Shown here piece by piece: positions 1 to 64,000 of a DNA stretch of 64,000 nt. The DNA lies in NCBI RefSeq assembly GCF_010993745.1, contig NZ_WOTN01000001.1:933235-997234 (forward strand). The letters are read 5' to 3'. This stretch comes from Fodinicola acaciae (GTDB lineage Bacteria > Actinomycetota > Actinomycetes > Mycobacteriales > HKI-0501). The stretch's first letter is position 1, and every line of letters starts with the position of its first letter. Position numbers and translations under genes: made by a program. The notes below the pieces were generated by a model, which saw only the letters and a list, made by a program, of their open reading frames with translations, was not told the origin of the DNA and ran no database searches.

Positions 1-378
1 GGCTATCGCGGTCGCCGACGTGGTCACGCGTCGCCGGCGTGGCGACATTTTCTCCTCACGCGAGGAAAGTTGGGTGCCGTCCATCGAGTGCGCCGCGACG
101 CGTACGCGCGTCGACGCGACCTCGACGCCGAGCACGTGACCGGCGCTCGGCGCCACCGAGTAGAGGACCGCGCTGCGGCCGGTCGCACCTTGTGTGGACC
201 CCAGCTCGGCCACCAGGCCGAGCCTGGCCAGCTCGGCGATCGCCACCGACATCGTCGGCCGGGACAGGTCAAGCGACTGGCCGAGCTGCGGCCGGGTGGC
301 CGGTCCATCGGTGACCAGCGCACGCAAAACGGCGCGAGCGCTCTCCGGCAGGTCGAGCCGACCGACTGACTGTGCCAT
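1..378 (-). CDS. ROK-family transcriptional regulator, N-terminal part, cut by the window edge
   Basis: From an ATG at 378, 126 codons are visible before the left edge. Residues about 10-60 form a winged helix-turn-helix (SRPTMSVAIAELARLGLV), and VLGVEVASTRVRVAA near residue 85 matches the first strand of the ROK (NagC/glucokinase-like) domain. ROK regulators usually repress sugar-use genes and are released by a sugar ligand. The gene is divergent from two Gfo/Idh/MocA oxidoreductases, so it probably controls that pair; this is inference. The sugar-binding part lies outside the window, so the ligand cannot be guessed. Confidence 0.8.
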   Translation of the reverse strand, partial: MAQSVGRLDLPESARAVLRALVTDGPATRPQLGQSLDLSRPTMSVAIAELARLGLVAELGSTQGATGRSAVLYSVAPSAGHVLGVEVASTRVRVAAHSMDGTQLSSREEKMSPRRRRVTTSATAIA

Positions 379-458
379 CCTGCTGGCCTTTCCAGATGCG
401 GACACGGAGGACCAGTAAACCGCAAAGTCGTCCGACCGGCCTTGTGAGGGCAGAACCA

Positions 459-477
459 CTTTGTTAGGTTGCAAAAC
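459..477. promoter_or_regulatory. Possible ROK operator in the divergent spacer
   Basis: The 124-bp spacer between the ROK gene and the first oxidoreductase holds an imperfect dyad, CTTTGTTAGGTTGCAAAAC, with TTTG and CAAA arms 8 bp apart. ROK/NagC-type operators are often AT-rich dyads of TTT and AAA blocks, and this is the most AT-rich part of the spacer. A second CAAAGT/ACTTTG pair spans 423-464. The assignment is a guess from position and symmetry. Confidence 0.3.
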
Positions 478-502
478 ATTCGAGGCTCTAAGGAGGCGTT
501 TC

Positions 503-1540
503 GTGGCCGTCATCCGGGTTGCGCTCGTCGGACTGGACCACTGGTATTCGGCGATTCCGCTGGCCGAAGGCGTCGCGGCCAGAGACACCGTCAGGCTGGT
601 CGGCATCGCCGACGCGGAGCCGGAACGCGCCGCCGAGGTCGCGCGGCGGTGCGGTGTCGACCGCGTCGAGACGCAGTGGGCCGCCTTGGTGGAGGACCCG
701 GGTGTCGACGCGGTGCTGAGTTTTCTCAGTCCTGACCGCAATGCCGAGGTCTGCCAGGCGGCGGCAGCGGCCGGAAAGCACATCATCTCCACCAAACCGA
801 TGGCGCGTACGCTCGCCGACGCCACCGCCGTCGTGGATGCCGTACGCTCGGCTGGCGTGTGTTTTCTGCCGGCGGAGTCACGGCAACGGCTCGGGCCGCG
901 CAGCCAGTTCCTGAAAAGCTGGGTCGAACAGGGCCGGCTCGGCCGGCTGGCCAGCGCGACGCAGACGATCTGGGCCGGTCTGCCGCGGCGCTGGCCGGAC
1001 GATCCCGATCCTGGCTGGTTCGCCGATCCGGCGCGTACGGTCGGCGGCGCGTGGATCGACCACTCCGTCTATCAGCTCGACACGTTGCGTTGGCTGCTGG
1101 GCGAAGAAGTCGTCTCGATCACCGGAACCGTCGGCAACGTCAGGCATCCGGACCTGCCGGTCGAGGATATCGGTGTGGCGGTCGTGACATTCTCCGGTGG
1201 CGCGATCGCCACGCTGGAGGACACCTGGACGGCGCCTGACGGTGGATTTCAGATGAGCGGCACGTACGTCGGCAGCGAGGGCGCCGTGCGGGTCGACGGC
1301 ATCGAGAAACGTACGCACGTCCTGGCGGATTTTCCGCCGTTCCAAGGATGGATCCAGACCGCCACGCCGGCCGGCCACGACCAGGCCGCCGACATCGACC
1401 ACTGGGTCGCGGTGATCCGCGAGGAGGCCGAGCCGATCGCGACCGTGGCCGACGGCTGGCGCAATTTGGCCGCCTGCCTCGCTTTCTACGACGCCGTTCG
1501 GACCGGACAGCACGCCACGCCGGAGGTGGCGCCATGGTGA
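503..1540 (+). CDS. Gfo/Idh/MocA family oxidoreductase (first of a pair)
   Basis: A 345-residue NAD(P)-dependent dehydrogenase-like protein. The N-terminal Rossmann fold starts VAVIRVALVGLDHW, a degenerate GxGxxG, and STKPMARTLADA near residue 95 matches the family EKP motif. The C-terminal beta-sheet domain has GGAWIDHSVYQLD, the usual GG..D..H substrate-site pattern. The GTG at 503 was chosen because AGGAGG lies 6 bp upstream. Family members oxidise or reduce sugars, inositols and related polyols; the substrate here is unknown. The gene overlaps the next oxidoreductase by 7 bp, so the two are probably co-translated and act on the same compound under the ROK regulator. Confidence 0.85.
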   Translation: MAVIRVALVGLDHWYSAIPLAEGVAARDTVRLVGIADAEPERAAEVARRCGVDRVETQWAALVEDPGVDAVLSFLSPDRNAEVCQAAAAAGKHIISTKPMARTLADATAVVDAVRSAGVCFLPAESRQRLGPRSQFLKSWVEQGRLGRLASATQTIWAGLPRRWPDDPDPGWFADPARTVGGAWIDHSVYQLDTLRWLLGEEVVSITGTVGNVRHPDLPVEDIGVAVVTFSGGAIATLEDTWTAPDGGFQMSGTYVGSEGAVRVDGIEKRTHVLADFPPFQGWIQTATPAGHDQAADIDHWVAVIREEAEPIATVADGWRNLAACLAFYDAVRTGQHATPEVAPW

Positions 1541-2664
1541 CCGCGCCGCTGCGGCTGGGCATCCTTGGTGCCGGCACGATCGCGACCTCGGGGATCGGCC
1601 TGTTGCCTTACCTGCCACAGATTTCCGACAAGGCCGCTGCCGTCGCCATCGCGGATGTCGACAAAGATCGCGCACAGTCGGTGGCCACGTCGTACGGCAT
1701 TCCCCAGGTTTTCGCCGATCTGGACGAGATGCTCGACGGCGCCGAGATCGACGCCGTGGTCAACCTGACGCCGATCCCGGTGCACGGCGACACCTGCATT
1801 CGCATCCTGTCCGCCGGAAAGCACCTGGCGACCGAGAAACCACTGGCCACCACGATGGCCGATGCGGACCGGATGTGCGCTCTGGCGGAGGAAAACGGCC
1901 TGATCGTCGTCTGCGCGCCGTTCAACATCCTCTATCCGGACCGGCTGGCCGCTCGACGGCTGATCCGCGACGGTGCGATCGGAAAAGTCGCGTTCGCCCG
2001 GGTCAGATCGTCACACGGTGGTCCGGCGGCAGGCGCGTGGCCGCTCGACCCGACCTGGTTCTACCAGAAAGGATCCGGTCCGCTCTACGACATGGGGGTC
2101 TACGGCATCCACGAGATCACCGCGCTGCTGGGGCCGGCGAAACGCGTCGTCGCGTTCGCCGGCATCACCGAGCCGGTGCGGACGGTGCGCGGCGGCCCGT
2201 ACAAAGGCAAGGAAATCGAGGTCACCGCCGACGACAACGTGTTGATGATGCTCGATTTCGGCCAGTCGACCTTCGCTGTCGTCGACGGCACCTTCAACGT
2301 GAATGCCGCGCGCGGCCCGAAAGTCGAGATCTTCGGCCGGGCCGGCACGATCAACATCGCCGGCGCGCCGTACGGCGGCGACGGACCGCCGCTGGAGGTC
2401 TTCCAGTTGGACGCGCTGCCCGGACTCGGCGGTTGGATCACGCCGTCGCTGCGCGAGATCGAGGCCGAGACACAGCGGCTTTTCGGCCTGCACCGGGCCG
2501 TGCTGGCCGACCACCTCGCCGACTGCGTCCTGTCCGGCCGAAAACCGGTGCTCAACGTGCGGCATGCCCGGCATGTCCTGGAGATCATGCTCATGGCCGA
2601 GGAATCCGCGCGTACCGGCCAGGCCGTCGAGCTGACGACGACCTTCGAGCTACCGTTGGAATGA
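1534..2664 (+). CDS. Gfo/Idh/MocA family oxidoreductase (second of a pair)
   Basis: A 376-residue protein with an N-terminal Rossmann fold (LGILGAGTIA), the motif TEKPLATTMADA near residue 95, and a C-terminal substrate domain with GPLYDMGVYGIHEI, the family D..H signature. The ATG at 1534 has GGAGG 7 bp upstream and lies inside the end of the preceding gene. A two-gene Gfo/Idh/MocA operon next to a ROK regulator is typical of catabolism or epimerisation of an unusual sugar or polyol. The substrate cannot be told from the sequence. Confidence 0.87.
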   Translation: MVTAPLRLGILGAGTIATSGIGLLPYLPQISDKAAAVAIADVDKDRAQSVATSYGIPQVFADLDEMLDGAEIDAVVNLTPIPVHGDTCIRILSAGKHLATEKPLATTMADADRMCALAEENGLIVVCAPFNILYPDRLAARRLIRDGAIGKVAFARVRSSHGGPAAGAWPLDPTWFYQKGSGPLYDMGVYGIHEITALLGPAKRVVAFAGITEPVRTVRGGPYKGKEIEVTADDNVLMMLDFGQSTFAVVDGTFNVNAARGPKVEIFGRAGTINIAGAPYGGDGPPLEVFQLDALPGLGGWITPSLREIEAETQRLFGLHRAVLADHLADCVLSGRKPVLNVRHARHVLEIMLMAEESARTGQAVELTTTFELPLE

Positions 2665-2755
2665 CCTAGGTGCAAGGTGAGTTTTCCACGCCTCGGCCAG
2701 GCGCGCGGCGGGGGAGAACGAACAAACCGGACCAGAGTGTGGCTGGGGCGCCGGA

Positions 2756-3047
2756 GGTTGCCTTGGCGTCCCGGTAGGTGGAGAGAAAGTCCAATATGTG
2801 GGATCCGAAGGCATGTTGAGCGCTAAATGTCTGCCTTGTGAGGTTCGCGGATGGTGTGAATGGCGAGTAACTAGCGCTGGACGCAAGAAACAAGGCTTTC
2901 GTACTCCCGCGATCACCAGGGGGCTGTGACTAGTGTGACCGTTGAGGCAGGTAAGGTGGGTGTGGCTGCCTGCTTGGGATAAATGTCCGGTTCGATGTCT
3001 TGGTAAAACAAGTACTACGCAGCCGAGGCGCCTCACCTGCATTGTCA
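2756..3047. repeat. Dispersed repeat, copy A (~290 bp)
   Basis: This stretch fills most of the 472-bp gap between the oxidoreductase operon and cobL, and aligns over its length with copy B at about 28510-28801. Well-conserved blocks include CTAGCGCTGGACGCAAGAAA (2871-2890), ATGTGGGAT, CGCGGATGG, AAATGTC, AAACAAGTAcTACGCAGCC and CCTCACCTGCATTG. Composition is more AT-rich than nearby genes. Open frames exist on the minus strand in both copies, but they have no start signal and look incidental. No transposase or clear terminal inverted repeats are seen. It may be a non-autonomous element or a conserved RNA. The flanks 2665-2755 and 3048-3136 hold nothing recognisable. Confidence 0.85.
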
Positions 3048-3136
3048 GGTCGCCGTGCCGCACGTCCGCCGGAGAGTTGTGAGTGTCCTCTCCGTGCCGT
3101 TCACCGCCTCGCCGGTCCTCACGTAGGGTAGGCGGC

Positions 3137-4336
3137 GTGCCGTTGACTGTGGTGGGGGTCGGAGCCGACGGGCTGTCGGCCCAGGCCAGCGAGGTCGTGC
3201 GCGGCGCCGACGTCATTCTCGGCAGCGCACGCCAGCTCGCGTTGCTGCCAGACGCAGGCACGCGAAAGATCACCTGGCCGTCGCCGATGCTGCCGGCGTT
3301 GCCGGGATTGATGGAGGAACATCGCGGCCGCGAGGTGTGCGTGTTGGCGAGTGGCGACCCGATGTTCCATGGCATCGGTGCGACACTTGTTCGCCTGCTG
3401 GGTGCGGAAAACGTCACCGTCCTGCCGCACCTGTCGTCGCTGTCGCTCGCCTGCGCGCGGCTTGGCTGGCCGGTCGAGGATGTCGAGGTGGTCAGCGCGG
3501 TCGGTCGTCCGGTCGAGACGCTGCATCCGGTTGTCCAACCAGGCCGCCGAATTCTCCTGCTCAGCGCCGACGGACGGACGCCTGCCGCAGCCGCTCGGCT
3601 GCTGGTCGACCGCGGCTATGGGCCGAGTGAGGTTGCCGTGCTGGAAAGGCTCGGCACCGAAAAGGAGCGGATCGTACGCGCGACGGCGGAGAAATGGACC
3701 GATGACGCCGATGCGCTGAATGTCGTTGCCATTACGTGTGTTCCGGCCCCGGAGGCGGCGCTTTTGCCGCGTACGCCGGGGCTGCCGGACGACGCGTACG
3801 AATCCGACGGCCAACTGACCAAACGCGAGCTGCGCGCGATCACGCTCGCGCGGCTGGCGCCGGTGCCAGGACAGCTGCTGTGGGATGTCGGTGCCGGCGC
3901 CGGCAGCATCGGGATCGAGTGGATGCGCCACCATCGCACGTGTCGCGCCATCGCGGTCGAGCGGGATGCCGAGCGTGTCGCGCGGATTGGCCGTAACGCG
4001 GCAAATCTTGGCGTGCCAGCGCTGACGATCGTCAGCGCGGAGGCGCCGGATGCGTTGGCCGGGCTGGAGAAACCGGACGCGATCTTCGTCGGTGGCGGTG
4101 TGACGGTCGCCGGCATGGTCGAGACGTGTTGGGACGCACTGAAACCTGGCGGCCGGCTGTTTGTCAACGCCGTGACGATCGAGTCGGAAACATTGGTCAC
4201 GGCGTGGCAGGGGCGGATTGGCGGCGAGCTCGTCCGCGTCGAGATCAGCCGAGCCGGGGCGCTCGGCGGATTCACCGCCTGGCGGCCGATGTTGCCGGTG
4301 ACACAATGGATCGTGACGAAAGAGGCGACGCCGTGA
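3137..4336 (+). CDS. cobL: Precorrin-6Y C5,15-methyltransferase (decarboxylating), CbiE-CbiT fusion
   Basis: A 399-residue two-domain enzyme that methylates C5 and C15 of precorrin-6B and removes the acetate side-chain carboxyl in cobalamin ring synthesis. Residues 1-200 are the CbiE-type tetrapyrrole methylase domain (VVGVGADGLS, ASGDPMFHGIG). Residues 210-399 are the CbiT-type domain with the SAM-binding loop DVGAGAGSIGIEW. The GTG at 3137 is where homology begins. The stop overlaps the cobM start as GTGA, so the two are coupled. Length and domain order fit the fused CobL family. Confidence 0.95.
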   Translation: MPLTVVGVGADGLSAQASEVVRGADVILGSARQLALLPDAGTRKITWPSPMLPALPGLMEEHRGREVCVLASGDPMFHGIGATLVRLLGAENVTVLPHLSSLSLACARLGWPVEDVEVVSAVGRPVETLHPVVQPGRRILLLSADGRTPAAAARLLVDRGYGPSEVAVLERLGTEKERIVRATAEKWTDDADALNVVAITCVPAPEAALLPRTPGLPDDAYESDGQLTKRELRAITLARLAPVPGQLLWDVGAGAGSIGIEWMRHHRTCRAIAVERDAERVARIGRNAANLGVPALTIVSAEAPDALAGLEKPDAIFVGGGVTVAGMVETCWDALKPGGRLFVNAVTIESETLVTAWQGRIGGELVRVEISRAGALGGFTAWRPMLPVTQWIVTKEATP

Positions 4337-5142
4337 CCGTCCGATTCATCGGAGCCGGTCCTGGCGCCGCCGACCTGATCACCTTGAGAGCGCGGAAATA
4401 CATCGAAGACTCGCCGGTGTGCCTCTACGCCGGAAGTCTCGTCCCGGAAGATCTTCTGGCGCATTGTCCGGCCGGCGCGAAGTTGGTCGACACGGCCAAT
4501 CTTAGCCTCGACGAGATCGTCGCGGACATGCTCGCGGCCGACCGGGACGGCCTCGACGTGGCCAGGCTGCACTCCGGTGACCCGTCGGTTTTCAGCGCGG
4601 TTGCCGAACAAACACGCCGGTTGGACGCCGCCGGCGTGGCATACGAGATCGTGCCTGGCGTGCCCGCCTTCGCCGCCGCGGCTGCCGCACTGAAACGCGA
4701 ACTGACCGTGCCAGGGGTCGGACAGACGGTCATCCTGACGCGTACGTCGGTGCGTGCGACGCCGATGCCGGAGGGCGAAGACCTTGCCACGCTTGGCAAA
4801 AGCAGGTCGACCATCGTCCTTCACCTTGCGGTGCAACGGATCAGCGAGGTGGTCGACGAACTTGTCCCCAATTACGGCGAAGACTGTCCGGTCGCCGTCG
4901 TCGCGATGGCGAGCCGACCAGACGAGATCATTCTGCGCGGCACGTTGGCCGACATCGCGGCCCAGGTGCGGGCAGCCGGCATCCGTCGTACGGCGGTCAT
5001 CGTCGTCGGCCGCGTCCTCACGGCCGGAGACTTTCCCGACAGCCACCTCTATTCGGCGGCTCGTGACCGGCCGACGATGACTCCGGCGCGGTCTATGACG
5101 ACGACGTCGACCACGACCGGTGCCTCCCGGAGCACCGATTGA
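4333..5142 (+). CDS. cobM: Precorrin-4 C11-methyltransferase
   Basis: A 269-residue SAM-dependent tetrapyrrole methylase that adds the C11 methyl group. It shows the family motifs VRFIGAGPGAADLITLRA at the N-terminus, LHSGDPSVFSA near residue 80 and IVPGVPAFAAAAA near residue 110. It starts at GTG 4333, overlapping the cobL stop. The last ~30 residues, rich in Thr, Arg and Ser, run past the normal end of the fold and lie opposite the 3' end of cbiD, giving a 94-bp convergent overlap. That tail is probably a by-product of reading into the neighbour. Confidence 0.95.
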   Translation: MTVRFIGAGPGAADLITLRARKYIEDSPVCLYAGSLVPEDLLAHCPAGAKLVDTANLSLDEIVADMLAADRDGLDVARLHSGDPSVFSAVAEQTRRLDAAGVAYEIVPGVPAFAAAAAALKRELTVPGVGQTVILTRTSVRATPMPEGEDLATLGKSRSTIVLHLAVQRISEVVDELVPNYGEDCPVAVVAMASRPDEIILRGTLADIAAQVRAAGIRRTAVIVVGRVLTAGDFPDSHLYSAARDRPTMTPARSMTTTSTTTGASRSTD

Positions 5143-6122
5143 GCGACCGTACGTGCGCCGTCGGCGACCAGATCTCCAAGTGGCAGGCCCGCTTTCTGGC
5201 AGATCTGCAGTGCGCCGAGCGCGGTGTTGGCCGCGCGCACCTGCTCCACCAAGTCCTGCGAGCCACCGGCCGATGCCACCAAGGTGGCGAGAAAATCCGG
5301 ACTGACCTGCGAACGGCCGGAATGCAGGTCCAGATGTCCGTCCGCCAGCTTGGAAAGCTTGCCGATGCCGCCGGCGATGGTCAGCCGCGGCACCGGATGC
5401 CGTCGCAGGTATTTCAGCACGGCACCGGCGAAATCACCCATGTCCAGCAGCGCATCGTCCGGCAGGCGGTAAAGCTCGGCGGCGACGCGTTCGGACGTGC
5501 TGCCGGTGCAACCCGCGACATGCCGGCGGCCGGCGGCGCGCGCCACGTCGATGCCGCGGCGGATGCTGTCGATCCAGGCCGAGCAGGAATACGGCACCAC
5601 GATGCCGGTCGTGCCGAGGATCGAGAGGCCACCGAGAATGCCGAGCCGCGGATTCCACGTACGGCGAGCGATTTCCTCGCCGTCGTCAACGGAAACCTCG
5701 ACGACGACATCGCCGCTGCCGCCATACAGCGCGGCAACCTTGCCGAGGTGCTCTCGGATCATCCGCCGCGGCACCGGATTTATCGCCGGCTCGCCAACGT
5801 CCAGCGGCAGGCCCGGCTTCGTCACCGTGCCGACACCAGGACCCGCGCGAAAAGTCACACCGGAGCCACCGGGACGTACGGTCGCACCGATCACCGCGCC
5901 ATGCGTCACGTCCGGATCGTCGCCGGCATCCTTGACGATCGCGGCGGAAGCTTCACCCGGTCGCAACGACTCACGTGCCAGCGCGAAAGCTGGTTGCTGT
6001 CCGCGCGGCAACGTGATGCGCACCGAATCTGGGAAATCTCCGGTGAGCAGCGCCGTGTACGCGGCCGTCGCGGCGGCGGTCGCACACGCGCCGGTCGTCC
6101 AGCCATGACGCAGCTCGGTCAT
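5049..6122 (-). CDS. cbiD: Cobalt-precorrin-5B (C1)-methyltransferase
   Basis: A 357-residue C1-methylase of the cobalamin ring. Diagnostic stretches are MTELRHGWTTGACATAAATA at the N-terminus, the Gly-rich LGILGGLSILGTTGIV in the middle and GDFAGAVLKYLRRH later. The ATG at 6122 is preferred over a longer frame because CbiD homology begins exactly there. Its start is 2 bp from the divergent cobK start, so each promoter must lie inside the other gene. CbiD belongs to the cobalt-early pathway, whereas CobG and CobN in this cluster belong to the oxygen-dependent route. Confidence 0.95.
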   Translation of the reverse strand: MTELRHGWTTGACATAAATAAYTALLTGDFPDSVRITLPRGQQPAFALARESLRPGEASAAIVKDAGDDPDVTHGAVIGATVRPGGSGVTFRAGPGVGTVTKPGLPLDVGEPAINPVPRRMIREHLGKVAALYGGSGDVVVEVSVDDGEEIARRTWNPRLGILGGLSILGTTGIVVPYSCSAWIDSIRRGIDVARAAGRRHVAGCTGSTSERVAAELYRLPDDALLDMGDFAGAVLKYLRRHPVPRLTIAGGIGKLSKLADGHLDLHSGRSQVSPDFLATLVASAGGSQDLVEQVRAANTALGALQICQKAGLPLGDLVADGARTVAQSVLREAPVVVDVVVIDRAGVIVGRSRAAE

Positions 6123-6124
6123 CC

Positions 6125-6871
6125 GTGACCGCGCGCATCCTGGTTCTGGGCGGCACCGGCGAGGCGCGCCGGTTGGCCGCACTGCTGCAAAAACGCTATG
6201 CCGTCGTGTCGTCGCTGGCTGGCCGGGTGAGCAATCCAGCGCTGCCGGTCGGAAAAGTGCGGATCGGCGGTTTCGGCGGGGTCGAGGGCCTGACGGTTTG
6301 GTTGCGGGACAACGACATTGACGCGGTCATCGATGCGACGCATCCATTCGCGAGCACGATGACCGCGTCCGCCGCCGAGGCGACGCAGCGGCTCGGTCTG
6401 CCTTTTGTGGTCGTCCGCAGGCCACCCTGGCAACCGCAGCCTGGCGACGACTGGCTGTGGGTCGACGACATCGCGGCGGTGCCGGCGGTCCTGCCGGGAG
6501 AGCGCGTCTTCCTGACGACCGGCCGCACGGATCTGGCGGTCTTCGCCGATCTGGACGCCTTCTGGTTTCTGGTGCGTACGGTCGATCCGCCGCGGCCTCC
6601 ATTGCCGAAACGGTGCGCGGTGATCCTCGACCGTGGACCGTACACAGTGGACGGTGAGCTGGCGCTGCTCCGCGAGCATCGAATCGACGTGCTGGTCAGC
6701 AAGAACAGCGGTGGCGAGCTGACCGCCGCGAAGCTCGTCGCGGCACGCGAGCGCCGTCTCCCGGTCGTGATGGTGCGCAGGCCACCGCTGCCGCCGGTCG
6801 AGACGGTGGCGTCGGAGCAGGAGGCCGTTCATTGGCTGCGCGATGTCATTCCGGATAGCGGCGCGGCGTGA
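6125..6871 (+). CDS. cobK: Precorrin-6A reductase
   Basis: A 248-residue NADPH-dependent reductase that saturates one double bond of precorrin-6A. The N-terminal Rossmann motif ILVLGGTGEARRLA and the motifs DATHPFASTM (near residue 72), VRRPPW and SKNSGG (near residue 190) are typical of CobK/CbiJ. The start is GTG 6125, divergent from cbiD. The 3' end overlaps the end of convergent cobIJ by 26 bp. Function is clear; the choice of start is supported by the family N-terminus rather than by a ribosome-binding site, since the upstream sequence belongs to cbiD. Confidence 0.94.
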   Translation: MTARILVLGGTGEARRLAALLQKRYAVVSSLAGRVSNPALPVGKVRIGGFGGVEGLTVWLRDNDIDAVIDATHPFASTMTASAAEATQRLGLPFVVVRRPPWQPQPGDDWLWVDDIAAVPAVLPGERVFLTTGRTDLAVFADLDAFWFLVRTVDPPRPPLPKRCAVILDRGPYTVDGELALLREHRIDVLVSKNSGGELTAAKLVAARERRLPVVMVRRPPLPPVETVASEQEAVHWLRDVIPDSGAA

Positions 6872-8333
6872 AGACGATCTGACGACCGTCGCGTTCGGCC
6901 ATCCGCGTCTGCGACGAGCCGACGATCAGCAGCGTACGCATGTCCACTTCGGACGGATCGAGATCCTCGAGGCGGACGGCGCGTACGCTTTCGGCCGGGC
7001 CGCCGGCATCTCGGCCGATCACCACCGGCGTGTCCGGATCGCGGTGCTTCAACAGAAGATCGCGAGCGTCGACGAGCTGGTGCCTGCGAGTGTGAGACGC
7101 GGGGTTGTAGATGGCGATCACCAGGTCGGCCTCAGCCGCCGCGGCCAGCCGGCGCTCGATCGCCGACCACGGTTTGAGCCGGTCGGACAACGAAATCACG
7201 CAGTAGTCATGGCCAAGCGGTGCGCCGATCCGGCTGGCAACGGCCTGCGCGGCGGTTACTCCTGGCAGCACGGTGACCGGCACGTCCACGTATTCCGGCT
7301 GGCACGCGACCTCCAGAACCGCCGTCGCCATCGCGAAAACTCCAGGGTCACCCGAGGAGACGACAGCGACGCGGCGGCCTTCCTGTGCGAGGCGGAGCGC
7401 GAGTGCCGCTCGCTCGGCCTCGACGCGGTTGGGCGAGGGATGCTTGCGTTGCCGCGGACTGTCCGGCAGCCGCTTGAGATATGTCCGATAGCCGACCAGA
7501 TCGTCGGCTTCAGCGATCGCCGTGGCGGCTTCAGGCGTCAGCCAAGGCCGGCCGGCTGGTCCCAGCCCAACGACGGTGACGCCACAGCCGGGTCGGTCGG
7601 AGCGTCGCGAGCTTGGCAGCAGAGCCACCGAAAAGTACGGCACGTCCGCAGCGTCCACAGTGGACAGTGGAGCGACCCGCTGGCGAGAGGTCGTGGCGCG
7701 CTCCACATACCAGGCCTCGTCCAGTTTCCCGGCCTCGGCGAACGCGGACCGTACGCTCTCGAACGAGCGGCCGAGCTTCATCACCGCGGCCGTGTCGGTC
7801 TCCGCCAGCCGCCTGGCGAGCTCTGCCGGCGGCAGAGTTCCCGGCAGTACGGTGAAAACCTCGTCGCGCTCCGCGAGCGGCTGGCCGACCTGGGCGGCCG
7901 CCGCGCTCACCGAAGTGACACCGGGGACGATTTCGGTCGGATAGCGGTCGGCAAGTCGTTTGTGCATGTGCAGATAGGAACCGTAGAAAAATGGGTCGCC
8001 TTCACACAGCAGCGCGACATCCCGTCCGGCGTCGAGATGAGCGGCCAGCCGCATGGCGCTTTTCTGGTAGAACTCGTCGATCGCGCCCTGATAGCCACCG
8101 GGATGATCGGTTTTCTCCGTTGTCACCGGATAGACGAGCGCTTCCTCGATCTGGTCGTCGCGTAGGTATGGCGCCGCGACCTGCCGTGCGATGCTTCGGC
8201 CGTGGCGCGCGCTGTGATAGGCGATCACCTCCGCGGCGCCGATCAGCCGCGCCGCCTTGATGGTCACCAGCTCCGGATCACCGGGGCCGAGCCCGATCCC
8301 GTAAAGGCGTCCTGTTGGCACGGACGTGTTCAC
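6846..8333 (-). CDS. cobIJ: Fused precorrin-2 C20-methyltransferase / precorrin-3B C17-methyltransferase
   Basis: A 495-residue fusion of two tetrapyrrole methylases. Residues 1-245 are the CobI part ([53 protein letters not shown]). Residues 250-495 are the CobJ part ([61 protein letters not shown]). CobI adds the C20 methyl and CobJ adds C17 with ring contraction; CobG, encoded in the same operon, makes the intermediate between them. The GTG start at 8333 overlaps the cobH stop (GTGA), indicating coupling in cobG-cobH-cobIJ. Confidence 0.95.
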
Positions 8334-8950
8334 TCCTGTTCACTCGCGATTGCGTTGATGGCGGCGACCGCCATCGCGCTGCCGCCGCGACGACCGTGTA
8401 CGACGACGAACTCCAGGCCGCTGTCGGACAGTGCGCGTTTGGACTCGGCGGCACCGACAAATCCCACCGGCAGGCCGAAAACGGCGGCTGGTGTGCCGGC
8501 ACCTTCGGCGACCATTTCCAACAGCCGAAATAGCGCGGTCGGTGCGTTGCCGATGGCGACGACTGCACCGGCGAGGCGATCGCGCCACAGTTCCAGTGCG
8601 GCGGCACTCCTGGTCGTACGTAGTTTCCTCGCCAGCTCGGGGACTGTCGGATCCGTCAGCGTACAGACGATGTCGTTGTCGGCTGGCAAGCGGCGCCGCG
8701 TGATGCCGCTGGCGACCATGGCGGCGTCACACAATATCGGTGCGCCGCCTCGCAAAGCCTGACGTGCCATAGCGCCGACGCCTGACGACCACGCGAGATC
8801 GTCGACCAGATCGGTCATGCCACAGGCGTGAATCATCCGCACGGCCACCTTTTCCAAGTCGGGTGGCACCCTGCCGAGATCGGACTCGGCGCGGATCGTC
8901 GCGAAGGACCGGCGATAGATTTCCGCGCCATCCTTGAGATAATCGGTCAC
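8330..8950 (-). CDS. cobH: Precorrin-8X methylmutase
   Basis: A 206-residue enzyme that moves the C11 methyl to C12, giving hydrogenobyrinic acid. Family motifs are [20 protein letters not shown] at the N-terminus, RMIHACGM near residue 44 with the catalytic histidine, VGNAPTAL-like [15 protein letters not shown] near residue 130, and [13 protein letters not shown] near residue 152. The GTG at 8950 overlaps the cobG stop, and its own stop overlaps the cobIJ start, so the three genes form one translationally coupled operon. Confidence 0.95.
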
Positions 8951-10086
8951 CGGAGACCTCTCACAACCTGGACCGGCGACGCGGTCAGCCGGCCGTCGAC
9001 CTGGTATCCGTCCGGTGTCGCGACGATGTCGATCGCGTCGCCGGCTGGCCGGCCACATCGGCGTCCGCAACCCGACCAGTGAACGGGGCGGCCAGATGTC
9101 AGATGTGAGACGGAAAGTGCGGCGTCGGCGCGTACGTCTGCCAGCGCGCTCGCGCATCGCGGCCGACCGGCACATGACGTGACACCGATCCACGCCGAGT
9201 CGGGATCGACGATCAGGCCAGCGGCCAGCAAAGCCTCGGCATCTCCGCCAGGAACGAAAATGCTGCGCCACGGCGTTATTCGTACGTCCACGGTCATCGC
9301 GGCAGCCTGGTTCGCGGTGAGCCGGCCGAGCGGCACACCGACGACGAGCGGATCCCGGCCGACGGTTGTCGGTTTTGCCGACGCGTACGCGCTGATCTCG
9401 CCACCGGCCCTTAGCGCGAGGCGCCGAGCGACGTTCGCGGGACCGTCGGTCAACTCGGCCAGTCGCCAGGCAGTCGATTCCTGGGCGACGCGCTCGGCGA
9501 GAAATGCTTCGGCGGTCGCGCGTACGGTGGCGGCGGCATCTCCCGCTGGCACCCGGATTCCGGTGTCCTGGCCGGCGAGGACCAGCGCGAAACCGGCGGA
9601 TTTCGTCGCGATGAGACCAATATCACCGGCCAGGCCGATCACGTCGCCTCGACCGTCGTCGACGACGACCAGGAAACGACCCGGCAGCGCCGCCAGCGAC
9701 GGCGTGTCCACCAGCGCTGAATCGATCGCCGCGACCAGCGGATGTACGTCGAGCAGCCCACCGGAACGACCGCTGAGTGGCGACGCGATGATGTTGCGTA
9801 TCCGCTCATGCGTGGCCGACGGAAGCAGTCCGGCCGCCGCCAGTCGGTGTGCCAAATCGATTTCCGCGCCTGCCGGCAAAGCCCTGATCTGGATGTTGGC
9901 GCGGGAGGTCAGCTCGAGTGTGCCGTCGCCGAGTTCTTGGGACGCCGTCCGCAATATCGCGAGTTGGGCGGCGGTCAGCGCGCCACCCGGAAGGCGTACG
10001 CGCGCCAGCCCGCCATCGGCGGCGGGATGCACGCGCAGCGCTCCGGGACAGCGGTCGGCTGCCTCACGCTGCACGGATGTCGTCAC
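8947..10086 (-). CDS. cobG: Precorrin-3B synthase (oxygen-dependent)
   Basis: A 379-residue protein of the sulphite/nitrite reductase fold. CobG hydroxylates C20 of precorrin-3A using oxygen, the step before ring contraction. Two half-domains are visible, and the cysteine set C305-x5-C311 and C340-x3-C344 ([17 protein letters not shown]) fits the siroheme/4Fe-4S signature of this superfamily. The GTG at 10086 was chosen because homology begins just inside it; the frame stays open well upstream only because it lies opposite cobN. First gene of cobG-cobH-cobIJ; its promoter must lie in 10087-10130, beside the cobN riboswitch. Confidence 0.92.
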
Positions 10087-10124
10087 CCGCCGGATACTAC
10101 TTGCCGTTTCGCGTTTGACCAGAC

Positions 10125-10300
10125 CTGCCTTAGAGTGGGGCTGCCAACTGAACAGCGATGACGGTGCAGGAAGCCGGTGCGAATCCGGCGCGGTCCCGCC
10201 ACTGTGACCGGGAAGCGACCCCCGCGACACGCCACGGCCGACACGGCTGGAAGGCGCGGGGTGAGCGGTGATCCGGGAGCCAGAACACTCGCCGTCGTCG
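10125..10300 (+). promoter_or_regulatory. Cobalamin (B12) riboswitch ahead of cobN
   Basis: The conserved core AAGCCGGTGCGAATCCGGC (10171-10189) followed by CGGTCCCGCCACTGTGA matches the class-defining receptor region. GGGAGCCAGAACAC (10275-10288) corresponds to the 3' B12 box in a degenerate form. It lies in sense orientation 47 nt before cobN. Adenosylcobalamin binding normally lowers expression of the gene behind it, here the cobalt chelatase. The divergent cobG operon is not covered by it. The ends given are approximate. Confidence 0.93.
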
Positions 10301-10310
10301 TGCCACGACC

Positions 10311-10335
10311 CCGGAGCGCGGACTCCGGAGGAGAG
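10311..10335 (+). promoter_or_regulatory. Hairpin next to the cobN ribosome-binding site
   Basis: CCGGAG (10311-10316) pairs with CTCCGG (10323-10328) around CGCGGA, and the right arm runs straight into GGAGAGG, the likely ribosome-binding site for the ATG at 10347. Such a stem could act as the expression platform, hiding the start region when the riboswitch is bound. No U-run follows, so translational rather than transcriptional control is more likely. The switch mechanism is inferred. Confidence 0.45.
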
Positions 10336-10346
10336 GATGCACAGGC

Positions 10347-13300
10347 ATGATCCTGCTGCTGTCGACGTCGGACACCGACCTGCTGTCGGCCCGCGCGAGC
10401 GGTGCGAATTTCCGGCTGGCCAACCCGGCGCGTACGGACGTGGCCGATCTGCCGCGACTGCTGGAAAACATCGACCTCGCCGTGGTGCGCGTTCTCGGTG
10501 GCCGCCGTGCCTGGCAGGACGGCCTGGATGCGCTGCTGGCCAAAGGCATTCCGTTGGTCGTGTTGAGCGGCGAACAGTTGCCGGACGCCGAGCTGATGGA
10601 GTTGTCGACCGTGCCGATCGGCGTCGCGGCCGAGGCGCACGCCTATCTCGCGCATGGCGGACCCGCGAATCTGGCGCATCTGTATGCATTCCTGTCCGAC
10701 ACGGTGTTGTTGACCGGTTTCGGCTTCGCGGCTCCGGAACCGATGCCGCTGTGGGGTGAGTTGGAGCGTACGAGCACTGGCAGCGGTCCGGTTGTCGGCG
10801 TGCTCTACTACCGCGCTCATCATGTGGCTGGCAACACGGCTTTCGTGGAAGCCCTATGCGCGGCCATCGAGGCGGCCGGCGGTGAGACCTTGCCCGTGTT
10901 CTGCGCGTCTCTGCGTACGGCGCCAGCGGAAATGCTGGCCAGACTGGGAAAAGTCGACGCGCTGGTGGTGACCGTGTTGGCAGCCGGCGGCACGACACCG
11001 GCGGCGGCCACCGCCGGCGGTGACGACGATGCGTGGGATGTCGGCGCACTGGCCGAGCTGGATGTCCCGATCCTGCAGGGACTGTGCCTGACCAGCGACC
11101 GGAACACCTGGTCTGACAACGACAACGGCCTGTCGCCGATGGACGTGGCCACGCAGGTGGCCGTGCCGGAGTTCGACGGCCGACTGATCACCGTACCGTT
11201 TTCGTTCAAGGAGACCGATTCCGACGGCCTGACGCGCTATGTCGCCGATCCGGAGCGGGCCGCTCGCGTCGCCGGGATCGCGGTCGCGCATGGCCGGCTG
11301 CGGCACGTCGCCGCGGCTGACCGCCGGATCGTCCTGATGTTGTCGGCGTATCCGACCAAGCATTCCCGGATCGGCAACGCGGTCGGACTGGACACGCCGG
11401 CTAGCGTCGTACGGCTGCTGGAAAAGATGCGGTCCGCCGGCTATGTCGTCGGAGATCTTCCCGGTGTGGCCGCGCAGGACGGAGACGCGCTGATGCACGC
11501 GCTGGTGGAGGCCGGCGGCCAGGATCCGGAGTGGTTGACCGACGAGCAACTGTCCGGCAACCCGATCCGGATCTCCACGGCGAAATACCGCGCGTTCTAC
11601 GACACGCTTCCGCCGGATCTGCGACAGAGCATGGAAGAGCACTGGGGACCGCCGCCAGGTCAGTTGTACGTCGACAATGGCGACATCGTGCTTGCCGGCC
11701 TGCGCGGTGGAAACGTCGTGGTGATGGTGCAACCTCCGCGCGGATTCGGCGCGAACCCCATCGCGATCTACCATGATCCCGACCTGCCGCCAACGCACCA
11801 CTATCTGGCCGCCTACCACTGGCTGGCCGAGGATTTCGGTGCGCACGCGGTGGTCCACGTCGGCAAGCACGGAAACCTCGAATGGCTGCCGGGAAAGACG
11901 GTCGGCATGTCCGCCTCCTGCGGCCCGGACGCCGCTTTGGGCAACCTGCCGCTGGTTTATCCTTTCCTGGTCAACGATCCCGGTGAAGGTACGCAGGCGA
12001 AGCGCCGCGCACACGCGACGTTGATCGACCATCTGGTGCCGCCGATGGCACGTGCCGACAGCTACGGCGATCTGGCCCGCCTGGAGCAACTTCTCGACGA
12101 ACACGCCAACATCGCGGCAATGGATCCGGCCAAGCTGCCGGCCATCCGCGCGCAGATCTGGACGCTGATCCAGGCGGCCAAGCTGGACCACGATCTGGGT
12201 CTGGACGACCGGCCGCATGACGCGGAGTTTGACGATTTTCTGCTGCACGTCGACGGCTGGCTCTGCGAGGTGAAGGACGCGCAGATCCGTGACGGCCTGC
12301 ACATTCTCGGCGAAGCGCCGATCGGTGCGGCGCGGGTCAACCTGGTGCTGGCCATGTTGCGCGCACGACAGCTGTGGGGCGGCCGCCACGCGCTACCTGG
12401 CCTGCGCGAAGCCCTCGGTCTCACCGACGGCGCTTCACTGTCCACTGTGGACGATCATGAGGCAACGGCACGGTCGCTGGTCGAGCGGATGGAGGCCGCC
12501 GGCTGGACCGCGGCGGACGAGGTCGTACGCGATGTTCTCGGTGTTTCCAACGACACTGTCGAGCGGATTCTGACCTTCGCGGCAACCGAAATCGTGCCGC
12601 GGCTGGACCGCACGACCGACGAGATGTCGGCCGTCCTGCACGCGCTCGACGGCGGCTATGTGCCTGCCGGTCCGAGCGGATCGCCGCTGCGCGGCCTGGT
12701 GAACGTGCTGCCAACCGGTCGCAACTTCTATTCGGTCGATCCGAAAGCGGTGCCGAGCCGGCTCGCCTGGGAGACCGGCCGGTCGCTTGCTGAGTCGCTG
12801 CTCGCGCGTTATCGGGAGGACACCGGCGAATGGCCACGTTCGGTCGGCCTGTCGGTGTGGGGGACCAGTGCGATGCGGACGGCCGGTGACGACATCGCCG
12901 AGGTTTTGGCTCTGTTGGGCGTACGACCGGACTGGGACGACGCGTCGCGCCGGGTGACCGGCTTGGCGCCGATCGAGGTGGCCGAGCTGGGACGGCCGCG
13001 GATCGATGTGACCGTACGCATCAGCGGCTTCTTCCGCGACGCTTTTCCGCATGTCGTGGCAATGTTGGACGACGCGGTGACGTTGGTCGCCGGCCTGGAC
13101 GAGGCGGACGAGGACAACTTCGTGCGCGCGCACGTACGAGCCGACGAGGCCGAGCACGGCGACCGGCGGCAGGCGACCCTGCGAGTCTTCGGCTCGAAAC
13201 CCGGCACATATGGCGCCGGTCTGCTGCCGCTGATCGACAGCCGCAACTGGCGCGACAACGCCGACCTGGCCGATGTTTACCAGACCTGGGGCGGATTCGC

Positions 13301-13898
13301 GTACGGTCGCGACCTGGACGGTGCGCCTGCGCGCGACGCGATGCGCACGGCGTACCGGCGGATCGCCATCGCGGCGAAAAACACCGACACGCGCGAGCAC
13401 GACATCGCCGACTCCGACGACTATTTCCAGTATCACGGCGGCATGATCGCCACCGTACGCGCACTGACCGGCGAGGCTCCGGCCGCCTACATCGGTGACA
13501 GCACGCGTCCGGAGTCCGTACGCACCCGGTCGCTCACCGAGGAGACAGCACGGATTTTCCGCTCACGTGTGGTGAATCCGCGTTGGATCGCCGCGATGCG
13601 CCGGCACGGCTACAAAGGCGCGTTCGAGCTGGCCGCGACCGTCGACTATCTGTTTGGCTACGACGCGACCGCCGATGTCGTGCCGGACTGGATGTATGAG
13701 CAGTTGGCCTCGACGTACGCGCTCGACCCGGAAAACCGGAAATTCCTCAACGAGTCCAACCCGTGGGCCCTGCACGGCATCGCCGAGCGGCTGTTGGAGG
13801 CGGCGGACCGGCAGCTCTGGCGTGAGCCGGATCCGGCGACTCTTCGTGCCTTGCAACAGATCTACCTGGAGACCGAAGGCGACCTGGAGGACCGTTAG
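10347..13898 (+). CDS. cobN: Aerobic cobaltochelatase subunit CobN
   Basis: An 1183-residue subunit of the ATP-dependent cobalt chelatase that puts cobalt into hydrogenobyrinic acid a,c-diamide. It is related to magnesium chelatase ChlH/BchH. Family stretches include FSFKETDSDGL near residue 290, VVHVGKHGNLEWLPGKTVG near residue 505, YPFLVNDPGEGTQAKRRAHA, and near the C-terminus a conserved block with YEQLASTYALDPENRKF. Length fits the family (about 1150-1280). It is the only gene behind the riboswitch. The partner AAA+ subunits (CobS/CobT or ChlI/ChlD types) are not in this window. Its stop overlaps the stop of the convergent MerR pseudogene. Confidence 0.95.
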   Translation: MILLLSTSDTDLLSARASGANFRLANPARTDVADLPRLLENIDLAVVRVLGGRRAWQDGLDALLAKGIPLVVLSGEQLPDAELMELSTVPIGVAAEAHAYLAHGGPANLAHLYAFLSDTVLLTGFGFAAPEPMPLWGELERTSTGSGPVVGVLYYRAHHVAGNTAFVEALCAAIEAAGGETLPVFCASLRTAPAEMLARLGKVDALVVTVLAAGGTTPAAATAGGDDDAWDVGALAELDVPILQGLCLTSDRNTWSDNDNGLSPMDVATQVAVPEFDGRLITVPFSFKETDSDGLTRYVADPERAARVAGIAVAHGRLRHVAAADRRIVLMLSAYPTKHSRIGNAVGLDTPASVVRLLEKMRSAGYVVGDLPGVAAQDGDALMHALVEAGGQDPEWLTDEQLSGNPIRISTAKYRAFYDTLPPDLRQSMEEHWGPPPGQLYVDNGDIVLAGLRGGNVVVMVQPPRGFGANPIAIYHDPDLPPTHHYLAAYHWLAEDFGAHAVVHVGKHGNLEWLPGKTVGMSASCGPDAALGNLPLVYPFLVNDPGEGTQAKRRAHATLIDHLVPPMARADSYGDLARLEQLLDEHANIAAMDPAKLPAIRAQIWTLIQAAKLDHDLGLDDRPHDAEFDDFLLHVDGWLCEVKDAQIRDGLHILGEAPIGAARVNLVLAMLRARQLWGGRHALPGLREALGLTDGASLSTVDDHEATARSLVERMEAAGWTAADEVVRDVLGVSNDTVERILTFAATEIVPRLDRTTDEMSAVLHALDGGYVPAGPSGSPLRGLVNVLPTGRNFYSVDPKAVPSRLAWETGRSLAESLLARYREDTGEWPRSVGLSVWGTSAMRTAGDDIAEVLALLGVRPDWDDASRRVTGLAPIEVAELGRPRIDVTVRISGFFRDAFPHVVAMLDDAVTLVAGLDEADEDNFVRAHVRADEAEHGDRRQATLRVFGSKPGTYGAGLLPLIDSRNWRDNADLADVYQTWGGFAYGRDLDGAPARDAMRTAYRRIAIAAKNTDTREHDIADSDDYFQYHGGMIATVRALTGEAPAAYIGDSTRPESVRTRSLTEETARIFRSRVVNPRWIAAMRRHGYKGAFELAATVDYLFGYDATADVVPDWMYEQLASTYALDPENRKFLNESNPWALHGIAERLLEAADRQLWREPDPATLRALQQIYLETEGDLEDR

Positions 13899-14485
13899 GC
13901 TTCACGGACCGGGCATTGCCGCTCGACGATGCCGTCGCGATCGATCTGTCGATAAAGGCCGTATGATTCCAGGCCCTGTTTCTCCAGAGCGATGTCAACC
14001 GTCGGCGATGTCCTCTCGCGGGCCGCGGTAAATGACGGTCGCGGCACGTTCCTCCGCCGGCAATTCCGACGATGTCCAGGCCATCGACTGGCTCTGCGTG
14101 ATCGGTGAGCGGGATCCCAACGGCTACGTCGATTTTCGAGCCGTCCAGACGACCATAGAAGGTGCGAATGGTGATCGGTTCGTCTTTGGGGATTTTCCGG
14201 AGCAGGATGTCGACGGTGGCGCCGATCTCGCTGATGTCGTTGACTTCAGCGCGGACCTGCGCGATCCGTTGCGCCGGCAGCGATGCGATTTCAGAGTGTC
14301 GTTGGTCACGATCAATCCCGTCTCGATCGATCGGAGTCGCCGCGCCACCTCCGCGAGCCGGCCGGTGTGGGCCTGGATGCGTTGTTCGAGCTCCGCCTGG
14401 CGAAGTCGTAGCATGCCGCGCAACTCCGCCAGCGACACGTTGTCGTCCAGCATCGCCGCGCACAAGTGTCCCCGATACTCAACAT
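13895..14485 (-). pseudogene. MerR-family regulator with GyrI-like domain, decayed
   Basis: The gene starts at ATG 14485 with MLSIG, the normal first residues of this MerR group. It then jumps straight to AMLDDNVSLAELRGMLRLRQ, so most of the DNA-binding domain (about 60-65 residues) has been deleted. The coiled-coil reads on to about 14300, where a 1-nt shift moves the frame to EIASLPAQRIAQVRAEVN and the GyrI-like ligand domain (DGSKIDVAVGIPL). Further shifts near 14050 and 13990 precede the C-terminus ending CPVREA at 13895. No single frame could make a working protein. Spacing ahead of the ATG (GATGAGG) and the promoter are still good, so the loss looks recent. Confidence 0.85.
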
Positions 14486-14490
14486 GGCGA

Positions 14491-14525
14491 CCTCATCTCA
14501 GACCATGACATCGTGTCAGAGTCAA
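14491..14525 (-). promoter_or_regulatory. MerR-type promoter with 19-bp spacer, relic autoregulatory site
   Basis: On the minus strand TTGACT (14525-14520) and TGAGAT (14500-14495) are 19 bp apart, the long spacer typical of MerR-controlled promoters. The spacer holds the dyad TGACA-CGA-TGTCA. It lies 10 bp before the start of the decayed MerR gene. In intact systems MerR binds the dyad and twists the DNA to align the two boxes. Here the regulator can no longer be made, so the site is probably orphaned. Confidence 0.6.
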
Positions 14526-15050
14526 CCGATCTCCGATAAGGCGGACATGGACGGACTCGACTCGGCGTACGCTCGTGGCTGGATAGCCCGCTTTCATTCG
14601 TCGATCTGATCGTCGGACTTGATCTGCCACGTTGGCTGTCGTTGGTGCGGCCGACAAGACGGACGCTCAGCCGGCTTGTCCGCCGGACTGTCGTCTGCAA
14701 CGGCAACCGTGAAACGCTGCGTGCCGTGTTCGCTAAGGGATTCGATCATTGCTTGGCATTTCCGCTCGTACGCGCGCAAACGCCATCGGCTGCACGCCTG
14801 GTCGAAGGACCTGTTGATGCCGCCGGTGCGACTCCTGACATCCTCACGAGCCGTGACGGCATCTCACCGATTCCCGGTTCGATGGGCTGCGACGGATCGG
14901 CGTCGAGAAGCCAGCCGAGTCGCCTGGGTCAGCCAGGATCGCTCAATGGCGGCGGCTGCGGTCCGCGCTCCGCGCCAGCCAGTAAAACCTTGATGACCAC
15001 AAACCAGAATTCTACCGCAGCGTGCCGCCGCCCGGAAACGCCGCAGCATA
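14526..15050. other. Gap of ~525 bp without a credible gene
   Basis: Several frames of 60-140 codons are open on both strands, but none has both a ribosome-binding site and a recognisable product. A short stretch near 14880 reads FDGLRRIGVE on the plus strand, which resembles the start of the ISL3 transposase catalytic core, so the right part may be older debris of the same insertion sequence as the remnant at 15051. The left part is unassigned. Confidence 0.4.
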
Positions 15051-15262
15051 CCTAAGACGTGGTGCGCCAGCGAGATGGGCTGTCGCCTCCCAGAGGCGCT
15101 CGCTCTCGTCAAATGCATCAAACGACACGTCGACGGAATCATCGTCGCCATCACCCGAGGCGTATCCAACTCCCGCTTGGAAGGAATCAACGGCAAGATC
15201 CGGCTCATCTAGCGGCGCGGCTACGGGCACCCATCGCCCGAATCACTCGGCTTCCCACAGAA
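15051..15262 (+). pseudogene. ISL3-family transposase, C-terminal remnant
   Basis: One plus-strand frame reads TWCASEMGCRLPEALALVK, then KRHVDGIIVAI, then SNSRLEGINGKIRLI, a stop (TAG at 15210-15212), and after it RRGYGHPSPESL. This order matches the C-terminal end of ISL3-family DDE transposases, where SNxxLEGxNxKIRLI is highly conserved. The in-frame stop sits inside the conserved region. The rest of the enzyme and the terminal repeats are gone or too decayed to trace. 15263-15420 holds nothing recognised. Confidence 0.75.
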
Positions 15263-15420
15263 TCCTGGCTCACGAGAGTCCGCGATCGACCCGTCAACAC
15301 ATTCGCACTCGTGGCACGCCGCGAAGACGCAACCACGCGCTTGGCCATCGTCTCGGCTTTCTGGTTGCTGGGGCGGGGAGCGAGCGTTTGTGTTGTTGGT
15401 TGGTGGTCCACCTGTTCGGT

Positions 15421-16659
15421 TCAGCCGTACAGGTGGTAGGTGTTTCGGAGCGGCTTTTGCTCGTAGTCCACATCGAGTGGTGGGATGAACTCGGGGTGGC
15501 CGTTGTTCATCCGTACGGTCCAGTCGGTATGGTGAATTTCGCGGTGGTGCCGGTCGCAGAGCAACACGCAATTTTCCAGGCACGTGGTGCCACCATCGAC
15601 CCACGACACAATGTGATGCGCTCTCGTATGCCGGACCGGCCGCGTACAACCTTTGTCCCGGGCGATCAACGCTTTCCGCAGCTCTGGACCGGCCAGGCGC
15701 TCCTTGCGGCCGACATCCAGCGAGACGCCTTCGGAATTGAGGATGACCGGAATAATGTCCGCGTCGCAGGCCAGCCGGCGGGCGGTTTCCGGGCTGATGG
15801 TCAGGCCTTCGTACGCGCGCGCCACACCCAGGCAGTCGCGCAGCATCTCCCAGGAGATCGTCACCATCAGGTGCGGCCGCTCGCCGCCCTGGATCGGCAA
15901 CTTCCCGGTATCAGCCACGAGATTGAGAATGTCGGCCAGCGCGTCACCGTTGCGCTGGGCCGCCGATCGAGGATCCGGCTTGCCGTCCTCGCCCTCTGGT
16001 TTGGCCAACGGCGACAACACGTCCTGCAACAGACAACCGGTCTCCGCGTCCAGGATGCCGCGCAACGCGAGGCGGCCGTCGCGACCGGTGTGCAGATGCA
16101 ACTCCCGGCGCGGCTTCGCGGTTTCTTTGTCTGATGGTGCGGCGCCGTCGGGATCGAGGTAGGCGTGCAGCCGGGTGCCGAGCCGATAGAGCCGACCGGC
16201 GTCCATGTGCTTGGCGCCCTCGACCATCGCAGCCTCGGCTTCACGCCGCTGCTGGAAGTCCACGTGCGCCGGCAACCTCGTGATCACCGTACGGATCGCG
16301 TCCAACTGCGAGTCGGCCAGATCGCCGCGGCGCATGGCCTGGGCGGCGAGGTCCAGCTTCGGCGCCAACATCTCACCGGTCAACGCCATGCCCGGGCAGA
16401 ACGCGCGAGCGCGCTGCACCCGGCGACTGGCCTCGGTCGGGGAGAGCAACAACTGGTCTTCCAACAGCTGCTGGATATTCTTGGCCTGCAGCTGCTCGTA
16501 CGCCTCTTTGTGCTCAATCGCCTTCACGATATTCAACACCCGCGCCGCGGCCTTGCGATACTCCCGCTCCGCCTCGCGCAGCATCGCCGCGAGCGCGTCC
16601 GCGTCTTCTTCCGGCCACGGGTCACCGACTGGCGCGGTGGTGGCGGAAGGAGTGGTCAT
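15421..16659 (-). CDS. DUF222 / HNH endonuclease-type protein lacking a zinc-ligand cysteine
   Basis: A 412-residue protein of the DUF222-HNH (13E12-like) family that is multi-copy in many actinobacteria. Residues about 20-320 are DUF222, and the C-terminus carries AHHIVSWVDGG and LLCDRHHREIHH, the HNH motif. Relatives have a Cys-x4-Cys knuckle (GCxxPGCDRP) before the first His; here the DNA reads GCTRPVRHTRAHHI, as if five codons with the second cysteine were lost. The frame is intact and GGAGG precedes the ATG at 16659. It may be an inactive nuclease. Its cell role is unknown; such genes are often linked to mobile DNA. Confidence 0.85.
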   Translation of the reverse strand: MTTPSATTAPVGDPWPEEDADALAAMLREAEREYRKAAARVLNIVKAIEHKEAYEQLQAKNIQQLLEDQLLLSPTEASRRVQRARAFCPGMALTGEMLAPKLDLAAQAMRRGDLADSQLDAIRTVITRLPAHVDFQQRREAEAAMVEGAKHMDAGRLYRLGTRLHAYLDPDGAAPSDKETAKPRRELHLHTGRDGRLALRGILDAETGCLLQDVLSPLAKPEGEDGKPDPRSAAQRNGDALADILNLVADTGKLPIQGGERPHLMVTISWEMLRDCLGVARAYEGLTISPETARRLACDADIIPVILNSEGVSLDVGRKERLAGPELRKALIARDKGCTRPVRHTRAHHIVSWVDGGTTCLENCVLLCDRHHREIHHTDWTVRMNNGHPEFIPPLDVDYEQKPLRNTYHLYG

Positions 16660-16909
16660 GCCTCCAATAATACCGGCCACACCGACAAAACCACGCCACC
16701 ACACACATCTGTGGACAATGTTTTCTTCGCTACAAGCGAAAAGTCCAACGTGTGCGTACGAGCGCTCCGCACCAAGCACCGTTGGTCGACAACGGTCCGC
16801 AGATGACACGCAGCTCTGGCCGGTAGCCAGGCTCAACACGCCAAGCATCTGCCGCACTCCGGCTTGACAGTTGGCGCCGGAAGCCGATCGGTCGCCGTGC
16901 GTCCAGACG

Positions 16910-16973
16910 CATCTTGGGTCGACACGCCGACATAGGCTGGTTCAACCACGACTCGACCCCAAGATGTAGTGTC
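16910..16973. promoter_or_regulatory. Inverted repeat and possible NrdR box before the nrdAB riboswitch
   Basis: CATCTTGGGTCGA (16910-16922) is mirrored by TCGACCCCAAGATG (16953-16966), differing by one inserted C. The right arm with its flank, CCCCAAGATGTAGTGT (16958-16973), matches 12 of 16 positions of the NrdR-box consensus ACACwATATATwGTGT. NrdR represses ribonucleotide reductase genes when dATP is high, so a site just before nrdAB makes sense. The left arm is a weaker match. The remainder of the gap 16660-16909 shows nothing else. Confidence 0.4.
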
Positions 16974-16974
16974 A

Positions 16975-17180
16975 GGCGCGTTGGTGGTTCACCCCGGCGG
17001 CCAGTCGGGGGGTGGCAACAGGGAACCCGGTGCGAGTCCGGGACTGTCCCGCAGCGGTGAGGGGGAACGACCGCCGTCATCAGCACTGGGTGACAAACCT
17101 GGGAAGCGACGGTCAGTAGGCCAACGGTGCCCCCGAGTCCGAAGACCTGCCATCGGCGTGCGTACGACCCTGTCCTGAGC
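16975..17180 (+). promoter_or_regulatory. Cobalamin (B12) riboswitch ahead of nrdAB
   Basis: The core AACCCGGTGCGAGTCCGGG (17023-17041), then ACTGTCCCGCAGCGGTGA, then GGGAAGCGACGGTCAGTAGG (17101-17120) and the B12 box GAGTCCGAAGACCTGCC (17135-17151) give a full-consensus riboswitch. It precedes class I ribonucleotide reductase. The same arrangement is known in Streptomyces, where B12 shuts down nrdAB so that the B12-dependent class II enzyme is used. A class II nrdJ is therefore expected elsewhere in the genome. Confidence 0.95.
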
Positions 17181-17198
17181 TCACGAGGAGGAGCCGTC

Positions 17199-17228
17199 AT
17201 GTCGCGTGCCGTTTTCACGCCCGATTAG
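17199..17228 (+). CDS. Possible 9-residue upstream open reading frame
   Basis: ATG at 17199 is preceded by GAGGAGGAG with good spacing and reads MSRAVFTPD before a TAG. It lies between the B12 riboswitch and nrdA, about 100 nt before the nrdA start. The ribosome-binding site is stronger than that of nrdA itself. It may be a leader peptide through which the riboswitch acts on translation, or simply chance; nothing in its codons suggests attenuation by a particular amino acid. Confidence 0.35.
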   Translation: MSRAVFTPD

Positions 17229-17328
17229 CGATCGGCTGTTTTCCCTTGTCGCCGGGAAACGCCGGAAATGATCTCTGTCGTCATGAGTGTGCCGCCGCAT
17301 GCTCATTTTACCGCCGTGGAGAACACGC

Positions 17329-20031
17329 ATGTCCAAACCCAGCATCACGGTGGTCCGCCGCAACGGTGAGACCTCCGCCTTTGATGCCAGCAAAATCTCG
17401 GTCGCGCTGAGCAAGGCATTCCTCGCCGTGGAAGGCGCGGACGCGGCAACCTCCAGCCGGGTACGCGAGCTGGTCGCCGGGCTGACCGGCCAGGTCGAGG
17501 CGGCGTTGTCGCGCGACGCCGGTCCAGATCGTCCAGTGCACATCGAGCAGATCCAGGATCAGGTGGAGCTCGCGTTGATGCGCGGTGAGCACCACAAAGT
17601 GGCACGCGCATACGTGCTTTATCGCGAGCAGCACGCGAAAGCGCGAGAGAAGGCGCCGGAGATCGCGGTCAGGCATCCGGACATCGAGCGGCTCACGCTG
17701 GTGGTCAAGGAGGCCTGCGCCGGCCTGGACTCGGTGTCCGCGGAGCTGGTTCTCCAGGAAACCAGGCGAAACCTGTACGACGGCATCACCGCCGCCGAGC
17801 TCGCGCTCGCGCCGTTGATGGCGGCGCGTACGCTCGTCGAGACAGATCCGGAGTATTCGTACGTCAGCGCGCGACTGCTCCTCGACAACCTGCGCGCCGA
17901 GGCACTCAGCTTCATCGACGGGAGGCCGTCGACCGCGAGCCACGGCGAGATCACCGGTGGATACGCCACATACTTCCAAAAATACGTCGAGCGCGGCATT
18001 GAACTCGGCCAGCTCGATCCCGCTCTGAAAAGGTTCGACCTGGCCAGGCTTGGCTCGGCGTTGGACGCGGACCGGGACCTGCTCTTCCAGTTTCTCGGCC
18101 TGCAGACACTCTACGACCGCTATCTGCTGCACAGTCGCGGCACGCGTTACGAGCTGCCGCAGGCGTTTTTCATGCGAGTGGCGATGGGGCTCGCGCTGCG
18201 CGAGGTGCAGCCTGACGACCGTGCGATCGAGTTCTACGATCTGTTGTCGTCGTTCGACTTCATGTGCTCGACGCCGACGCTTTTCAACGCTGGTACGACC
18301 CGGCCGCAGCTGTCGTCGTGTTTCCTCACCACGGTGGAAGACGATCTGAGCAGCATTTTCCATGGCATCAGGAACAACGCGTTGCTGTCCAAGTACGCCG
18401 GCGGACTCGGCAACGACTGGACGCCGGTGCGCGGCATCGGCGCGCACATCCGCGGTACGAACGGCGAGTCGCAGGGTGTGGTGCCGTTCCTGAAAATCGC
18501 CAACGACACGGCGGTTGCCGTCAACCAGGGCGGAAAACGCAAGGGTGCGGTCTGCGCATATCTGGAGACCTGGCACATCGACATCGAGGAGTTCCTCGAT
18601 CTGCGCAAGAACACCGGTGACGACCGGCGCCGTACGCACGACATGAACACCGCCAACTGGGTCCCCGACGAGTTCATCCGGCGCGTACGCGCGGATGCCG
18701 ACTGGACGCTGTTCTCACCGGACGAGGTGCCGGATTTGCACGACAAGTACGGCCAGGAGTTCGACGAGGCGTACAAGGTGTACGAAGAAGCCGCCGACCG
18801 CGACGAGATCGCCGTCTTCCGCAGGGTGAAAGCCAAAGATCTCTGGCGCCGGATGCTCACGATGCTGTTCGAGACCGGTCATCCGTGGATCACCTTCAAG
18901 GATCCGTGCAATGTGCGGTCGCCTCAGCAGCATGCCGGTGTCGTGCATTCGTCCAACCTGTGCACCGAAATCACGCTCAACACGGCGGTGGACGAGGTGG
19001 CCGTCTGCAACCTCGGCTCGGTCAACCTGGCCCAGCACGTGAGCAGGGACGGCATCGACCACGACCGGTTGGCGCGGACCGTACGCACCGCCGTACGGAT
19101 GCTCGACAACGTCATCGACGTGAATTTCTACACCATTGCGGAGGCGCGCGACTCCAACCTGCGGCACCGGCCGGTCGGCCTCGGCCTGATGGGGTTCACC
19201 GACGCACTTTTCGTCCAGCGCATTCCGATGGAGTCGGCGCAGGCCGTCGAGTTCGCCGATCGCAGCATGGAGGCGATCAGCTACCACGCGATCGCCGCGT
19301 CGACAGAGCTCGCCGAGGAACGTGGCAGCTACCAGTCGTACGAGGGATCGCTGTGGAGCAAAGGAATCCTGCCGATCGACTCGATCGAGTTGCTGGCCGC
19401 CTCGCGCGGTGGTGATCTCGACGTCGACCGATCGCGGACGCTGCACTGGGAAGGCCTGCGTACGCGCGTCAAGGCGGGCATGCGTAACTCCAACGTCATG
19501 GCCATCGCGCCGACCGCGACGATCGCCAACATCTGCGGCGTCGGCCAGTCGATCGAACCGCTTTACCGCAACCTGTATGTGAAGTCCAACATGTCCGGCG
19601 ACTTCATCGTGGTCAACGCCGCGTTGGTCCGCGACCTGAAGGCACGCGGCCTGTGGGACGAGGTGATGGTCAGCGACCTGAAGTTCTTCGACGGCAGTCT
19701 CGGACCGATCGACCGGGTGCCCGACGACCTGAAGACGTTGTACGCGACCGCCTTCGAGATCGACAGCCGCTGGCTGATCGAGGCGGCCGCGCGACGACAG
19801 AAATGGATCGACCAGTCGCAGTCGCTCAACCTCTACATTTCACGGCCGAACGGCCGAAAACTGGACGAGATGTATCAGCACGCGTGGATCCGCGGCCTGA
19901 AGACGACCTACTACCTGCGCGCCACCAGCGCCACCCACGTCGAGAAGAGCACGTTGCGCGGCACCGACGGAAAACTCAACGCCGTGGAGGCGTGCCGGAT
20001 CGACGACCCCGACTGCGAAGCCTGCCAGTAG
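17329..20031 (+). CDS. nrdA: Class I ribonucleoside-diphosphate reductase, alpha subunit
   Basis: A 900-residue catalytic subunit that reduces ribonucleoside diphosphates. Residues 5-100 are an ATP-cone ([16 protein letters not shown]), the allosteric on/off site. The core has [20 protein letters not shown] with a substrate-site cysteine, SNLCTEI with the radical cysteine, and [12 protein letters not shown]. The C-terminal CEAC (C896, C899) is the pair that passes reducing power to the active site. The ATG at 17329 is chosen over an upstream GTG because GGAGA precedes it and the ATP-cone starts at residue 5. Operon with nrdB 14 bp downstream, under the B12 riboswitch. Confidence 0.95.
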
Positions 20032-20045
20032 AAGGAGATGCAGAC

Positions 20046-21086
20046 ATGACGACCATCGACCGTGGAGCGGCCAGGGTCAGCGTCGACGACAAGGCGATGA
20101 TCAACTGCCGTGCCGACGTCAACCAGCTGCTGCCACTGAAATACACCTGGGCCTGGGACAAATACCTGGCCGGCTGCAGCAACCACTGGATGCCGACCGA
20201 GGTCTCGATGCAGGCCGACATCGCGCTGTGGCGCTCGCCGACCGGCCTGACCGCCGACGAACGCCTGATGACCAAACGAAACCTCGGCTTCTTCGCGACC
20301 TCGGAGTCACTGGTCGCCAACAACATCGTGCTCGCCGTCTATCGCCACCTTACCAATCCGGAGTGCCGGCAGTATCTGCTCCGCCAGGCCTTCGAGGAGG
20401 CCGTACACACCCACACTTTCCAGTACATCTGCGAAAGCCTCGGCCTGGACGAGGGTGAGCTGTTCAACATGTATCGCGAGGTGCCGTCCATCACCGACAA
20501 GGCGGCCTGGGCCCTGGACTACACGCAGCATCTGGAGGATCCGGAGTTTCGCACCGGTACGCCGGAAAGGGACCAGGCCTTCCTGCGCGACCTGGTCGCC
20601 TTCTACGTGATTTTCGAAGGAATGTGGTTCTACACCGGATTCGCGCAGATCCTCTCGCTCGGCCGGCGCAACAAGATGGTCGGCATCGCCGAGCAGTACC
20701 AGTACATCCTGCGCGACGAGTCGATCCACCTCAACTTCGGCATCGACACGATCAACCAGATCAGGATCGAGAACCCGCACCTGTGGAGCGAGGAGTTCCA
20801 GCGGGAGGTGCGCACGATGCTCGCCGAGGCGTGTGAGCTGGAGGTCGCGTACGGCCGGGACACCATGCCGCGCGGCATCCTCGGCATCAACGCCGACCTT
20901 TGCCAGCAATACATGCATTTCATCACCAACCGGCGGTGCGGCCAGCTCGGCCTGAAGCCGGTGTTCGGCGCGGCCGACAACCCGTTCCCGTGGATGTCGG
21001 AGGCGATGGACCTGACGAAGGAGAAGAACTTCTTCGAGACCCGCGTGACCGAATACCAGTCAGGCGGTTCGCTCGACTGGGATTGA
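20046..21086 (+). CDS. nrdB: Class I ribonucleotide reductase, beta (radical-generating) subunit, class Ic-like
   Basis: A 346-residue ferritin-like subunit that supplies the radical to NrdA. Aligned with the E. coli motif E115-x2-H118-x3-Y122, the sequence [12 protein letters not shown] gives E118 and H121 as metal ligands but F125 in place of the radical tyrosine. E87 stands where most enzymes have Asp84. Phe plus Glu at these two positions is the signature of class Ic proteins such as that of Chlamydia trachomatis, which use an Mn/Fe centre instead of a tyrosyl radical. AAGGAG precedes the ATG at 20046. Confidence 0.94.
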
Positions 21087-21089
21087 CCG

Positions 21090-21530
21090 CTAGAGCTGCC
21101 AGCAGAGGGTCACCGACGTGCCGCGTTCGGTCGCGTCGATGCGTACGTCGTCGGCGAGCCGGCGCATCAGGAGGAGCCCGTGTCCGCGCGGACCGGGGGA
21201 GACCGGCGCTGGCCGCCATCGGCCATGGTCCCGGATGGTGATCACCGCGGCGCCACTGACCACCTCGGCGGTGACCAGCAGCTCGCGGTTGACGACCGGC
21301 ACGGTGCTGTACGCGTGGTCGACGATGTTGGCCAGCGCCTCGTACGCGGCGAGGCCGAGCGACTGCACCTGCTCCGGGTTCAGGCCCACGCGGTAACCCC
21401 ACTGGGTCAGCTGTTTGCGCAGGTCACGGAGGCGCAGCGGATCGGCGGGGATCCATCCCGTCGTCAGCGTGCCGACGATGCCGCCGGAGCGGCCGCCGGT
21501 GCCCTCGGTCGTCGGCGTGTTTGTCTGCAC
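21090..21530 (-). CDS. Anti-sigma regulatory factor-type ATP-binding protein (HATPase_c_2)
   Basis: A 146-residue protein with a GHKL ATPase fold as in RsbW/SpoIIAB. AAYEALANIVDHAYS is the N-box with its conserved asparagine, RDHGRWRPAPVSPGPRGHGL covers the G1/G2 boxes, and it ends with LLMRRLADDVRIDATERGT. In partner switching such proteins bind sigma factors or STAS antagonists. It is very similar in motifs and length to the protein at 59399-59815. The GTG at 21530 follows GAGGAG at 5 bp. It diverges from the ECF sigma factor at 21712. Confidence 0.85.
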   Translation of the reverse strand: MQTNTPTTEGTGGRSGGIVGTLTTGWIPADPLRLRDLRKQLTQWGYRVGLNPEQVQSLGLAAYEALANIVDHAYSTVPVVNRELLVTAEVVSGAAVITIRDHGRWRPAPVSPGPRGHGLLLMRRLADDVRIDATERGTSVTLCWQL

Positions 21531-21711
21531 ACCCTCTCCTCGACCTGTCGCAGGACCTGTCAGCAAGTCGACTTCCCAATACCCGCCGGGCGCGGTTTCT
21601 ACACGCGGCGCGGCGGTGAATTTTGCCGCAGCGCCGAATGTCCGGTTCACCGTGCAACCCGATCGGCCGGTCCGCCATTTGGAAGGGTGAAGCGCGGTGA
21701 GAGGAGCGGGC

Positions 21712-22230
21712 GTGCGGGCCGACAGGGAACGGCGTTACGTCGAGTACGCGACGGCACGGATGCCGGCGCTGCGGCGGACGGCGTACATGCTGACCGGTGA
21801 CCCACATCGGTCGGACGACCTGGTCCAACACGCCATGACCAAGCTCTACCAGCACTGGCGGCGGGTCGAGGACTATCCGCGGCTGGACGCGTACGTCCGG
21901 CGGATCCTGGTCAACGCCTTCCTGGAGGAGCGGCGGCACGCGTGGACCAGGGTCGCGCTGGTCGACCGGCCGCCGGATGTCGCGGTCAGCGATCCGGACC
22001 GCAGCGGCGACCGCGAGATCCTGCACGCGGCGCTGCTGCGGGTGCCGCCTCGACAGCGAGCGATGCTCGTCCTGCGCTTCCTCAACGACATGTCCATCTC
22101 CGCGGTCGCGGAGCTGTTCCGCGTGTCCGAAGGCACCGTCAAGAGCCAGACCGCGCGTGGCCTGGAGGCCATGCGGCGAGCGCTGGAGGCCGAGGCCCCG
22201 GACGCGTACGGGAGGAAGGTCCAGTCATGA
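21712..22230 (+). CDS. ECF sigma factor, SigE-like family of actinobacteria
   Basis: A 172-residue RNA polymerase sigma factor. Region 2 is near residues 10-75 (RRTAYMLTGDPHRSDDLVQ, KLYQHWRRVEDYPRLDAYV) and region 4 near 100-160 (VPPRQRAMLVLRFLNDMS, VSEGTVKSQTARGLEAMR). GTG 21712 is preferred to GTG 21697 because GAGGAG lies 5 bp before it. The stop overlaps the start of a membrane protein (ATGA) that is probably its anti-sigma partner. The signal and target genes are unknown. Confidence 0.92.
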   Translation: MRADRERRYVEYATARMPALRRTAYMLTGDPHRSDDLVQHAMTKLYQHWRRVEDYPRLDAYVRRILVNAFLEERRHAWTRVALVDRPPDVAVSDPDRSGDREILHAALLRVPPRQRAMLVLRFLNDMSISAVAELFRVSEGTVKSQTARGLEAMRRALEAEAPDAYGRKVQS

Positions 22231-23318
22231 CCGAACCCAGCGAGACCCTGCTGGCGCCACTGCGCGACGCCGAGCCGGCCACGCCGCCGGCGTATGACCT
22301 CGACCGGGCGATCCGTGACGGCCGGCGCAACATCAGCCGGCGTAACCTGCTGGTCGGCTCGGCCGCGGCCGCCGTGCTCGTCGCCGCCGGCGGCGCGGTC
22401 GGCACGCTCCGGCCGCCCACCGGCAGCATGCCGGTCGCGTGGATGGGGCCGCGCGGAGCGGCGGGCGCGGCGACCGATCCGGCGACGCTGACGTTCCGGC
22501 TGGCCTGGTCGCCGGCGACGCCGGTCGTCGACGTGTCGACCAGCGAGTACGGACAGCGTACGCAGCACATCGAGATCGGCTCCGACAGTCATTACCGGGT
22601 GGCCGCCGAGGTCGGCATGTACGCGCGAGGTGCCGGCTGGCGCGATCCGCTGATCACCACCGACACGCCGCTTTATGGCCAACCGGGCCGCACCGGCATG
22701 CCCGACGGTGAGCCGGGGCCGACGATCGGTGGCCAGCGCTCGGTTTGGCTGTCGAAGTCGGCAAGCGGCGCGTCGGTCGTGTGGCCGTGGAGTCCGGGCG
22801 CGTACGCGGTGGCCGCTGCGCGTACGGCCGAGATGGTGGAGCGGTTGGTGAACGGCATCCGGCTGGTGAACGAGCCGGTGCGCGCGCCGTTCACCGCGCC
22901 GCGGCCGCCGGTCGCGTTGAAGCTGCGGGAGACGAGTGTGACGCACGGACCGGGGGAGACGTACGCGGCCAGCCTGGCCTTCTCCGACCGCGCCGATCTG
23001 GCCGAGCCAGGCAAGAGCTGGGCCCGGATGGTGCGTTACGACGTGATCCGCGACGCGCGCCGGGACAACGCTGGCAGCGACAAAATTCCGGCACCAACGT
23101 CCATTGTGGACGGACATCCGGCGCATGTCGCCTTCGCGAACGGCGGCGAGCTGGCCTGGCTCTTCGACGTGGACGGCTTCCTCGTCGAGGTCGGTGCCTG
23201 GGATCCGGCCAGCCTGCGGCTGCTCGGCGGTGCCGGCGCGGTGCTGCGTACGGCCCGGCGGATCCGGCCGGTGGCGAGTCCGGACAAACAGTCGTCGTGG
23301 CTGCCGCCGCTCTCCTGA
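22227..23318 (+). CDS. Membrane protein coupled to the ECF sigma factor, probable anti-sigma factor
   Basis: A 363-residue protein with a short cytoplasmic N-terminus, one membrane span at about residues 39-60 (LLVGSAAAAVLVAAGGAVG) and a ~300-residue outside domain. No zinc-finger HxxxCxxC motif is seen in the cytoplasmic part. Its start overlaps the sigma factor stop, the usual arrangement of an ECF sigma/anti-sigma pair, so its N-terminal ~38 residues may hold the sigma factor at the membrane. The function rests on context and topology only; the outside domain is not recognised. Confidence 0.7.
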   Translation: MTEPSETLLAPLRDAEPATPPAYDLDRAIRDGRRNISRRNLLVGSAAAAVLVAAGGAVGTLRPPTGSMPVAWMGPRGAAGAATDPATLTFRLAWSPATPVVDVSTSEYGQRTQHIEIGSDSHYRVAAEVGMYARGAGWRDPLITTDTPLYGQPGRTGMPDGEPGPTIGGQRSVWLSKSASGASVVWPWSPGAYAVAAARTAEMVERLVNGIRLVNEPVRAPFTAPRPPVALKLRETSVTHGPGETYAASLAFSDRADLAEPGKSWARMVRYDVIRDARRDNAGSDKIPAPTSIVDGHPAHVAFANGGELAWLFDVDGFLVEVGAWDPASLRLLGGAGAVLRTARRIRPVASPDKQSSWLPPLS

Positions 23319-23370
23319 CCCGTGGGAAAGGCCATGGACTGCGATGCGCTGAACCGGTTACGTTGACGGC

Positions 23371-24000
23371 GTGATCTCGTTGACGGTGGCGCTGACCTTC
23401 CTCGGTGTGGTCCTCCTCGGAGCGATGGCACCCGGTCCGGATTTCGTACTGATGACCCGAAACTCACTGTTCGGCGGCCGGAAGGCCGGCGTCGCGTGCG
23501 CGTTCGGGATCGCCTGCGGCGTGTTCGTCTGGGTGGTCTCGATCGCGCTCGGCGTGGCGAGCCTGCTGGCCGCCTCCGCCGTCGCGTTCACCGTCGTGAA
23601 GCTGGCGGGTGCCGCATATCTGCTCTATCTCGGCGTACGCGCCTGGTGGAACGTCCGAAAGGGCGGTTATCGCGACCTGGAGAGCGCCGACCTCGGCGAC
23701 GTGCCGGCCGCCAAGGCCTTCCGGCAGGGACTGCTGTGCAACCTGCTCAACCCGAAGGTGTCGGTGTTCTTCCTGGCGCTGATCCCGCAGTTCCTGCCGG
23801 TCGCGGCGCTGCCGACGCAGACGCTGGAGCTGGCGGTGATCGCCACGCTGGTCAGTGCCACCTGGTGGGTGACCTTCGCATTCCTGGTCGGCTCGCTGCG
23901 CCGCTTCTTCGGTTCTGGTCGCGTACGTCGCGCGATGGACGCGGTGATGGGGACGCTGCTGGTCGGCCTCGGCATCCGCGTCGCCACGCAGGTCAGCTGA
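23371..24000 (+). CDS. LysE family translocator
   Basis: A 209-residue inner-membrane exporter with about six membrane spans. The family signature GAMAPGPDFVLMTRNSL lies at residues 17-33, and FRQGLLCNLLNPKVSVFFL near residue 120 matches the conserved mid-region of LysE/RhtB proteins. These export amino acids or derivatives by proton exchange; the substrate is unknown. Its stop codon shares one base with the start of the beta-mannosidase (TGATG). Confidence 0.92.
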   Translation: MISLTVALTFLGVVLLGAMAPGPDFVLMTRNSLFGGRKAGVACAFGIACGVFVWVVSIALGVASLLAASAVAFTVVKLAGAAYLLYLGVRAWWNVRKGGYRDLESADLGDVPAAKAFRQGLLCNLLNPKVSVFFLALIPQFLPVAALPTQTLELAVIATLVSATWWVTFAFLVGSLRRFFGSGRVRRAMDAVMGTLLVGLGIRVATQVS

Positions 24001-26390
24001 TGCGGCGCACCCCACTGCACGACGGCTGGACCGTACGCGCCGCCGAGTCCGAGGTCGTGCCGGCGACGGTGCCCGGCTGCGTACACACCGACCTGCTCGC
24101 CGCCGGCCGGATCCCGGATCCGTATCTCGACCAGAACGAGGCCGAGCTGGCCTGGATCGGCCAGACGGACTGGCGATACGAGATGACCTTCGACTGGCAG
24201 CCTGACGGCGACGACCGTGTCGACCTGGTCTGCGACGGCCTGGACACCATCGCGACGGTGCAGCTCAACGGCGTCGTCGTCGGCCAGACGTACAACATGC
24301 ATCGCGGTTATCGCTTCGACGTAGGCGAAAACCTGCGACCAGGCGGCAACCAGCTGGTGGTCACGTTCGCGTCGCCGATCGGATATGCCGTCCAGCAAAG
24401 GGAAAAGCTCGGCGCGCGGCCCGGTGCCTACGCGTATCCGTACAACTTCATCCGCAAGATGGCCTGCAACTTCGGCTGGGACTGGGGACCGGCGCTGGTG
24501 ACCGCCGGCATCTGGCGGCCGATCGCGCTGGAGTCGTGGTCGACGGCACGGCTCGCCAGCGTACGACCGATCGTGGCGGTGGAAGGAAAAGTCGGCAAGG
24601 TCGCGGTGCAGGTGGAGGTCGAGCGTGCCGGCGATGGCGAGCTGCCGCTGACCGTACGGGTCGGGGACATCGCGACCGAGGCCGTCGTACCGGCCGGCGA
24701 GGACAGCGTGACGGTCGAGGTCGAGGTGCCGGAGCCGCGGCTGTGGTGGCCGCGCGGATACGGCGAGCAGCCGCTCTATCCACTGCGGGTCGAGCTGGCC
24801 GGCGACACGTACGAGCGGGAGATCGGCTTCCGGACCGTACGGCTGGACACCGGTCGCGACGACATCGGCACGCGTTTCACCTTTGTCGTCAACGATGTCC
24901 CGGTGTTCGCGCGAGGCGTCAACTGGATCCCGGACGACTGTTTTCCGCATCGGGTGGATCGCGACCGCTATGCGCGGCGGCTGGACCAGACCGTCGAGGC
25001 CGGCGCCAACCTCGTACGCGTCTGGGGTGGCGGCATCTACGAGAGCGACGACTTCTACGCGCTGTGCGACGAGCGTGGTTTGTTGGTGTGGCAGGACTTC
25101 CTGTTCGCCTGCGCGGCCTATCCGGAGGAGGAGCCGCTGCGCGGCGAGGTCGTCGCGGAGGCGCGGCAGGCCGTCACACGGCTGGTGTCGCATCCGAGTC
25201 TGGTGCTGTGGAACGGAAACAACGAGAACATCTGGGGATATCACGACTGGAATTGGCGGGACCAGCTCGACGACCGCAGCTGGGGGCTCGGCTATTATCT
25301 CGACGTACTGCCGAAAATCGTCGCCGAGCTGGATCCGTCGCGGCCATACAACGCCGGATCGCCGTGGTCGCTGTCGGAGGACATCCATCCCAACGACCCC
25401 AACCACGGCTGCATGCACGTGTGGGACGTGTGGAACGTGCGCGACTATTCCGGCTATCGCGACTATGTCCCGAGATTCGCCGCCGAGTTTGGTTTCCAGG
25501 GGCCACCGGCCTGGTCGACGCTGACCCGCGCCGTCCACGACGAGCCGTTGGCCGTACGCGGTCCGGCCATGCTGGCACACCAAAAAGCCGTCGACGGCAT
25601 GGAAAAGATCGACCGGTCGCTGGTGGAACATTTCCGGGTGCCTGAGGACTTCGGCGACTGGTTCTGGGCCGCGCAGCTCAACCAGGCACGAGCGGTCTCG
25701 TCCGGTGTCCAGTGGTTCCGGTCGTGGACGCCGCGCTGTGCCGGCACGATTTTGTGGCAGATCAACGACTGTTGGCCGGTCACGTCGTGGTCGGTGGTCG
25801 ACGGCGACGGCCGGTTGAAGCCGGCCTGGTATGCGCTGCGCCGGTCGTACGCGGATCGCTTCGTCACCATCCAGCCGCGCGACGACGGCTTGGCCGTGAT
25901 CGTCGTCAACGACACCGATGACGACTGGGACGACGCCGTCACCGTGCACCGGATTTCCTTTGACGGCAACGTCATCGCGTCGGTGGAGCTCGACCTGGCC
26001 TTGTCGGCGCGAGGAAGCCTGACGACGATGCTGCCGGAGTCGGTGGCGGTCGCCGGCGACCGTACGCGCGAGCTGCTGGTCGCCACCAGCGCGGCCGGTC
26101 GCGCCGTCTGGTTTTTCGCGCCGGACAAGGATCTCGCGCTGCCGGCCAGCGCGTACGACCTCGACTGTGTGGCGATTTCCGGTGGCTGTCAGGTGACGGT
26201 GACCGCGCACGTGCTGCTGCTCGACGTGGCGCTGCTCGCCGATCAGGTCGCCGCGGACGCTGTCGTTGACGACATGCTGGTGACGCTGTTGCCAGGTGAG
26301 TCGGTGACCTTCACCGTACGGACGGATGCGACCGTCGATCCGGACGATTTCGGCGCTGTGATCCGGACGGCCAATCAGCTCGTCCAGTAG
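24000..26390 (+). CDS. Beta-mannosidase (glycoside hydrolase family 2)
   Basis: A 796-residue GH2 enzyme that removes terminal beta-linked mannose from oligosaccharides. Domains in order are a sugar-binding jelly roll (HDGWTVRAAE to about residue 160), Ig-like domains and the TIM barrel from about 290. NFGWDWGPALVTAGIW near residue 155 is typical of beta-mannosidases. The acid/base Glu409 sits in WNGNNEN and the nucleophile Glu496 in AEFGFQG. No signal peptide is seen, so it acts inside the cell on imported oligosaccharides. The overlap with the LysE exporter gene implies co-transcription, but the functional link is unclear. Confidence 0.92.
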   Translation: MRRTPLHDGWTVRAAESEVVPATVPGCVHTDLLAAGRIPDPYLDQNEAELAWIGQTDWRYEMTFDWQPDGDDRVDLVCDGLDTIATVQLNGVVVGQTYNMHRGYRFDVGENLRPGGNQLVVTFASPIGYAVQQREKLGARPGAYAYPYNFIRKMACNFGWDWGPALVTAGIWRPIALESWSTARLASVRPIVAVEGKVGKVAVQVEVERAGDGELPLTVRVGDIATEAVVPAGEDSVTVEVEVPEPRLWWPRGYGEQPLYPLRVELAGDTYEREIGFRTVRLDTGRDDIGTRFTFVVNDVPVFARGVNWIPDDCFPHRVDRDRYARRLDQTVEAGANLVRVWGGGIYESDDFYALCDERGLLVWQDFLFACAAYPEEEPLRGEVVAEARQAVTRLVSHPSLVLWNGNNENIWGYHDWNWRDQLDDRSWGLGYYLDVLPKIVAELDPSRPYNAGSPWSLSEDIHPNDPNHGCMHVWDVWNVRDYSGYRDYVPRFAAEFGFQGPPAWSTLTRAVHDEPLAVRGPAMLAHQKAVDGMEKIDRSLVEHFRVPEDFGDWFWAAQLNQARAVSSGVQWFRSWTPRCAGTILWQINDCWPVTSWSVVDGDGRLKPAWYALRRSYADRFVTIQPRDDGLAVIVVNDTDDDWDDAVTVHRISFDGNVIASVELDLALSARGSLTTMLPESVAVAGDRTRELLVATSAAGRAVWFFAPDKDLALPASAYDLDCVAISGGCQVTVTAHVLLLDVALLADQVAADAVVDDMLVTLLPGESVTFTVRTDATVDPDDFGAVIRTANQLVQ

Positions 26391-26401
26391 GCCGTGGACT
26401 G

Positions 26402-26446
26402 TCCTATTGCCCACCTACCGTGCTGCTGGTAGGTGACGAGATAGGA
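26402..26446 (+). promoter_or_regulatory. Two-part hairpin covering the ribosome-binding site of the VOC gene
   Basis: A perfect inner stem CACCTACC (26412-26419) / GGTAGGTG (26428-26435) with an 8-nt loop is extended by an outer stem TCCTAT (26402-26407) / ATAGGA (26441-26446). The outer right arm contains part of AGGAGAGG, the ribosome-binding site of the gene at 26453. If folded in RNA it would hide that site; as DNA the inner 8+8 dyad could equally be an operator. No U-run follows, so it is not a simple terminator for the mannosidase. Confidence 0.55.
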
Positions 26447-26452
26447 GAGGTC

Positions 26453-26746
26453 ATGTCCGTTGTTCGCACCGGTGCCGATCTGCCGGCCGGCGAGCGTACG
26501 CTCAATCCGTTCGCGATCGTCGATGGTGCCGCCGAGTTGATCACCTTCGTTGAGGAGGTGTTCGACGGCGTGCAGCGTGCGCAGGCGCGTACGCCGATGC
26601 CGTCCGGTTTGGCGCGGCTGCGCGATCCGTGGGGAAACCTCTGGTGGCTCTATGCGCCGGCGCGCGGTGGCGACGCGACTCCGCACTGGGAGGGCGGCTC
26701 CACGTACCTGTTCGACTCGCTGGACGTGGCGCTGCGCGAGGCCTAG
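26453..26746 (+). CDS. Shortened VOC/glyoxalase-like protein
   Basis: A 97-residue protein. It begins like PhnB-type VOC proteins (TLNPFAIVDGAAELITFVEEVF) and ends like them (LRDPWGNLWWLYAP), but the ~60 residues normally between these parts are missing, leaving VQRAQARTPMPSGLA as the join. Normal members are about 120-160 residues. The frame is intact and AGGAGAGG precedes ATG 26453. An in-frame internal deletion would explain it; whether the product folds, for example as a swapped dimer, is unknown. Confidence 0.6.
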   Translation: MSVVRTGADLPAGERTLNPFAIVDGAAELITFVEEVFDGVQRAQARTPMPSGLARLRDPWGNLWWLYAPARGGDATPHWEGGSTYLFDSLDVALREA

Positions 26747-26760
26747 CTCTCATCGGGAAC

Positions 26761-26802
26761 ATGCGTGCGCATAGAGCTGTTACGGTCTATGCGCACGCAT
26801 AG
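26761..26802. promoter_or_regulatory. Double palindromic operator before the LLM oxidoreductase
   Basis: ATGCGTGCGCATAGA (26761-26775) and TCTATGCGCACGCAT (26786-26800) are exact inverted copies, 10 bp apart. Each arm is itself a palindrome of form ATGCG-N2-CGCAT, with centres 28 bp apart, and the right one extends to CTATGCG-CA-CGCATAG. This looks like two sites for one dimeric repressor of TetR or MarR type. It lies 14 bp before the oxidoreductase start. No such regulator is encoded nearby. Confidence 0.7.
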
Positions 26803-26816
26803 ATGAGGAGCGGGAG

Positions 26817-27899
26817 ATGCAGTTCGGGATCTTCACGGTCGGGGACGTGACCACCGACCCCACCACCGGGAAGACGGTGTCCGAGCACGAGCGGATCAAG
26901 GCGATGGTCACGATCGCCCGCAAGGCCGAGGAGGTCGGCCTGGACGTGTTCGCGACCGGTGAGCACCACAACCCGCCGTTCGTGCCGTCGTCGCCGACCA
27001 CCATGCTCGGCTACGTCGCGGCTCAGACGCGGCGGTTGATCCTGTCGACCTCGACCACGCTGATCACCACGAACGACCCGGTGAAGATCGCCGAGGACTT
27101 CGCGATGCTGCAGCACCTGGCCGACGGCCGGGTCGACCTGATGATGGGTCGAGGCAACACCGGGCCGGTGTATCCATGGTTTGGCAAGGATATCCGCCAG
27201 GGGATCGAGCTGGCGATCGAAAACTACGACCTGTTGCACCGGTTGTGGCGCGAGGACGTCGTCGACTGGGAAGGCAAGTTTCGTACGCCACTGCACGGTT
27301 TCACCTCGACGCCGCGACCGCTGGACGGTGTGCCGCCGTTTGTCTGGCACGGCTCGATCCGCAGTCCGGAGATCGCCGAACAGGCCGCGTACTATGGCGA
27401 CGGCTTCTTCGCCAACCACATTTTCTGGCCAAAAGAGCACTTCATGCGGCTCGTACGGCTTTACCGGCAGCGTTTCGAGCATTATGGTCACGGCTCTGCC
27501 GACCAGGCGATCGTCGGTCTCGGCGGCCAGGCGTTCATCCGGAAGAACTCGCAGGACGCCGTACGCGAGTTCCGGCCGTATTTCGACAACGCTCCGGTCT
27601 ATGGCCACGGTCCGTCGCTGGAGGAGTTCATGGCCGAGACTCCGCTGTCGGTCGGCAGTCCGCAGGAGATCATCGACAAGACGCTGACCTTCCAGGAGCA
27701 TTTCGGCGACTATCAGCGACAGTTGTGGCTGATGGACCACGCCGGACTACCGTTGAAGACCGTGCTGGAACAGATCGACATCCTCGGTGAGGAGATCGTG
27801 CCGGTGTTGCGCAAGGAACTGGACTCGCGCCGGCCGGCTCACGTGCCGGACGGTCCGACGCACGACGCGCGGGTGGCGGGTGATTCCGGTGGAAACTAA
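26817..27899 (+). CDS. LLM-class flavin-dependent oxidoreductase (monooxygenase-like)
   Basis: A 360-residue luciferase-like TIM-barrel protein. GIFTVGDVT at the start, EVGLDVFATGEHHNPPFVPS near residue 40, and LADGRVDLMMGRGN near residue 101 are typical. This subgroup usually pairs with a small FMN reductase that supplies reduced flavin, and such a gene follows with overlapping ends. The start ATG 26817 has GAGCGGGAG just upstream. Tight control by the double operator suggests induction by a specific compound, which is not known. Confidence 0.88.
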   Translation: MQFGIFTVGDVTTDPTTGKTVSEHERIKAMVTIARKAEEVGLDVFATGEHHNPPFVPSSPTTMLGYVAAQTRRLILSTSTTLITTNDPVKIAEDFAMLQHLADGRVDLMMGRGNTGPVYPWFGKDIRQGIELAIENYDLLHRLWREDVVDWEGKFRTPLHGFTSTPRPLDGVPPFVWHGSIRSPEIAEQAAYYGDGFFANHIFWPKEHFMRLVRLYRQRFEHYGHGSADQAIVGLGGQAFIRKNSQDAVREFRPYFDNAPVYGHGPSLEEFMAETPLSVGSPQEIIDKTLTFQEHFGDYQRQLWLMDHAGLPLKTVLEQIDILGEEIVPVLRKELDSRRPAHVPDGPTHDARVAGDSGGN

Positions 27900-28488
27900 G
27901 AAGATCGTCGTTATCACGGCCGGCCTGAGCCAGCCATCGTCGAGCCGCCTGCTCGCCGACCGGCTGGCCGAGGCCAGCGCACTCGCCCTGCGCGACTTCG
28001 GTGCCGACGCCGAGATCCAGGTGGTCGAGCTGCGCGACTTCGCCGTCGACATCGCGAAAAACCTGGTCTCGATGGTGCCGAGCGGAGCGCTGCGTACGGT
28101 GATAAACGCGGTGACTTCGGCGGACGGCCTGATCGTTGTATCGCCGGTTTTTACCGCGTCGTACAGCGGATTGTTCAAGTCGTTCTTTGACCTCCTGGAC
28201 AACGACGCGCTGGTCGGCATGCCAGTCTTGATGGGTGCCACCGGCGGCACGGAACGGCATTCGCTGATGCTCGACTACCAGATGCGACCAATGTTCGCAT
28301 ACCTGCGATCGGTCGTCACTCCGACCGCGGTGTACGCCGCGTCATCCGACTGGGGCTCAACCGACGGCCACCTCGCCACCCGAATCGACCGCGCCGCCGG
28401 AGAGTTCGCCCAAACACTCGCCGGCCGTACGCCGAAGCCACCCGAGCCGGACTTCATCCCCTTCGACCAACTCCTCGACAATCGCTAA
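27889..28488 (+). CDS. NADPH-dependent FMN reductase partner of the LLM enzyme
   Basis: A 199-residue flavodoxin-like protein. IVVITAGLSQPSSSRLLADR at the N-terminus gives the phosphate loop, SPVFTASYSGLFKSFFDLLD near residue 85 and MGATGGTERHSL near residue 115 are typical of the CE1759-type FMN reductases. It should supply FMNH2 to the LLM oxidoreductase upstream. GTG 27889 fits the family N-terminus; GTG 27880 is an alternative. It overlaps the LLM gene by 11 bp. Its stop codon TAA lies in CGCTAAATGTCCG, a motif of the dispersed repeat that begins here. Confidence 0.87.
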   Translation: METKKIVVITAGLSQPSSSRLLADRLAEASALALRDFGADAEIQVVELRDFAVDIAKNLVSMVPSGALRTVINAVTSADGLIVVSPVFTASYSGLFKSFFDLLDNDALVGMPVLMGATGGTERHSLMLDYQMRPMFAYLRSVVTPTAVYAASSDWGSTDGHLATRIDRAAGEFAQTLAGRTPKPPEPDFIPFDQLLDNR

Positions 28489-28801
28489 ATGTCCGTTTTG
28501 ATGGGCAGTCGAAGGCCATGGTGTCCCGGTCTGTGGCGAGAAGTCCCAGTATGTGGGATGCGAGGGCATGTGGAGCGCTAAATGTCCGGCTTGTGAGGGT
28601 CGCGGATGGCATGAATGTCGAGTTACTAGCGCTGGACGCAAGAAACAAGACCTTCACGCCGCCGCGATCCCCGGAGGCTGTGACGGGTGTGACTATTGAG
28701 GCTGATAATGCCGTTGTGGCTACGGGGCTGCAACAAATGTCCATTTTGATGTCTTGTTAAACAAGTATTACGCAGCCAGGCCGCCTCACCTGCATTGCCA
28801 G
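28486..28801. repeat. Dispersed repeat, copy B (~290-315 bp)
   Basis: Aligns with copy A (2756-3047) in the same orientation. Shared blocks include CTAGCGCTGGACGCAAGAAA, GCGCTAAATGTC, ATGTGGGAT and ACGCAGCC. The motif AAATGTCCrTTTTGATG occurs at both ends of this copy (28487 and 28736), and a related AAATGTCCG lies at 28580. CTTGTTAAACAAG (28753-28765) is a short perfect dyad, weaker in copy A. The left end supplies the stop codon of the FMN reductase. No coding function is apparent. Confidence 0.85.
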
Positions 28802-29009
28802 CCACAGCAGTCACACCAGCACCACCCCGGACGCTGTGACGGCGTCCAGCCCGACGGGTTGCTTCCCGCACGTGACCCAGAAAACCCAGCCCCGCACGAA
28901 ACCGCCACCCGCACCCCTATGCACACCGATTGGCGTTCACGCGCCCCCTCCCTTGAGGTCGCCCTCCGCGCAGGAGCGCCCGCCGCGCAGGCGAAAACCC
29001 AACCACCCA

Positions 29010-29151
29010 CCCAACGCAACAAACAGTAAACGCGACCACCTCCCAACGCACCAACAGGAGACGCGACCACCTCCCACGCCCGAAACAGGAGACGCGACCA
29101 CCTCCCCAACGCGCCAACATTGAGGCCCACCACAACATTGAGGCCCACCAC
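29010..29151. repeat. Tandem repeats: three 31-bp units and a duplicated 18-mer
   Basis: ACGCGACCACCTCCC starts at 29030, 29061 and 29092, an exact 31-bp period; the units differ slightly in CCAACGCACCAACAGGAG. Directly after, AACATTGAGGCCCACCAC occurs twice in tandem (29116-29133, 29134-29151). There are no spacers, so this is not CRISPR. Together with repeat B it fills the 780-bp gap before the SARP gene. 28802-29009 and 29152-29268 hold no credible gene; the latter must contain the SARP promoter. Confidence 0.85.
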
Positions 29152-29268
29152 CCGCACCCAGAGACCCAACCACTCCACCACACCAAACGGACGGCCCACC
29201 ACCGCTTGAATCCGGCCTGCTCCGCCACGCAACATCCTCCGGCAGCAGGCTGTCGCCGCTCTTGAGTA

Positions 29269-31971
29269 ATGTCAGCAGGCGTGACGGCATCGGTCGAGTT
29301 GCGCGTGCTCGGCGCGTTCGACGTGGTCGTCGACGGCCGGCCGGTGGCCGTACGAGGTGGCCCGGCGGTCGTCCTGGCGGCGCTGGTGGCGGCCCCCAAC
29401 CGCTTGGTCAGCACGACGGCTCTGGCCGGTTACGTGTGGCCTGACCAGCCGGAGCTGCAGGTGCCGGGCAACGTGCAGACGCTGGTCTCGCGGCTGCGGC
29501 GGGCGATCGGTGGCGCGTCGGTCGAGACGGTTGGCAACGGCTATCGGCTGGCGGTGCCGGAGGAGGCCGTCGACCTGTGGCGGTTTCGCCGGCTGGTACG
29601 CGAGGCGAGCGAGGCCACCGATCCGCTGGCCGAGGCGACCGCGCTGGACGCTGCGCTGGAGCTGTGGCGCGGCGGGCCGTTCGCCGACCTGCTCGGCGAC
29701 CGCGTCGCGCCTGGTCTGGTCGACGAGTGGTTCACTGCGTACGTCCGTCGCGTCGACCTTGATTTCGAGCGCGGCGCATACGCTCCGCACATCGCCGAGC
29801 TCGGCCGGCTGACCAGCCGTTATCCGCTGCGCGAGGTGGCCTGGCACCGGCTGGTGCTGGCGCAGTTCCGGTCCGGCCGGCGTGCCGAGGCGCTGGAGAC
29901 CTATCAGCGCGCCGTGCGGCTGATACGGCGTGAGCTCGGCCTGGATCCCGGTGCGGAGCTGCGCGAGGTGCAGCGGCTGTTGTTCGGCGGCGCCGAGGAG
30001 CCGCGGCCGCGTCGTACGGTGCCGCGCCAGCTGCCGGCCTCCAGCCGGTTCTTCACCGGCCGCGCCGCCGAGCTGACCGCGCTGGACCGGCTGACCAGCG
30101 GGGTGGCCGCCATCGTCGGCGCCGCCGGTGCCGGCAAGACCGCGCTCGCGGTGCACTGGGGACACCGCGCGGAGGTCCGCTTTCCGGACGGCCAGCTCTA
30201 TCTGAACCTGCGAGGCTTTGGACCCGGCCAGCCGCTGGAGCCGAGCGTGGCGCTGGAGACGCTGCTGCGCAGTCTCGGGGTGCCGGCCGGACAGATCCCG
30301 GCGCAGCTCGACGCACAGTCCGCGTTGATGCGTACGCTGCTGTCCGGCCAGCGCCTGCTGCTGGTGCTCGACAACGCCTTCGACAGCGAACAGGTGCGTC
30401 CGCTGCTGCCAGGTGCCGGTTGCCTCGTGCTGGTGACCAGCCGCAACCAGCTCCGCGGCCTGGTTGGACAGGACGGCGCACACCGGATCCGGCTCGATCC
30501 GCTGACCACGACCGAGGCGGACACGCTGCTGGAGCAGGTCGTCGGCGGGCAACGTACGCGCGCCGAGCCGGCGGCGGCGACAGCCCTCGCGGCGGCCGCC
30601 GGCCAGCTGCCGCTGGCGTTGATGATCGTCGCCGAGCGCGCGGCCCGGCAGGCGACGCTGCCGCTGGCCGACCTGGCCGCCGAGCTGCGCTCCGACCGGC
30701 ACCTCGACCGGCTGGTGCTCGGCGACGACAGCGCGGGGGACATCCGGTCGGCCTTCTCCTGGTCGTACGAGGCGCTGGAGGAGCCGGCGCGGCGGATGTT
30801 CCGGCTGCTTGGCGTGCTGCCCGGCGGCGAGTTCGGCGTACCGGTCGCGGCGGCGGTGGCCGGCGTGACCGACGGGCAGGCCGCGCGGCTGCTGGACCGG
30901 CTGGCGTCGCTGCACCTGGTCGAGCCGGCATCCACCGGTCGCTTCACGCTGCACGACCTCCTGCGCGAGTACGCGGCGGAGCTGGTCACCGACCAGGCCA
31001 CCGCACGCGAACGAGTCCTCGACTGGTACGCGCACACGGCGCTGGCCGGCAGACAGGCCATGAGCAACGGTTACGACAACGAGTTCTACGTGCCGCTGCG
31101 GTCGGCGGACGTCCGGCCGCAGCGGTTCGGCGGCTACGACGACGCGTTGCGCTGGTTCGAGGCGGAGGCCGAGTCGTGCCTGTGGGTCATCCAGCAGGCG
31201 GCGGCCGAGGGCCGGCACGGCCTGGCGATGATGGCCACCAAGGCGACCTGGCTCTTCATGTATCTGACCGCGCGCTGGCGCGACATGCGGGCCGCCAACC
31301 TGGCCGTCCTGGAGTCGGCGCGCGCGCATTCCGACCCGTACGCCGAGGCCAACGCGCTCAACCACCTCAGCATCGCGGTCGAGATGCTCGGCGACGTGGA
31401 CCAGGCGTTGGCGTACGCGCGAGAGTCAGCGGACCGCTATCGGCGTACGCACGCACCGCGCGGTGAGCTGGTCGTGCTCGTCAACATGGCTGGCACCCTC
31501 AACGCGCTCAACCGCTATGACGAGGCGCTGGAGCTGCACCGGCAGGCATACCTGTTGGCGGAGCAGGTCAATGACGTGGTGTTGCAGGCCGGTGCCCTCG
31601 AGGTCGGCTCGACCGCCTGCAGCGGACTCGGCCGGCACGCCGAGGCGATCGACAACGGTCGCCGCGCGGTTGAGCTCTATCGCAAGCAGGAGGAGCCGGG
31701 CCGCGTCGCCGGCGGGCTGCTGGCGCTGGCGCGCGCGTACGCCGCGGCCGGCGACGACAGCGCGGTGGAGACGCTGCGTGAGGCGCTTGGCATGGCTCAG
31801 CGTGACAATCTCGCGCTTCGGCAGGCGGACATCCGGGTCGAGCTCGGTCGCCAGCTGCGGGCGGCCGGCGACCGCGCGGCGGCGATCGCCGAATGGCGGA
31901 CGGCGCTGCGGATCTTCGCCGACCACGACGATCCGCGAGCGGCCGACGTCGAGGCGTTGCTTGGTGCATGA
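29269..31971 (+). CDS. AfsR/SARP-type regulator with STAND ATPase and TPR domains
   Basis: A 900-residue transcription activator. Residues 9-95 form an OmpR-like winged helix (PAVVLAALVAAPNRLVSTTA), 103-248 the bacterial activation domain, about 265-600 a STAND/NB-ARC ATPase with P-loop GAAGAGKTAL near residue 283 and LLLVLDNAF as Walker B, and 690-890 TPR repeats. Such proteins often activate secondary metabolism or stress genes on ligand or phosphorylation input. Two Ser/Thr kinases lie just downstream, and AfsR is a kinase target in Streptomyces; a link here is inference. GTG 29281 is an alternative start. Confidence 0.9.
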   Translation: MSAGVTASVELRVLGAFDVVVDGRPVAVRGGPAVVLAALVAAPNRLVSTTALAGYVWPDQPELQVPGNVQTLVSRLRRAIGGASVETVGNGYRLAVPEEAVDLWRFRRLVREASEATDPLAEATALDAALELWRGGPFADLLGDRVAPGLVDEWFTAYVRRVDLDFERGAYAPHIAELGRLTSRYPLREVAWHRLVLAQFRSGRRAEALETYQRAVRLIRRELGLDPGAELREVQRLLFGGAEEPRPRRTVPRQLPASSRFFTGRAAELTALDRLTSGVAAIVGAAGAGKTALAVHWGHRAEVRFPDGQLYLNLRGFGPGQPLEPSVALETLLRSLGVPAGQIPAQLDAQSALMRTLLSGQRLLLVLDNAFDSEQVRPLLPGAGCLVLVTSRNQLRGLVGQDGAHRIRLDPLTTTEADTLLEQVVGGQRTRAEPAAATALAAAAGQLPLALMIVAERAARQATLPLADLAAELRSDRHLDRLVLGDDSAGDIRSAFSWSYEALEEPARRMFRLLGVLPGGEFGVPVAAAVAGVTDGQAARLLDRLASLHLVEPASTGRFTLHDLLREYAAELVTDQATARERVLDWYAHTALAGRQAMSNGYDNEFYVPLRSADVRPQRFGGYDDALRWFEAEAESCLWVIQQAAAEGRHGLAMMATKATWLFMYLTARWRDMRAANLAVLESARAHSDPYAEANALNHLSIAVEMLGDVDQALAYARESADRYRRTHAPRGELVVLVNMAGTLNALNRYDEALELHRQAYLLAEQVNDVVLQAGALEVGSTACSGLGRHAEAIDNGRRAVELYRKQEEPGRVAGGLLALARAYAAAGDDSAVETLREALGMAQRDNLALRQADIRVELGRQLRAAGDRAAAIAEWRTALRIFADHDDPRAADVEALLGA

Positions 31972-31978
31972 TCGTCAG

Positions 31979-32482
31979 GTGCAGACGAACATTTCCGCGC
32001 TCAGCGCCGCGCCGCTGGAAGGCGCCCTTGTCCGACTCGTCCTTCTTACGCCCGAGGAGCTCAAGCTCGTCGCCTCCGGCGGCCGGCTCGACTGGTACGC
32101 CGACGGCTATCCGCGCCAGGACGACTCCGACGCGGCCAAGATGTGGCTGCGTGCCGGTGAGGCCGACCGGGTCTGGTCGGTCCGCCACGTGATCCGCCGC
32201 AGCGACGGCCTCGCCGTCGGCAGCATCGGGTTTTTCGGTCCACCGGACGAAAACGGCGAGGCCGAGATCGGCTACGGCCTGGTCGAGTCGGCGCGCCGGC
32301 AGGGGTTGATCAGCGACGCGATCGCGCTGTCTGTCGCGGCCGCCGAAGCCGCCGGAGCGCGGGTGATCGCGCACACCGCGGCCGACAACCTCGCCAGCCA
32401 GGGCGCGTTGCTGAAGGCCGGTTTCGTCCGCGATGACGGCGAGAACGAGGATGGTGAGTGGAGGTACGCGCGTCCCGCCTGA
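31979..32482 (+). CDS. GNAT family N-acetyltransferase
   Basis: A 167-residue protein of the RimJ/RimL-like GNAT group. VRLVLLTPEELKLV at the start, GSIGFFGPPDENGEAEIGYG in the middle with the acetyl-CoA site after it (ARRQGLISDAI), and NLASQGALLKAGFVRD near the end are typical. These enzymes acetylate N-termini, antibiotics or small amines; the substrate is unknown. GTG 31964, overlapping the SARP gene, is an alternative start. The gene is followed by the kinase pair with 18 bp between, so all may be one operon. Confidence 0.85.
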   Translation: MQTNISALSAAPLEGALVRLVLLTPEELKLVASGGRLDWYADGYPRQDDSDAAKMWLRAGEADRVWSVRHVIRRSDGLAVGSIGFFGPPDENGEAEIGYGLVESARRQGLISDAIALSVAAAEAAGARVIAHTAADNLASQGALLKAGFVRDDGENEDGEWRYARPA

Positions 32483-32500
32483 CCTGACGGGGAGGTGACG

Positions 32501-34585
32501 GTGCAGCCGGTACGTCCGCAGGATCCGGTCTGGATCGGTGCGTACCGGGTGCTCGCGCGTCTCGGCGCCGGCGGCATGGGCGTCGTGTACCTGGCGCGGT
32601 CGCCTGGCGGCCGGCTGGCGGCGGTGAAGGTGATCCGCGAGGTGTACGCCGGCGACCCGGACTTTCGCGCCAGGTTCCGCCGCGAGATCGTCGCGGCCGG
32701 CCGGGTCACCGGCACCTTCACCGCGGCGGTGCTGGACGCCGGCCCGGAGGCCGACCGGCCGTGGTTGGCGACCGCGTACCTGCCGGGCCTGACGCTGTCG
32801 GAGGCGGTCGCGACGTACGGTGGCATGCCGGCGATGTCGGTACGCGCGCTGGCGGCCGGGCTGGCCGAGGCGCTCGACGCCATCCACCGGGTCGGGGTGG
32901 TGCACCGGGATTTCAAGCCTGGCAACGTGATCCTGACCGCCGGCGGACCGAGGGTGATCGACTTCGGCATCGCGCATCCGACCGACGTCACGGCGATCAC
33001 CAGGGTCGGCGGCGTGGTCGGCTCGCCTGGCTTCATGTCGCCCGAGCAGGTGGCCGGCGAGCCGGTCGGTCCGGCCAGCGACGTGTTCACGCTCGGCTCG
33101 GTGCTCGCGTACGCGGCGACCGGCGCGGAGGCCTTCGGTGAGGGGCCGCCGCAGGCGCGGATGTATCGCGTCCTCACCAGGCAGGCCGACCTGAGCGGCG
33201 TCACCGAGGCCTGGCTGGCGGACCTGATCACCGCGTGTTTCCGTGCCAAACCACAACATCGGCCGACCGCCGCCGACCTGCTCGGCTCGCTCGGCGGCAC
33301 TGGTACGTCGCTGCACGGCACCGCGTGGCTGCCCGGCTCGGTCGCCGAGGCGGTCGACCGGCGTACGGCCGACGCGCGGCAGATCCCGGAGCTGCCGGCC
33401 AGTCACGTGGCGGCCGATCCGGCGGTCCTGGACACGCCGACCGTCGAGCCGGAAGCCGTACGACCGCAACGAAAACCACGCCGCCGGCTGATCGTCGCCG
33501 GCCTGGCGGGCGCCGGCGTGCTCGCGGCCACCGGGGGAGTCGCGGCCTGGTTTGTCAATGACCGCAAGGAAACGCCAACGCCTCACGGAGCGACAGCGAG
33601 CGCACCACCGCCTGAGGCCGCGGTTTTGTGGCGGCTGCACGTCGCCGACTACTATCCCGGGATGGCGGCGGACTCCGGATATCTGGTCGTGTGGGAGGAC
33701 CGGACGGTCCGCGCCGTCGACCCGCGTACGCGCCGGATTCGTTGGTCGCGCACCACGGAATCGGTGCACGTCGGCACCTTCGTGACGATCGGCGCCGGCA
33801 TCGCCTACGTCAGCGGCCTCGGTGGCCTGGCCGGCAACAGTACGACCGCGGTGCGCATCGCTTCCGGCGCCACGGCCTGGTCGTATCCTGGCTGGCCACG
33901 GCCGCTGCCGGTGACGCTCGGAACGGTCGCGTTCTTCAACGATCCGGTGATGGCCGTCGACGCCGCGAGCGGCGCACGGAGATGGACCTCGAGCGTCGGC
34001 GCGGCCAGCGGCATCATCGCCGGCGACGGCGTTGTCGTTGCGGCGACAGCGAAAGCGATGACCGCACTCGACCCCGGCACCGGCCGCCAGCTGTGGTCTT
34101 ATCCGGTCACCCAGCCGAGCCTCGGGGTGGCAGGCGGCTCGATTGTCTTCTGTACCGACAAAAACGGCGACCTGCACGCCGTACGCGGTGGAAAACCGCT
34201 GTGGCGCAAGCACCTCGGCAGTGCCATCAGCGAGATGCAACTTGACGGTGGCGTCCTGTACGTGGTGGCCGCCGGGGGAGCGATCGTGGCGATGAAGGCC
34301 GACACCGGCCAACCGCGGTGGACCACGCGGATCGCCACCGGATCCGGCGAGCGCTATGGCCAGCTGACGAAGCTCGCGGTCAGCGGTGGCGTCGTCTACC
34401 TGTCCAGCACTGACCGGAAGGCGTACGCGCTGGATGCCGCGACCGGTCGGGTGCTGTGGACCTACAGTGCGGACGTGTCGTATTTTTCCGCGCCGGTCGC
34501 GGTTGCCGGCGCCGTCTTCGTCGGCGTCCGCAGCGGTGACCTGGTCGCGCTGAGACCACCTGGAGGTGCCGGTGCGGGGCCTTGA
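32501..34585 (+). CDS. Membrane Ser/Thr protein kinase with PQQ-like beta-propeller sensor
   Basis: A 694-residue Hanks-type kinase. The kinase domain covers about residues 12-265: LGAGGMGVVYLARSPGG is the glycine loop, AAVKVI holds the ATP lysine, HRDFKPGN the catalytic loop, DFGIA the metal site and MSPEQ the activation segment end, so it should be active. One membrane span at about 328-352 precedes an outside domain of PQQ/YVTN-like repeats (AVDPRTRRIRWSR, ALDPGTGRQLWSY, ALDAATGRVLWTY). GTG 32501 is chosen because GGAGG lies 5 bp before it. It overlaps the next kinase gene by 14 bp. Confidence 0.9.
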   Translation: MQPVRPQDPVWIGAYRVLARLGAGGMGVVYLARSPGGRLAAVKVIREVYAGDPDFRARFRREIVAAGRVTGTFTAAVLDAGPEADRPWLATAYLPGLTLSEAVATYGGMPAMSVRALAAGLAEALDAIHRVGVVHRDFKPGNVILTAGGPRVIDFGIAHPTDVTAITRVGGVVGSPGFMSPEQVAGEPVGPASDVFTLGSVLAYAATGAEAFGEGPPQARMYRVLTRQADLSGVTEAWLADLITACFRAKPQHRPTAADLLGSLGGTGTSLHGTAWLPGSVAEAVDRRTADARQIPELPASHVAADPAVLDTPTVEPEAVRPQRKPRRRLIVAGLAGAGVLAATGGVAAWFVNDRKETPTPHGATASAPPPEAAVLWRLHVADYYPGMAADSGYLVVWEDRTVRAVDPRTRRIRWSRTTESVHVGTFVTIGAGIAYVSGLGGLAGNSTTAVRIASGATAWSYPGWPRPLPVTLGTVAFFNDPVMAVDAASGARRWTSSVGAASGIIAGDGVVVAATAKAMTALDPGTGRQLWSYPVTQPSLGVAGGSIVFCTDKNGDLHAVRGGKPLWRKHLGSAISEMQLDGGVLYVVAAGGAIVAMKADTGQPRWTTRIATGSGERYGQLTKLAVSGGVVYLSSTDRKAYALDAATGRVLWTYSADVSYFSAPVAVAGAVFVGVRSGDLVALRPPGGAGAGP

Positions 34586-35921
34586 GCCAGCCGACCCGCG
34601 GCAGGTCGGCGGCTATCGGCTGCTGGCCAGGATCGGTTCCGGCGGCATGGGGACCGTCTACTTCGGACGGTCGGCCGGTGGCCGGCCGGTGGCGGTCAAG
34701 GTGCTGCATCCGAGTTTCGTTGCCGATCCGGCGTTTCGGAGCCGGTTTCGCCGTGAGGTGACCGCGGCGCGTACGGTCGGCGGCGGCTTCAGCGCGCCAC
34801 TGCTCGACGCCGATCCGGACGCGGACGTGCCGTGGCTGGTGACCGAGTTCCTGCCGGCCGTGTCGCTGCGGGATGCCGGTGTGCTGCCAGTCGAGGCGGT
34901 CTGGCCGCTGGCCGCCGGCATCGCCGAAGCGCTGGTCTCCGTCCACCGCGCCGGCATCGCGCACCTGGATCTCAAGCCGGCCAACGTGTTGCTCACCGCC
35001 GACGGCCCGCGGGTCATCGACTTCGGCATCGCGCGCGCCATGGACGCGAGCACGGTCACACATGCCGGAGTTTTCGCCGGATCGCCCGGATTCATGTCGC
35101 CGGAGCAGGTCGCCGGCCGGGACGCCGGTCCGGCCAGCGACATCTTCTCGCTCGGCTCGACGCTGGTCTACGCGGTCACCGGCGCCGAGCCGTACGGTGA
35201 CGGCACGCCGTACGCGAAGATGTATCGCATCCAGCACCATCCGCCGCTGCTGGAAGGCGTGACCGACGAGCGGCTGCGCGTACTCATCGCCAACCTGATG
35301 GTGCCGGACCCGGCGGCCCGGCCGACGGCCGCGCAACTCACCGGATATTTGGCCTCGCTGCAGGCGAATCCGTCGTCGGCATGGCTGCCGGCTCCGTTGT
35401 TGGCGGAGATCCAGCGGCGCGCGATCGAGGCGGAGAACCCGCCGGCGGAAATCGCCGCGACGGCACCGAAAAACGTGAGTCGTCGCGCCTTGTTGTATGG
35501 CGGCATCGGAGCGGTCGCGGCCGCCGGAGTCGCCGCCATACCCGTCGTGCTCGGCCTCCGGTCAGCCCTGGCGCCGAAGCCGTCACCGAGCAAAAAGCCG
35601 CTGACACAGCCATACGTGACGCGTACGCCGTCCACGCCGGCGACGACCGACCTGGAGTTCACCTTCACCGGCAAGGTCACGCTGACCTCGATCACGATCA
35701 CCATCAACGGCCGCGCCACCACCGAAAAGAACCGGAAACTGCCCTGGCGCAAAGTCATCCAGGTGCCGCAGGGAAAACACGGGACGTACGCGGTGCACTA
35801 CAGCTACACGGCCGGCGAGCTGGCCTATCGCGTCCTCATCGGCGGCATCCAGATCGCCACCGGCTCGGCCGGCTCGACCAACGGCGACACGCTGGATTTC
35901 CAGGGGGACTTCGACGGATAA
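34572..35921 (+). CDS. Membrane Ser/Thr protein kinase with short extracellular domain
   Basis: A 449-residue Hanks-type kinase closely related to its upstream neighbour. The kinase domain spans about residues 14-265, with GSGGMGTVYFGRS, VAVKVL, HLDLKPAN, DFGIA and MSPEQ. The HRD arginine is Leu (HLDLKPAN), a common variant in actinobacterial kinases that does not remove the catalytic Asp. A membrane span at about 303-333 leads to a ~115-residue outside domain ending in a small beta-rich region that resembles actinobacterial MmpS-like folds in pattern only. GTG 34572 follows GGAGG. Confidence 0.88.
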   Translation: MRGLEPADPRQVGGYRLLARIGSGGMGTVYFGRSAGGRPVAVKVLHPSFVADPAFRSRFRREVTAARTVGGGFSAPLLDADPDADVPWLVTEFLPAVSLRDAGVLPVEAVWPLAAGIAEALVSVHRAGIAHLDLKPANVLLTADGPRVIDFGIARAMDASTVTHAGVFAGSPGFMSPEQVAGRDAGPASDIFSLGSTLVYAVTGAEPYGDGTPYAKMYRIQHHPPLLEGVTDERLRVLIANLMVPDPAARPTAAQLTGYLASLQANPSSAWLPAPLLAEIQRRAIEAENPPAEIAATAPKNVSRRALLYGGIGAVAAAGVAAIPVVLGLRSALAPKPSPSKKPLTQPYVTRTPSTPATTDLEFTFTGKVTLTSITITINGRATTEKNRKLPWRKVIQVPQGKHGTYAVHYSYTAGELAYRVLIGGIQIATGSAGSTNGDTLDFQGDFDG

Positions 35922-35930
35922 GGTCCGAGC

Positions 35931-36656
35931 ATGAGTGACACCTTGGAACTGGTCGACGAGGACTGGTCGACCGCGCTGGCGATCGTCGCGCATCCGGACG
36001 ATCTGGAATACGGCACCGCGGCGGCCGTCGCGCGCTGGACCGCGCAAGGCAAACGCGTCGTCTATTGCCTGGCCACCAGCGGCGAGGCCGGCATCGACTC
36101 GATCGAGCCGGAGCGTTGTGGACCGCTGCGCGAGGCGGAGGAGCGCGCCGGCGCGGCGCTGGTCGGCGTCGACACGGTCGAGTTCCTGGGGCATCCGGAC
36201 GGCATGATCACCTACGGCTTGGAGCTGCGCAGGGACATCGCGCGGGCCGTGCGCCGGCACCGGCCGGACGTGGTCGTCACCGGCAACTACCGCGACTTCT
36301 GGGAGCCCGGCGCGCTCAACCAGGCCGACCACATCGCGGTTGGACGGGCCGTGCTCGACGGCGTACGCGACGCCGCCAACCGATGGGTCTTCCGCGAGCT
36401 GCTGGACGAGGATCTCCAGCCGTGGAAGGCGAAACAGATCCTGGTGGCCAGCAGTCCGGAGGCCACCCACGCGGTCGACGTGACCGACACCTTCGACCGC
36501 GGTGTCGCCTCGCTCGCCGCGCACGCCGACTACCTGCGCGGCCTCGGCGACGACGCGATGAGCGACCCGGAGGAGTTCCTGGAGGCGATGGCGCGGCCGG
36601 TCGGCGCGCGGATCGGCGTACGTTTCGCCGTCGCCTTCGAGGTCGTCGAGCTCTGA
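35931..36656 (+). CDS. PIG-L family deacetylase
   Basis: A 241-residue zinc-dependent N-acetylglucosamine-type deacetylase. AHPDDLEYG (residues 20-28) has the zinc ligands His21 and Asp24 and the catalytic Asp23; NQADHIAVG near residue 127 supplies the third ligand. Relatives include MshB and Mca of mycothiol metabolism and deacetylases of secondary metabolites. The subfamily here cannot be named with confidence. It follows the second kinase after 9 bp and may be in the same transcript. Confidence 0.9.
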   Translation: MSDTLELVDEDWSTALAIVAHPDDLEYGTAAAVARWTAQGKRVVYCLATSGEAGIDSIEPERCGPLREAEERAGAALVGVDTVEFLGHPDGMITYGLELRRDIARAVRRHRPDVVVTGNYRDFWEPGALNQADHIAVGRAVLDGVRDAANRWVFRELLDEDLQPWKAKQILVASSPEATHAVDVTDTFDRGVASLAAHADYLRGLGDDAMSDPEEFLEAMARPVGARIGVRFAVAFEVVEL

Positions 36657-36719
36657 CCGGGACCCCTCCCGGTGCTCGCCGGTTAACGTACGCACAGCAC
36701 AGCGGCGGAAGGAACTCCG

Positions 36720-37514
36720 GTGACGTACTCGATCCCCCGATCACCCAGCAAGGTCAACGTCCTGCCGCGAGGCACCGGCAGCCTCGCGCGCGGCCTGCCG
36801 CCGGTGGAGCCGGGGACGCTGTTCGTGATGGGGGTCAACGGCGGCATGAGCGTGGCGCCGGACGCCGGCTTCACGGTGATCTTCGGCCGGCAGGACCCGG
36901 AGGTGCACGTCTGTGTCGGACCGGACGACCCGCACGTCAGCCGGCAGCACGGCCACATCTCGTTCCAGCGCTCGCACTGGGTCCTGGACAACACCGGCCG
37001 CGTACCGATCCGGTTTCCGGGGGCGCGGCTGCTGCTGAGCGGCCACCGCGCCGAGCTGCCGGTCGCGTACACGCCGCTGTTCATCGTCTCGCCGGAGCGC
37101 GAGCACCTGCTGGAGGTGCGGATCGCGGCGTCGCGCTCGACGACCGTGACCGGCGAGCACCACGACGAGACGACGATGCTCGGCAAGCCGTGGCAGCTCA
37201 CCGAGCTTGAGCACCTCGCCGTGGTGTGCCTGGCGCAGCGCTATCTCCGCCAGGAGCCGCAACCGCAGCCGCTGACCTGGAAGGACACCGCGCTGGCGAT
37301 GCACGACCTGCGGCCGGCCGAGCAATGGACCGAGAAGCGGCTCGCGCACATCGTCAAGAAAGTACGGGTGCGGCTGAGCGAGCAGGGGGTGGCGGCGCTG
37401 ACCGAGAGCGAGGTGCCGCCGCCGGTCGGCAACGCGCTCAACCACAACCTGATCATGGAGTTGCTGCGTACGACCACGATCGTGCCGTCGGACCTGCGGC
37501 TGATCGGCGGCTGA
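36720..37514 (+). CDS. FHA domain protein
   Basis: A 264-residue protein. A forkhead-associated domain at about residues 45-115 has FGRQDPEVHV, the phosphothreonine-contact SRQHGHISF, and WVLDNTGR. The C-terminal half is helical, with LTELEHLAVVCLAQRYL and KRLAHIVKKVRVRLSEQGV, which could form a winged helix. Its position just after two Ser/Thr kinases suggests that it reads their phosphorylation; that is inference. Convergent with the GAF-ANTAR gene, the two stop codons being adjacent. Confidence 0.88.
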   Translation: MTYSIPRSPSKVNVLPRGTGSLARGLPPVEPGTLFVMGVNGGMSVAPDAGFTVIFGRQDPEVHVCVGPDDPHVSRQHGHISFQRSHWVLDNTGRVPIRFPGARLLLSGHRAELPVAYTPLFIVSPEREHLLEVRIAASRSTTVTGEHHDETTMLGKPWQLTELEHLAVVCLAQRYLRQEPQPQPLTWKDTALAMHDLRPAEQWTEKRLAHIVKKVRVRLSEQGVAALTESEVPPPVGNALNHNLIMELLRTTTIVPSDLRLIGG

Positions 37515-38303
37515 TCAGCGCGGTTTCTGGTGTGCCACCACCGCTTCGGCCACCGCGGACAGCTTCAGGTTGAGGTCCTGCGACGTACGCCGCAGCACGT
37601 CGAAAGCCTCGTCGGCTGAGCAGCCACGGCGTTCCATCAGGATGCCTTTCGCCTGGCCGATGAGGTCTCTGGACAGCAGCGCCTCGCGCAGCTGCACGCT
37701 TTCCAGCTTGGCCGCCTCGACCGCGTCGGTGCCGGACAGCGCGGCCGCCGCGAAGGACGCGAGCACGATGGCCACGTCGCGGTCCAGCTCGGCGAGACCG
37801 TCCAGCAGCGAGCTGTAGATGTTGAGCGCACCCATCCGCGGCGGATCGCTGTATGGAAAGAGACCGACCGCGAAGACGCTGCGTACGCCCAGCTGCGCCG
37901 CAGGGGGTCCCCACCTCGGCCACGACTGGCTGGTGGCCACGTCCGGAGCGTCGATGGCGCCTTCCCCGGGCGTACGCGTCGCCTCCACGCACGGACCCTC
38001 GCCAAACTCGTACTGCAGCTCGTCCAGCCGTACGGCCAACGCGTCGGTGTGGAATGGGGTGCGAAACTTGCCGCGCGGGTCACGCAGCGTGACGCTCACC
38101 AGGTCGGCGGCCGGCACGACCACCTTCGTCATCTCGACGACGTGCCGCACGGCGTCGGCCACCGTCGGCGCTGGCGCGAGTCGCTGCGCGAGCTCGGAGA
38201 GCTGACGCGCGAGCGGCCCCACGATGGCACCGTCCGCGGCGAACCGTTTCCGGTCGTGGGACCACTCTCTGTCGGCCGGGTCGCCGGCCACCTGTCTGGT
38301 CAC
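37515..38303 (-). CDS. GAF and ANTAR domain protein (RNA-binding antiterminator type)
   Basis: A 262-residue protein with a GAF domain at about 45-185 and an ANTAR domain at 200-255 (SRDLIGQAKGILMERRGCSA, FDVLRRTSQDLNLK). ANTAR domains bind paired RNA hairpins and stop transcription termination; GAF senses a small ligand or redox state. The GTG start overlaps the dps stop (GTGA), so the two are co-translated. A clear paralogue is at 50950-51723 (same domains, shared RTPGEG and LFPYSxPPR). Confidence 0.88.
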   Translation of the reverse strand: MTRQVAGDPADREWSHDRKRFAADGAIVGPLARQLSELAQRLAPAPTVADAVRHVVEMTKVVVPAADLVSVTLRDPRGKFRTPFHTDALAVRLDELQYEFGEGPCVEATRTPGEGAIDAPDVATSQSWPRWGPPAAQLGVRSVFAVGLFPYSDPPRMGALNIYSSLLDGLAELDRDVAIVLASFAAAALSGTDAVEAAKLESVQLREALLSRDLIGQAKGILMERRGCSADEAFDVLRRTSQDLNLKLSAVAEAVVAHQKPR

Positions 38304-38800
38304 GTCGCCGGCTTCGCGCCGGTGCCTGGCTGTTCGGCCTGCCACATCCAGTAGGACTTCTCGAGCTCCGCGCTCGCCTGGATCAGCAGGTCCTGGCTGA
38401 CCGGGTCGGGCTTGTCGAGCGCGTCGATGCGGTCACGCATCCCGGCGATGACCGCGCGGTGAGCGTCGACCATCATCTTGATGACCTTCTGGTCGTCGAC
38501 CCAGCCGACGTCCTCGACGTGTGGCACGTTGCTGCTCTTGGCCACCGTCTCGGCGCGGCCGTCGGCGTTCACGCTGATCGCGGCGGCCCGCTCGGCGACC
38601 TCGTCGGCGTACTTCCGCGCCACGTCGACGACCTCGTCCAGCTGCAGATGCACGCTGCGGAAACTGCGGCCCACCACGTTCCAGTGCAGCTGCTTGGCGA
38701 CCAGCGAAAGATCGATCAGGTCAACCAGCGCGCCCTGCAGCGCGTCACCGGTGATTTTCCGCGCGTCATCGGTCAACGGTCCACGTATCGTCACGTCCAC
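38300..38800 (-). CDS. Dps/ferritin-like DNA-protection protein
   Basis: A 166-residue four-helix-bundle protein. AKQLHWNVVGRSFRSVHLQL near residue 40 holds the ferroxidase His and the neighbouring acidic residues, with DEVVDVARKYADEVAERAAA following, as in Dps. These proteins store iron, detoxify peroxide and often coat DNA in stationary phase. GTG 38800 is chosen because AGGAAGG lies 7 bp upstream. It has its own SigB-like promoter inside the end of mrpD and is coupled to the GAF-ANTAR gene. Confidence 0.87.
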   Translation of the reverse strand: MDVTIRGPLTDDARKITGDALQGALVDLIDLSLVAKQLHWNVVGRSFRSVHLQLDEVVDVARKYADEVAERAAAISVNADGRAETVAKSSNVPHVEDVGWVDDQKVIKMMVDAHRAVIAGMRDRIDALDKPDPVSQDLLIQASAELEKSYWMWQAEQPGTGAKPAT

Positions 38801-38833
38801 ACACAACCTTCCTGTTCCCGTTGTATGCGTTGG

Positions 38834-38859
38834 CTACCCGAGTCGGCGGCGGTCAAAAC
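38834..38859 (-). promoter_or_regulatory. SigB-like promoter for dps
   Basis: On the minus strand GTTT (38859-38856), 16 bp, then GGGTAG (38839-38834). This fits GNNT-N14-16-GGGTA, the form recognised by Streptomyces SigB-like factors. It lies 34 bp before the dps start and overlaps the mrpD stop codon. Confidence 0.65.
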
Positions 38860-40484
38860 ACTGCGAGCAGTGCGACAAAGGCCACGCCGGCCATCAACCA
38901 GGCCGCATAGTCGCCGACGTGACCGGAATGCACGCGGTGCAGGACGTTGATGGCTGGCCGGATCCGGCGCCCGAAGTGGTGTTTCCAGATCGACATCGCC
39001 GCGACCGCGCCGGCCAACGCGGTCGACAGCAGTCCGAGCAGCACCCCATGGAGCGTCCACTCCGGCGCGGTGCTCGGCAGGATGCCAATGGCCAGGCCAA
39101 AGCCGAGCAGGACGAGGATCGCCGCGACCATCGTCAGGTGCGTACGACCGGTGACCTCCGGGTCGCGTTCCTCGCCTTTGCTGACCTCCTGCTCGCTTTC
39201 CGGCGGCGGGCCGAGTCCAAAGTGGACACGTAGGCCGGCGCGCAACACCGCGCCGCCGGTGACGGCCGACACGGCGATCAGCAGCACGGCGATGCCGGTG
39301 CCGGAGTCCTCCAGGAGCGACTTTCCCAATGCCGTCCCGAAAGGCGGCAGGCCGGCCAACGCGAGCGCGGCGATCGCGAACAGGATGCCGCGGAAAACAC
39401 TGCGGTCGGCGTCGCGATGCAGGTCGATCTCGTCCACCGAGCAGTGTTTCGCCAGCAGGATCCCGACCAACAGGAACAGCGCGCCTTTCACGCCGGCATG
39501 GGCGAGCAGATAGACGCCGGTGGACCTGATGTCCAATGTGGACAGACCGACCAGGAAGATGCCGATGTGCGCCACGGTCGAATACGCGAGCAGACGCTTG
39601 AGATGTCGTTGTGTGACACACATGATCGCGCCGACGATCGCCGTGACGATCCCCAGGACAAGGAAAACGCGTTGTGCCATTGGCTGTACGCTGGCGAAAA
39701 CGGTCGATTCGACGCGCGCCAGACCATACACGCCGAGCGGCGCCATCACGCCGGAGAACAGCACGCACACCGGCGTCGGCGCCACGGCATGCGCGTCCAC
39801 GAGCCAGAAATGGAACGGCACCGCCGCGGCCTTGACCAGCCAGCCGCAACCGACCAGGACGAACGCCGCGATCACCAGCAGGTCGACCGGACGGCCGCGC
39901 ACGGCCTCGCCCAGGGCGACGAGGTTGAGCGCGCCGGTGCGCGCGTACAACAGGCCGATGCCCATCAGGCACAGGTACCCGCCGAGCGAGTTGACCACCG
40001 CGAAGGAAAACGCACCCTGCACCGACTCCGGTTCCTCGACCTTGAAGCCGGTCAGTGCGTACGCGGTCGCACCCATCAGCTCGAAGAAGACGAACATGTC
40101 GAACAGGTCGCCGGTGATGGCGAAGCCGAGCATGCCGGCCAGAAACAGCAGGAGCAACGCGTGATAATGCGCGCGAACCTCTTCGAAATAGCGCCATCCG
40201 TACAGCAGCGCGCAGGCGCCGAGAAAGCAGATCAGGCAGGCGAGCCACGCGCTGGTCGGGTCCACCGACAGCGCGATGCCGATCCGCCGCCAGCCGCCGG
40301 CCCAGCTCACCACGCGTTCGTCTTTCGTTGCCACCACGAGGAATCCGGCGATGACCAGGGCGATCGTCGCCGCGAGCGTCGACAGCAGGTCAACGGCGAG
40401 CCGGGGGAGCAGCCGGCTGCCGGCCAGCAGGACGCAGGCCGCCAGCAGCGGCACCGCGATCAGCAATGGCGGCAGGGAGGTCAT
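38853..40484 (-). CDS. mrpD: Cation/proton antiporter subunit D (ND2/NuoN-like)
   Basis: A 543-residue membrane protein with about 14 spans. DLFDMFVFFELMGATAYALT, GWLVKAAAVPFHFWLVDAHA with its conserved lysine, and RHLKRLLAYSTVAHIG with the next lysine are hallmarks of the proton-pumping subunits shared by complex I and Mrp. As the only large ND-type subunit in the operon it should carry the ion path. Its start overlaps the mrpC stop (ATGA). Seventh and last gene of the antiporter operon; no mrpA is present. Confidence 0.9.
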   Translation of the reverse strand: MTSLPPLLIAVPLLAACVLLAGSRLLPRLAVDLLSTLAATIALVIAGFLVVATKDERVVSWAGGWRRIGIALSVDPTSAWLACLICFLGACALLYGWRYFEEVRAHYHALLLLFLAGMLGFAITGDLFDMFVFFELMGATAYALTGFKVEEPESVQGAFSFAVVNSLGGYLCLMGIGLLYARTGALNLVALGEAVRGRPVDLLVIAAFVLVGCGWLVKAAAVPFHFWLVDAHAVAPTPVCVLFSGVMAPLGVYGLARVESTVFASVQPMAQRVFLVLGIVTAIVGAIMCVTQRHLKRLLAYSTVAHIGIFLVGLSTLDIRSTGVYLLAHAGVKGALFLLVGILLAKHCSVDEIDLHRDADRSVFRGILFAIAALALAGLPPFGTALGKSLLEDSGTGIAVLLIAVSAVTGGAVLRAGLRVHFGLGPPPESEQEVSKGEERDPEVTGRTHLTMVAAILVLLGFGLAIGILPSTAPEWTLHGVLLGLLSTALAGAVAAMSIWKHHFGRRIRPAINVLHRVHSGHVGDYAAWLMAGVAFVALLAVF

Positions 40485-40831
40485 CCGCGCAGCGAACGCA
40501 GTTCGTCGGGATCGACGGTGTCGTGCCGGCGGTGGATCTGGATCGCCAGCGCCAGCAGGAGGGCTGTCACAGTCGCCGACACGACGATGTCGGTCAGCGT
40601 CAGCGCCTGCACGACCGGATCCACGACAGATGTGCCGACCGGCGTCGACTGGCCGAAAATCGGTGCGGTGGCGACCTTCTGGAAGCCGGCCGACAGCAGC
40701 AGCACATACGTCGCCGACTGCGAGACGGCCACACATACGACGGTCTGCACGAGATGGCGGCTGCGTACGACGCCATACACGCCGAGCACGAACAGATAAC
40801 CGGCGATGAGATAAGGGAAAACCGCCATCAC
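40481..40831 (-). CDS. mrpC: Cation/proton antiporter subunit C (NuoK-like)
   Basis: A 116-residue protein with three membrane spans. LTLTDIVVSATVTALLLALA is the conserved third span of MrpC/NuoK, in which an acidic residue is part of the ion path, and LFVLGVYGVVRSRHLV is the first. It overlaps mrpB and mrpD by 4 bp each, as expected for the coupled Mrp operon. Confidence 0.92.
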   Translation of the reverse strand: MMAVFPYLIAGYLFVLGVYGVVRSRHLVQTVVCVAVSQSATYVLLLSAGFQKVATAPIFGQSTPVGTSVVDPVVQALTLTDIVVSATVTALLLALAIQIHRRHDTVDPDELRSLRG

Positions 40832-41544
40832 GTGGCCTCCGCTTCCAGGAACTGCGCCAGCAGCACCACGATGCCGCCGGTGACCGCGACACCGACCGCC
40901 GCGTTGAGAACGACGACCGTGCCGGCCGATGCCAGGTCGCTCATCGATCCGGTCGGCAGGAAGTCCGCCAGCATGCCGGTCGAGCCGAACAGGCCGATCA
41001 GGCCGACGACAAGGAAAAGCCCGCCGCCGAACGCCTCGGCGAACTCGTACCAGTCGACCGGACGCAGTCGCCGCAGTGCCTCGTACCGGCCGGCGATGTA
41101 GAGCAGGTGGACACCGGTCGCGGCCACGACACCGCCTTGGAAACCGCCGCCTGGCGTCAGATGCCCGTGTGCGATCAGGTCGATGCCGAGCACTGTCGTC
41201 ACCGGCAGCATCACCGCGCCGGCCACCCGCGCGGCCGGAAGCACGCGGTCGCCGTGCCGGCGTTGCCGGTGTTCTCTCGACGTGGAGCGCAGCAGTGCGG
41301 CGGCACCGACGACCGAGCCGAGCAGGATCATCTCCTCGCCGAGCGTGTCCAGGCCACGCAGGTCGAAGTTCACCGACGAGATGACGTTGGCGGTGGAATG
41401 CCGCACGGCGGCGGCGACGGCCGCGTCACGATACGGATGCAGCGGGCCGCCAAATGGCGGCAGTTGGCAGACCGCGACGGTGAACAGCACGGCGAAACCG
41501 ATGGCACCAAGGAAAAAGACGACCGTACGGAGGCGGCGGCTCAT
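40828..41544 (-). CDS. mrpB: Antiporter subunit B fused to an MbhE-like N-terminus
   Basis: A 238-residue membrane protein. Residues 90-238 are the MnhB/MrpB domain (TTVLGIDLIAHGHLTPGGGF, with the GGGFQGG motif). Residues 1-75, with one span followed by ANVISSVNFDLRGLDTLGEE, match the small MbhE-type domain, which in standard Mrp is the C-terminus of MrpA. This split of MrpA parts is like that in Mbh/Mbs-type complexes. Overlaps both neighbours by 4 bp. Confidence 0.88.
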   Translation of the reverse strand: MSRRLRTVVFFLGAIGFAVLFTVAVCQLPPFGGPLHPYRDAAVAAAVRHSTANVISSVNFDLRGLDTLGEEMILLGSVVGAAALLRSTSREHRQRRHGDRVLPAARVAGAVMLPVTTVLGIDLIAHGHLTPGGGFQGGVVAATGVHLLYIAGRYEALRRLRPVDWYEFAEAFGGGLFLVVGLIGLFGSTGMLADFLPTGSMSDLASAGTVVVLNAAVGVAVTGGIVVLLAQFLEAEAT

Positions 41545-41786
41545 CGCTCACCGCCGCCGCGACGGACCGTACGCACGGCCAGCAACACCATCAACGGCAC
41601 GACCGCCGCGCCGACGGCCAGCTGTGACAGCGCCACGTCCGGTGCTTGCAGCAGAACGAAAAGCAGGGTCAGCGTGAGGCCGTACGCCGAGAGGGTCACC
41701 GCCTGACCCTGCGGATCGCGCGTCAGCACCACGAAAGTCGCCACGGCGGCGACCAGAAGCAGCGCGAACACAAGGAAAAATGTCAT
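41541..41786 (-). CDS. DUF4040 (MbhD-like) antiporter subunit
   Basis: An 81-residue protein of three membrane spans. LLQAPDVALSQLAVGAAVVP is the conserved motif of the MbhD/DUF4040 domain, which in canonical MrpA lies after the ND5-like part. Here it is a stand-alone gene, as in archaeal Mbh operons. The ATG at 41786 overlaps the mrpG stop (ATGA) and its own stop overlaps the next gene, so it belongs to the coupled operon. Confidence 0.85.
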   Translation of the reverse strand: MTFFLVFALLLVAAVATFVVLTRDPQGQAVTLSAYGLTLTLLFVLLQAPDVALSQLAVGAAVVPLMVLLAVRTVRRGGGER

Positions 41787-42064
41787 GTCCGCCGCTCCGT
41801 GTCGCGTGCCATCCGGCCGGTCGCCGCGGTCAGGATCGGACCGGTCACGGCCATGATCGCGACGGTCAGCACGATGGTCGCGGAGGTGAGCGAAAAGCCG
41901 TTGGCGATCGCCAGCCCGAGACCGATCAGCGGCCCGGCCACGGAGGTCACCGGTGTGACGAAATGCAGCCGACCGAGCGCCGTACGGCCAAACAGCACGG
42001 TCACTGCTGCCGCCAATGCGACGAAAACGCCGATGGCAACCAAAACCGCCGCGACGGCCATCAT
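41783..42064 (-). CDS. mrpG: Cation/proton antiporter subunit G
   Basis: A 93-residue protein with three membrane spans. RTALGRLHFVTPVTSVAGPL is the MrpG/MnhG signature (gR.Ha......GpL). The protein starts with two Met codons, at 42064 and 42061, the first overlapping the mrpF stop. MrpG is a small structural subunit of the antiporter. Confidence 0.9.
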   Translation of the reverse strand: MMAVAAVLVAIGVFVALAAAVTVLFGRTALGRLHFVTPVTSVAGPLIGLGLAIANGFSLTSATIVLTVAIMAVTGPILTAATGRMARDTERRT

Positions 42065-42309
42065 CGCGATCGCAGCAATCGGTTGAAAACCAATGTGCCG
42101 GCAAAGGACAGCACCGCCAATGTCAACGGTACGATCAAATAAGGTGGTTGCTGGAAACCTTGCGCCAACAGCAGCAGGGCCAGCACCAGCAGACACGAGC
42201 TGAGCTGCAGGCCGACGACCCGCTGTGTCGCGCTGCCGGTGCACGCCAGCCACAGCGCGGCCATCGTCGCGACCATCAGGATCGCGGCGGCGACCAGCCA
42301 GCCGTTCAC
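42061..42309 (-). CDS. mrpF: Cation/proton antiporter subunit F
   Basis: An 82-residue protein with three membrane spans, beginning VNGWLVAAAILMVATMAALW. Size, topology and the position between mrpE and mrpG identify it as MrpF (MnhF). In this family the motif is usually RvvGlql-like, seen here as QRVVGLQLSSCLLV. GTG 42309 overlaps the mrpE stop. It has few conserved residues otherwise, so context carries much of the call. Confidence 0.85.
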   Translation of the reverse strand: MNGWLVAAAILMVATMAALWLACTGSATQRVVGLQLSSCLLVLALLLLAQGFQQPPYLIVPLTLAVLSFAGTLVFNRLLRSR

Positions 42310-42740
42310 GACCGCACCGACCGTTCGAGCCGCGAGGTCCGGGCGTTCGCCGCGTGAACCACCAGTTCGCCGTGGCGGTCGTCGAGGACGACGCTTCCCG
42401 GCGTCGCCGACATCGTCCACGCGGCCACCGCACGGTCCAATCTGGACGCGCCCCGAGGCAGCACGACTTTCCTGGTGTGCTGCGGCGATCGTACGGTCAG
42501 CGGCAGCCTGGCCGTCTCCGCCAGAATCGTCGGTGGCAGCTGTGCCAGCCAGCGAAGCCAATTCCGGCTCGGCCGGCCGCTGACAACCAGTACGCGACGG
42601 CCAGCGGTCGCCGCGACGGCGGCCGGAATCGAGGCGACCACCGCCAAAACGAGTTCGGCGACCGAGGCGGTCGTCAGTGTCATGAGCCAGATCACGGTCA
42701 CGACGACCCACCACACCGCGAATTCCGCAAGGCGCGACAC
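42306..42740 (-). CDS. mrpE: Cation/proton antiporter subunit E
   Basis: A 144-residue protein with two N-terminal membrane spans (residues 7-50) and a cytoplasmic domain in which PGSVVLDDRHGELVVHA matches the MrpE/MnhE consensus TPGT..ld...g.l.vH. It is the first gene of the operon mrpE-F-G-DUF4040-B-C-D. The GTG at 42740 lies only about 10 bp past a SigB-like -10 element and has no ribosome-binding site, so the message may be almost leaderless. Confidence 0.88.
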   Translation of the reverse strand: MSRLAEFAVWWVVVTVIWLMTLTTASVAELVLAVVASIPAAVAATAGRRVLVVSGRPSRNWLRWLAQLPPTILAETARLPLTVRSPQHTRKVVLPRGASRLDRAVAAWTMSATPGSVVLDDRHGELVVHAANARTSRLERSVRS

Positions 42741-42749
42741 GCTATCTCG

Positions 42750-42775
42750 TTACCCGCGACGGCCGTTGTCGAAAC
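42750..42775 (-). promoter_or_regulatory. SigB-like promoter for the mrp operon
   Basis: On the minus strand GTTT (42775-42772), 16 bp, GGGTAA (42755-42750), a good match to GNNT-N14-16-GGGTA. Transcription would begin near 42743, about 3 nt before the mrpE start codon. It faces the promoter of the oxidase gene across 3 bp. Confidence 0.65.
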
Positions 42776-42778
42776 ACT

Positions 42779-42803
42779 GGTTCACGTCCGCGCGTACGGG
42801 TAA
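42779..42803 (+). promoter_or_regulatory. SigB-like promoter for the pox-udgX genes
   Basis: GGTT (42779-42782), 15 bp, GGGTAA (42798-42803). It lies 37 bp before the start of the pyruvate oxidase-like gene, which has its own ribosome-binding site AAAGGAG. Paired with the mrp promoter in a 100-bp divergent spacer. Confidence 0.62.
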
Positions 42804-42840
42804 CCAGGTGCGGACAGTTATCTGCGAAAGGAGTGTCGTC

Positions 42841-44634
42841 GTGGCCACCACGGTCGCCGACTTTCTGTTGGACCGGCTGCGCCAATGGGATGTCGAGCAC
42901 GTTTTCGGATATGGCGGTGACGGGATCAACGGCCTGCTGGCGGCCTGGCAGAAGGCCGGCGACCAGCCGCGGTTCATCCAGGCCAGGCATGAGGAACTGG
43001 CCGCTTTCGAGGCGACCGGATACGCGAAGTTCTCCGGCCGGCTCGGTGTCTGCACGGCCACCTCCGGACCCGGTGCGATCCATCTGCTCAACGGCCTGTA
43101 CGACGCCAAACTCGACCACGTGCCGGTGGTGGCGATCGTTGGACAGACCGCGCGCACGGCGATGGGTGGGTCGTTTCAGCAGGAGGTCGACCTGCACACG
43201 CTTTTCAAGGACGTGGCCAGCGACTACGTGCAGACGGTGATGGTGCCCGAACAACTGCCGAACGTCCTGGACCGGGCGATCCGCACGGCGCTGTCCCGGC
43301 GTACGGTCACCGCGCTCATCATCCCCAACGACCTGCAGGAAATGGCGTACGAGCCGCCGTCGCACGCGTTCAAGATGGTGCCGTCCAGCATGGACGTGAC
43401 CGAGCCGACGGTCGTTCCGTCCAATGTGGACCTGCGCCGCGCAGCGGACGTCCTCAACTCCGGCCAGAAGGTCGCGATGTTGATCGGCCAGGGTGCCGGC
43501 AAGGCCGTGGAACAGGTGATGTCGGTTGCCGACCTGCTCGGCGCCGGTGTCGCGAAAGCCTTGCTCGGCAAGGACGTCCTGCCGGACGACCTGCCGTACG
43601 TGACCGGCTCGATCGGTCTGCTCGGCACCCGGCCGAGCTACGAGATGATGATGTCCTGCGACACGCTGCTGACTGTCGGCTCGAGTTTTCCGTACGCGCA
43701 GTTCCTGCCGGAATACGACCAGGCCAACGGCGTGCAGATCGACCTGGATCCGACGATGATCGGCATGCGCTATCCCAACGCGGTCAACCTTGTCGGCGAC
43801 GCCAAGGAAACGCTGAGCGCGTTGATCCCGCTGCTGGAGAAGAAGTCCGACCGCTCGTTCCGCGAAAAGGTGGAGAAGGACGTCCACCGGTGGTGGCAGG
43901 TGATGGAACGGCGCGCCGCGGTGTCCGCCGATCCGATCAACCCCGAGCACGTTTTCCATGAACTGTCGCCAATGTTGCCGGAGGACGCGATGATCACCTC
44001 CGACTCCGGCTCGGCGGCCAACTGGTATGCGCGGCACCTGCGGATCCGCGGTCGGATGCGCGGCACGCTGTCCGGCACGCTCGCGACCATGTGTCCGGGA
44101 CTTCCGTACGCGGTGGCGGCGAAGTTCGCGCATCCGGACCGGCCGGCGATCGCGCTGGTCGGCGACGGCGCCATGCAGATGAACGGCATCAACGAGCTGC
44201 TGACCGCCGCGATGTACTGGAAGGAATGGAAAGATCCGCGGCTGGTGATCGGCGTGCTGAACAACGGCGACCTCAACCAGGTGACCTGGGAACTGCGCGC
44301 CATGGGTGGCTCGCCGCAGTTCCTGCCGTCCCAGAAGCTGCCGGACTTTCCGTACGCCAGCTACGCTTCCTCCCTCGGCCTGCGCGGCCTCCGGGTCGAC
44401 GAACCGGATCGCGTACGCGGTGCGTGGGAAGAGGCGTTGGCCAGTGATCGGCCGTGCCTGGTGGAATTCGTGACCGATCCGGCTGTGCCGCCGATCCCGC
44501 CGCACGCGAGCTGGGACCAGATCGAGAAGGCGGCCGAGTCGATAGCGCGCGGCGACGCCGATCGCTGGCAGGTGATGAAGGAAGGCGTCAAGTCGAAGAT
44601 GCAGGACTTCCTGCCCGGCGGTGCGGAGAAATGA
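42841..44634 (+). CDS. Thiamine diphosphate enzyme of the pyruvate oxidase/PoxB type
   Basis: A 597-residue ThDP enzyme. The Pyr domain has FGYGGDGINGLLAAW and the catalytic Glu in RHEELAAFEATGYAKFSGR; the middle domain (residues about 195-325) is of the FAD/nucleotide-binding kind; the PP domain has the ThDP/metal motif GDGAMQMNGINEL ... LNNGDLN. The closest types are pyruvate oxidase and pyruvate dehydrogenase (quinone), which turn pyruvate into acetate or acetyl phosphate; acetolactate synthase is less likely because no small subunit is nearby. PoxB in E. coli is a stationary-phase, RpoS-controlled enzyme. GTG 42841 follows AAAGGAG. Overlaps udgX (ATGA). Confidence 0.85.
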   Translation: MATTVADFLLDRLRQWDVEHVFGYGGDGINGLLAAWQKAGDQPRFIQARHEELAAFEATGYAKFSGRLGVCTATSGPGAIHLLNGLYDAKLDHVPVVAIVGQTARTAMGGSFQQEVDLHTLFKDVASDYVQTVMVPEQLPNVLDRAIRTALSRRTVTALIIPNDLQEMAYEPPSHAFKMVPSSMDVTEPTVVPSNVDLRRAADVLNSGQKVAMLIGQGAGKAVEQVMSVADLLGAGVAKALLGKDVLPDDLPYVTGSIGLLGTRPSYEMMMSCDTLLTVGSSFPYAQFLPEYDQANGVQIDLDPTMIGMRYPNAVNLVGDAKETLSALIPLLEKKSDRSFREKVEKDVHRWWQVMERRAAVSADPINPEHVFHELSPMLPEDAMITSDSGSAANWYARHLRIRGRMRGTLSGTLATMCPGLPYAVAAKFAHPDRPAIALVGDGAMQMNGINELLTAAMYWKEWKDPRLVIGVLNNGDLNQVTWELRAMGGSPQFLPSQKLPDFPYASYASSLGLRGLRVDEPDRVRGAWEEALASDRPCLVEFVTDPAVPPIPPHASWDQIEKAAESIARGDADRWQVMKEGVKSKMQDFLPGGAEK

Positions 44635-45275
44635 CCGCCACGCGGCCGGCCGGCGCCGAGCCGTTCCTGCCGGAGCGCACCGATCTGGCCGCGCTGCGAG
44701 CCGCGGTGGACTCCTGCCGCGGCTGCCCCCTTTACGCCGACGCGTCCCAGGCGGTCTTCGGCGACGGCCCGTCGCGAGCGAAAGTCGTGATGGTCGGCGA
44801 GCAGCCCGGCGACGTCGAGGACCGCGAAGGCGAGCCGTTCGTCGGGCCGGCCGGCCACCTGCTGGACAAGGCATTGGACCGGGCCGGCATCGACCGCGCG
44901 CAGGTTTATCTCACCAACGCGGTGAAGCATTTCAAGTTCACCAGGTCGGACCGCGGAAAACCGCGTATCCACAAGAAACCGGCCGCCTCGGAGATCACCG
45001 CGTGCCGGCCGTGGATACGTGCCGAGCTGGCCGCGATCAAGCCGCGGCTGGTCGTCTGCCTCGGCGCGGTCGCGGCGCAGTCCTTGCTCGGCAAGGACTT
45101 CCGGGTGACAAAGCAGCGTGGCGTGCTGCTCGACGCGCCGGCGGAGCTGGGCGCGCGGCAGGCGCTGGCGACGATCCATCCGTCGGCGGTTTTGCGCGCC
45201 ACCGAGAGGGACGAGGCGTTCGGCGGACTGGTCGCCGACCTGACAGCGGTGTCCGCCGCGCTTCGAGATGCATGA
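44631..45275 (+). CDS. udgX: UdgX-type uracil-DNA glycosylase
   Basis: A 214-residue Fe-S uracil-DNA glycosylase. Motif A is GEQPGD (56-61), followed by PFVGPAGHLLD. The loop RGKPRIHKKP with His114 is the UdgX hallmark: in the mycobacterial enzyme the equivalent His forms a covalent bond with the sugar after uracil removal. Cys29, Cys32, Cys125 and Cys143 fit the 4Fe-4S ligands, and HPS (183-185) is the motif B region. It starts inside the stop of the oxidase gene, so a DNA-repair enzyme is co-translated with a metabolic one. Confidence 0.92.
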   Translation: MTATRPAGAEPFLPERTDLAALRAAVDSCRGCPLYADASQAVFGDGPSRAKVVMVGEQPGDVEDREGEPFVGPAGHLLDKALDRAGIDRAQVYLTNAVKHFKFTRSDRGKPRIHKKPAASEITACRPWIRAELAAIKPRLVVCLGAVAAQSLLGKDFRVTKQRGVLLDAPAELGARQALATIHPSAVLRATERDEAFGGLVADLTAVSAALRDA

Positions 45276-45294
45276 CCGGCGCAAACGTGGGTAT
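45270..45294 (+). promoter_or_regulatory. SigB-like promoter for the formate dehydrogenase operon
   Basis: GCAT (45270-45273), 15 bp, GGGTAT (45289-45294), spanning the end of udgX. Transcription would start at about 45301, only a few bases before the ATG at 45304, which has no ribosome-binding site. This suggests a leaderless message. Confidence 0.62.
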
Positions 45295-45303
45295 CTTGCG
45301 GTC

Positions 45304-48300
45304 ATGAGCGTACGGACGTGGCTGGACCAGTGGCCGGTCTACCGGCAGCTGACCGGCACCGATCCGCTCGGCCGCGGCGCCGCCGTGGAGTCGGCGACAA
45401 AGAAAACCGCGCGGACCGCGCAGGCGGACAAGGTGGTCCAGTCGGTCTGTCCGTACTGCGCGGTCGGCTGTGGCCAACGGATTTACGTGAAGGACGGTGC
45501 GGTCACCCAGATCGAAGGCGATCCGGACTCGCCGGTCTCCCGCGGCCGGCTGTGTCCGAAGGGGTCGGCGAGTAAACAACTCGTCAGCAATCCCAGTCGC
45601 GTTCATGAGGTCCTCCATCGCCGGCCGTACGGCACGGAATGGGAACGGCTGTCGCTGGACCAGGCGATGGAGATGATCGCCGACCGGGTTGTGGCCACCC
45701 GCCGGCAGACCTGGCAGGACGAGGACGGCGGCGAGCCGGTACGGCGGACGATGGGGATCGCCAGCCTCGGCGGCGCGACGCTGGACAACGAGGAAAACTA
45801 CCTGATGAAAAAGATCTACACCGCGATGGGCGCGGTGCAGATCGAGAACCAGGCACGTATTTGACACTCCGCCACGGTCCCCGGTCTGGGGACCTCGTTC
45901 GGTCGCGGCGGTGCCACGACGTTCCAGCAGGACCTGGCCAATGCCGACTGCATCGTGATCCAGGGATCCAACATGGCCGAATGCCATCCGGTCGGGTTCC
46001 AGTGGGTCGTGGAGGCCAAACAGCGCGGCGCCAGGGTGATCCACATCGATCCGCGGTTCACCCGTACGAGCGCGCTCGCCGACCAGTTCGTGCCGCTGCG
46101 CGCCGGATCCGACATCGTCTTCCTCGGTGCGCTGATCAACTACGTGCTGCAGAACGAAAAGGATTTCCGCGAGTACGTCGTCGCGTACACCAACGCGGGA
46201 GCGATCCTGCAGGAGGACTTCCGCGACACCGAGGACCTGGACGGCCTGTTTTCCGGCTATGACCCGGAGAGCCGCCATTACGACTCCGGCTCGTGGACGT
46301 ACGAGGGCGCCGAGGTGGCGGCCGCCGCCGGTCAGCGCGACCAGTGGGACCAGGACGCGGAGGAGACCGATTTTCCGCATGGTGGTCAGGCGTTGAAGGC
46401 TGGCTCGGCCGGCCAGCGCTACGGAAGCGGCGGTGCGGCCGTACACGCCAAGCCGAAAATCGACGAGACGCTGCGACATCCGCGTTGTGTGTATCAGGTG
46501 CTGAAGCGGCATTTCTCCCGCTACACACCGGAAATGGTCGAGCGGGTCTGCGGCATCGGGCGGCGCGACTTCGAAGCGGTCGCCGAGGCGATCACCGCCA
46601 ACTCCGGCCGCGACCGTACGACCGCGTGGGTCTACTCGGTGGGCTGGACGCAGCACACGGTCGGCTCGCAATACATCCGCTGCGCGTCGATTCTGCAGTC
46701 GCTGCTCGGAAACATCGGCCGGCCAGGTGGTGGCATCCTGGCATTGCGCGGCCACGCGAGCATCCAGGGCTCGACCGACATCCCGACGCTGTTCGACCTG
46801 TTGCCCGGTTACATTCCGATGCCACACGCGCACATGCACGAGGATCTCGACGGTTTCGTCGAGGCGGATGCCGGAAAGACCGGCTTCTGGGGAAACATGC
46901 GCGCATACACGGTGAGCCTGCTGAAGGCCTACTGGGGCGACGCGGCGACTGAGGAAAACGACTACTGTTTCGACTACCTGCCGAGGATCAATGCCGACCA
47001 CGGCACCTACACAACGGTTGTCGACCAGATCGCCGGCAAGGTCAAGGGCTATTTCCTGGTCGGGGAGAACCCGGCGGTCGGCTCGGCCAACGGCCGGATG
47101 CAGCGCTTTGGCCTGGCCAACCTCGACTGGCTGGTCGTACGCGACTTCTCGCTCATCGAGAGCGCGACCTTCTGGCGTAACGGTCCGGAAATCGAGACCG
47201 GCGAGCTGCGTACCGAGGAAATCGGCACCGAGGTGTTCTTCCTGCCGGCCGCGGCGCACACCGAGAAGGAAGGCAGCTTCACCAACACCCAGCGACTGCT
47301 GCAGTGGCACCGAAAAGCCGTCGAGCCGCCAGGTGAGGCGCGCAGCGACCTGTGGTTCTATTTCCACCTTGGCCGGATCCTTCGCGAGCGGCTGGCCGGC
47401 TCGAGTGATCCGCGCGACCGGCCACTGCTGGATCTGACCTGGGATTATCCGACGGAAGGCGAGCTGGCCGAGCCGAGCGCGGAGGCGGTGTTGGCCGAGA
47501 TCAACGGATACGGTCCGGACGGTCCGCTGTCGTCGTACACGGAGTTGAAGGACGACGGCTCCACGTCGTCGGGCTGCTGGATCTACTGCGGTGTCCACGC
47601 GAACGGCGAAAACCAGGCGGACCGCCGTAAACCGGGGACCGACCAGAGCTGGGTCGCGCCGCAGTGGGGCTGGGCCTGGCCGGCGAACCGGCGCATCCTC
47701 TACAACCGCGCGTCGGCGGACCCGGACGGCAATCCGTGGAGCGAGCGGAAAAAGTACGTCTGGTGGGACAGCGGCCAGCAGAAATGGGTCGGCGCGGACG
47801 TGCCGGACTTCGAGGCCACCAAGCCGCCCGACTACCGGCCGCCGGACGGTGCGCTCGCGCAGGATGCCTTGTCCGGCACCAATCCGTTCATCATGCAGAC
47901 CGACGGCCTGGCCTGGTTGTACGCGCCGGCCGGTCTGGCCGACGGGCCGCTGCCGGCGCATTACGAGCCGATCGAGTCTCCGCTGGCCAATCCGCTCTAT
48001 GGCCAGCAGACCAACCCGACCCACGAAGAGTTTCGCCACCGCGACAACACATATCATCCACGCGACCGGGTTTTTCCCTACGTCATCACCACATACCGGT
48101 TGACCGAGCACCACACCGCCGGCGGCATGAGCCGTACGCTGTCGCGGCTGTCCGAGCTGCAACCGGAGTTCTTCTGCGAGATTTCGCCGGCCCTGGCCCA
48201 GGAACGCGACCTGGTCAACGGTGGCTGGGCCACCATCGTGACGGCCCGTACGGCGGTTGAGGCACGCGTCCTGGTGACCGACCGCCTGCGCCCGCTGCGA

Positions 48301-48546
48301 CTGGACGGCCGCACGATCCACCAGATCGGCGTGCCGTATCACTGGGGGACCAACGGGGTTTCCGTCGGGGACTCGGCAAACGACCTGCTGGCCGTCGCGC
48401 TCGACCCCAACGTGCACATCCAGGAGTCGAAGGCGGCGACCGCGGACATCCGGCCGGGCCGAAGGCCACGTGGACCCGCGCTGCGCCGGCTGGTGGAGGA
48501 CTACCGGCGGCGTGCCGGCATCGACACGGAGGAGGCGAGGACGTGA
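45304..48546 (+). CDS. Selenocysteine-containing formate dehydrogenase, catalytic subunit
   Basis: A 1080-residue molybdopterin enzyme that oxidises formate to CO2. The 4Fe-4S site is C49-x2-C52-x3-C56 and C84 (CPYCAVGCG, GRLCPKG). The in-frame UGA at 45862-45864 (residue 187, context NQARI-Sec-HSATV) stands exactly where FdnG and FdhF have selenocysteine; after it the frame continues with FGRGGATTFQQDLANADCIV and AECHPVGFQWV, the FDH motifs. A SECIS hairpin follows. The molybdopterin cofactor-binding C-terminal domain is present (VVTARTAVEARVL). No twin-arginine signal is seen, so it should face the cytoplasm. The ATG at 45304 sits just after a SigB-like promoter. Operon with the Fe-S and NrfD-like subunits. 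Confidence 0.93.
45862..45900 (+). promoter_or_regulatory. Bacterial SECIS element directing selenocysteine insertion at UGA
   Basis: UGA is at 45862-45864. GGTCCCC (45876-45882) and GGGGACC (45888-45894) form a perfect 7-bp stem with the loop GGTCT (45883-45887). The E. coli fdhF SECIS has the same GGUCU loop, with the same 18 nt between UGA and loop. SelB binds this loop to bring Sec-tRNA to the ribosome. The match leaves little doubt that the UGA is read as selenocysteine. Confidence 0.93.
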
Positions 48547-49400
48547 GTCTGTCCGGTCCGTTGGCCGATCCCGCCGCCGATGCGGGACACGTCGGCCATC
48601 CGCCGCGGATGGGTTTCTTCACCGACACCTCTGTCTGCATCGGCTGCAAGGCGTGCGAGGTCGCCTGCAAGGAATGGAACGACGTGCCGGCCAAGGAGCT
48701 GGACCTGCTCGGCACGTCGTACGACAACACCGGTGAGCTCGGTGCCAACAGTTGGCGGCACGTCGCGTTCATCGAGCAGTCCAGACCGTCCACTGTGGAC
48801 CTCGGCATGCCGGGCGTACGCGACGAGCAGGACGGCGTGCGTTGGCTGATGTCCAGCGACGTCTGCAAACACTGCACGCACGCGGCCTGCCTGGACGTGT
48901 GCCCGACCGGCTCGCTGTTTCGCACCGAGTTCGGCACAGTGGTCGTGCAGGAGGACATCTGCAACGGTTGCGGTTATTGCGTGCCGGCCTGCCCGTACGG
49001 TGTGATCGAACGCCGCGAGAGCGACGGCCGCGCGTTCAAATGTACGTTGTGCTATGACCGGCTGGGTGACGGTTTGGAGCCGGCCTGCGCCAAAGCCTGT
49101 CCGACCGACTCGATCCAGTTCGGGGAGCTGGACGAGCTGCGCGAACGCGCCGACCGCAGACTCGCGGCGCTGCATGACAAAGGCGAGTCCGATGCACGAC
49201 TTTACGGCCGTGATCCTGACGATGGGGTCGGCGGCGACGGGGCTTTCTTCCTGTTGCTGGACGAACCGGAGGTCTATGGCCTGCCGCCGGAGCCGTTCGT
49301 CACGACACGCGACCTGCCCTCAATGTGGAAGCACGCCGCGGTCGCCGCACTCGGCGTCGCCGCCGGAGTTGTCCTTGCCTTTGCGGGGAAACGCCGATGA
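48543..49400 (+). CDS. Formate dehydrogenase iron-sulphur subunit
   Basis: A 285-residue ferredoxin-like electron-transfer subunit. Four 4Fe-4S cysteine groups are seen: CIGCKACEVAC near residue 32, CKHCTHAACLDVC near 108, CNGCGYCVPAC near 140, and CTLCYDRL plus CAKAC near 170. It passes electrons from the catalytic subunit to the membrane partner. A single membrane span lies at the C-terminus (about 264-283), as in FdnH/FdoH. GTG 48543 overlaps the catalytic-subunit stop. Confidence 0.93.
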   Translation: MSLSGPLADPAADAGHVGHPPRMGFFTDTSVCIGCKACEVACKEWNDVPAKELDLLGTSYDNTGELGANSWRHVAFIEQSRPSTVDLGMPGVRDEQDGVRWLMSSDVCKHCTHAACLDVCPTGSLFRTEFGTVVVQEDICNGCGYCVPACPYGVIERRESDGRAFKCTLCYDRLGDGLEPACAKACPTDSIQFGELDELRERADRRLAALHDKGESDARLYGRDPDDGVGGDGAFFLLLDEPEVYGLPPEPFVTTRDLPSMWKHAAVAALGVAAGVVLAFAGKRR

Positions 49401-50272
49401 CCGACTCGTACTATGGCCGGCCGATCCTGAAGGAACCGGCGTGGAAGGTGCCGGACGTGCCGGCGTACCTGTTTCTCGGCGGCCTGGCCGGTGCCTCGGC
49501 GGCCATGGCGGCGATGGCCGACGCCACCGGCCGCGCGAGCTTGCGCCGGAGCGGTCGCCTCGTCGCCGCCGGCGCGGCCACCGCGAGCGTCGGTGCGCTG
49601 GTCCACGACCTTGGCCGGCCGGCGCGTTTTCTCAACATGCTCAGGGTTTTCAAGCCGACCTCGCCGCTGTCGGTCGGATCCTGGATTCTGGCGCCATTTT
49701 CCGGACTGGCGACCGCTGCGGCCGGCTCGGAGGTCACCGGTTGGCTGCCGGGCGTCGGCCGGCTGGCCGGGATCGGCGCCGGTGTGCTCGGCCCGGCGAT
49801 GTGTACGTACACCTCCGTCCTGCTGGCCGACACGGCCGTGCCGGCCTGGCACGACAGCTATCCGGAGCTGCCGTTTGTCTTCGGTGGCAGCGCGATGACC
49901 AGCGCGGCCGGTGTGGCGATGCTCGCGGCCGCGCCGCAGGACCGGGCACCGGCACGAAAAATCGGCTGGATCGGCACCGCGATGGAGGTCGCCGCCGGCC
50001 TGCGGATGGAGCGAGGCCACGGCATCGTCAGCGAGCCGTACGCGCGCAGCGGCCTGCTGAAAGCCGGCCGCGGCCTCACCCTGCTCGGCGCCGGCCTGTC
50101 GGTTTTCGCGCGGCGCAGCCGGATCGCGGCGGCGGTGGCCGGCAGCGCATACCTGGCCGGTGGCGTCTGTACGCGCTTCGGCGTGTTCAACGCCGGCGTG
50201 GAATCCAGCCGCGACCCGAAATATGTGGTCGTACCGCAGAAACTCAATCGCCAGACGTCGAAAACACGCTGA
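49397..50272 (+). CDS. NrfD/PsrC-family membrane subunit of formate dehydrogenase
   Basis: A 291-residue membrane protein of about eight spans. PAYLFLGGLAGASAAMAAMA near residue 25 and HDLGRPARFLNMLRVFKPTSP near residue 72 are NrfD family signatures. It should anchor the complex and hand electrons to menaquinone, replacing the cytochrome b FdnI type. ATG 49397 overlaps the Fe-S subunit stop. Its 3' end overlaps the end of the convergent STAS gene by 29 bp. Confidence 0.9.
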   Translation: MTDSYYGRPILKEPAWKVPDVPAYLFLGGLAGASAAMAAMADATGRASLRRSGRLVAAGAATASVGALVHDLGRPARFLNMLRVFKPTSPLSVGSWILAPFSGLATAAAGSEVTGWLPGVGRLAGIGAGVLGPAMCTYTSVLLADTAVPAWHDSYPELPFVFGGSAMTSAAGVAMLAAAPQDRAPARKIGWIGTAMEVAAGLRMERGHGIVSEPYARSGLLKAGRGLTLLGAGLSVFARRSRIAAAVAGSAYLAGGVCTRFGVFNAGVESSRDPKYVVVPQKLNRQTSKTR

Positions 50273-50615
50273 GCGCCTCGTCGACGCTCGGATACGGGTT
50301 GAGGATGGTGAGCAGGCCGGTCGCCTCCATCGGACGCAGCACGACGCTCCCGGTGGCCACCACGGCCCACGGCCGGCCGGCCGCGGCGGCGCGCTCGTGT
50401 GACTGGATGAGCGTGGCCAGCCCGGCCGACCCGAGGAAGGCGACGTTGCGCAGGTCGATGACGACCGGGCTGGACTCGCGTTCGGCCAGATAGTCCTGCA
50501 ACGACGGGGAAGTGTTGAGATCGAGGTCGCCGCTGACGCGTACGACGGCGACCGCGCCGTGCTCCTGACAGTCGAGAGTGATGTCGCCTGGTGCGACCGA
50601 AATCGGCTCTTTCAC
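50244..50615 (-). CDS. STAS-domain anti-sigma factor antagonist
   Basis: A 123-residue SpoIIAA/RsbV-like protein. VVRVSGDLDLNTSP starts the fold and VIDLRNVAFLGSAGLATLIQ near residue 60 holds the conserved Asp-x-Ser-type phosphosite region (LGSAGL). In partner switching, the unphosphorylated form binds the anti-sigma ATPase and frees the sigma factor. GTG 50615 follows GGGAG. The partner may be any of the HATPase proteins in this window. Confidence 0.88.
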   Translation of the reverse strand: MKEPISVAPGDITLDCQEHGAVAVVRVSGDLDLNTSPSLQDYLAERESSPVVIDLRNVAFLGSAGLATLIQSHERAAAAGRPWAVVATGSVVLRPMEATGLLTILNPYPSVDEALSVFSTSGD

Positions 50616-50949
50616 GAGAGATCTCCCTTTGTCGGCCTGCGGTCGACTGGGACGCGGTGCTGGTCGCCGGTGCGGCGACACCCAGCCAGCTCGACGACTG
50701 GCAGGCGCCATCGTCGAGGCGGCTAGCTGCTGAACCGCAACTCCACCGTACGACCGGAACACGCCGGGCGGCAACCTGCCGAGCCGTGCCGGGTCCGCGG
50801 GCGGCAGCGGATACGATCATGGCTGACCAGACGGTTGAGCAGACAGCCACTGGTGGACAGCGCGAGTTTCCAGCGATTTCGCGTGTCCCGGCCGTGTCAT
50901 CCCAACCGTCGATGGAGAAACCCATGTCCCGCGTCCCGTTTTCCCAGCA
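50616..50949. other. 334-bp spacer between STAS and GAF-ANTAR genes
   Basis: This divergent spacer holds the two promoters. A small plus-strand frame from ATG 50819 (44 codons, ending MSRVPFSQH) overlaps the TTG start of the next gene by its TGA, but has no ribosome-binding site and no known relative. TACGAT at 50812-50817 could be a -10 box. No SigB-like element was found here. Confidence 0.4.
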
Positions 50950-51723
50950 TTGACCAGCGAGCGAGCGTGGGCCGAGGACAAGGCCAGGTTCGTGGCCACC
51001 GATCCGACCGCCGCGTCTCTGGGGCCGTTGGCCAGCCAGTTCGCGCAGCTCGGCCGCCGGCTGGCGGCGCCGACTGTCGCCGAGCTGCTAGAGCATCTGG
51101 TGACGGCGGCGCAGACCGTCCTGCAGGGCGCCGAGCTGGTCAGCGTCACGCTGCGCGACGCACGCGGCGACTTCAGCACGCCGGTGCACACGGATGCGCT
51201 GGCCGTACGGCTGGACGAGCTGCAATACCGCTATGACGAGGGCCCCTGCGTGGCCGCGACGCGTACGCCGGGTGAGGGCCTGGTCGTCGACCCGGACCTG
51301 CACACGAGCGTGCTGTGGCGCCGCTGGGGACCGGCGGCGGCCAAGCTCGGCGTCGGCAGTGTGCTCGCCGTCGGCCTGTTTCCCTACAGTGAGCCGCCGC
51401 GGCTCGGCGCGCTGAACGTCTACAGCTCGCGCTCCGGCGGCCTGGACGGCATCGACCTGGACTCCGCGGTGTTGCTGGCCAGCCACGCGGCGATCGCGCT
51501 GACCGCGACGCAGGCGCTCACCGCGGCGGAAATGGAGGCGTCCCAGCTGCGGGCGGCGCTCGCCTCGCGCGATGTCATCGGCCAGGCCAAAGGCGTGCTG
51601 ATGGAGCGCCGCGGTTGTACGGCCGAGGAGGCGTTCGACATCCTGCGCCGGACTTCGCAGCAGCTGAACGTCAAGTTGGCCGAGCTGGCCGACGCCGTGG
51701 TGGCTCGGCGCCGCCGCCTGTGA
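50950..51723 (+). CDS. GAF and ANTAR domain protein, paralogue of the gene at 37515
   Basis: A 257-residue protein. GAF spans about residues 35-180 (VTLRDARGDFSTPVHTDALA, RTPGEGLVVDPDL) and ANTAR 190-250 (SRDVIGQAKGVLMERRGCTA). Motifs match the 37515 protein almost position for position, so the two arose by duplication. The start is probably TTG 50950, without a clear ribosome-binding site but overlapping the TGA of a short upstream frame. Predicted to act on RNA terminators; targets unknown. Confidence 0.82.
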   Translation: MTSERAWAEDKARFVATDPTAASLGPLASQFAQLGRRLAAPTVAELLEHLVTAAQTVLQGAELVSVTLRDARGDFSTPVHTDALAVRLDELQYRYDEGPCVAATRTPGEGLVVDPDLHTSVLWRRWGPAAAKLGVGSVLAVGLFPYSEPPRLGALNVYSSRSGGLDGIDLDSAVLLASHAAIALTATQALTAAEMEASQLRAALASRDVIGQAKGVLMERRGCTAEEAFDILRRTSQQLNVKLAELADAVVARRRRL

Positions 51724-51725
51724 CT

Positions 51726-51750
51726 GCGTAGGGGGCGGTCAGCCGGGTAT
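51726..51750 (+). promoter_or_regulatory. SigB-like promoter for the anti-sigma ATPase gene
   Basis: GCGT (51726-51729), 15 bp, GGGTAT (51745-51750), 45 bp before the gene at 51796. If real, the regulator gene would be transcribed by the sigma factor it may control, a common feedback layout. Confidence 0.55.
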
Positions 51751-51795
51751 CCATTGGTTGACAGTCCTGGAAAAACGGGATGGAGGTGAGCGGCA

Positions 51796-52158
51796 ATGCC
51801 TGGCCCGGTGGAGATCCGGGTGCCGGCCGAGCTGCGGCAGCTGGCGGTGGTCCGGGCCGTGGCCAGCACACTGGCGGAGCGGCACAATCTCGACCTGGAC
51901 GCCATTTCCGACCTGACGATGGCCGCCGACGAGGTCTGCGCGGAGCTGGTCGAGCGCGCGCAGCGGGGGACGACGGTGGCGTGCCGGTTCGACGTGAACA
52001 ACGCGGTGTTCCGGATCCACGGCAGCGTACGGCCACAGAGCCGCGGCGCGCAGAGCACGACGTCGTTTGGCTGGCGGGTGCTCACCACGTTGATGGACGG
52101 CGCCGACTCCTGGCAGGAAGGCAAGAACCTGCACATCAGCGCGGTCAGGACCTGTTGA
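51796..52158 (+). CDS. RsbW-like anti-sigma ATPase domain protein
   Basis: A 120-residue single-domain GHKL-type protein. VEIRVPAELRQLAVVRAVAS starts the fold, and DLTMAADEVCAELVERA near residue 40 is the N-box region. The C-terminal part (SFGWRVLTTLMDGADSW) resembles the end of RsbW-like proteins, but the G1 box is poor (no DxGxG), so ATP binding is uncertain. GGAGGTG precedes ATG 51796. Likely role: holding a stress sigma factor. Confidence 0.72.
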   Translation: MPGPVEIRVPAELRQLAVVRAVASTLAERHNLDLDAISDLTMAADEVCAELVERAQRGTTVACRFDVNNAVFRIHGSVRPQSRGAQSTTSFGWRVLTTLMDGADSWQEGKNLHISAVRTC

Positions 52159-52270
52159 CGTCCGGTGCCTCGATGCTGACGTCATCGTCCGGCGGGTCCT
52201 GACCCGCCGGACTTTCCGTCTGGTACGCGCGATCCGCCGCGTCGGCGGCCGCGACCGCCTCCTCGTTCAC
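52145..52270 (-). CDS. Small acidic protein of 41 residues
   Basis: The frame begins MNEEAVAAADAADRAYQ (GTG start) and continues with a Pro/Asp-rich run (DPPDDD), with 11 acidic and 3 basic residues. GTG 52270 overlaps the TGA of the DJ-1/PfpI gene (GTGA), the coupling pattern used by true operons in this window, and no other gene fills the space. Its end overlaps the end of the convergent anti-sigma gene by 14 bp. Function unknown. It resembles in character the acidic protein at 56970-57161. Confidence 0.5.
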   Translation of the reverse strand: MNEEAVAAADAADRAYQTESPAGQDPPDDDVSIEAPDVNRS

Positions 52271-52815
52271 TGTCTGGCCGCGAAAAGCTCGACGAGATGT
52301 CCGCAGAACGCCGGCAGGTCGTCGGGTTTGCGGCTGCTGACCAGGAATCCGTCGGTCACCACCTCGTGGTCGACCCAGGTGGCGCCGGCGTTACGCAGGT
52401 CGGTTCGCAGGCTTGGCCACGACGTGAGCGTACGGCCGCGTACGACATCGGCCTCGATCAGCGTCCACGGACCATGACAGATCACCGCGACCGGCTTTTT
52501 CTGGTCGAAGAACCCGCGCACGAACGCGACGGCGTCCTCGTCGGTGCGCAGGAAGTCGGGATTGGCCACTCCGCCGGGCAACACCAGCGCGTCGAAGTCG
52601 TCGGCGGTCGTCTTGGACACCACCTGGTCGACCGGAAACCTGTCACCTTTGTCCAGATGGTTGAAGGCCTGCACCTCACCGTCCGATGTGGACACCAGCG
52701 CCGGTGAGCCGCTCGCTTCCTCGACCGCCTTCCACGGCTCTGTCAGCTCGACCTGCTCAGCGCCTTCCGGCGCCACCAGAAACGCGATCTTCTTGCCAGT
52801 CAGGGTTGTCGACAC
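52267..52815 (-). CDS. DJ-1/PfpI family protein (class I glutamine amidotransferase-like)
   Basis: A 182-residue protein. KKIAFLVAPEGAEQVELTEP at the start, LVLPGGVANPDFLR near residue 77 and AVICHGPW with the nucleophile Cys113-His114 are characteristic of the PfpI/YhbO group. Members act as glyoxalase III-like, protein or nucleotide deglycase-like, or chaperone proteins under stress. GAGGAGG lies 5 bp before GTG 52815. A strong terminator separates it from the upstream membrane-protein gene. Confidence 0.9.
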   Translation of the reverse strand: MSTTLTGKKIAFLVAPEGAEQVELTEPWKAVEEASGSPALVSTSDGEVQAFNHLDKGDRFPVDQVVSKTTADDFDALVLPGGVANPDFLRTDEDAVAFVRGFFDQKKPVAVICHGPWTLIEADVVRGRTLTSWPSLRTDLRNAGATWVDHEVVTDGFLVSSRKPDDLPAFCGHLVELFAARQ

Positions 52816-52836
52816 GTTTTCCTCCTCGGATAGAAA

Positions 52837-52868
52837 CAGGCCCGCCTCCTCGGTGAGAGGCGGGCCTG
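52837..52868 (-). terminator. Intrinsic terminator of the membrane-protein gene
   Basis: CAGGCCCGCCTC (52837-52848) and GAGGCGGGCCTG (52857-52868) form a perfect 12-bp stem with an 8-nt loop. On the minus strand TTTCTA follows. It lies 10 bp past the stop of the gene at 52878-53276. Confidence 0.75.
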
Positions 52869-52877
52869 CCGGGCGAG

Positions 52878-53276
52878 TCAACTCGCCGGATGGGTTTCCA
52901 GCGATGACTCCTGCAGCCGCTTGGAAAGCAGGCTCGCCACGCCACCGATCACCAGGCCACCGGCCAAAGCGATCGCGGTGAGCGGCCAACGCCGCTGTTT
53001 CTTGCCACGCAAAACCAGCGAAGCCTCGCCGGCGCGCCGGTTCGCCTCGGCGATCATTCGGCGGCTCTGGCGCAGTTTCTTCGCCGACTTGCGTCCGTTG
53101 GCCGGCAGCTCGGCGAGCGTCGTCACCGCCTTGTCCAGGTGTGGCTTGGCTGTGACGTAGGTCTCCTTCGCCGCCCGGCCGCCGGATTTCGCGGCCTGGC
53201 GCAGGTGTCCGAGGCTCTCGTTGAGCTCGGTCGTCATGCGTTGTCGCGATCGGGTGACCGCGTTCTTACGGAACAT
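52878..53276 (-). CDS. Small membrane-anchored protein of unknown function
   Basis: A 132-residue basic protein with a long helical N-terminal part (ESLGHLRQAAKSGGRAAKET, KLRQSRRMIAEANRRAGEAS) and one membrane span at about residues 96-118 (PLTAIALAGGLVIGGVASLL). The layout resembles YtxH/ElaB-like stress proteins, but no family motif is certain. AAGGAG precedes ATG 53276, and a SigB-like promoter lies upstream. Confidence 0.7.
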   Translation of the reverse strand: MFRKNAVTRSRQRMTTELNESLGHLRQAAKSGGRAAKETYVTAKPHLDKAVTTLAELPANGRKSAKKLRQSRRMIAEANRRAGEASLVLRGKKQRRWPLTAIALAGGLVIGGVASLLSKRLQESSLETHPAS

Positions 53277-53314
53277 CGTCCGTCTCCTTCTGGAGGGGTC
53301 AGCCTTTTCCTGGA

Positions 53315-53340
53315 CTACCCGGCGCTTCGACGTGTGAAAC
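53315..53340 (-). promoter_or_regulatory. SigB-like promoter for the membrane-protein gene
   Basis: On the minus strand GTTT (53340-53337), 16 bp, GGGTAG (53320-53315), 38 bp before the start at 53276. It overlaps the divergent element at 53332-53358. Confidence 0.65.
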
Positions 53341-53358
53341 CGGGGGTGGAGCGGGTAC
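53332..53358 (+). promoter_or_regulatory. Possible SigB-like promoter for the HhH-GPD gene
   Basis: GTGT (53332-53335), 17 bp, GGGTAC (53353-53358). The spacer is 1 bp over the usual 14-16. It lies 30 bp before ATG 53389, which has AGGAGAGGAG just upstream. Confidence 0.45.
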
Positions 53359-53388
53359 TAGGAGGGTGAGTCGCGAAGGAGAGGAGCT

Positions 53389-54012
53389 ATGGCTGCATCG
53401 GACAAGACGGTCCATCGCCTGCTCGAGGTCGCCGGCCGCACGTACGCGCAGGAGGCCGGCATCCGGCTCAAGGACACGCCGGCCTCGCTCTATCAGCTGC
53501 TCGTGCTGGCGACGCTGTTGTCGGCCAGGATCAACGCCAAGATCGCCGTCGCGGCCGCGGCGGAGCTGCGCCGCGGCGGTTTCACCACACCGCAACGGAT
53601 GCGCGATGCGAGTTGGCAGGAGATCGTCGACGCGCTCGGACGCGCCCACTACCGGCGTTACGACGAGAGCACGGCGACCGCGCTTCGCGACGGCGCGCAG
53701 CTGTTGATCGACCGCTATCACGGGGATTTGCGCCAGCTGCGCGGGAAAAACGACATGTGCCGGCGGCTGCGGGAGATCCCGCGGATCGGCCCGGCCGGAG
53801 TGGACATCTTCTGCCGCGAGGTGCAGGCGATCTGGCCGGAGCTGCGGCCGTATTTCGACGGCAAGGCGCTCGACAGCGCCAAGCGCGTCGGTCTGCCGAT
53901 GGATCCGGGGAAACTCGCCGACCTGGTTGGCGACGACCAGGTGGCCGACCTGGCCGCGGCGCTGGTACGCGCCACGATCGACAAGGACGTACGCGAGGAA
54001 TTGGCTGCTTGA
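53389..54012 (+). CDS. HhH-GPD-like (endonuclease III fold) protein without the usual catalytic residues
   Basis: A 207-residue protein. LYQLLVLATLLSARINAKIA matches the start of the endonuclease III fold (LLSAQTTD region) and REIPRIGPAGVDIFCREVQ the helix-hairpin-helix. In endonuclease III the hairpin ends GRKTA with the catalytic Lys, and an Asp follows in VDTHV; here the Lys position is Ala/Gly and no VDTHV is found. No C-terminal 4Fe-4S cysteines either. It may bind DNA without cleaving it or use other residues. It lies next to Ku, consistent with a repair role. Confidence 0.7.
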   Translation: MAASDKTVHRLLEVAGRTYAQEAGIRLKDTPASLYQLLVLATLLSARINAKIAVAAAAELRRGGFTTPQRMRDASWQEIVDALGRAHYRRYDESTATALRDGAQLLIDRYHGDLRQLRGKNDMCRRLREIPRIGPAGVDIFCREVQAIWPELRPYFDGKALDSAKRVGLPMDPGKLADLVGDDQVADLAAALVRATIDKDVREELAA

Positions 54013-54017
54013 TGGCC

Positions 54018-54042
54018 GTTTGACCGGCATCCCAGGGGGTAA
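54018..54042 (+). promoter_or_regulatory. SigB-like promoter for the Rho_N-ku operon
   Basis: GTTT (54018-54021), 15 bp, GGGTAA (54037-54042), 37 bp before ATG 54080. A close fit to the GNNT-N14-16-GGGTA form. Confidence 0.62.
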
Positions 54043-54079
54043 GTCGATCTACGTAGTGCCGTTGAGCAGAGGAGGAATC

Positions 54080-54412
54080 ATGCCGCAGCAGGCGTGGAGC
54101 GACAAACGAGAGCGGCAATACGAGCACATCAAGGACTCGCAGAAGGACCGCGGCGCGAGCGAGAGCCGCGCGGAGGAGATCGCGGCGCGTACGGTCAACA
54201 AGAACCGCGCGCAGAGCGGAGAGTCGCGCCAGGCAAGCAAAACTTCGACGCAGGACGTGTCGCCACAGCACCGCGGTGGCAAGCGGTCCGGCCGACGAGA
54301 GGGGCCCGGCGGGCCGACCCGTGACCAGCTTTACAACGAGGCGAAGAAAAAGAACATCAAGGGCCGCTCCAACATGACCAAGAAGGAGCTGCAGCGGGCG
54401 CTGGGTCGCTGA
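54080..54412 (+). CDS. Small basic protein with C-terminal Rho_N/SAP-like motif
   Basis: A 110-residue highly charged protein. The N-terminal half (WSDKRERQYEHIKDSQKDRG, SESRAEEIAARTVNKNRAQS) resembles actinobacterial plasmid-stabilisation-like proteins. The end, TRDQLYNEAKKKNIKGRSNM then TKKELQRAL, is a Rho N-terminal/SAP-like helix pair that binds nucleic acid. The same motif ends the Ku protein, whose gene follows after 1 bp. GGAGGA precedes ATG 54080. A DNA-repair or chromatin role is inferred from this link. Confidence 0.75.
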   Translation: MPQQAWSDKRERQYEHIKDSQKDRGASESRAEEIAARTVNKNRAQSGESRQASKTSTQDVSPQHRGGKRSGRREGPGGPTRDQLYNEAKKKNIKGRSNMTKKELQRALGR

Positions 54413-54413
54413 C

Positions 54414-55307
54414 ATGCCACGGCCGATCTGGAGCGGCTCGATCAGCTTCGGCCTGGTGACGATCCCGGTCGCGCTTTTCACCGCGACCGAGGACCACACC
54501 GTGCATTTCCACCAGTACGAACGGGACAGCACGGACCGGATCCGCTATCAGCGGGTCAACGAGCGTACCGGCCAGGAGGTCGACTACGCCGACATCGTGA
54601 AGGGCCGCGAGGTCGGTGGCAGGCTCGTCCAACTGGAGCAGCAGGAACTGGACGACATCGCTCCTGGCCGGTCCCGTTCGTTGGAGATCGACACCTTCGT
54701 GGACCTGGCCGACATCGACCCGATCTACTTCCAGAAGACCTACTGGCTGGCGCCGGCCGGCGAGGACAGCGAGCGGCCGTATTTCCTGCTGCTGGAGGCG
54801 ATGAGCCGCACCGGAAAGGCCGGCGTCGCGCTGTTTGTCATGCGCGGCAAGCAGTATCTGACGGTCATCCGGCCGGACCGTGACGTACTCGCGCTGGACA
54901 CGCTGTTTTTCGCCGACGAGATACGGGATCCGGCCGATGTCGTGGAGAACGCGCCAAAGAAGCGCGGCGGCAAGGACCTGGACATGGCCGAGCGGCTGGT
55001 CGAGTCGATGAGCGGCGAGTGGAAACCGGAGGACTTCCGGGACACCTACACCGAAAAGGTCAACGCGCTGATCCGCGACAAGGCCAAGGGCCGCAAGGCG
55101 AAAGTGGCCGACGAGCCGCCCGAGCCGACCGAAGCCGTGGACCTGTTGGAAGCGCTGCGCGCGAGTGTCACGCGGCGCAAGAAAAAGAGCGCGACGGCGG
55201 CGGTGTCCAAGAAGGAGCTGATGGAGACCGCCAAGGAACTCGACATTCCCGGCCGGTCGAAGATGTCCCGCGAGGAGCTGGAAAAGGCGGTCAGGAAGGC
55301 CTCCTGA
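54414..55307 (+). CDS. ku: Ku protein of bacterial non-homologous end joining
   Basis: A 297-residue protein. MPRPIWSGSISFGLVTIPV is the hallmark bacterial Ku N-terminus, and residues 10-230 form the DNA-encircling core. The C-terminal extension (residues 230-297) is lysine-rich and ends in SKKELMETAKELDIPGRSKM, a Rho_N/SAP-like helix pair. Ku binds double-strand ends and recruits LigD; no ligD is in the window. It is downstream of the Rho_N protein and the SigB-like promoter at 54018. Confidence 0.95.
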   Translation: MPRPIWSGSISFGLVTIPVALFTATEDHTVHFHQYERDSTDRIRYQRVNERTGQEVDYADIVKGREVGGRLVQLEQQELDDIAPGRSRSLEIDTFVDLADIDPIYFQKTYWLAPAGEDSERPYFLLLEAMSRTGKAGVALFVMRGKQYLTVIRPDRDVLALDTLFFADEIRDPADVVENAPKKRGGKDLDMAERLVESMSGEWKPEDFRDTYTEKVNALIRDKAKGRKAKVADEPPEPTEAVDLLEALRASVTRRKKKSATAAVSKKELMETAKELDIPGRSKMSREELEKAVRKAS

Positions 55308-55312
55308 CCGCC
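55286..55312. terminator. Terminator hairpin overlapping the ku stop codon
   Basis: GGCGGTCAGGA (55286-55296) and TCCTGACCGCC (55302-55312) form a perfect 11-bp stem with a 5-nt loop, containing the ku TGA (55305-55307). Reading leftward, the stem is followed by TTTTC, so it serves the convergent LLM operon best and may work in both directions. Confidence 0.7.
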
Positions 55313-55325
55313 CGTTCGGCGTTCC

Positions 55326-56291
55326 TCAGCCACGAAGTGCCGGCAGCAGCTCGGACTCGGCGTAGGACAGGAAGTCGAGCTGGCTCTCGTCACCGATCTG
55401 TACGACCGCGACATCGGTGAACCCGGCGTCCGCGAATGCGGAAACGGCCTCGACGATGGCGTCGGTGTCTGGTCCGCAGGGAATGTTGTCGGCGACGTCC
55501 TCGGGACGTACGAACTGCGTCGCGCCGGCGAAACCGGCCGGTCCCGGCAACTCGGCGTTGACCTTCCAGCCGCCGGCGAACCAGCGGAACTGGTCGTGCG
55601 CTCGCGCGATCGCCTTGTCCCGGTCGCGGTCCCAGCAGATCGGCAGCTGGCCGATCTTCCGGTCGGCCGTACGGCCGGACACCGCGTCCCACGTCTCGGC
55701 CAGCTCAGCGGTTGGCTCGACCGCGATCATGGCGTCGGACTTCGGTGCGAACAGCCGGATCGACTGCTCACCGGAGACAGCCGTGGCGATCGGTACGCCG
55801 CCGTCGGGCCGGTCCCAGAGCCGCGCGGAGTCGACGTTGAAATGCCGTCCGCGATAGGTGACGTCGTCTCCGCCGAGCAACCTGGTGATGATGTCGATCG
55901 CCTCGCCGAGCATCTCGTGGCGCGTGTTGACCGGCGGCCAACCGCGTCCGACGACGTGCTCGTTCAGGTTTTCTCCGGCGCCGATGCCGAGAGTGAAACG
56001 GCCGTCGGACAGCAGCTGCACGGTCGCGGCTTTCTGCGCGACGACCGCCGGGTGATAGCGCATGATCGGACAGGTCACATACGTCATCAGGTCGATCCGG
56101 CTGGTGACCTGGCTGACCGCGCCGAGCGTGCTCCACGCGTACGGCGCGTGTCCTTGTGTTGCCAGCCAAGGGAAATAGTGGTCGCTCATGACCGCGAAGT
56201 CGAAGCCGGCCTTCTCCGCGCCAGCGGCATAGCGGACCAGCTCTCGCGGTCCGGACTGCTCGGTCATCAGCGTGTAGCCGTATCGGCTCAT
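55326..56291 (-). CDS. LLM-class oxidoreductase, F420-dependent glucose-6-phosphate dehydrogenase-like group
   Basis: A 321-residue luciferase-like TIM barrel. GYTLMTEQSGPRELVRYAAG at the N-terminus, FAVMSDHYFPW near residue 33, RFTLGIGAGENLNEHVVG near residue 105 and the length match the TIGR03557-type group related to F420-dependent glucose-6-phosphate dehydrogenase. The true substrate is unknown. ATG 56291 follows AGAGGA. It is the last gene of a three-gene minus-strand operon starting at 56880. Confidence 0.85.
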   Translation of the reverse strand: MSRYGYTLMTEQSGPRELVRYAAGAEKAGFDFAVMSDHYFPWLATQGHAPYAWSTLGAVSQVTSRIDLMTYVTCPIMRYHPAVVAQKAATVQLLSDGRFTLGIGAGENLNEHVVGRGWPPVNTRHEMLGEAIDIITRLLGGDDVTYRGRHFNVDSARLWDRPDGGVPIATAVSGEQSIRLFAPKSDAMIAVEPTAELAETWDAVSGRTADRKIGQLPICWDRDRDKAIARAHDQFRWFAGGWKVNAELPGPAGFAGATQFVRPEDVADNIPCGPDTDAIVEAVSAFADAGFTDVAVVQIGDESQLDFLSYAESELLPALRG

Positions 56292-56317
56292 GATGTCCTC
56301 TCCGAGCCAACGGGCTC

Positions 56318-56602
56318 TCAAAATGGTTCGCGGCGCCGCCGGCGGTCCGCGACCCACAGTGCGCCGACCGCGGCCGCGCCGGCCAGCCCGAGGATCACGA
56401 AGAAAAGGTTGCCGGCGATGCCGCCGAACAGGGTGACCAGCAGTGCGAGGCCGAGCAACATGATGCGGATCTCCGTACGGCCGTGCCAGGCGACATCGGA
56501 TCTCGCTGCCATCCGGTGAAACCTGGCCACCCAGACCGGGTCGCTCTGCTGCAGGTCGCGCTCGATCTCGCGGAGCCGGCGCCAATCGTAGAGACTGGAC
56601 AT
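56318..56602 (-). CDS. DUF3040 family small membrane protein
   Basis: A 94-residue protein. LYDWRRLREIERDLQQSDPV at the N-terminus is a variant of the DUF3040 start (LSehErrlLreiEr.L..dDP), followed by two membrane spans at about 45-90. Function unknown; the family is common in actinobacteria. It lies 2 bp after the stop of the upstream gene and 26 bp before the LLM gene. Confidence 0.8.
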   Translation of the reverse strand: MSSLYDWRRLREIERDLQQSDPVWVARFHRMAARSDVAWHGRTEIRIMLLGLALLVTLFGGIAGNLFFVILGLAGAAAVGALWVADRRRRREPF

Positions 56603-56604
56603 CG

Positions 56605-56880
56605 CTAGTCCGCCAGCCGTGTCCGCAACGCCGGCAGGAAGGCCGGATCGGCGATCGCCAGCTCGGCCAGGTCGAGATCTTCCGGCAGTTGCTCGGGTTC
56701 CCAGGACTCCAGCAGCAGCTCCAGCGCCTGGTGGACCAGCTCGTCGGCGTCCACCGCACCCAGCTGTGCGATCACTTTTGCCTGCGGACACAGCGAAAGG
56801 TGCCGGATCACGTCCCCTGGTTGGAAGACGGCGACGTACTCGTCATCGCCGAACGGGTGCAGGGTCAGCGGCGCCTCCAC
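56605..56880 (-). CDS. Conserved-looking small acidic protein, function unknown
   Basis: A 91-residue protein, reading LTLHPFGDDEYVAVFQPGD near the start and then a helical acidic C-terminus (HQALELLLESWEPEQLPEDL). No domain is recognised. AAGGTGG lies 7 bp before GTG 56880 and a SigB-like promoter is further upstream. First gene of the operon with DUF3040 and the LLM oxidoreductase. Confidence 0.7.
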   Translation of the reverse strand: MEAPLTLHPFGDDEYVAVFQPGDVIRHLSLCPQAKVIAQLGAVDADELVHQALELLLESWEPEQLPEDLDLAELAIADPAFLPALRTRLAD

Positions 56881-56928
56881 GGCTCGACCACCTTTCCGGT
56901 CGCGGCGGAAAAACTCGGCGATCTGTGG

Positions 56929-56953
56929 ATACCCCGCCGGTGCCGGCCGAAAC
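56929..56953 (-). promoter_or_regulatory. SigB-like promoter for the 56880-55326 operon
   Basis: On the minus strand GTTT (56953-56950), 15 bp, GGGTAT (56934-56929), 48 bp before GTG 56880. Confidence 0.65.
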
Positions 56954-56969
56954 GCCCGGCCCGAAACGC

Positions 56970-57161
56970 TCAGCCGTTCAGCACGTCGTCGGCGTTCTCG
57001 TGCTCGGTGTTGCCGTAATCGCTGGCCGGCCGGTCGTCCGATGGTTCGCGCGCGCCGGGCGCTTCGGTGTCCGGCGTGGGTGACCCGCCGGCGGCCGGCC
57101 GCCGGTCGGGATGCGACGCGTCCGGCGCCACCGGGTCAGGTCGTCCTTCGATATCGGACAT
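56970..57161 (-). CDS. Small acidic disordered protein (63 residues)
   Basis: A 63-residue protein rich in Pro, Asp, Glu, Ser and Gly (SDIEGRPDPVAPDASHPD at the start, SDYGNTEHENADDVLNG at the end), predicted to be unstructured. GAGGAG at 6 bp before ATG 57161 and a SigB-like promoter support expression. Similar small acidic proteins are common in stress regulons of actinobacteria; no function is known. Confidence 0.65.
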   Translation of the reverse strand: MSDIEGRPDPVAPDASHPDRRPAAGGSPTPDTEAPGAREPSDDRPASDYGNTEHENADDVLNG

Positions 57162-57186
57162 CAGGATCTCCTCTCACTTCTCGTTT

Positions 57187-57222
57187 CCCCGCATACCCGG
57201 CTGGTCCATCGGGTATGCGGGG
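57187..57222. promoter_or_regulatory. Palindrome made of two face-to-face SigB-like promoters
   Basis: CCCCGCATACCC (57187-57198) and GGGTATGCGGGG (57211-57222) are exact inverted copies, 12 bp apart. Rightward: GCAT (57191-57194), 16 bp, GGGTAT (57211-57216), for the gene at 57249. Leftward: GCAT (57218-57215), 16 bp, GGGTAT (57198-57193), for the gene at 57161. Each -35 box overlaps the other's -10 box, so the two promoters cannot be used at the same moment. Confidence 0.68.
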
Positions 57223-57248
57223 GCGGACAGCGAAAGGAGAAACCAAAA

Positions 57249-57713
57249 GTGAGTACGGTTCAGGAGTCGTTCGACGTCGAGGTGCCGATCCGCGAGGCGT
57301 ACGACCAGTGGACGCAGTTCGAGACCTTCCCGGCGTTCATGCAGGGGGTCAAGTCGGTCACCCAGGTCGACGACACGCATCTGCACTGGGACGTCTCGAT
57401 CGTCGGCCAGAAACGCGAGTTTGACACGGTCATCACCGAGCAGCATCCGGACGAGCGGATCGCCTGGAAGAGCACCGGCGGCGACGTCCAGCACGCCGGT
57501 GTGGTGACCTTCCACCGGCTCAACGACGACCAGACCAGGATCACCGTCCAGCTGGAGTGGGAACCTTCGACTGTCGCCGAGAAGGTCGGCAGTGCCGTAC
57601 AGGCCGACACGATCCAGATCAAGACCGACGCGACCCGGTTCAAGGAGTTCGTGGAGGCGCGCGGCCGGGCCACCGGCGGCTGGCGAGGTGACGTGCCGCG
57701 GCCGGCCGGCTGA
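57249..57713 (+). CDS. SRPBCC (polyketide cyclase/dehydrase-like) family protein
   Basis: A 154-residue START-like fold protein. VQESFDVEVPIREAYDQWTQ, FETFPAFMQGVKSVTQVDD and the helix at the C-terminus (TDATRFKEFVEARGRATGG) match the cyclase/dehydrase group often found in actinobacterial stress gene sets. It should bind a hydrophobic ligand; none is known. AAAGGAGA precedes GTG 57249, and the palindromic promoter lies upstream. Confidence 0.85.
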   Translation: MSTVQESFDVEVPIREAYDQWTQFETFPAFMQGVKSVTQVDDTHLHWDVSIVGQKREFDTVITEQHPDERIAWKSTGGDVQHAGVVTFHRLNDDQTRITVQLEWEPSTVAEKVGSAVQADTIQIKTDATRFKEFVEARGRATGGWRGDVPRPAG

Positions 57714-57750
57714 CCGCCACTTTGCGCCGGAGAAGCGCTAATGTACGGCT

Positions 57751-58974
57751 GTGCCGGAGGTCCTGTCGCCGGGAGCCGGTGGCCGGCTCCAGCAGATCCA
57801 GTCCGTGATGGAGGCTGGCCTGACCCGGCTGCCCGCCGAGCAGCTCGTGGTCGAGTTGCTGGAGCGCGTACGCGAGGCGCTGGCCGCCGACACGGTGACC
57901 ATCCTTGAGGTCGAGGCCGGGTCCAGCTATCTGGTGGCGACGGTCTCCAGGGGCCTTGAGGAAGAGGTCGAGCAGGCGGCCCGGGTGCCGGTCGGCGCCG
58001 GCTTCGCCGGCCGGGTCGCCGCCGAGCGGCGGTCGGTCATGCTTGAGCGGGTGACCAGCACGAACGTGGTCAACCCGGCGCTGATCGCGGCCGGCATCCG
58101 CTCGGTGCTCGGCGTGCCGCTGCTGGCCGAGAACAGCATGCTCGGCGTGCTGCACGTCGGCACCCGCAAGGAGCGCGCGTTCAGCAAGGACGACGCCGAC
58201 CTTCTGCAGATGGTCGCCGACCGGATCGCGCTGGTGCTTCGTACGGAGCAGGCGCGCGACGACAGCAAGGCGGCGCGGGCCCTGCAGCGCAGCCTGATGC
58301 CGGGCCGGTTGCCGCAGGTGGTCGGGCTGGAGCTGGCGGCACGCTATGTGCCCGGCGCCGACGAGGCGGTCGGCGGCGACTGGTATGACGTGTTCACCCT
58401 GGAGTCCGGCCGGTTCTGCGCGGTGATGGGAGACGTGGCCGGTCACGGCCTGCCGGCGGCGGTGGTGATGGGCCGGCTGCGCAGCGCTCTGCGCGCGTAC
58501 GCGCTGGAATACGACGACCCCGCCGAGGTGCTCGAGCGGCTGGACGCGAAGGCGCGCCACTTCGAGGCCGGCGCGATGGCGACCGTCCTCTACGCGGTGT
58601 TCGAGCCGGACCTGAGCGAGGTGCGGATCTCGCTCGCCGGCCACCTGCCGCCGGTCCTGGCCGCTGCCGGCGAGCCCGCGGTGTCCTTGACTGACGTACC
58701 GGTGGATCCGCCGGTCGGCGTACACGCGCGACGGCGGCGCCGGGCGACCAAGCTCGCGATGCCGTCGGACGCGGTGCTGTGCCTGTTCACCGACGGACTG
58801 GTCGAGCGGCGCGGCGAGGACATCGACCGTGGCCTCGGACAGCTGGTGCGCACCGTGCACGTCGAGCGCGCCGACGCGCTCTGCGCGACAATCATGGCGA
58901 CCATGGTTGGTCACGAGGTGGCTCAGGACGACATCGCCCTGCTGGTTTTGCGCCGGCATGGGGCTGCTTCGTGA
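57751..58974 (+). CDS. GAF-SpoIIE protein phosphatase (PP2C)
   Basis: A 407-residue protein. GAF covers about residues 20-165 (LTRLPAEQLVVELLERV, VPVGAGFAGRVAAERRSVM) and SpoIIE-type PP2C about 185-400 (GGDWYDVF, MGDVAGHGLPAAVVMGRLR, LCLFTDGLVERRGED), keeping the metal-binding Asp residues. It should dephosphorylate a STAS antagonist and so release a sigma factor. STAS and ATPase genes follow at once, suggesting a complete module. GTG start at 57751. Confidence 0.9.
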   Translation: MPEVLSPGAGGRLQQIQSVMEAGLTRLPAEQLVVELLERVREALAADTVTILEVEAGSSYLVATVSRGLEEEVEQAARVPVGAGFAGRVAAERRSVMLERVTSTNVVNPALIAAGIRSVLGVPLLAENSMLGVLHVGTRKERAFSKDDADLLQMVADRIALVLRTEQARDDSKAARALQRSLMPGRLPQVVGLELAARYVPGADEAVGGDWYDVFTLESGRFCAVMGDVAGHGLPAAVVMGRLRSALRAYALEYDDPAEVLERLDAKARHFEAGAMATVLYAVFEPDLSEVRISLAGHLPPVLAAAGEPAVSLTDVPVDPPVGVHARRRRRATKLAMPSDAVLCLFTDGLVERRGEDIDRGLGQLVRTVHVERADALCATIMATMVGHEVAQDDIALLVLRRHGAAS

Positions 58975-59001
58975 CCGCGCGTACTGAGGCAAAATGTCAA
59001 T

Positions 59002-59367
59002 ATGACCTCCGGAGAATCCGTGCGAGCTAGCAACGAGGTCGCCATCCGGGTGGAGCAGTTCGGCGAGGCAACCGTGCTCAGCGTCGCCGGCGACATGGAC
59101 ATGACCACCACCCCAGCGGTGCAGGCCGCGGTGATCAAGGCCCTCGACGAGCGTCCGGGCACGGTGGTGCTGGACATCGACGAGGTGACCTTCCTCGGGT
59201 CGGACGGCATCGCGGTGCTGGTCCGCTGCCATCAGTACGCCGGGTCGCAGGTGCGTTTCCGGGTGGTGGCGCTCAACCCGGTGAGCCTGCGGCCGATGCA
59301 GCTGACCGGCCTGATCGACGTCATCCCGATCTATCCGACCCGGGAGGAGGCTCTCGGCGCGGACTGA
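59002..59367 (+). CDS. STAS-domain anti-sigma factor antagonist
   Basis: A 121-residue SpoIIAA/RsbV-like protein. VLSVAGDMDMTTTPAVQAAV starts the fold and VVLDIDEVTFLGSDGIAVLV near residue 54 carries the phosphosite loop, with Ser before Asp (LGSDG). It lies 27 bp after the SpoIIE gene and 31 bp before an RsbW-like gene, so SpoIIE, STAS and ATPase probably form one partner-switching unit. Confidence 0.9.
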   Translation: MTSGESVRASNEVAIRVEQFGEATVLSVAGDMDMTTTPAVQAAVIKALDERPGTVVLDIDEVTFLGSDGIAVLVRCHQYAGSQVRFRVVALNPVSLRPMQLTGLIDVIPIYPTREEALGAD

Positions 59368-59398
59368 CGGCAACGTCAGGCCGGTCCGTACAACGCCG

Positions 59399-59815
59399 AT
59401 GGTCTCCGATCTCTACCACCGGGTGCCGGCCCTGGCCGGCGAGCTGCCGGCATTGCGGCACGAGCTGGCCGCCTGGTCCGGGTCGGCCGGGCTGAGTCCG
59501 CAGGCCGCGCAGGTGATCGTGCTGGCCAGCTACGAGGCGATGGCCAACGTCGTCGACCACGCGTATCGCAACGTGAGAGGTGCGCTGGAGCTGCGTGCGG
59601 TGTGCGAGCCGGACGGTGGGTCGGGCGCCGCGGTGAACATCACGGTGACCGACTTCGGCCGGTGGCGGCCGCTGCCGGCCGATCCCGGCGTACGCGGGCG
59701 CGGCCTGCTGTTGATGCGGCGGCTCGCCACGCGTACCGACATCGACGCGACCGAACGCGGCACCACCGTCACCCTGTGGTGGTCGGCGGACAGCCTGAAG
59801 ACGCTGTCGATCTGA
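59399..59815 (+). CDS. Anti-sigma regulatory factor-type ATP-binding protein
   Basis: A 138-residue GHKL ATPase-fold protein. LASYEAMANVVDHAYRN is the N-box, TDFGRWRPLPADPGVRGRGL the G1/G2 region, and RRLATRTDIDATERGTTVTL the end. It is a close paralogue of the protein at 21090-21530. It should bind the STAS protein just upstream and a sigma factor. The C-terminal tail SLKTLSI is beyond the normal fold. Confidence 0.87.
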   Translation: MVSDLYHRVPALAGELPALRHELAAWSGSAGLSPQAAQVIVLASYEAMANVVDHAYRNVRGALELRAVCEPDGGSGAAVNITVTDFGRWRPLPADPGVRGRGLLLMRRLATRTDIDATERGTTVTLWWSADSLKTLSI

Positions 59816-59953
59816 CCTCGACGAGATGCCCGGATGTCACCTTGTTGACCTGCTGTATCGATCCAGAAGGGCGAGAAGGTGACAATGGGGCGCCGCGCGG
59901 CGTGTCCGAATGCTGCCTGGTGAGGAGAAGACGCAGGTCAGGCCACATCAGAA

Positions 59954-59978
59954 GACGCAATCGGAATCCGATTGCGTC
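59954..59978. terminator. Terminator hairpin 1 between convergent genes
   Basis: GACGCAATCGG (59954-59964) and CCGATTGCGTC (59968-59978) pair perfectly over 11 bp around AAT. It lies in the 189-bp gap between the ATPase gene and the convergent SpoIIE gene. No U-run follows on either side. 59816-59953 holds nothing else recognised. Confidence 0.6.
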
Positions 59979-59980
59979 GT

Positions 59981-60011
59981 CGGCTAGTGTCCCGCGTCGG
60001 GACACTAGCCG
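59981..60011. terminator. Terminator hairpin 2, overlapping the SpoIIE stop codon
   Basis: CGGCTAGTGTCCC (59981-59993) and GGGACACTAGCCG (59999-60011) form a perfect 13-bp stem with loop GCGTC. The right arm contains the TAG stop of the minus-strand SpoIIE gene (60005-60007). It follows hairpin 1 after 2 bp and is probably a two-way stop. Confidence 0.65.
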
Positions 60012-62269
60012 GCCTTGATGACCAGGACGCAGGTGTCGTCCTCGCTGCCGTCCGCGCCGAGCATCAGCTCGTCGGCGAACTTCTCCACGTCCGGCACCGG
60101 CCGGCTGGCGGTGTCGATCAGCTGCCGCAGCCGGTCGTCGAGGATCTCCCGTCGCCGCTCCACCAGGCCGTCCGTGTACATGACCAGCGTGTCACCCGGC
60201 TCCAACCGCACGGTGGCCTCCTCGTACGCGGCGTCCGGCTTGACGCCGAGCAGGATGCCGGCCGGCTGGCGCATCATGCTGGCCTCGCCATCGCGTACGA
60301 GCAGCGGCGGCAGGTGGCCGGCGCGGGCCCAGCGCATCGTACGCGTGCCCGGGTCGTAGAGACCGCAGACAGCGGTCGCCGCCGTGCCGCCATAGAGCTG
60401 CAGCAGCATCGCGTTGAGCCAGGACAGCAGCTGCGCTGGCGCGGCTCCGGTGACGGCCAGGCCACGCAGGCCGTTGCGCATCGCGACCATCGTGGTGGCC
60501 GCGTGGATGCCGTGGCCGGACACGTCGCCGACGGTGATCAGGATTCGGTCGCCGGGCAGCTCCAGCGCGTCGTACCAGTCGCCACCGACCTTGTGTTCCT
60601 CCTCCGGCGGCTGATAGCGCATGACGACTTCCAGGCCGGCCAGGTGCAGCGGATGGTCGGCCGGCGGCAGAATCGCACGCTGCAGTTGGAGCGCGATGCG
60701 TGCCTGCTGGCGCATCTGGTCCTCGGTGTCGGCCAGCTGGTCCTGCGTCGCCGAAAGCGCGATCTCGGTGTGGTAGTGCGACGACACGTCCTGGAACGTG
60801 CCGCGTACGGACACCAGCTCGCCGGTCGCGGTGACCACCGGCTCGGCGGAGGCACGCAGCTGGCGTACGGTGCCGTCCTCGCGCACCAGCCGGATGGTGG
60901 TCGAGGCCGGCTGCCGCTGTTCCAGCAGCAGGTCGAGGAAGGCGTCCAGGTAAGGCGAGTCGTCCGGATGGATCCACCGCCGCAGGTCGTCCATGGTCGG
61001 CGGGTCGTCGGACGGGTCGACGCCGAAGATCATGAATGTCTGGCCGGTCCAGCTGGCCCGGCCGTCGGCGACCTGGTATTCCCAGCCGCCGATCCGGCCG
61101 AGCCGCTGTACGTTGCCGAGCATCTCTCCGAGCTTCACCGTGCTGTCGTGGGCCTGCAGCGCGATCACCAGGCCGTCGAGGAACCGCGTCACGCGCAGCC
61201 GTACGACTCCAGGCGCGGCGGTGGGCAGGATGTCGACGGTACGCAGATGGTCGGCGCGGTAGGCGGTGCCGGACCGCAGCACCGACACCAGCTGGTCGAA
61301 CAGCGGCCGTACGGCCAGGCCGGGGTAGACGGCGGCGAGCCGCTGGCCGGTGAGCTGGCTGGCCGGTCGGCCGGCCGGGTCGGCGAACAGCTCGGTGACA
61401 TGGTCGATCTGGAAGTCGGTCACCTCGTCGCCGTCGTGTACGGCGTGCAGGAACATGCCGGAGTCGACCACGCCGTCCAGCAGCGCCTCCGGCCACCAGG
61501 CCCGGTCGGCGCCCGAGCGCAGGTCGAGCGTACGCGCGCAGAGCTCGGCGACGCTGGTCAGATGCCGTCGCAGGCTGGCCGGAAACTCGGCGATCGGCTC
61601 GGCCCAGCAGACCTCCAGCACGCCGAGCAGCGTGGGGCCGATCAGCGGCACGACCGCCCGGCCGCCGCGCCACTGGCCGGTCAGCGGCACGTCGGCGGCG
61701 TCGGCCTCGGTCAGCCAGATCGCCTCGCGGCGGCGGACGACCCGCTGGCCGAGCGTGTCCATCGGCGCCGGGATGTGCCGGAAACGCGCCAGGTCGGCGC
61801 TGGTCAGGCCGGACTGGCCGAGCAGGACCAGCGCGCCGTCCGGGCTGAGCCGCCAGAGGATCGCGCCGGCCGCCCCGGTGCCGCGGCTGACCTCGTCGAG
61901 CACCGCGTCGGCGATATCGTGGCCGGAGGTGGTCGTACGCGGCGCCGCCGGCTCTGGCTCGGGGACATCGTCGCTGCTCACCGTGCGCGTGTCGCTGAGC
62001 ACCGGCACGCCGGCGGCCTGTGCCACCAGGTCGGCGGCCAGCTCGGTCGGGGGCACGCCGGACCGATTGGCCAGCTCCAGCAACTGCCGGCTGGCTTCGG
62101 CCGGCGTGCAGTGCAGCTGCTGGACCAGGACCCCGCAGGCCAGGTGGAGGACCTTGTCGGTGCCGGCGGCCGTCCGCAGCTTGGCGATCTCGGCCTGCTG
62201 GCCGGCGACCAGCTCGGTCAGCCGGCGCAGGTCACGATCGTCCTCGTCGGTCACCACGGGACTCCGCAT
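60005..62269 (-). CDS. Multi-sensor SpoIIE phosphatase (ANTAR-like, GAF, PAS, PP2C)
   Basis: A 754-residue protein. Residues 8-88 look like an ANTAR helix bundle (DKVLHLACGVLVQQLHCTPA), 115-255 GAF, 385-510 PAS (GGWEYQVADGRASWTGQTFM, RGTFQDVSSHYHTE) and 540-754 SpoIIE-type PP2C (GGDWYDALELPGDRILI, VGDVSGHGIHAATTMVAMRN, LVMYTDGLVERRREILDDR). A phosphatase that reads several inputs and probably acts on STAS proteins. ATG 62269 is used; GTG 62257 or 62254 are possible alternatives nearer to GGAG. Divergent from the HAMP-repeat sensor. Confidence 0.88.
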   Translation of the reverse strand: MRSPVVTDEDDRDLRRLTELVAGQQAEIAKLRTAAGTDKVLHLACGVLVQQLHCTPAEASRQLLELANRSGVPPTELAADLVAQAAGVPVLSDTRTVSSDDVPEPEPAAPRTTTSGHDIADAVLDEVSRGTGAAGAILWRLSPDGALVLLGQSGLTSADLARFRHIPAPMDTLGQRVVRRREAIWLTEADAADVPLTGQWRGGRAVVPLIGPTLLGVLEVCWAEPIAEFPASLRRHLTSVAELCARTLDLRSGADRAWWPEALLDGVVDSGMFLHAVHDGDEVTDFQIDHVTELFADPAGRPASQLTGQRLAAVYPGLAVRPLFDQLVSVLRSGTAYRADHLRTVDILPTAAPGVVRLRVTRFLDGLVIALQAHDSTVKLGEMLGNVQRLGRIGGWEYQVADGRASWTGQTFMIFGVDPSDDPPTMDDLRRWIHPDDSPYLDAFLDLLLEQRQPASTTIRLVREDGTVRQLRASAEPVVTATGELVSVRGTFQDVSSHYHTEIALSATQDQLADTEDQMRQQARIALQLQRAILPPADHPLHLAGLEVVMRYQPPEEEHKVGGDWYDALELPGDRILITVGDVSGHGIHAATTMVAMRNGLRGLAVTGAAPAQLLSWLNAMLLQLYGGTAATAVCGLYDPGTRTMRWARAGHLPPLLVRDGEASMMRQPAGILLGVKPDAAYEEATVRLEPGDTLVMYTDGLVERRREILDDRLRQLIDTASRPVPDVEKFADELMLGADGSEDDTCVLVIKAG

Positions 62270-62330
62270 ACGGCGTAAGTCGACCGGTATCTACTGAACA
62301 TCCGGCTCACTTCTGCCAGTCTTGAGGTCG

Positions 62331-62355
62331 GGTCTGCCTTTTGAGGCAGAAGACC
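62331..62355. promoter_or_regulatory. Imperfect hairpin in the divergent spacer before the HAMP sensor gene
   Basis: GGTCTGCCT (62331-62339) pairs with AGGCAGAAGACC (62344-62355), with a bulged A and loop TTTG. It lies in the 191-bp divergent spacer and could be an operator dyad. No promoter of the SigB-like form is seen here. Confidence 0.3.
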
Positions 62356-62460
62356 GGACACGAGCCGGTGAACGCATGACGAGTAGGTTCCACCTGCCTA
62401 ACGCGTGGCGCAAGGGGTTGTGCGGGAACGGTGCCGCACGCCGAGCAGAGGAGGATGTCC

Positions 62461-64000
62461 GTGACAGACATCGACACGGGACCCAAGACCGCGGCCCGGC
62501 GGCTGCCGGTGGACGCGCCGGAGCCCGCGCTCAACGACCTGCGCCTGCAGCAGTTGCTGGCCGGCCTGACAGCGGTACGCGACGGCGACTTCCGTACCCG
62601 GCTGCCGCTGGTCGGCGACGAGCTGACCGACGAGATCGCGGCGGTCTTCAACGGCATGGTCGACCAGCTCGACCTGTTCACCTCCGAGGTGACCCGGGTG
62701 TCGCGCGAGGTCGGCACGGACGGCCAGCTCGGTGGCCAGGCCGACGTACCTGGCGTGTCCGGCACCTGGAAGGACCTGACCGACTCGGTGAACGCGATGG
62801 CCGGCAGCCTGACCGGCCAGGTGCGCGACATCGCGCAGGTGGCCACCGCGGTGGCCCGCGGCGACCTGTCGCAGAAGATCACCGTCGACGCGCGCGGCGA
62901 GATCCTTGAGCTGAAGAACACCCTGAACACGATGGTCGACCAGCTGTCGGTCTTCGCCGACGAGGTGACCCGTGTCTCCCGCGAGGTCGGTACGGAAGGC
63001 CAGCTCGGCGGCCAGGCGCAGGTGCCCGGCGTCGGTGGTACGTGGCGTGCGCTGACCGACTCGGTGAACCTGATGGCGCTCAACCTGACCGACCAGGTGC
63101 GGTCGATCTCACAGGTGGCCACCGCGGTCGTCCAGGGCGACCTGTCGCGGAAGATCACCGTCGACTCGCGCGGTGAGATCCTGGAGCTGAAGAACGCCAT
63201 CAACACCATGGTGGACCAGCTGTCCGCCTTCGCCGACGAGGTCACGCGTGTCGCGCGCGAGGTCGGTACGGACGGCCGGCTCGGCGGCCAGGCGCAGGTG
63301 CCCGGCGTCGGTGGTACGTGGCGTGCGCTGACCGACTCGGTGAACGTCATGGCGGCCAACCTGACCGACCAGGTGCGGTCGATCGCGCAGGTCACCAACG
63401 CGATCGCGAAAGGCGACCTGTCGCAGAAGATGCGGGTCGACGCGCGCGGCGAGGTGCTGGAGCTCAAGGAGACCATGAACACGATGGTCGACCAGCTCTC
63501 CGCTTTCGCCGACGAGGTGAGCCGAGTCGCGCGTGAGGTGGGTACGGACGGCATCCTCGGTGGCCAGGCGCGCGTACCGAACGTCTCGGGCGCCTGGAAA
63601 GACCTGACCGAGAACGTGAACGTCATGGCGTCCAGGCTCACCACGCAGGTGCGGTCGATCGCGCAGGTGGCCACGTCGGTGGAGCGCGGCGACCTGTCCA
63701 AGAAGATCGTCGTGGACGCGAAGGGCGAGGTCGCCGCGCTGGCACAGACGATCAACGCGATGGTCGACACACTTGGCGCATTCGCCGACGAGGTGACGCG
63801 AGTCGCTCGCGAGGTCGGCACGGAAGGCATGCTCGGCGGCCAGGCGCGCGTACCGAACGTCGCCGGCACCTGGAAGGACCTCACCGAAAACGTCAACTCG
63901 ATGGCCGACAACCTGACCCGTCAGGTGCGAAACATCGCCGATGTGACCACCGCGGTCGCACAGGGCGACCTGACCAGGAAGATCGACGTCGACGCGCGCG
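62461..64000 (+). CDS. Hybrid sensor kinase-type protein with tandem HAMP domains, cut by the window edge
   Basis: 513 codons are visible and the frame is open at the right edge. After a ~40-residue start the protein consists of HAMP units of 92 residues, each with DEVTRVxREVGTxGxLGGQA and GTWxxLTxxVNxMA blocks followed by VRxIxxVxxAVxxGDLxxKI. Such arrays belong to very large soluble sensor kinases (HAMP repeats, GAF, histidine kinase, receiver), common in actinobacteria and related to fungal group III kinases that sense osmotic stress. AGGAGG lies 6 bp before GTG 62461; ATG 62455 is possible but too close to it. Confidence 0.87.
62602..64000. repeat. Direct DNA repeats of 276 bp inside the HAMP gene
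   Basis: The block ATGGT(C/G)GAC recurs at 62656, 62932, 63208, 63484 and 63760, exactly 276 bp apart. Neighbouring units keep long identical runs at DNA level, for example around GTCGGTGGTACGTGGCG (63030 and 63306). The array continues past the right edge. Confidence 0.9.

Follow-up and report, generated by a model that had tools for sequence, protein, structure and literature searches.

So far, two-way transcription from bacterial promoters has mostly been ascribed to the near-symmetry of the -10 element of housekeeping promoters. Since TATAAT is nearly symmetric, the sigma-70 bidirectional promoters of Escherichia coli share one -10 between both directions, and according to the accessible part of this work competition mattered only when one direction was strongly activated (Warman et al., NAR 2026, PMC12825309). 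The two starts of such promoters are most often 18 bp apart, distances of 10 or 23 bp also occur, and the range is 7-25 bp by definition, as far as given in the accessible part of PMC10268837. For the CfrBI and Ecl18kI restriction-modification systems, promoters are described that overlap and cannot both be bound by polymerase at the same time. The side is chosen there by methylation or by a repressor part of the methyltransferase itself; SigB-type boxes are not mentioned in the accessible part of this review (PMC12707154). For the SigB family, the accessible part of PMC8346170 gives the promoter SCO0566p of Streptomyces coelicolor as GCATAA-N14-GGGTAT, i.e. GCAT-N16-GGGTAT, with a start listed as mapped. 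It is recognised by SigB, G, K, L and M, apparently in an E. coli two-plasmid system, and for the SigB/L/M group the -35 GNNT is reported.

In the 64,000 nucleotides of Fodinicola acaciae DNA analysed here (the window), a 36-base palindrome, CCCCGCATACCC-N12-GGGTATGCGGGG, lies at 57187-57222 between two oppositely facing genes. Its perfect arms (57187-57198 and 57211-57222) enclose a 12-base centre, as the first-pass annotation had stated with the same coordinates. An extra inner pair (57199 G, 57210 C) lengthens the arms to 13 bases, and the centre is palindromic at one pair only. The focal copy is the only exact one in the 8.86-Mb genome. Perfect inverted repeats with arms of at least 12 and loops of 3-20 bases occur four times in the window, compared to a mean of 0.2 and a maximum of 2 in 30 dinucleotide-shuffled windows. 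When the 87-base intergenic stretch itself was dinucleotide-shuffled 20,000 times, neither a comparable palindrome nor GNNT-N15/16-GGGTA[TC] on both strands was obtained in any shuffle. Elsewhere in the window, an inverted repeat with perfect 15-base arms (ATGCGTGCGCATAGA) and a loop of 10 bases was observed at 26761-26800. A perfect 14-base inverted repeat at 59981-60011, between convergent RsbW-like and PAS-SpoIIE genes, runs into the 3' end of the PAS-SpoIIE gene and is perhaps a two-way terminator.

The gene to the right of the palindrome (57249-57713, forward strand, GTG start) encodes an SRPBCC-family protein of 154 amino acids (Pfam PF03364, 4.4e-18) with a distant match to DR_A0006 (3ggn/2kcz, 1.2e-07). 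Its ribosome-binding site AAAGGAG at 57233-57239 ends 9 bases before the GTG. To the left, an ORF of 63 residues (56970-57161, reverse strand) starts with an ATG at 57161, preceded by GAGAGGAG. The gene pair is thus the one named before, an SRPBCC protein and an acidic 63-mer, the latter comprising 15 D/E compared to 5 R and no K. The GC content of the 63-mer by codon position (0.78, 0.59, 0.83) is compatible with coding, which is a weak argument. Among 61 genomes no convincing relative of the 63-mer was found, just weak, low-complexity-like matches, and a domain search returned no family match. Directly downstream of the SRPBCC gene, partner-switching-type genes follow at 57751-59815 on the forward strand, namely a GAF-SpoIIE phosphatase (57751-58974), a STAS gene (59002-59367) and an RsbW-like HATPase (59399-59815). 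On the reverse strand, a SigB-type promoter of the form GTTT-N15-GGGTA (56930-56953) precedes a 91-amino-acid ORF at 56605-56880.

A SigB/SigF-type promoter was defined as a GNNT or GTTT -35, 14-17 bases and a GGGTA[TCG] -10, with a start codon shortly downstream. Within the palindrome, GCAT-N16-GGGTAT can be read on both strands, as previously annotated. The rightward copy, directed to the SRPBCC gene, has its -35-like box GCAT at 57191-57194, read from the sequence and paralleled by SCO0566p, and its -10-like box GGGTAT at 57211-57216, ending 32 bases before the GTG. The leftward copy, directed to the 63-mer gene, has its -35-like box GCAT at 57218-57215 (reverse strand), read from the sequence, and its -10-like box GGGTAT at 57198-57193 (reverse strand), placed by geometry only and ending 31 bases before the ATG. 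The ribosome-binding sites and start codons stand at mirror distances from both promoters. The leftward -35 and the rightward -10 overlap at 57215-57216, the rightward -35 and the leftward -10 at 57193-57194. These overlaps comprise just two bases each, so that the earlier claim that each -35 lies inside the other's -10 does not hold. With starts placed about 7 bases beyond each GGGTAT, transcription would begin near 57223 on the forward and near 57186 on the reverse strand, giving leaders of about 25 bases in both directions.

Compared to SCO0566p, the -35, the -10 and the spacing of the focal promoters are identical; the S. coelicolor SigB-family promoters are single, and in the accessible part of PMC8346170 none is described as overlapping a divergent one, unlike the focal pair. 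With the E. coli sigma-70 bidirectional promoters, as far as described in the accessible sources, the focal site has in common the short DNA, and presumably also the divergent transcripts and a polymerase that can occupy the site in only one of the two orientations at any moment. It differs from them in its presumably SigB-type sigma factor and in its two separate -10s, each of which overlaps the other promoter's -35, and its predicted starts are separated by about 37 bp, compared to the 7-25 bp and the shared -10 that define the E. coli class. The CfrBI promoters are likewise divergent and associated with inverted repeats (accessible part of PMC12707154).

The genome encodes three SigBFG sigma factors above the curated cut-off of TIGR02980, a model that gave weak matches in 10 of 14 control genomes and a match above the cut-off in one. 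Sites of the form GTTT-N13-18-GGGTA were found five times in the window (0.32 expected), and the genome contains 53 sites of the form GTTT-N15/16-GGGTA compared to 16 of the reversed control pattern. Among 30 of these 53 sites that were screened, 15 are followed by a start codon and a ribosome-binding site and the other 15 are not, a few of the latter appearing rRNA-like by eye. It has to be considered that the focal -35 is GCAT, unlike the GTTT pattern used for these genome counts. Eight GTTT-N15/16-GGGTA sites lie within 35 kb (window 38835-56953; genome C1:972069-1006660), and the window seems to sit in a SigB-type regulon island.

SigB-type promoters also occur as back-to-back divergent pairs, TACCC-N-AAAC-N3-GTTT-N-GGGTA, with the -35 boxes 3 bases apart. 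Eleven such sites were found in 9 of 298 genomes (this one and eight others; reversed control 0), not all of them between divergent genes. Like the focal promoters, the two members are on opposite strands and close enough for polymerases to clash; the pairs, however, sit side by side with -35 against -35, whereas the focal promoters are laid over each other. The pairs of the own genome, with GTTT-N15/16-GGGTA, are located at C2:2020093-2020143 (L177), C3:300762-300814 (L186) and C4:951172-951224 (L187), and among their neighbours are, by eye, Ppx/GppA-like, MFS-like and transketolase-like ORFs. About 200 bases from the L186 pair lies the SigBFG sigma gene with the best score (C3:301010-301681, reverse strand; together C3:300762-301681, L186 and L204), and the rightward promoter of this pair points antisense into the gene. 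In four genomes of the genus g33 (L181, L182, L183, L185), a 3-base back-to-back pair stands by a carboxylate-amine-ligase-like ORF (by eye) and may be a conserved promoter pair. A perfect-consensus version of the overlapping layout, GTTTACCC-N10-14-GGGTAAAC, was found in 2 of 298 genomes and was set aside, since neither site lies between divergent predicted genes.

For the rightward promoter, the upstream regions of the best 80 of 588 confirmed SRPBCC relatives were analysed. GGGTA[TCG] is present 15-90 bases upstream in 41 of the 80 (4.66 expected), and the complete GNNT-N14-17-GGGTA[TCG] precedes 37 of them, compared to 0.62 expected and a maximum of 3 in 200 shuffles. Since SigB-type boxes stand ahead of these 37 SRPBCC relatives, the predicted rightward promoter, including its -10, is well supported. 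The leftward focal promoter rests on geometry. The shared-box layout was found in none of the 80 within 150 bases upstream, and the only other genome of the genus examined, which is 74% complete, gave no SRPBCC match.

Among 397 genomes of the order, ATACCC-N12-GGGTAT occurs at 20 sites, three of which carry GCATACCC-N12-GGGTATGC: the focal site, L166 and L167. L166 with its full GCAT flanks was rejected as a further case, because no divergent predicted genes surround it. A second N12 site of the own genome (C1:2653326), between a tRNA-like stretch (by eye) and an alpha/beta-hydrolase-like ORF, was rejected because its leftward -35, CGAT, breaks GNNT. L167 is flanked by two divergent genes at distances of about 30 bases, an SRPBCC gene (PF10604) on one side and a YihY/BrkB gene (PF03631) on the other. 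In a survey of 60 genomes of the genus g33, the SRPBCC protein was present in 49, at 50 places, all of which were taken with 1-1.5 kb flanks. The shared-box palindrome is found at all 18 loci with YihY in the flank compared to none of the 32 without it. At 13 of these 32 YihY-less loci a single SRPBCC-directed GNNT-N14-17-GGGTA[TCG] was determined, compared to 0.27 expected from mononucleotide shuffles.

The palindrome of the 18 g33 loci has the form [AG]TACCC-N11/12-GGGTAT, and GNNT-N15/16-GGGTA[TC] is kept on both strands in every one of them. Sixteen loci have the spacing N11 and two have N12, and the promoter spacers of 15 and 16 are both present among the GTTT sites of the focal genome. 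As the left -10, 15 loci carry GGGTAT and the other three GGGTAC, whereas the right -10 is GGGTAT in all; the left -35 is GCAT throughout, and the right -35 is GCAT in 10, GAAT in five and GAGT in three. The G and T of the -35 and GGGTA[TC] of the -10 are thus held on both sides in 18 of 18. Every column is invariant in TACCC (5 of 5) and in GGGTATGC (8 of 8), compared to 1 of 11 in the spacer; among the leader columns, 12 of 31 are invariant on the SRPBCC side and 4 of 23 on the YihY side, where the leader is partly gapped. Since the 18 loci are one orthologous locus, they probably reflect one evolutionary event, and the independent cases of the layout are two, the g33 locus and the focal site. 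Altogether, the reading of the first-pass annotation that two SigB-like promoters share their boxes is well supported by SCO0566p, the SRPBCC relatives and the 18 of 18 g33 loci, with the correction that the boxes overlap and are not nested.

Based on these data, the palindrome is quite probably a bidirectional SigB/SigF-type promoter, i.e. two complete promoters on the same DNA in opposite directions. A different explanation would be that it is the operator of a dimeric transcription factor covering just one SigB-type promoter, that of the SRPBCC gene, which we consider rather unlikely. The focal arms are indeed more symmetric than two promoters need, and elsewhere ATACCC...GGGTAT arms look operator-like. 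In L155, L156 and L157, a perfect palindrome ATACCCGTGCAACCGCACGGGTAT, comprising the outer arms and an inner GTGC/GCAC, stands between ArsR-like and cysteine-rich ORFs (by eye); it is likely a metal operator and as such a confounder for the promoter motif. In the order scan (ATACCC-N0-30-GGGTAT in 150 relatives), N4 and N5 forms dominate among the matches listed, and these palindromes may be copper operators. Five of the 20 ATACCC-N12-GGGTAT sites are inside predicted genes, and several are beside metal-responsive-looking regulators (by eye). Operators of the ArsR/CsoR type (so named by eye) share the six-base half-sites ATACCC...GGGTAT with the focal site, but they comprise mostly a spacing of 4-5 among the matches listed or a fully palindromic centre, and regulator-like genes adjoin them, whereas among the genes examined no regulator gene adjoins the focal palindrome, whose centre is largely non-palindromic. 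Selected symmetry and a fixed spacing, as expected for an operator, were looked for at the g33 loci rather than at the focal site. There, the symmetry is broken between the -10s in 3 of 18 (GTACCC facing GGGTAT), the right -35 deviates from GCAT in 8 of 18 and the spacing varies between 11 and 12, although both promoter rules are obeyed throughout. This drift of symmetry under conserved promoter rules favours promoters over an operator.

Less probable still would be activity of the rightward promoter alone; the leftward GGGTAT and the symmetry would then be incidental, and the 63-mer either unexpressed or transcribed from another promoter. This would agree with the missing relatives and family match of the 63-mer and with the comparative support, which around the focal gene is found on the SRPBCC side only. 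On the other hand, the 63-mer has a good ribosome-binding site and a start at the mirror distance, its codon-position GC adds the weak argument given above, and promoters on both strands were absent from all 20,000 shuffles. That the palindrome could be a functionless inverted repeat arisen by chance is very improbable. Arms of 12 bases around a 12-base gap are not astronomically rare in a whole GC-rich genome, and N12 sites are thinly scattered over the relatives, some of them inside genes; against this stand the location between divergent starts, the promoter content on both strands, the shuffle results and the conservation of the layout at the g33 loci. An excess of the N12 spacing in general is not claimed. 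In 394 genomes of the class, GCATACCC-N6-30-GGGTATGC gave 14 sites, five of them with N12, and this apparent peak was rejected because four of the five (L193, L194, L195, L203) are apparently orthologous; once orthologues are merged, spacing 12 is not clearly enriched. These four sites, from four genomes of one genus, keep GCATACCC-N12-GGGTATGC with a variable spacer and lie about 190 bases from a membrane-like ORF of 64-66 amino acids.

Returning to the bidirectional SigB/SigF-type promoter, the geometry can be described as follows. Since GGGTAT is not self-complementary, it cannot be shared in two directions as TATAAT can. Read as its complement, the opposing -10 can accommodate a GNNT -35, since the T of GNNT is provided by the invariant A of GGGTA. 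The AT of each GCAT would then double as the end of the opposing -10, and the 12-base centre would place the two SigB promoters over each other. The sixth letter of the -10 fixes the third letter of the -35, so that a GTTT -35 would need GGGTAA. Under stress, the holoenzyme would take up only one of the two orientations at any time and fire the gene on that side, SRPBCC or 63-mer. Both genes would be induced together and compete for one site, and the equal boxes would lead to a similar proportion of firing. Given the steric overlap, the polymerase probably starts one gene or the other, both at once being unlikely; the stricter claim of the first-pass annotation that the two never fire at the same instant would be a consequence of this overlap. 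We infer the use of SigB at the focal site and the position of both starts, and exclusion, equal output and any effect on noise at this site would be consequences of the layout. Since competition at the sigma-70 promoters matters only under strong activation, exclusion here may be of consequence only when SigB is strongly induced.

Divergent promoters that overlap and exclude each other are already known; the combination of an alternative sigma factor with a reciprocal -10/-35 overlap is new here. In the literature searched on divergent, bidirectional and overlapping promoters, with subscription journals largely outside the coverage, no earlier description of the reciprocal-overlap layout was recognised. 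Whether alternative-sigma bidirectional promoters of this kind form a distinct, selectable class, with paired stress genes in competition for a single polymerase site, is in our judgement evenly balanced. If this is true, the overlap dictating the third -35 letter would steer such sites to GNNT-tolerant sigma factors. The rule that the opposing -10 sets the third base of the -35 is a concrete and checkable constraint, and with identical boxes, one sigma class and two presumed stress genes, the site would be a small natural system in which to study competition between polymerases. Next to the near-symmetric housekeeping -10, the focal case would represent a second geometry for two-way promoters, open to sigma factors with an asymmetric -10.
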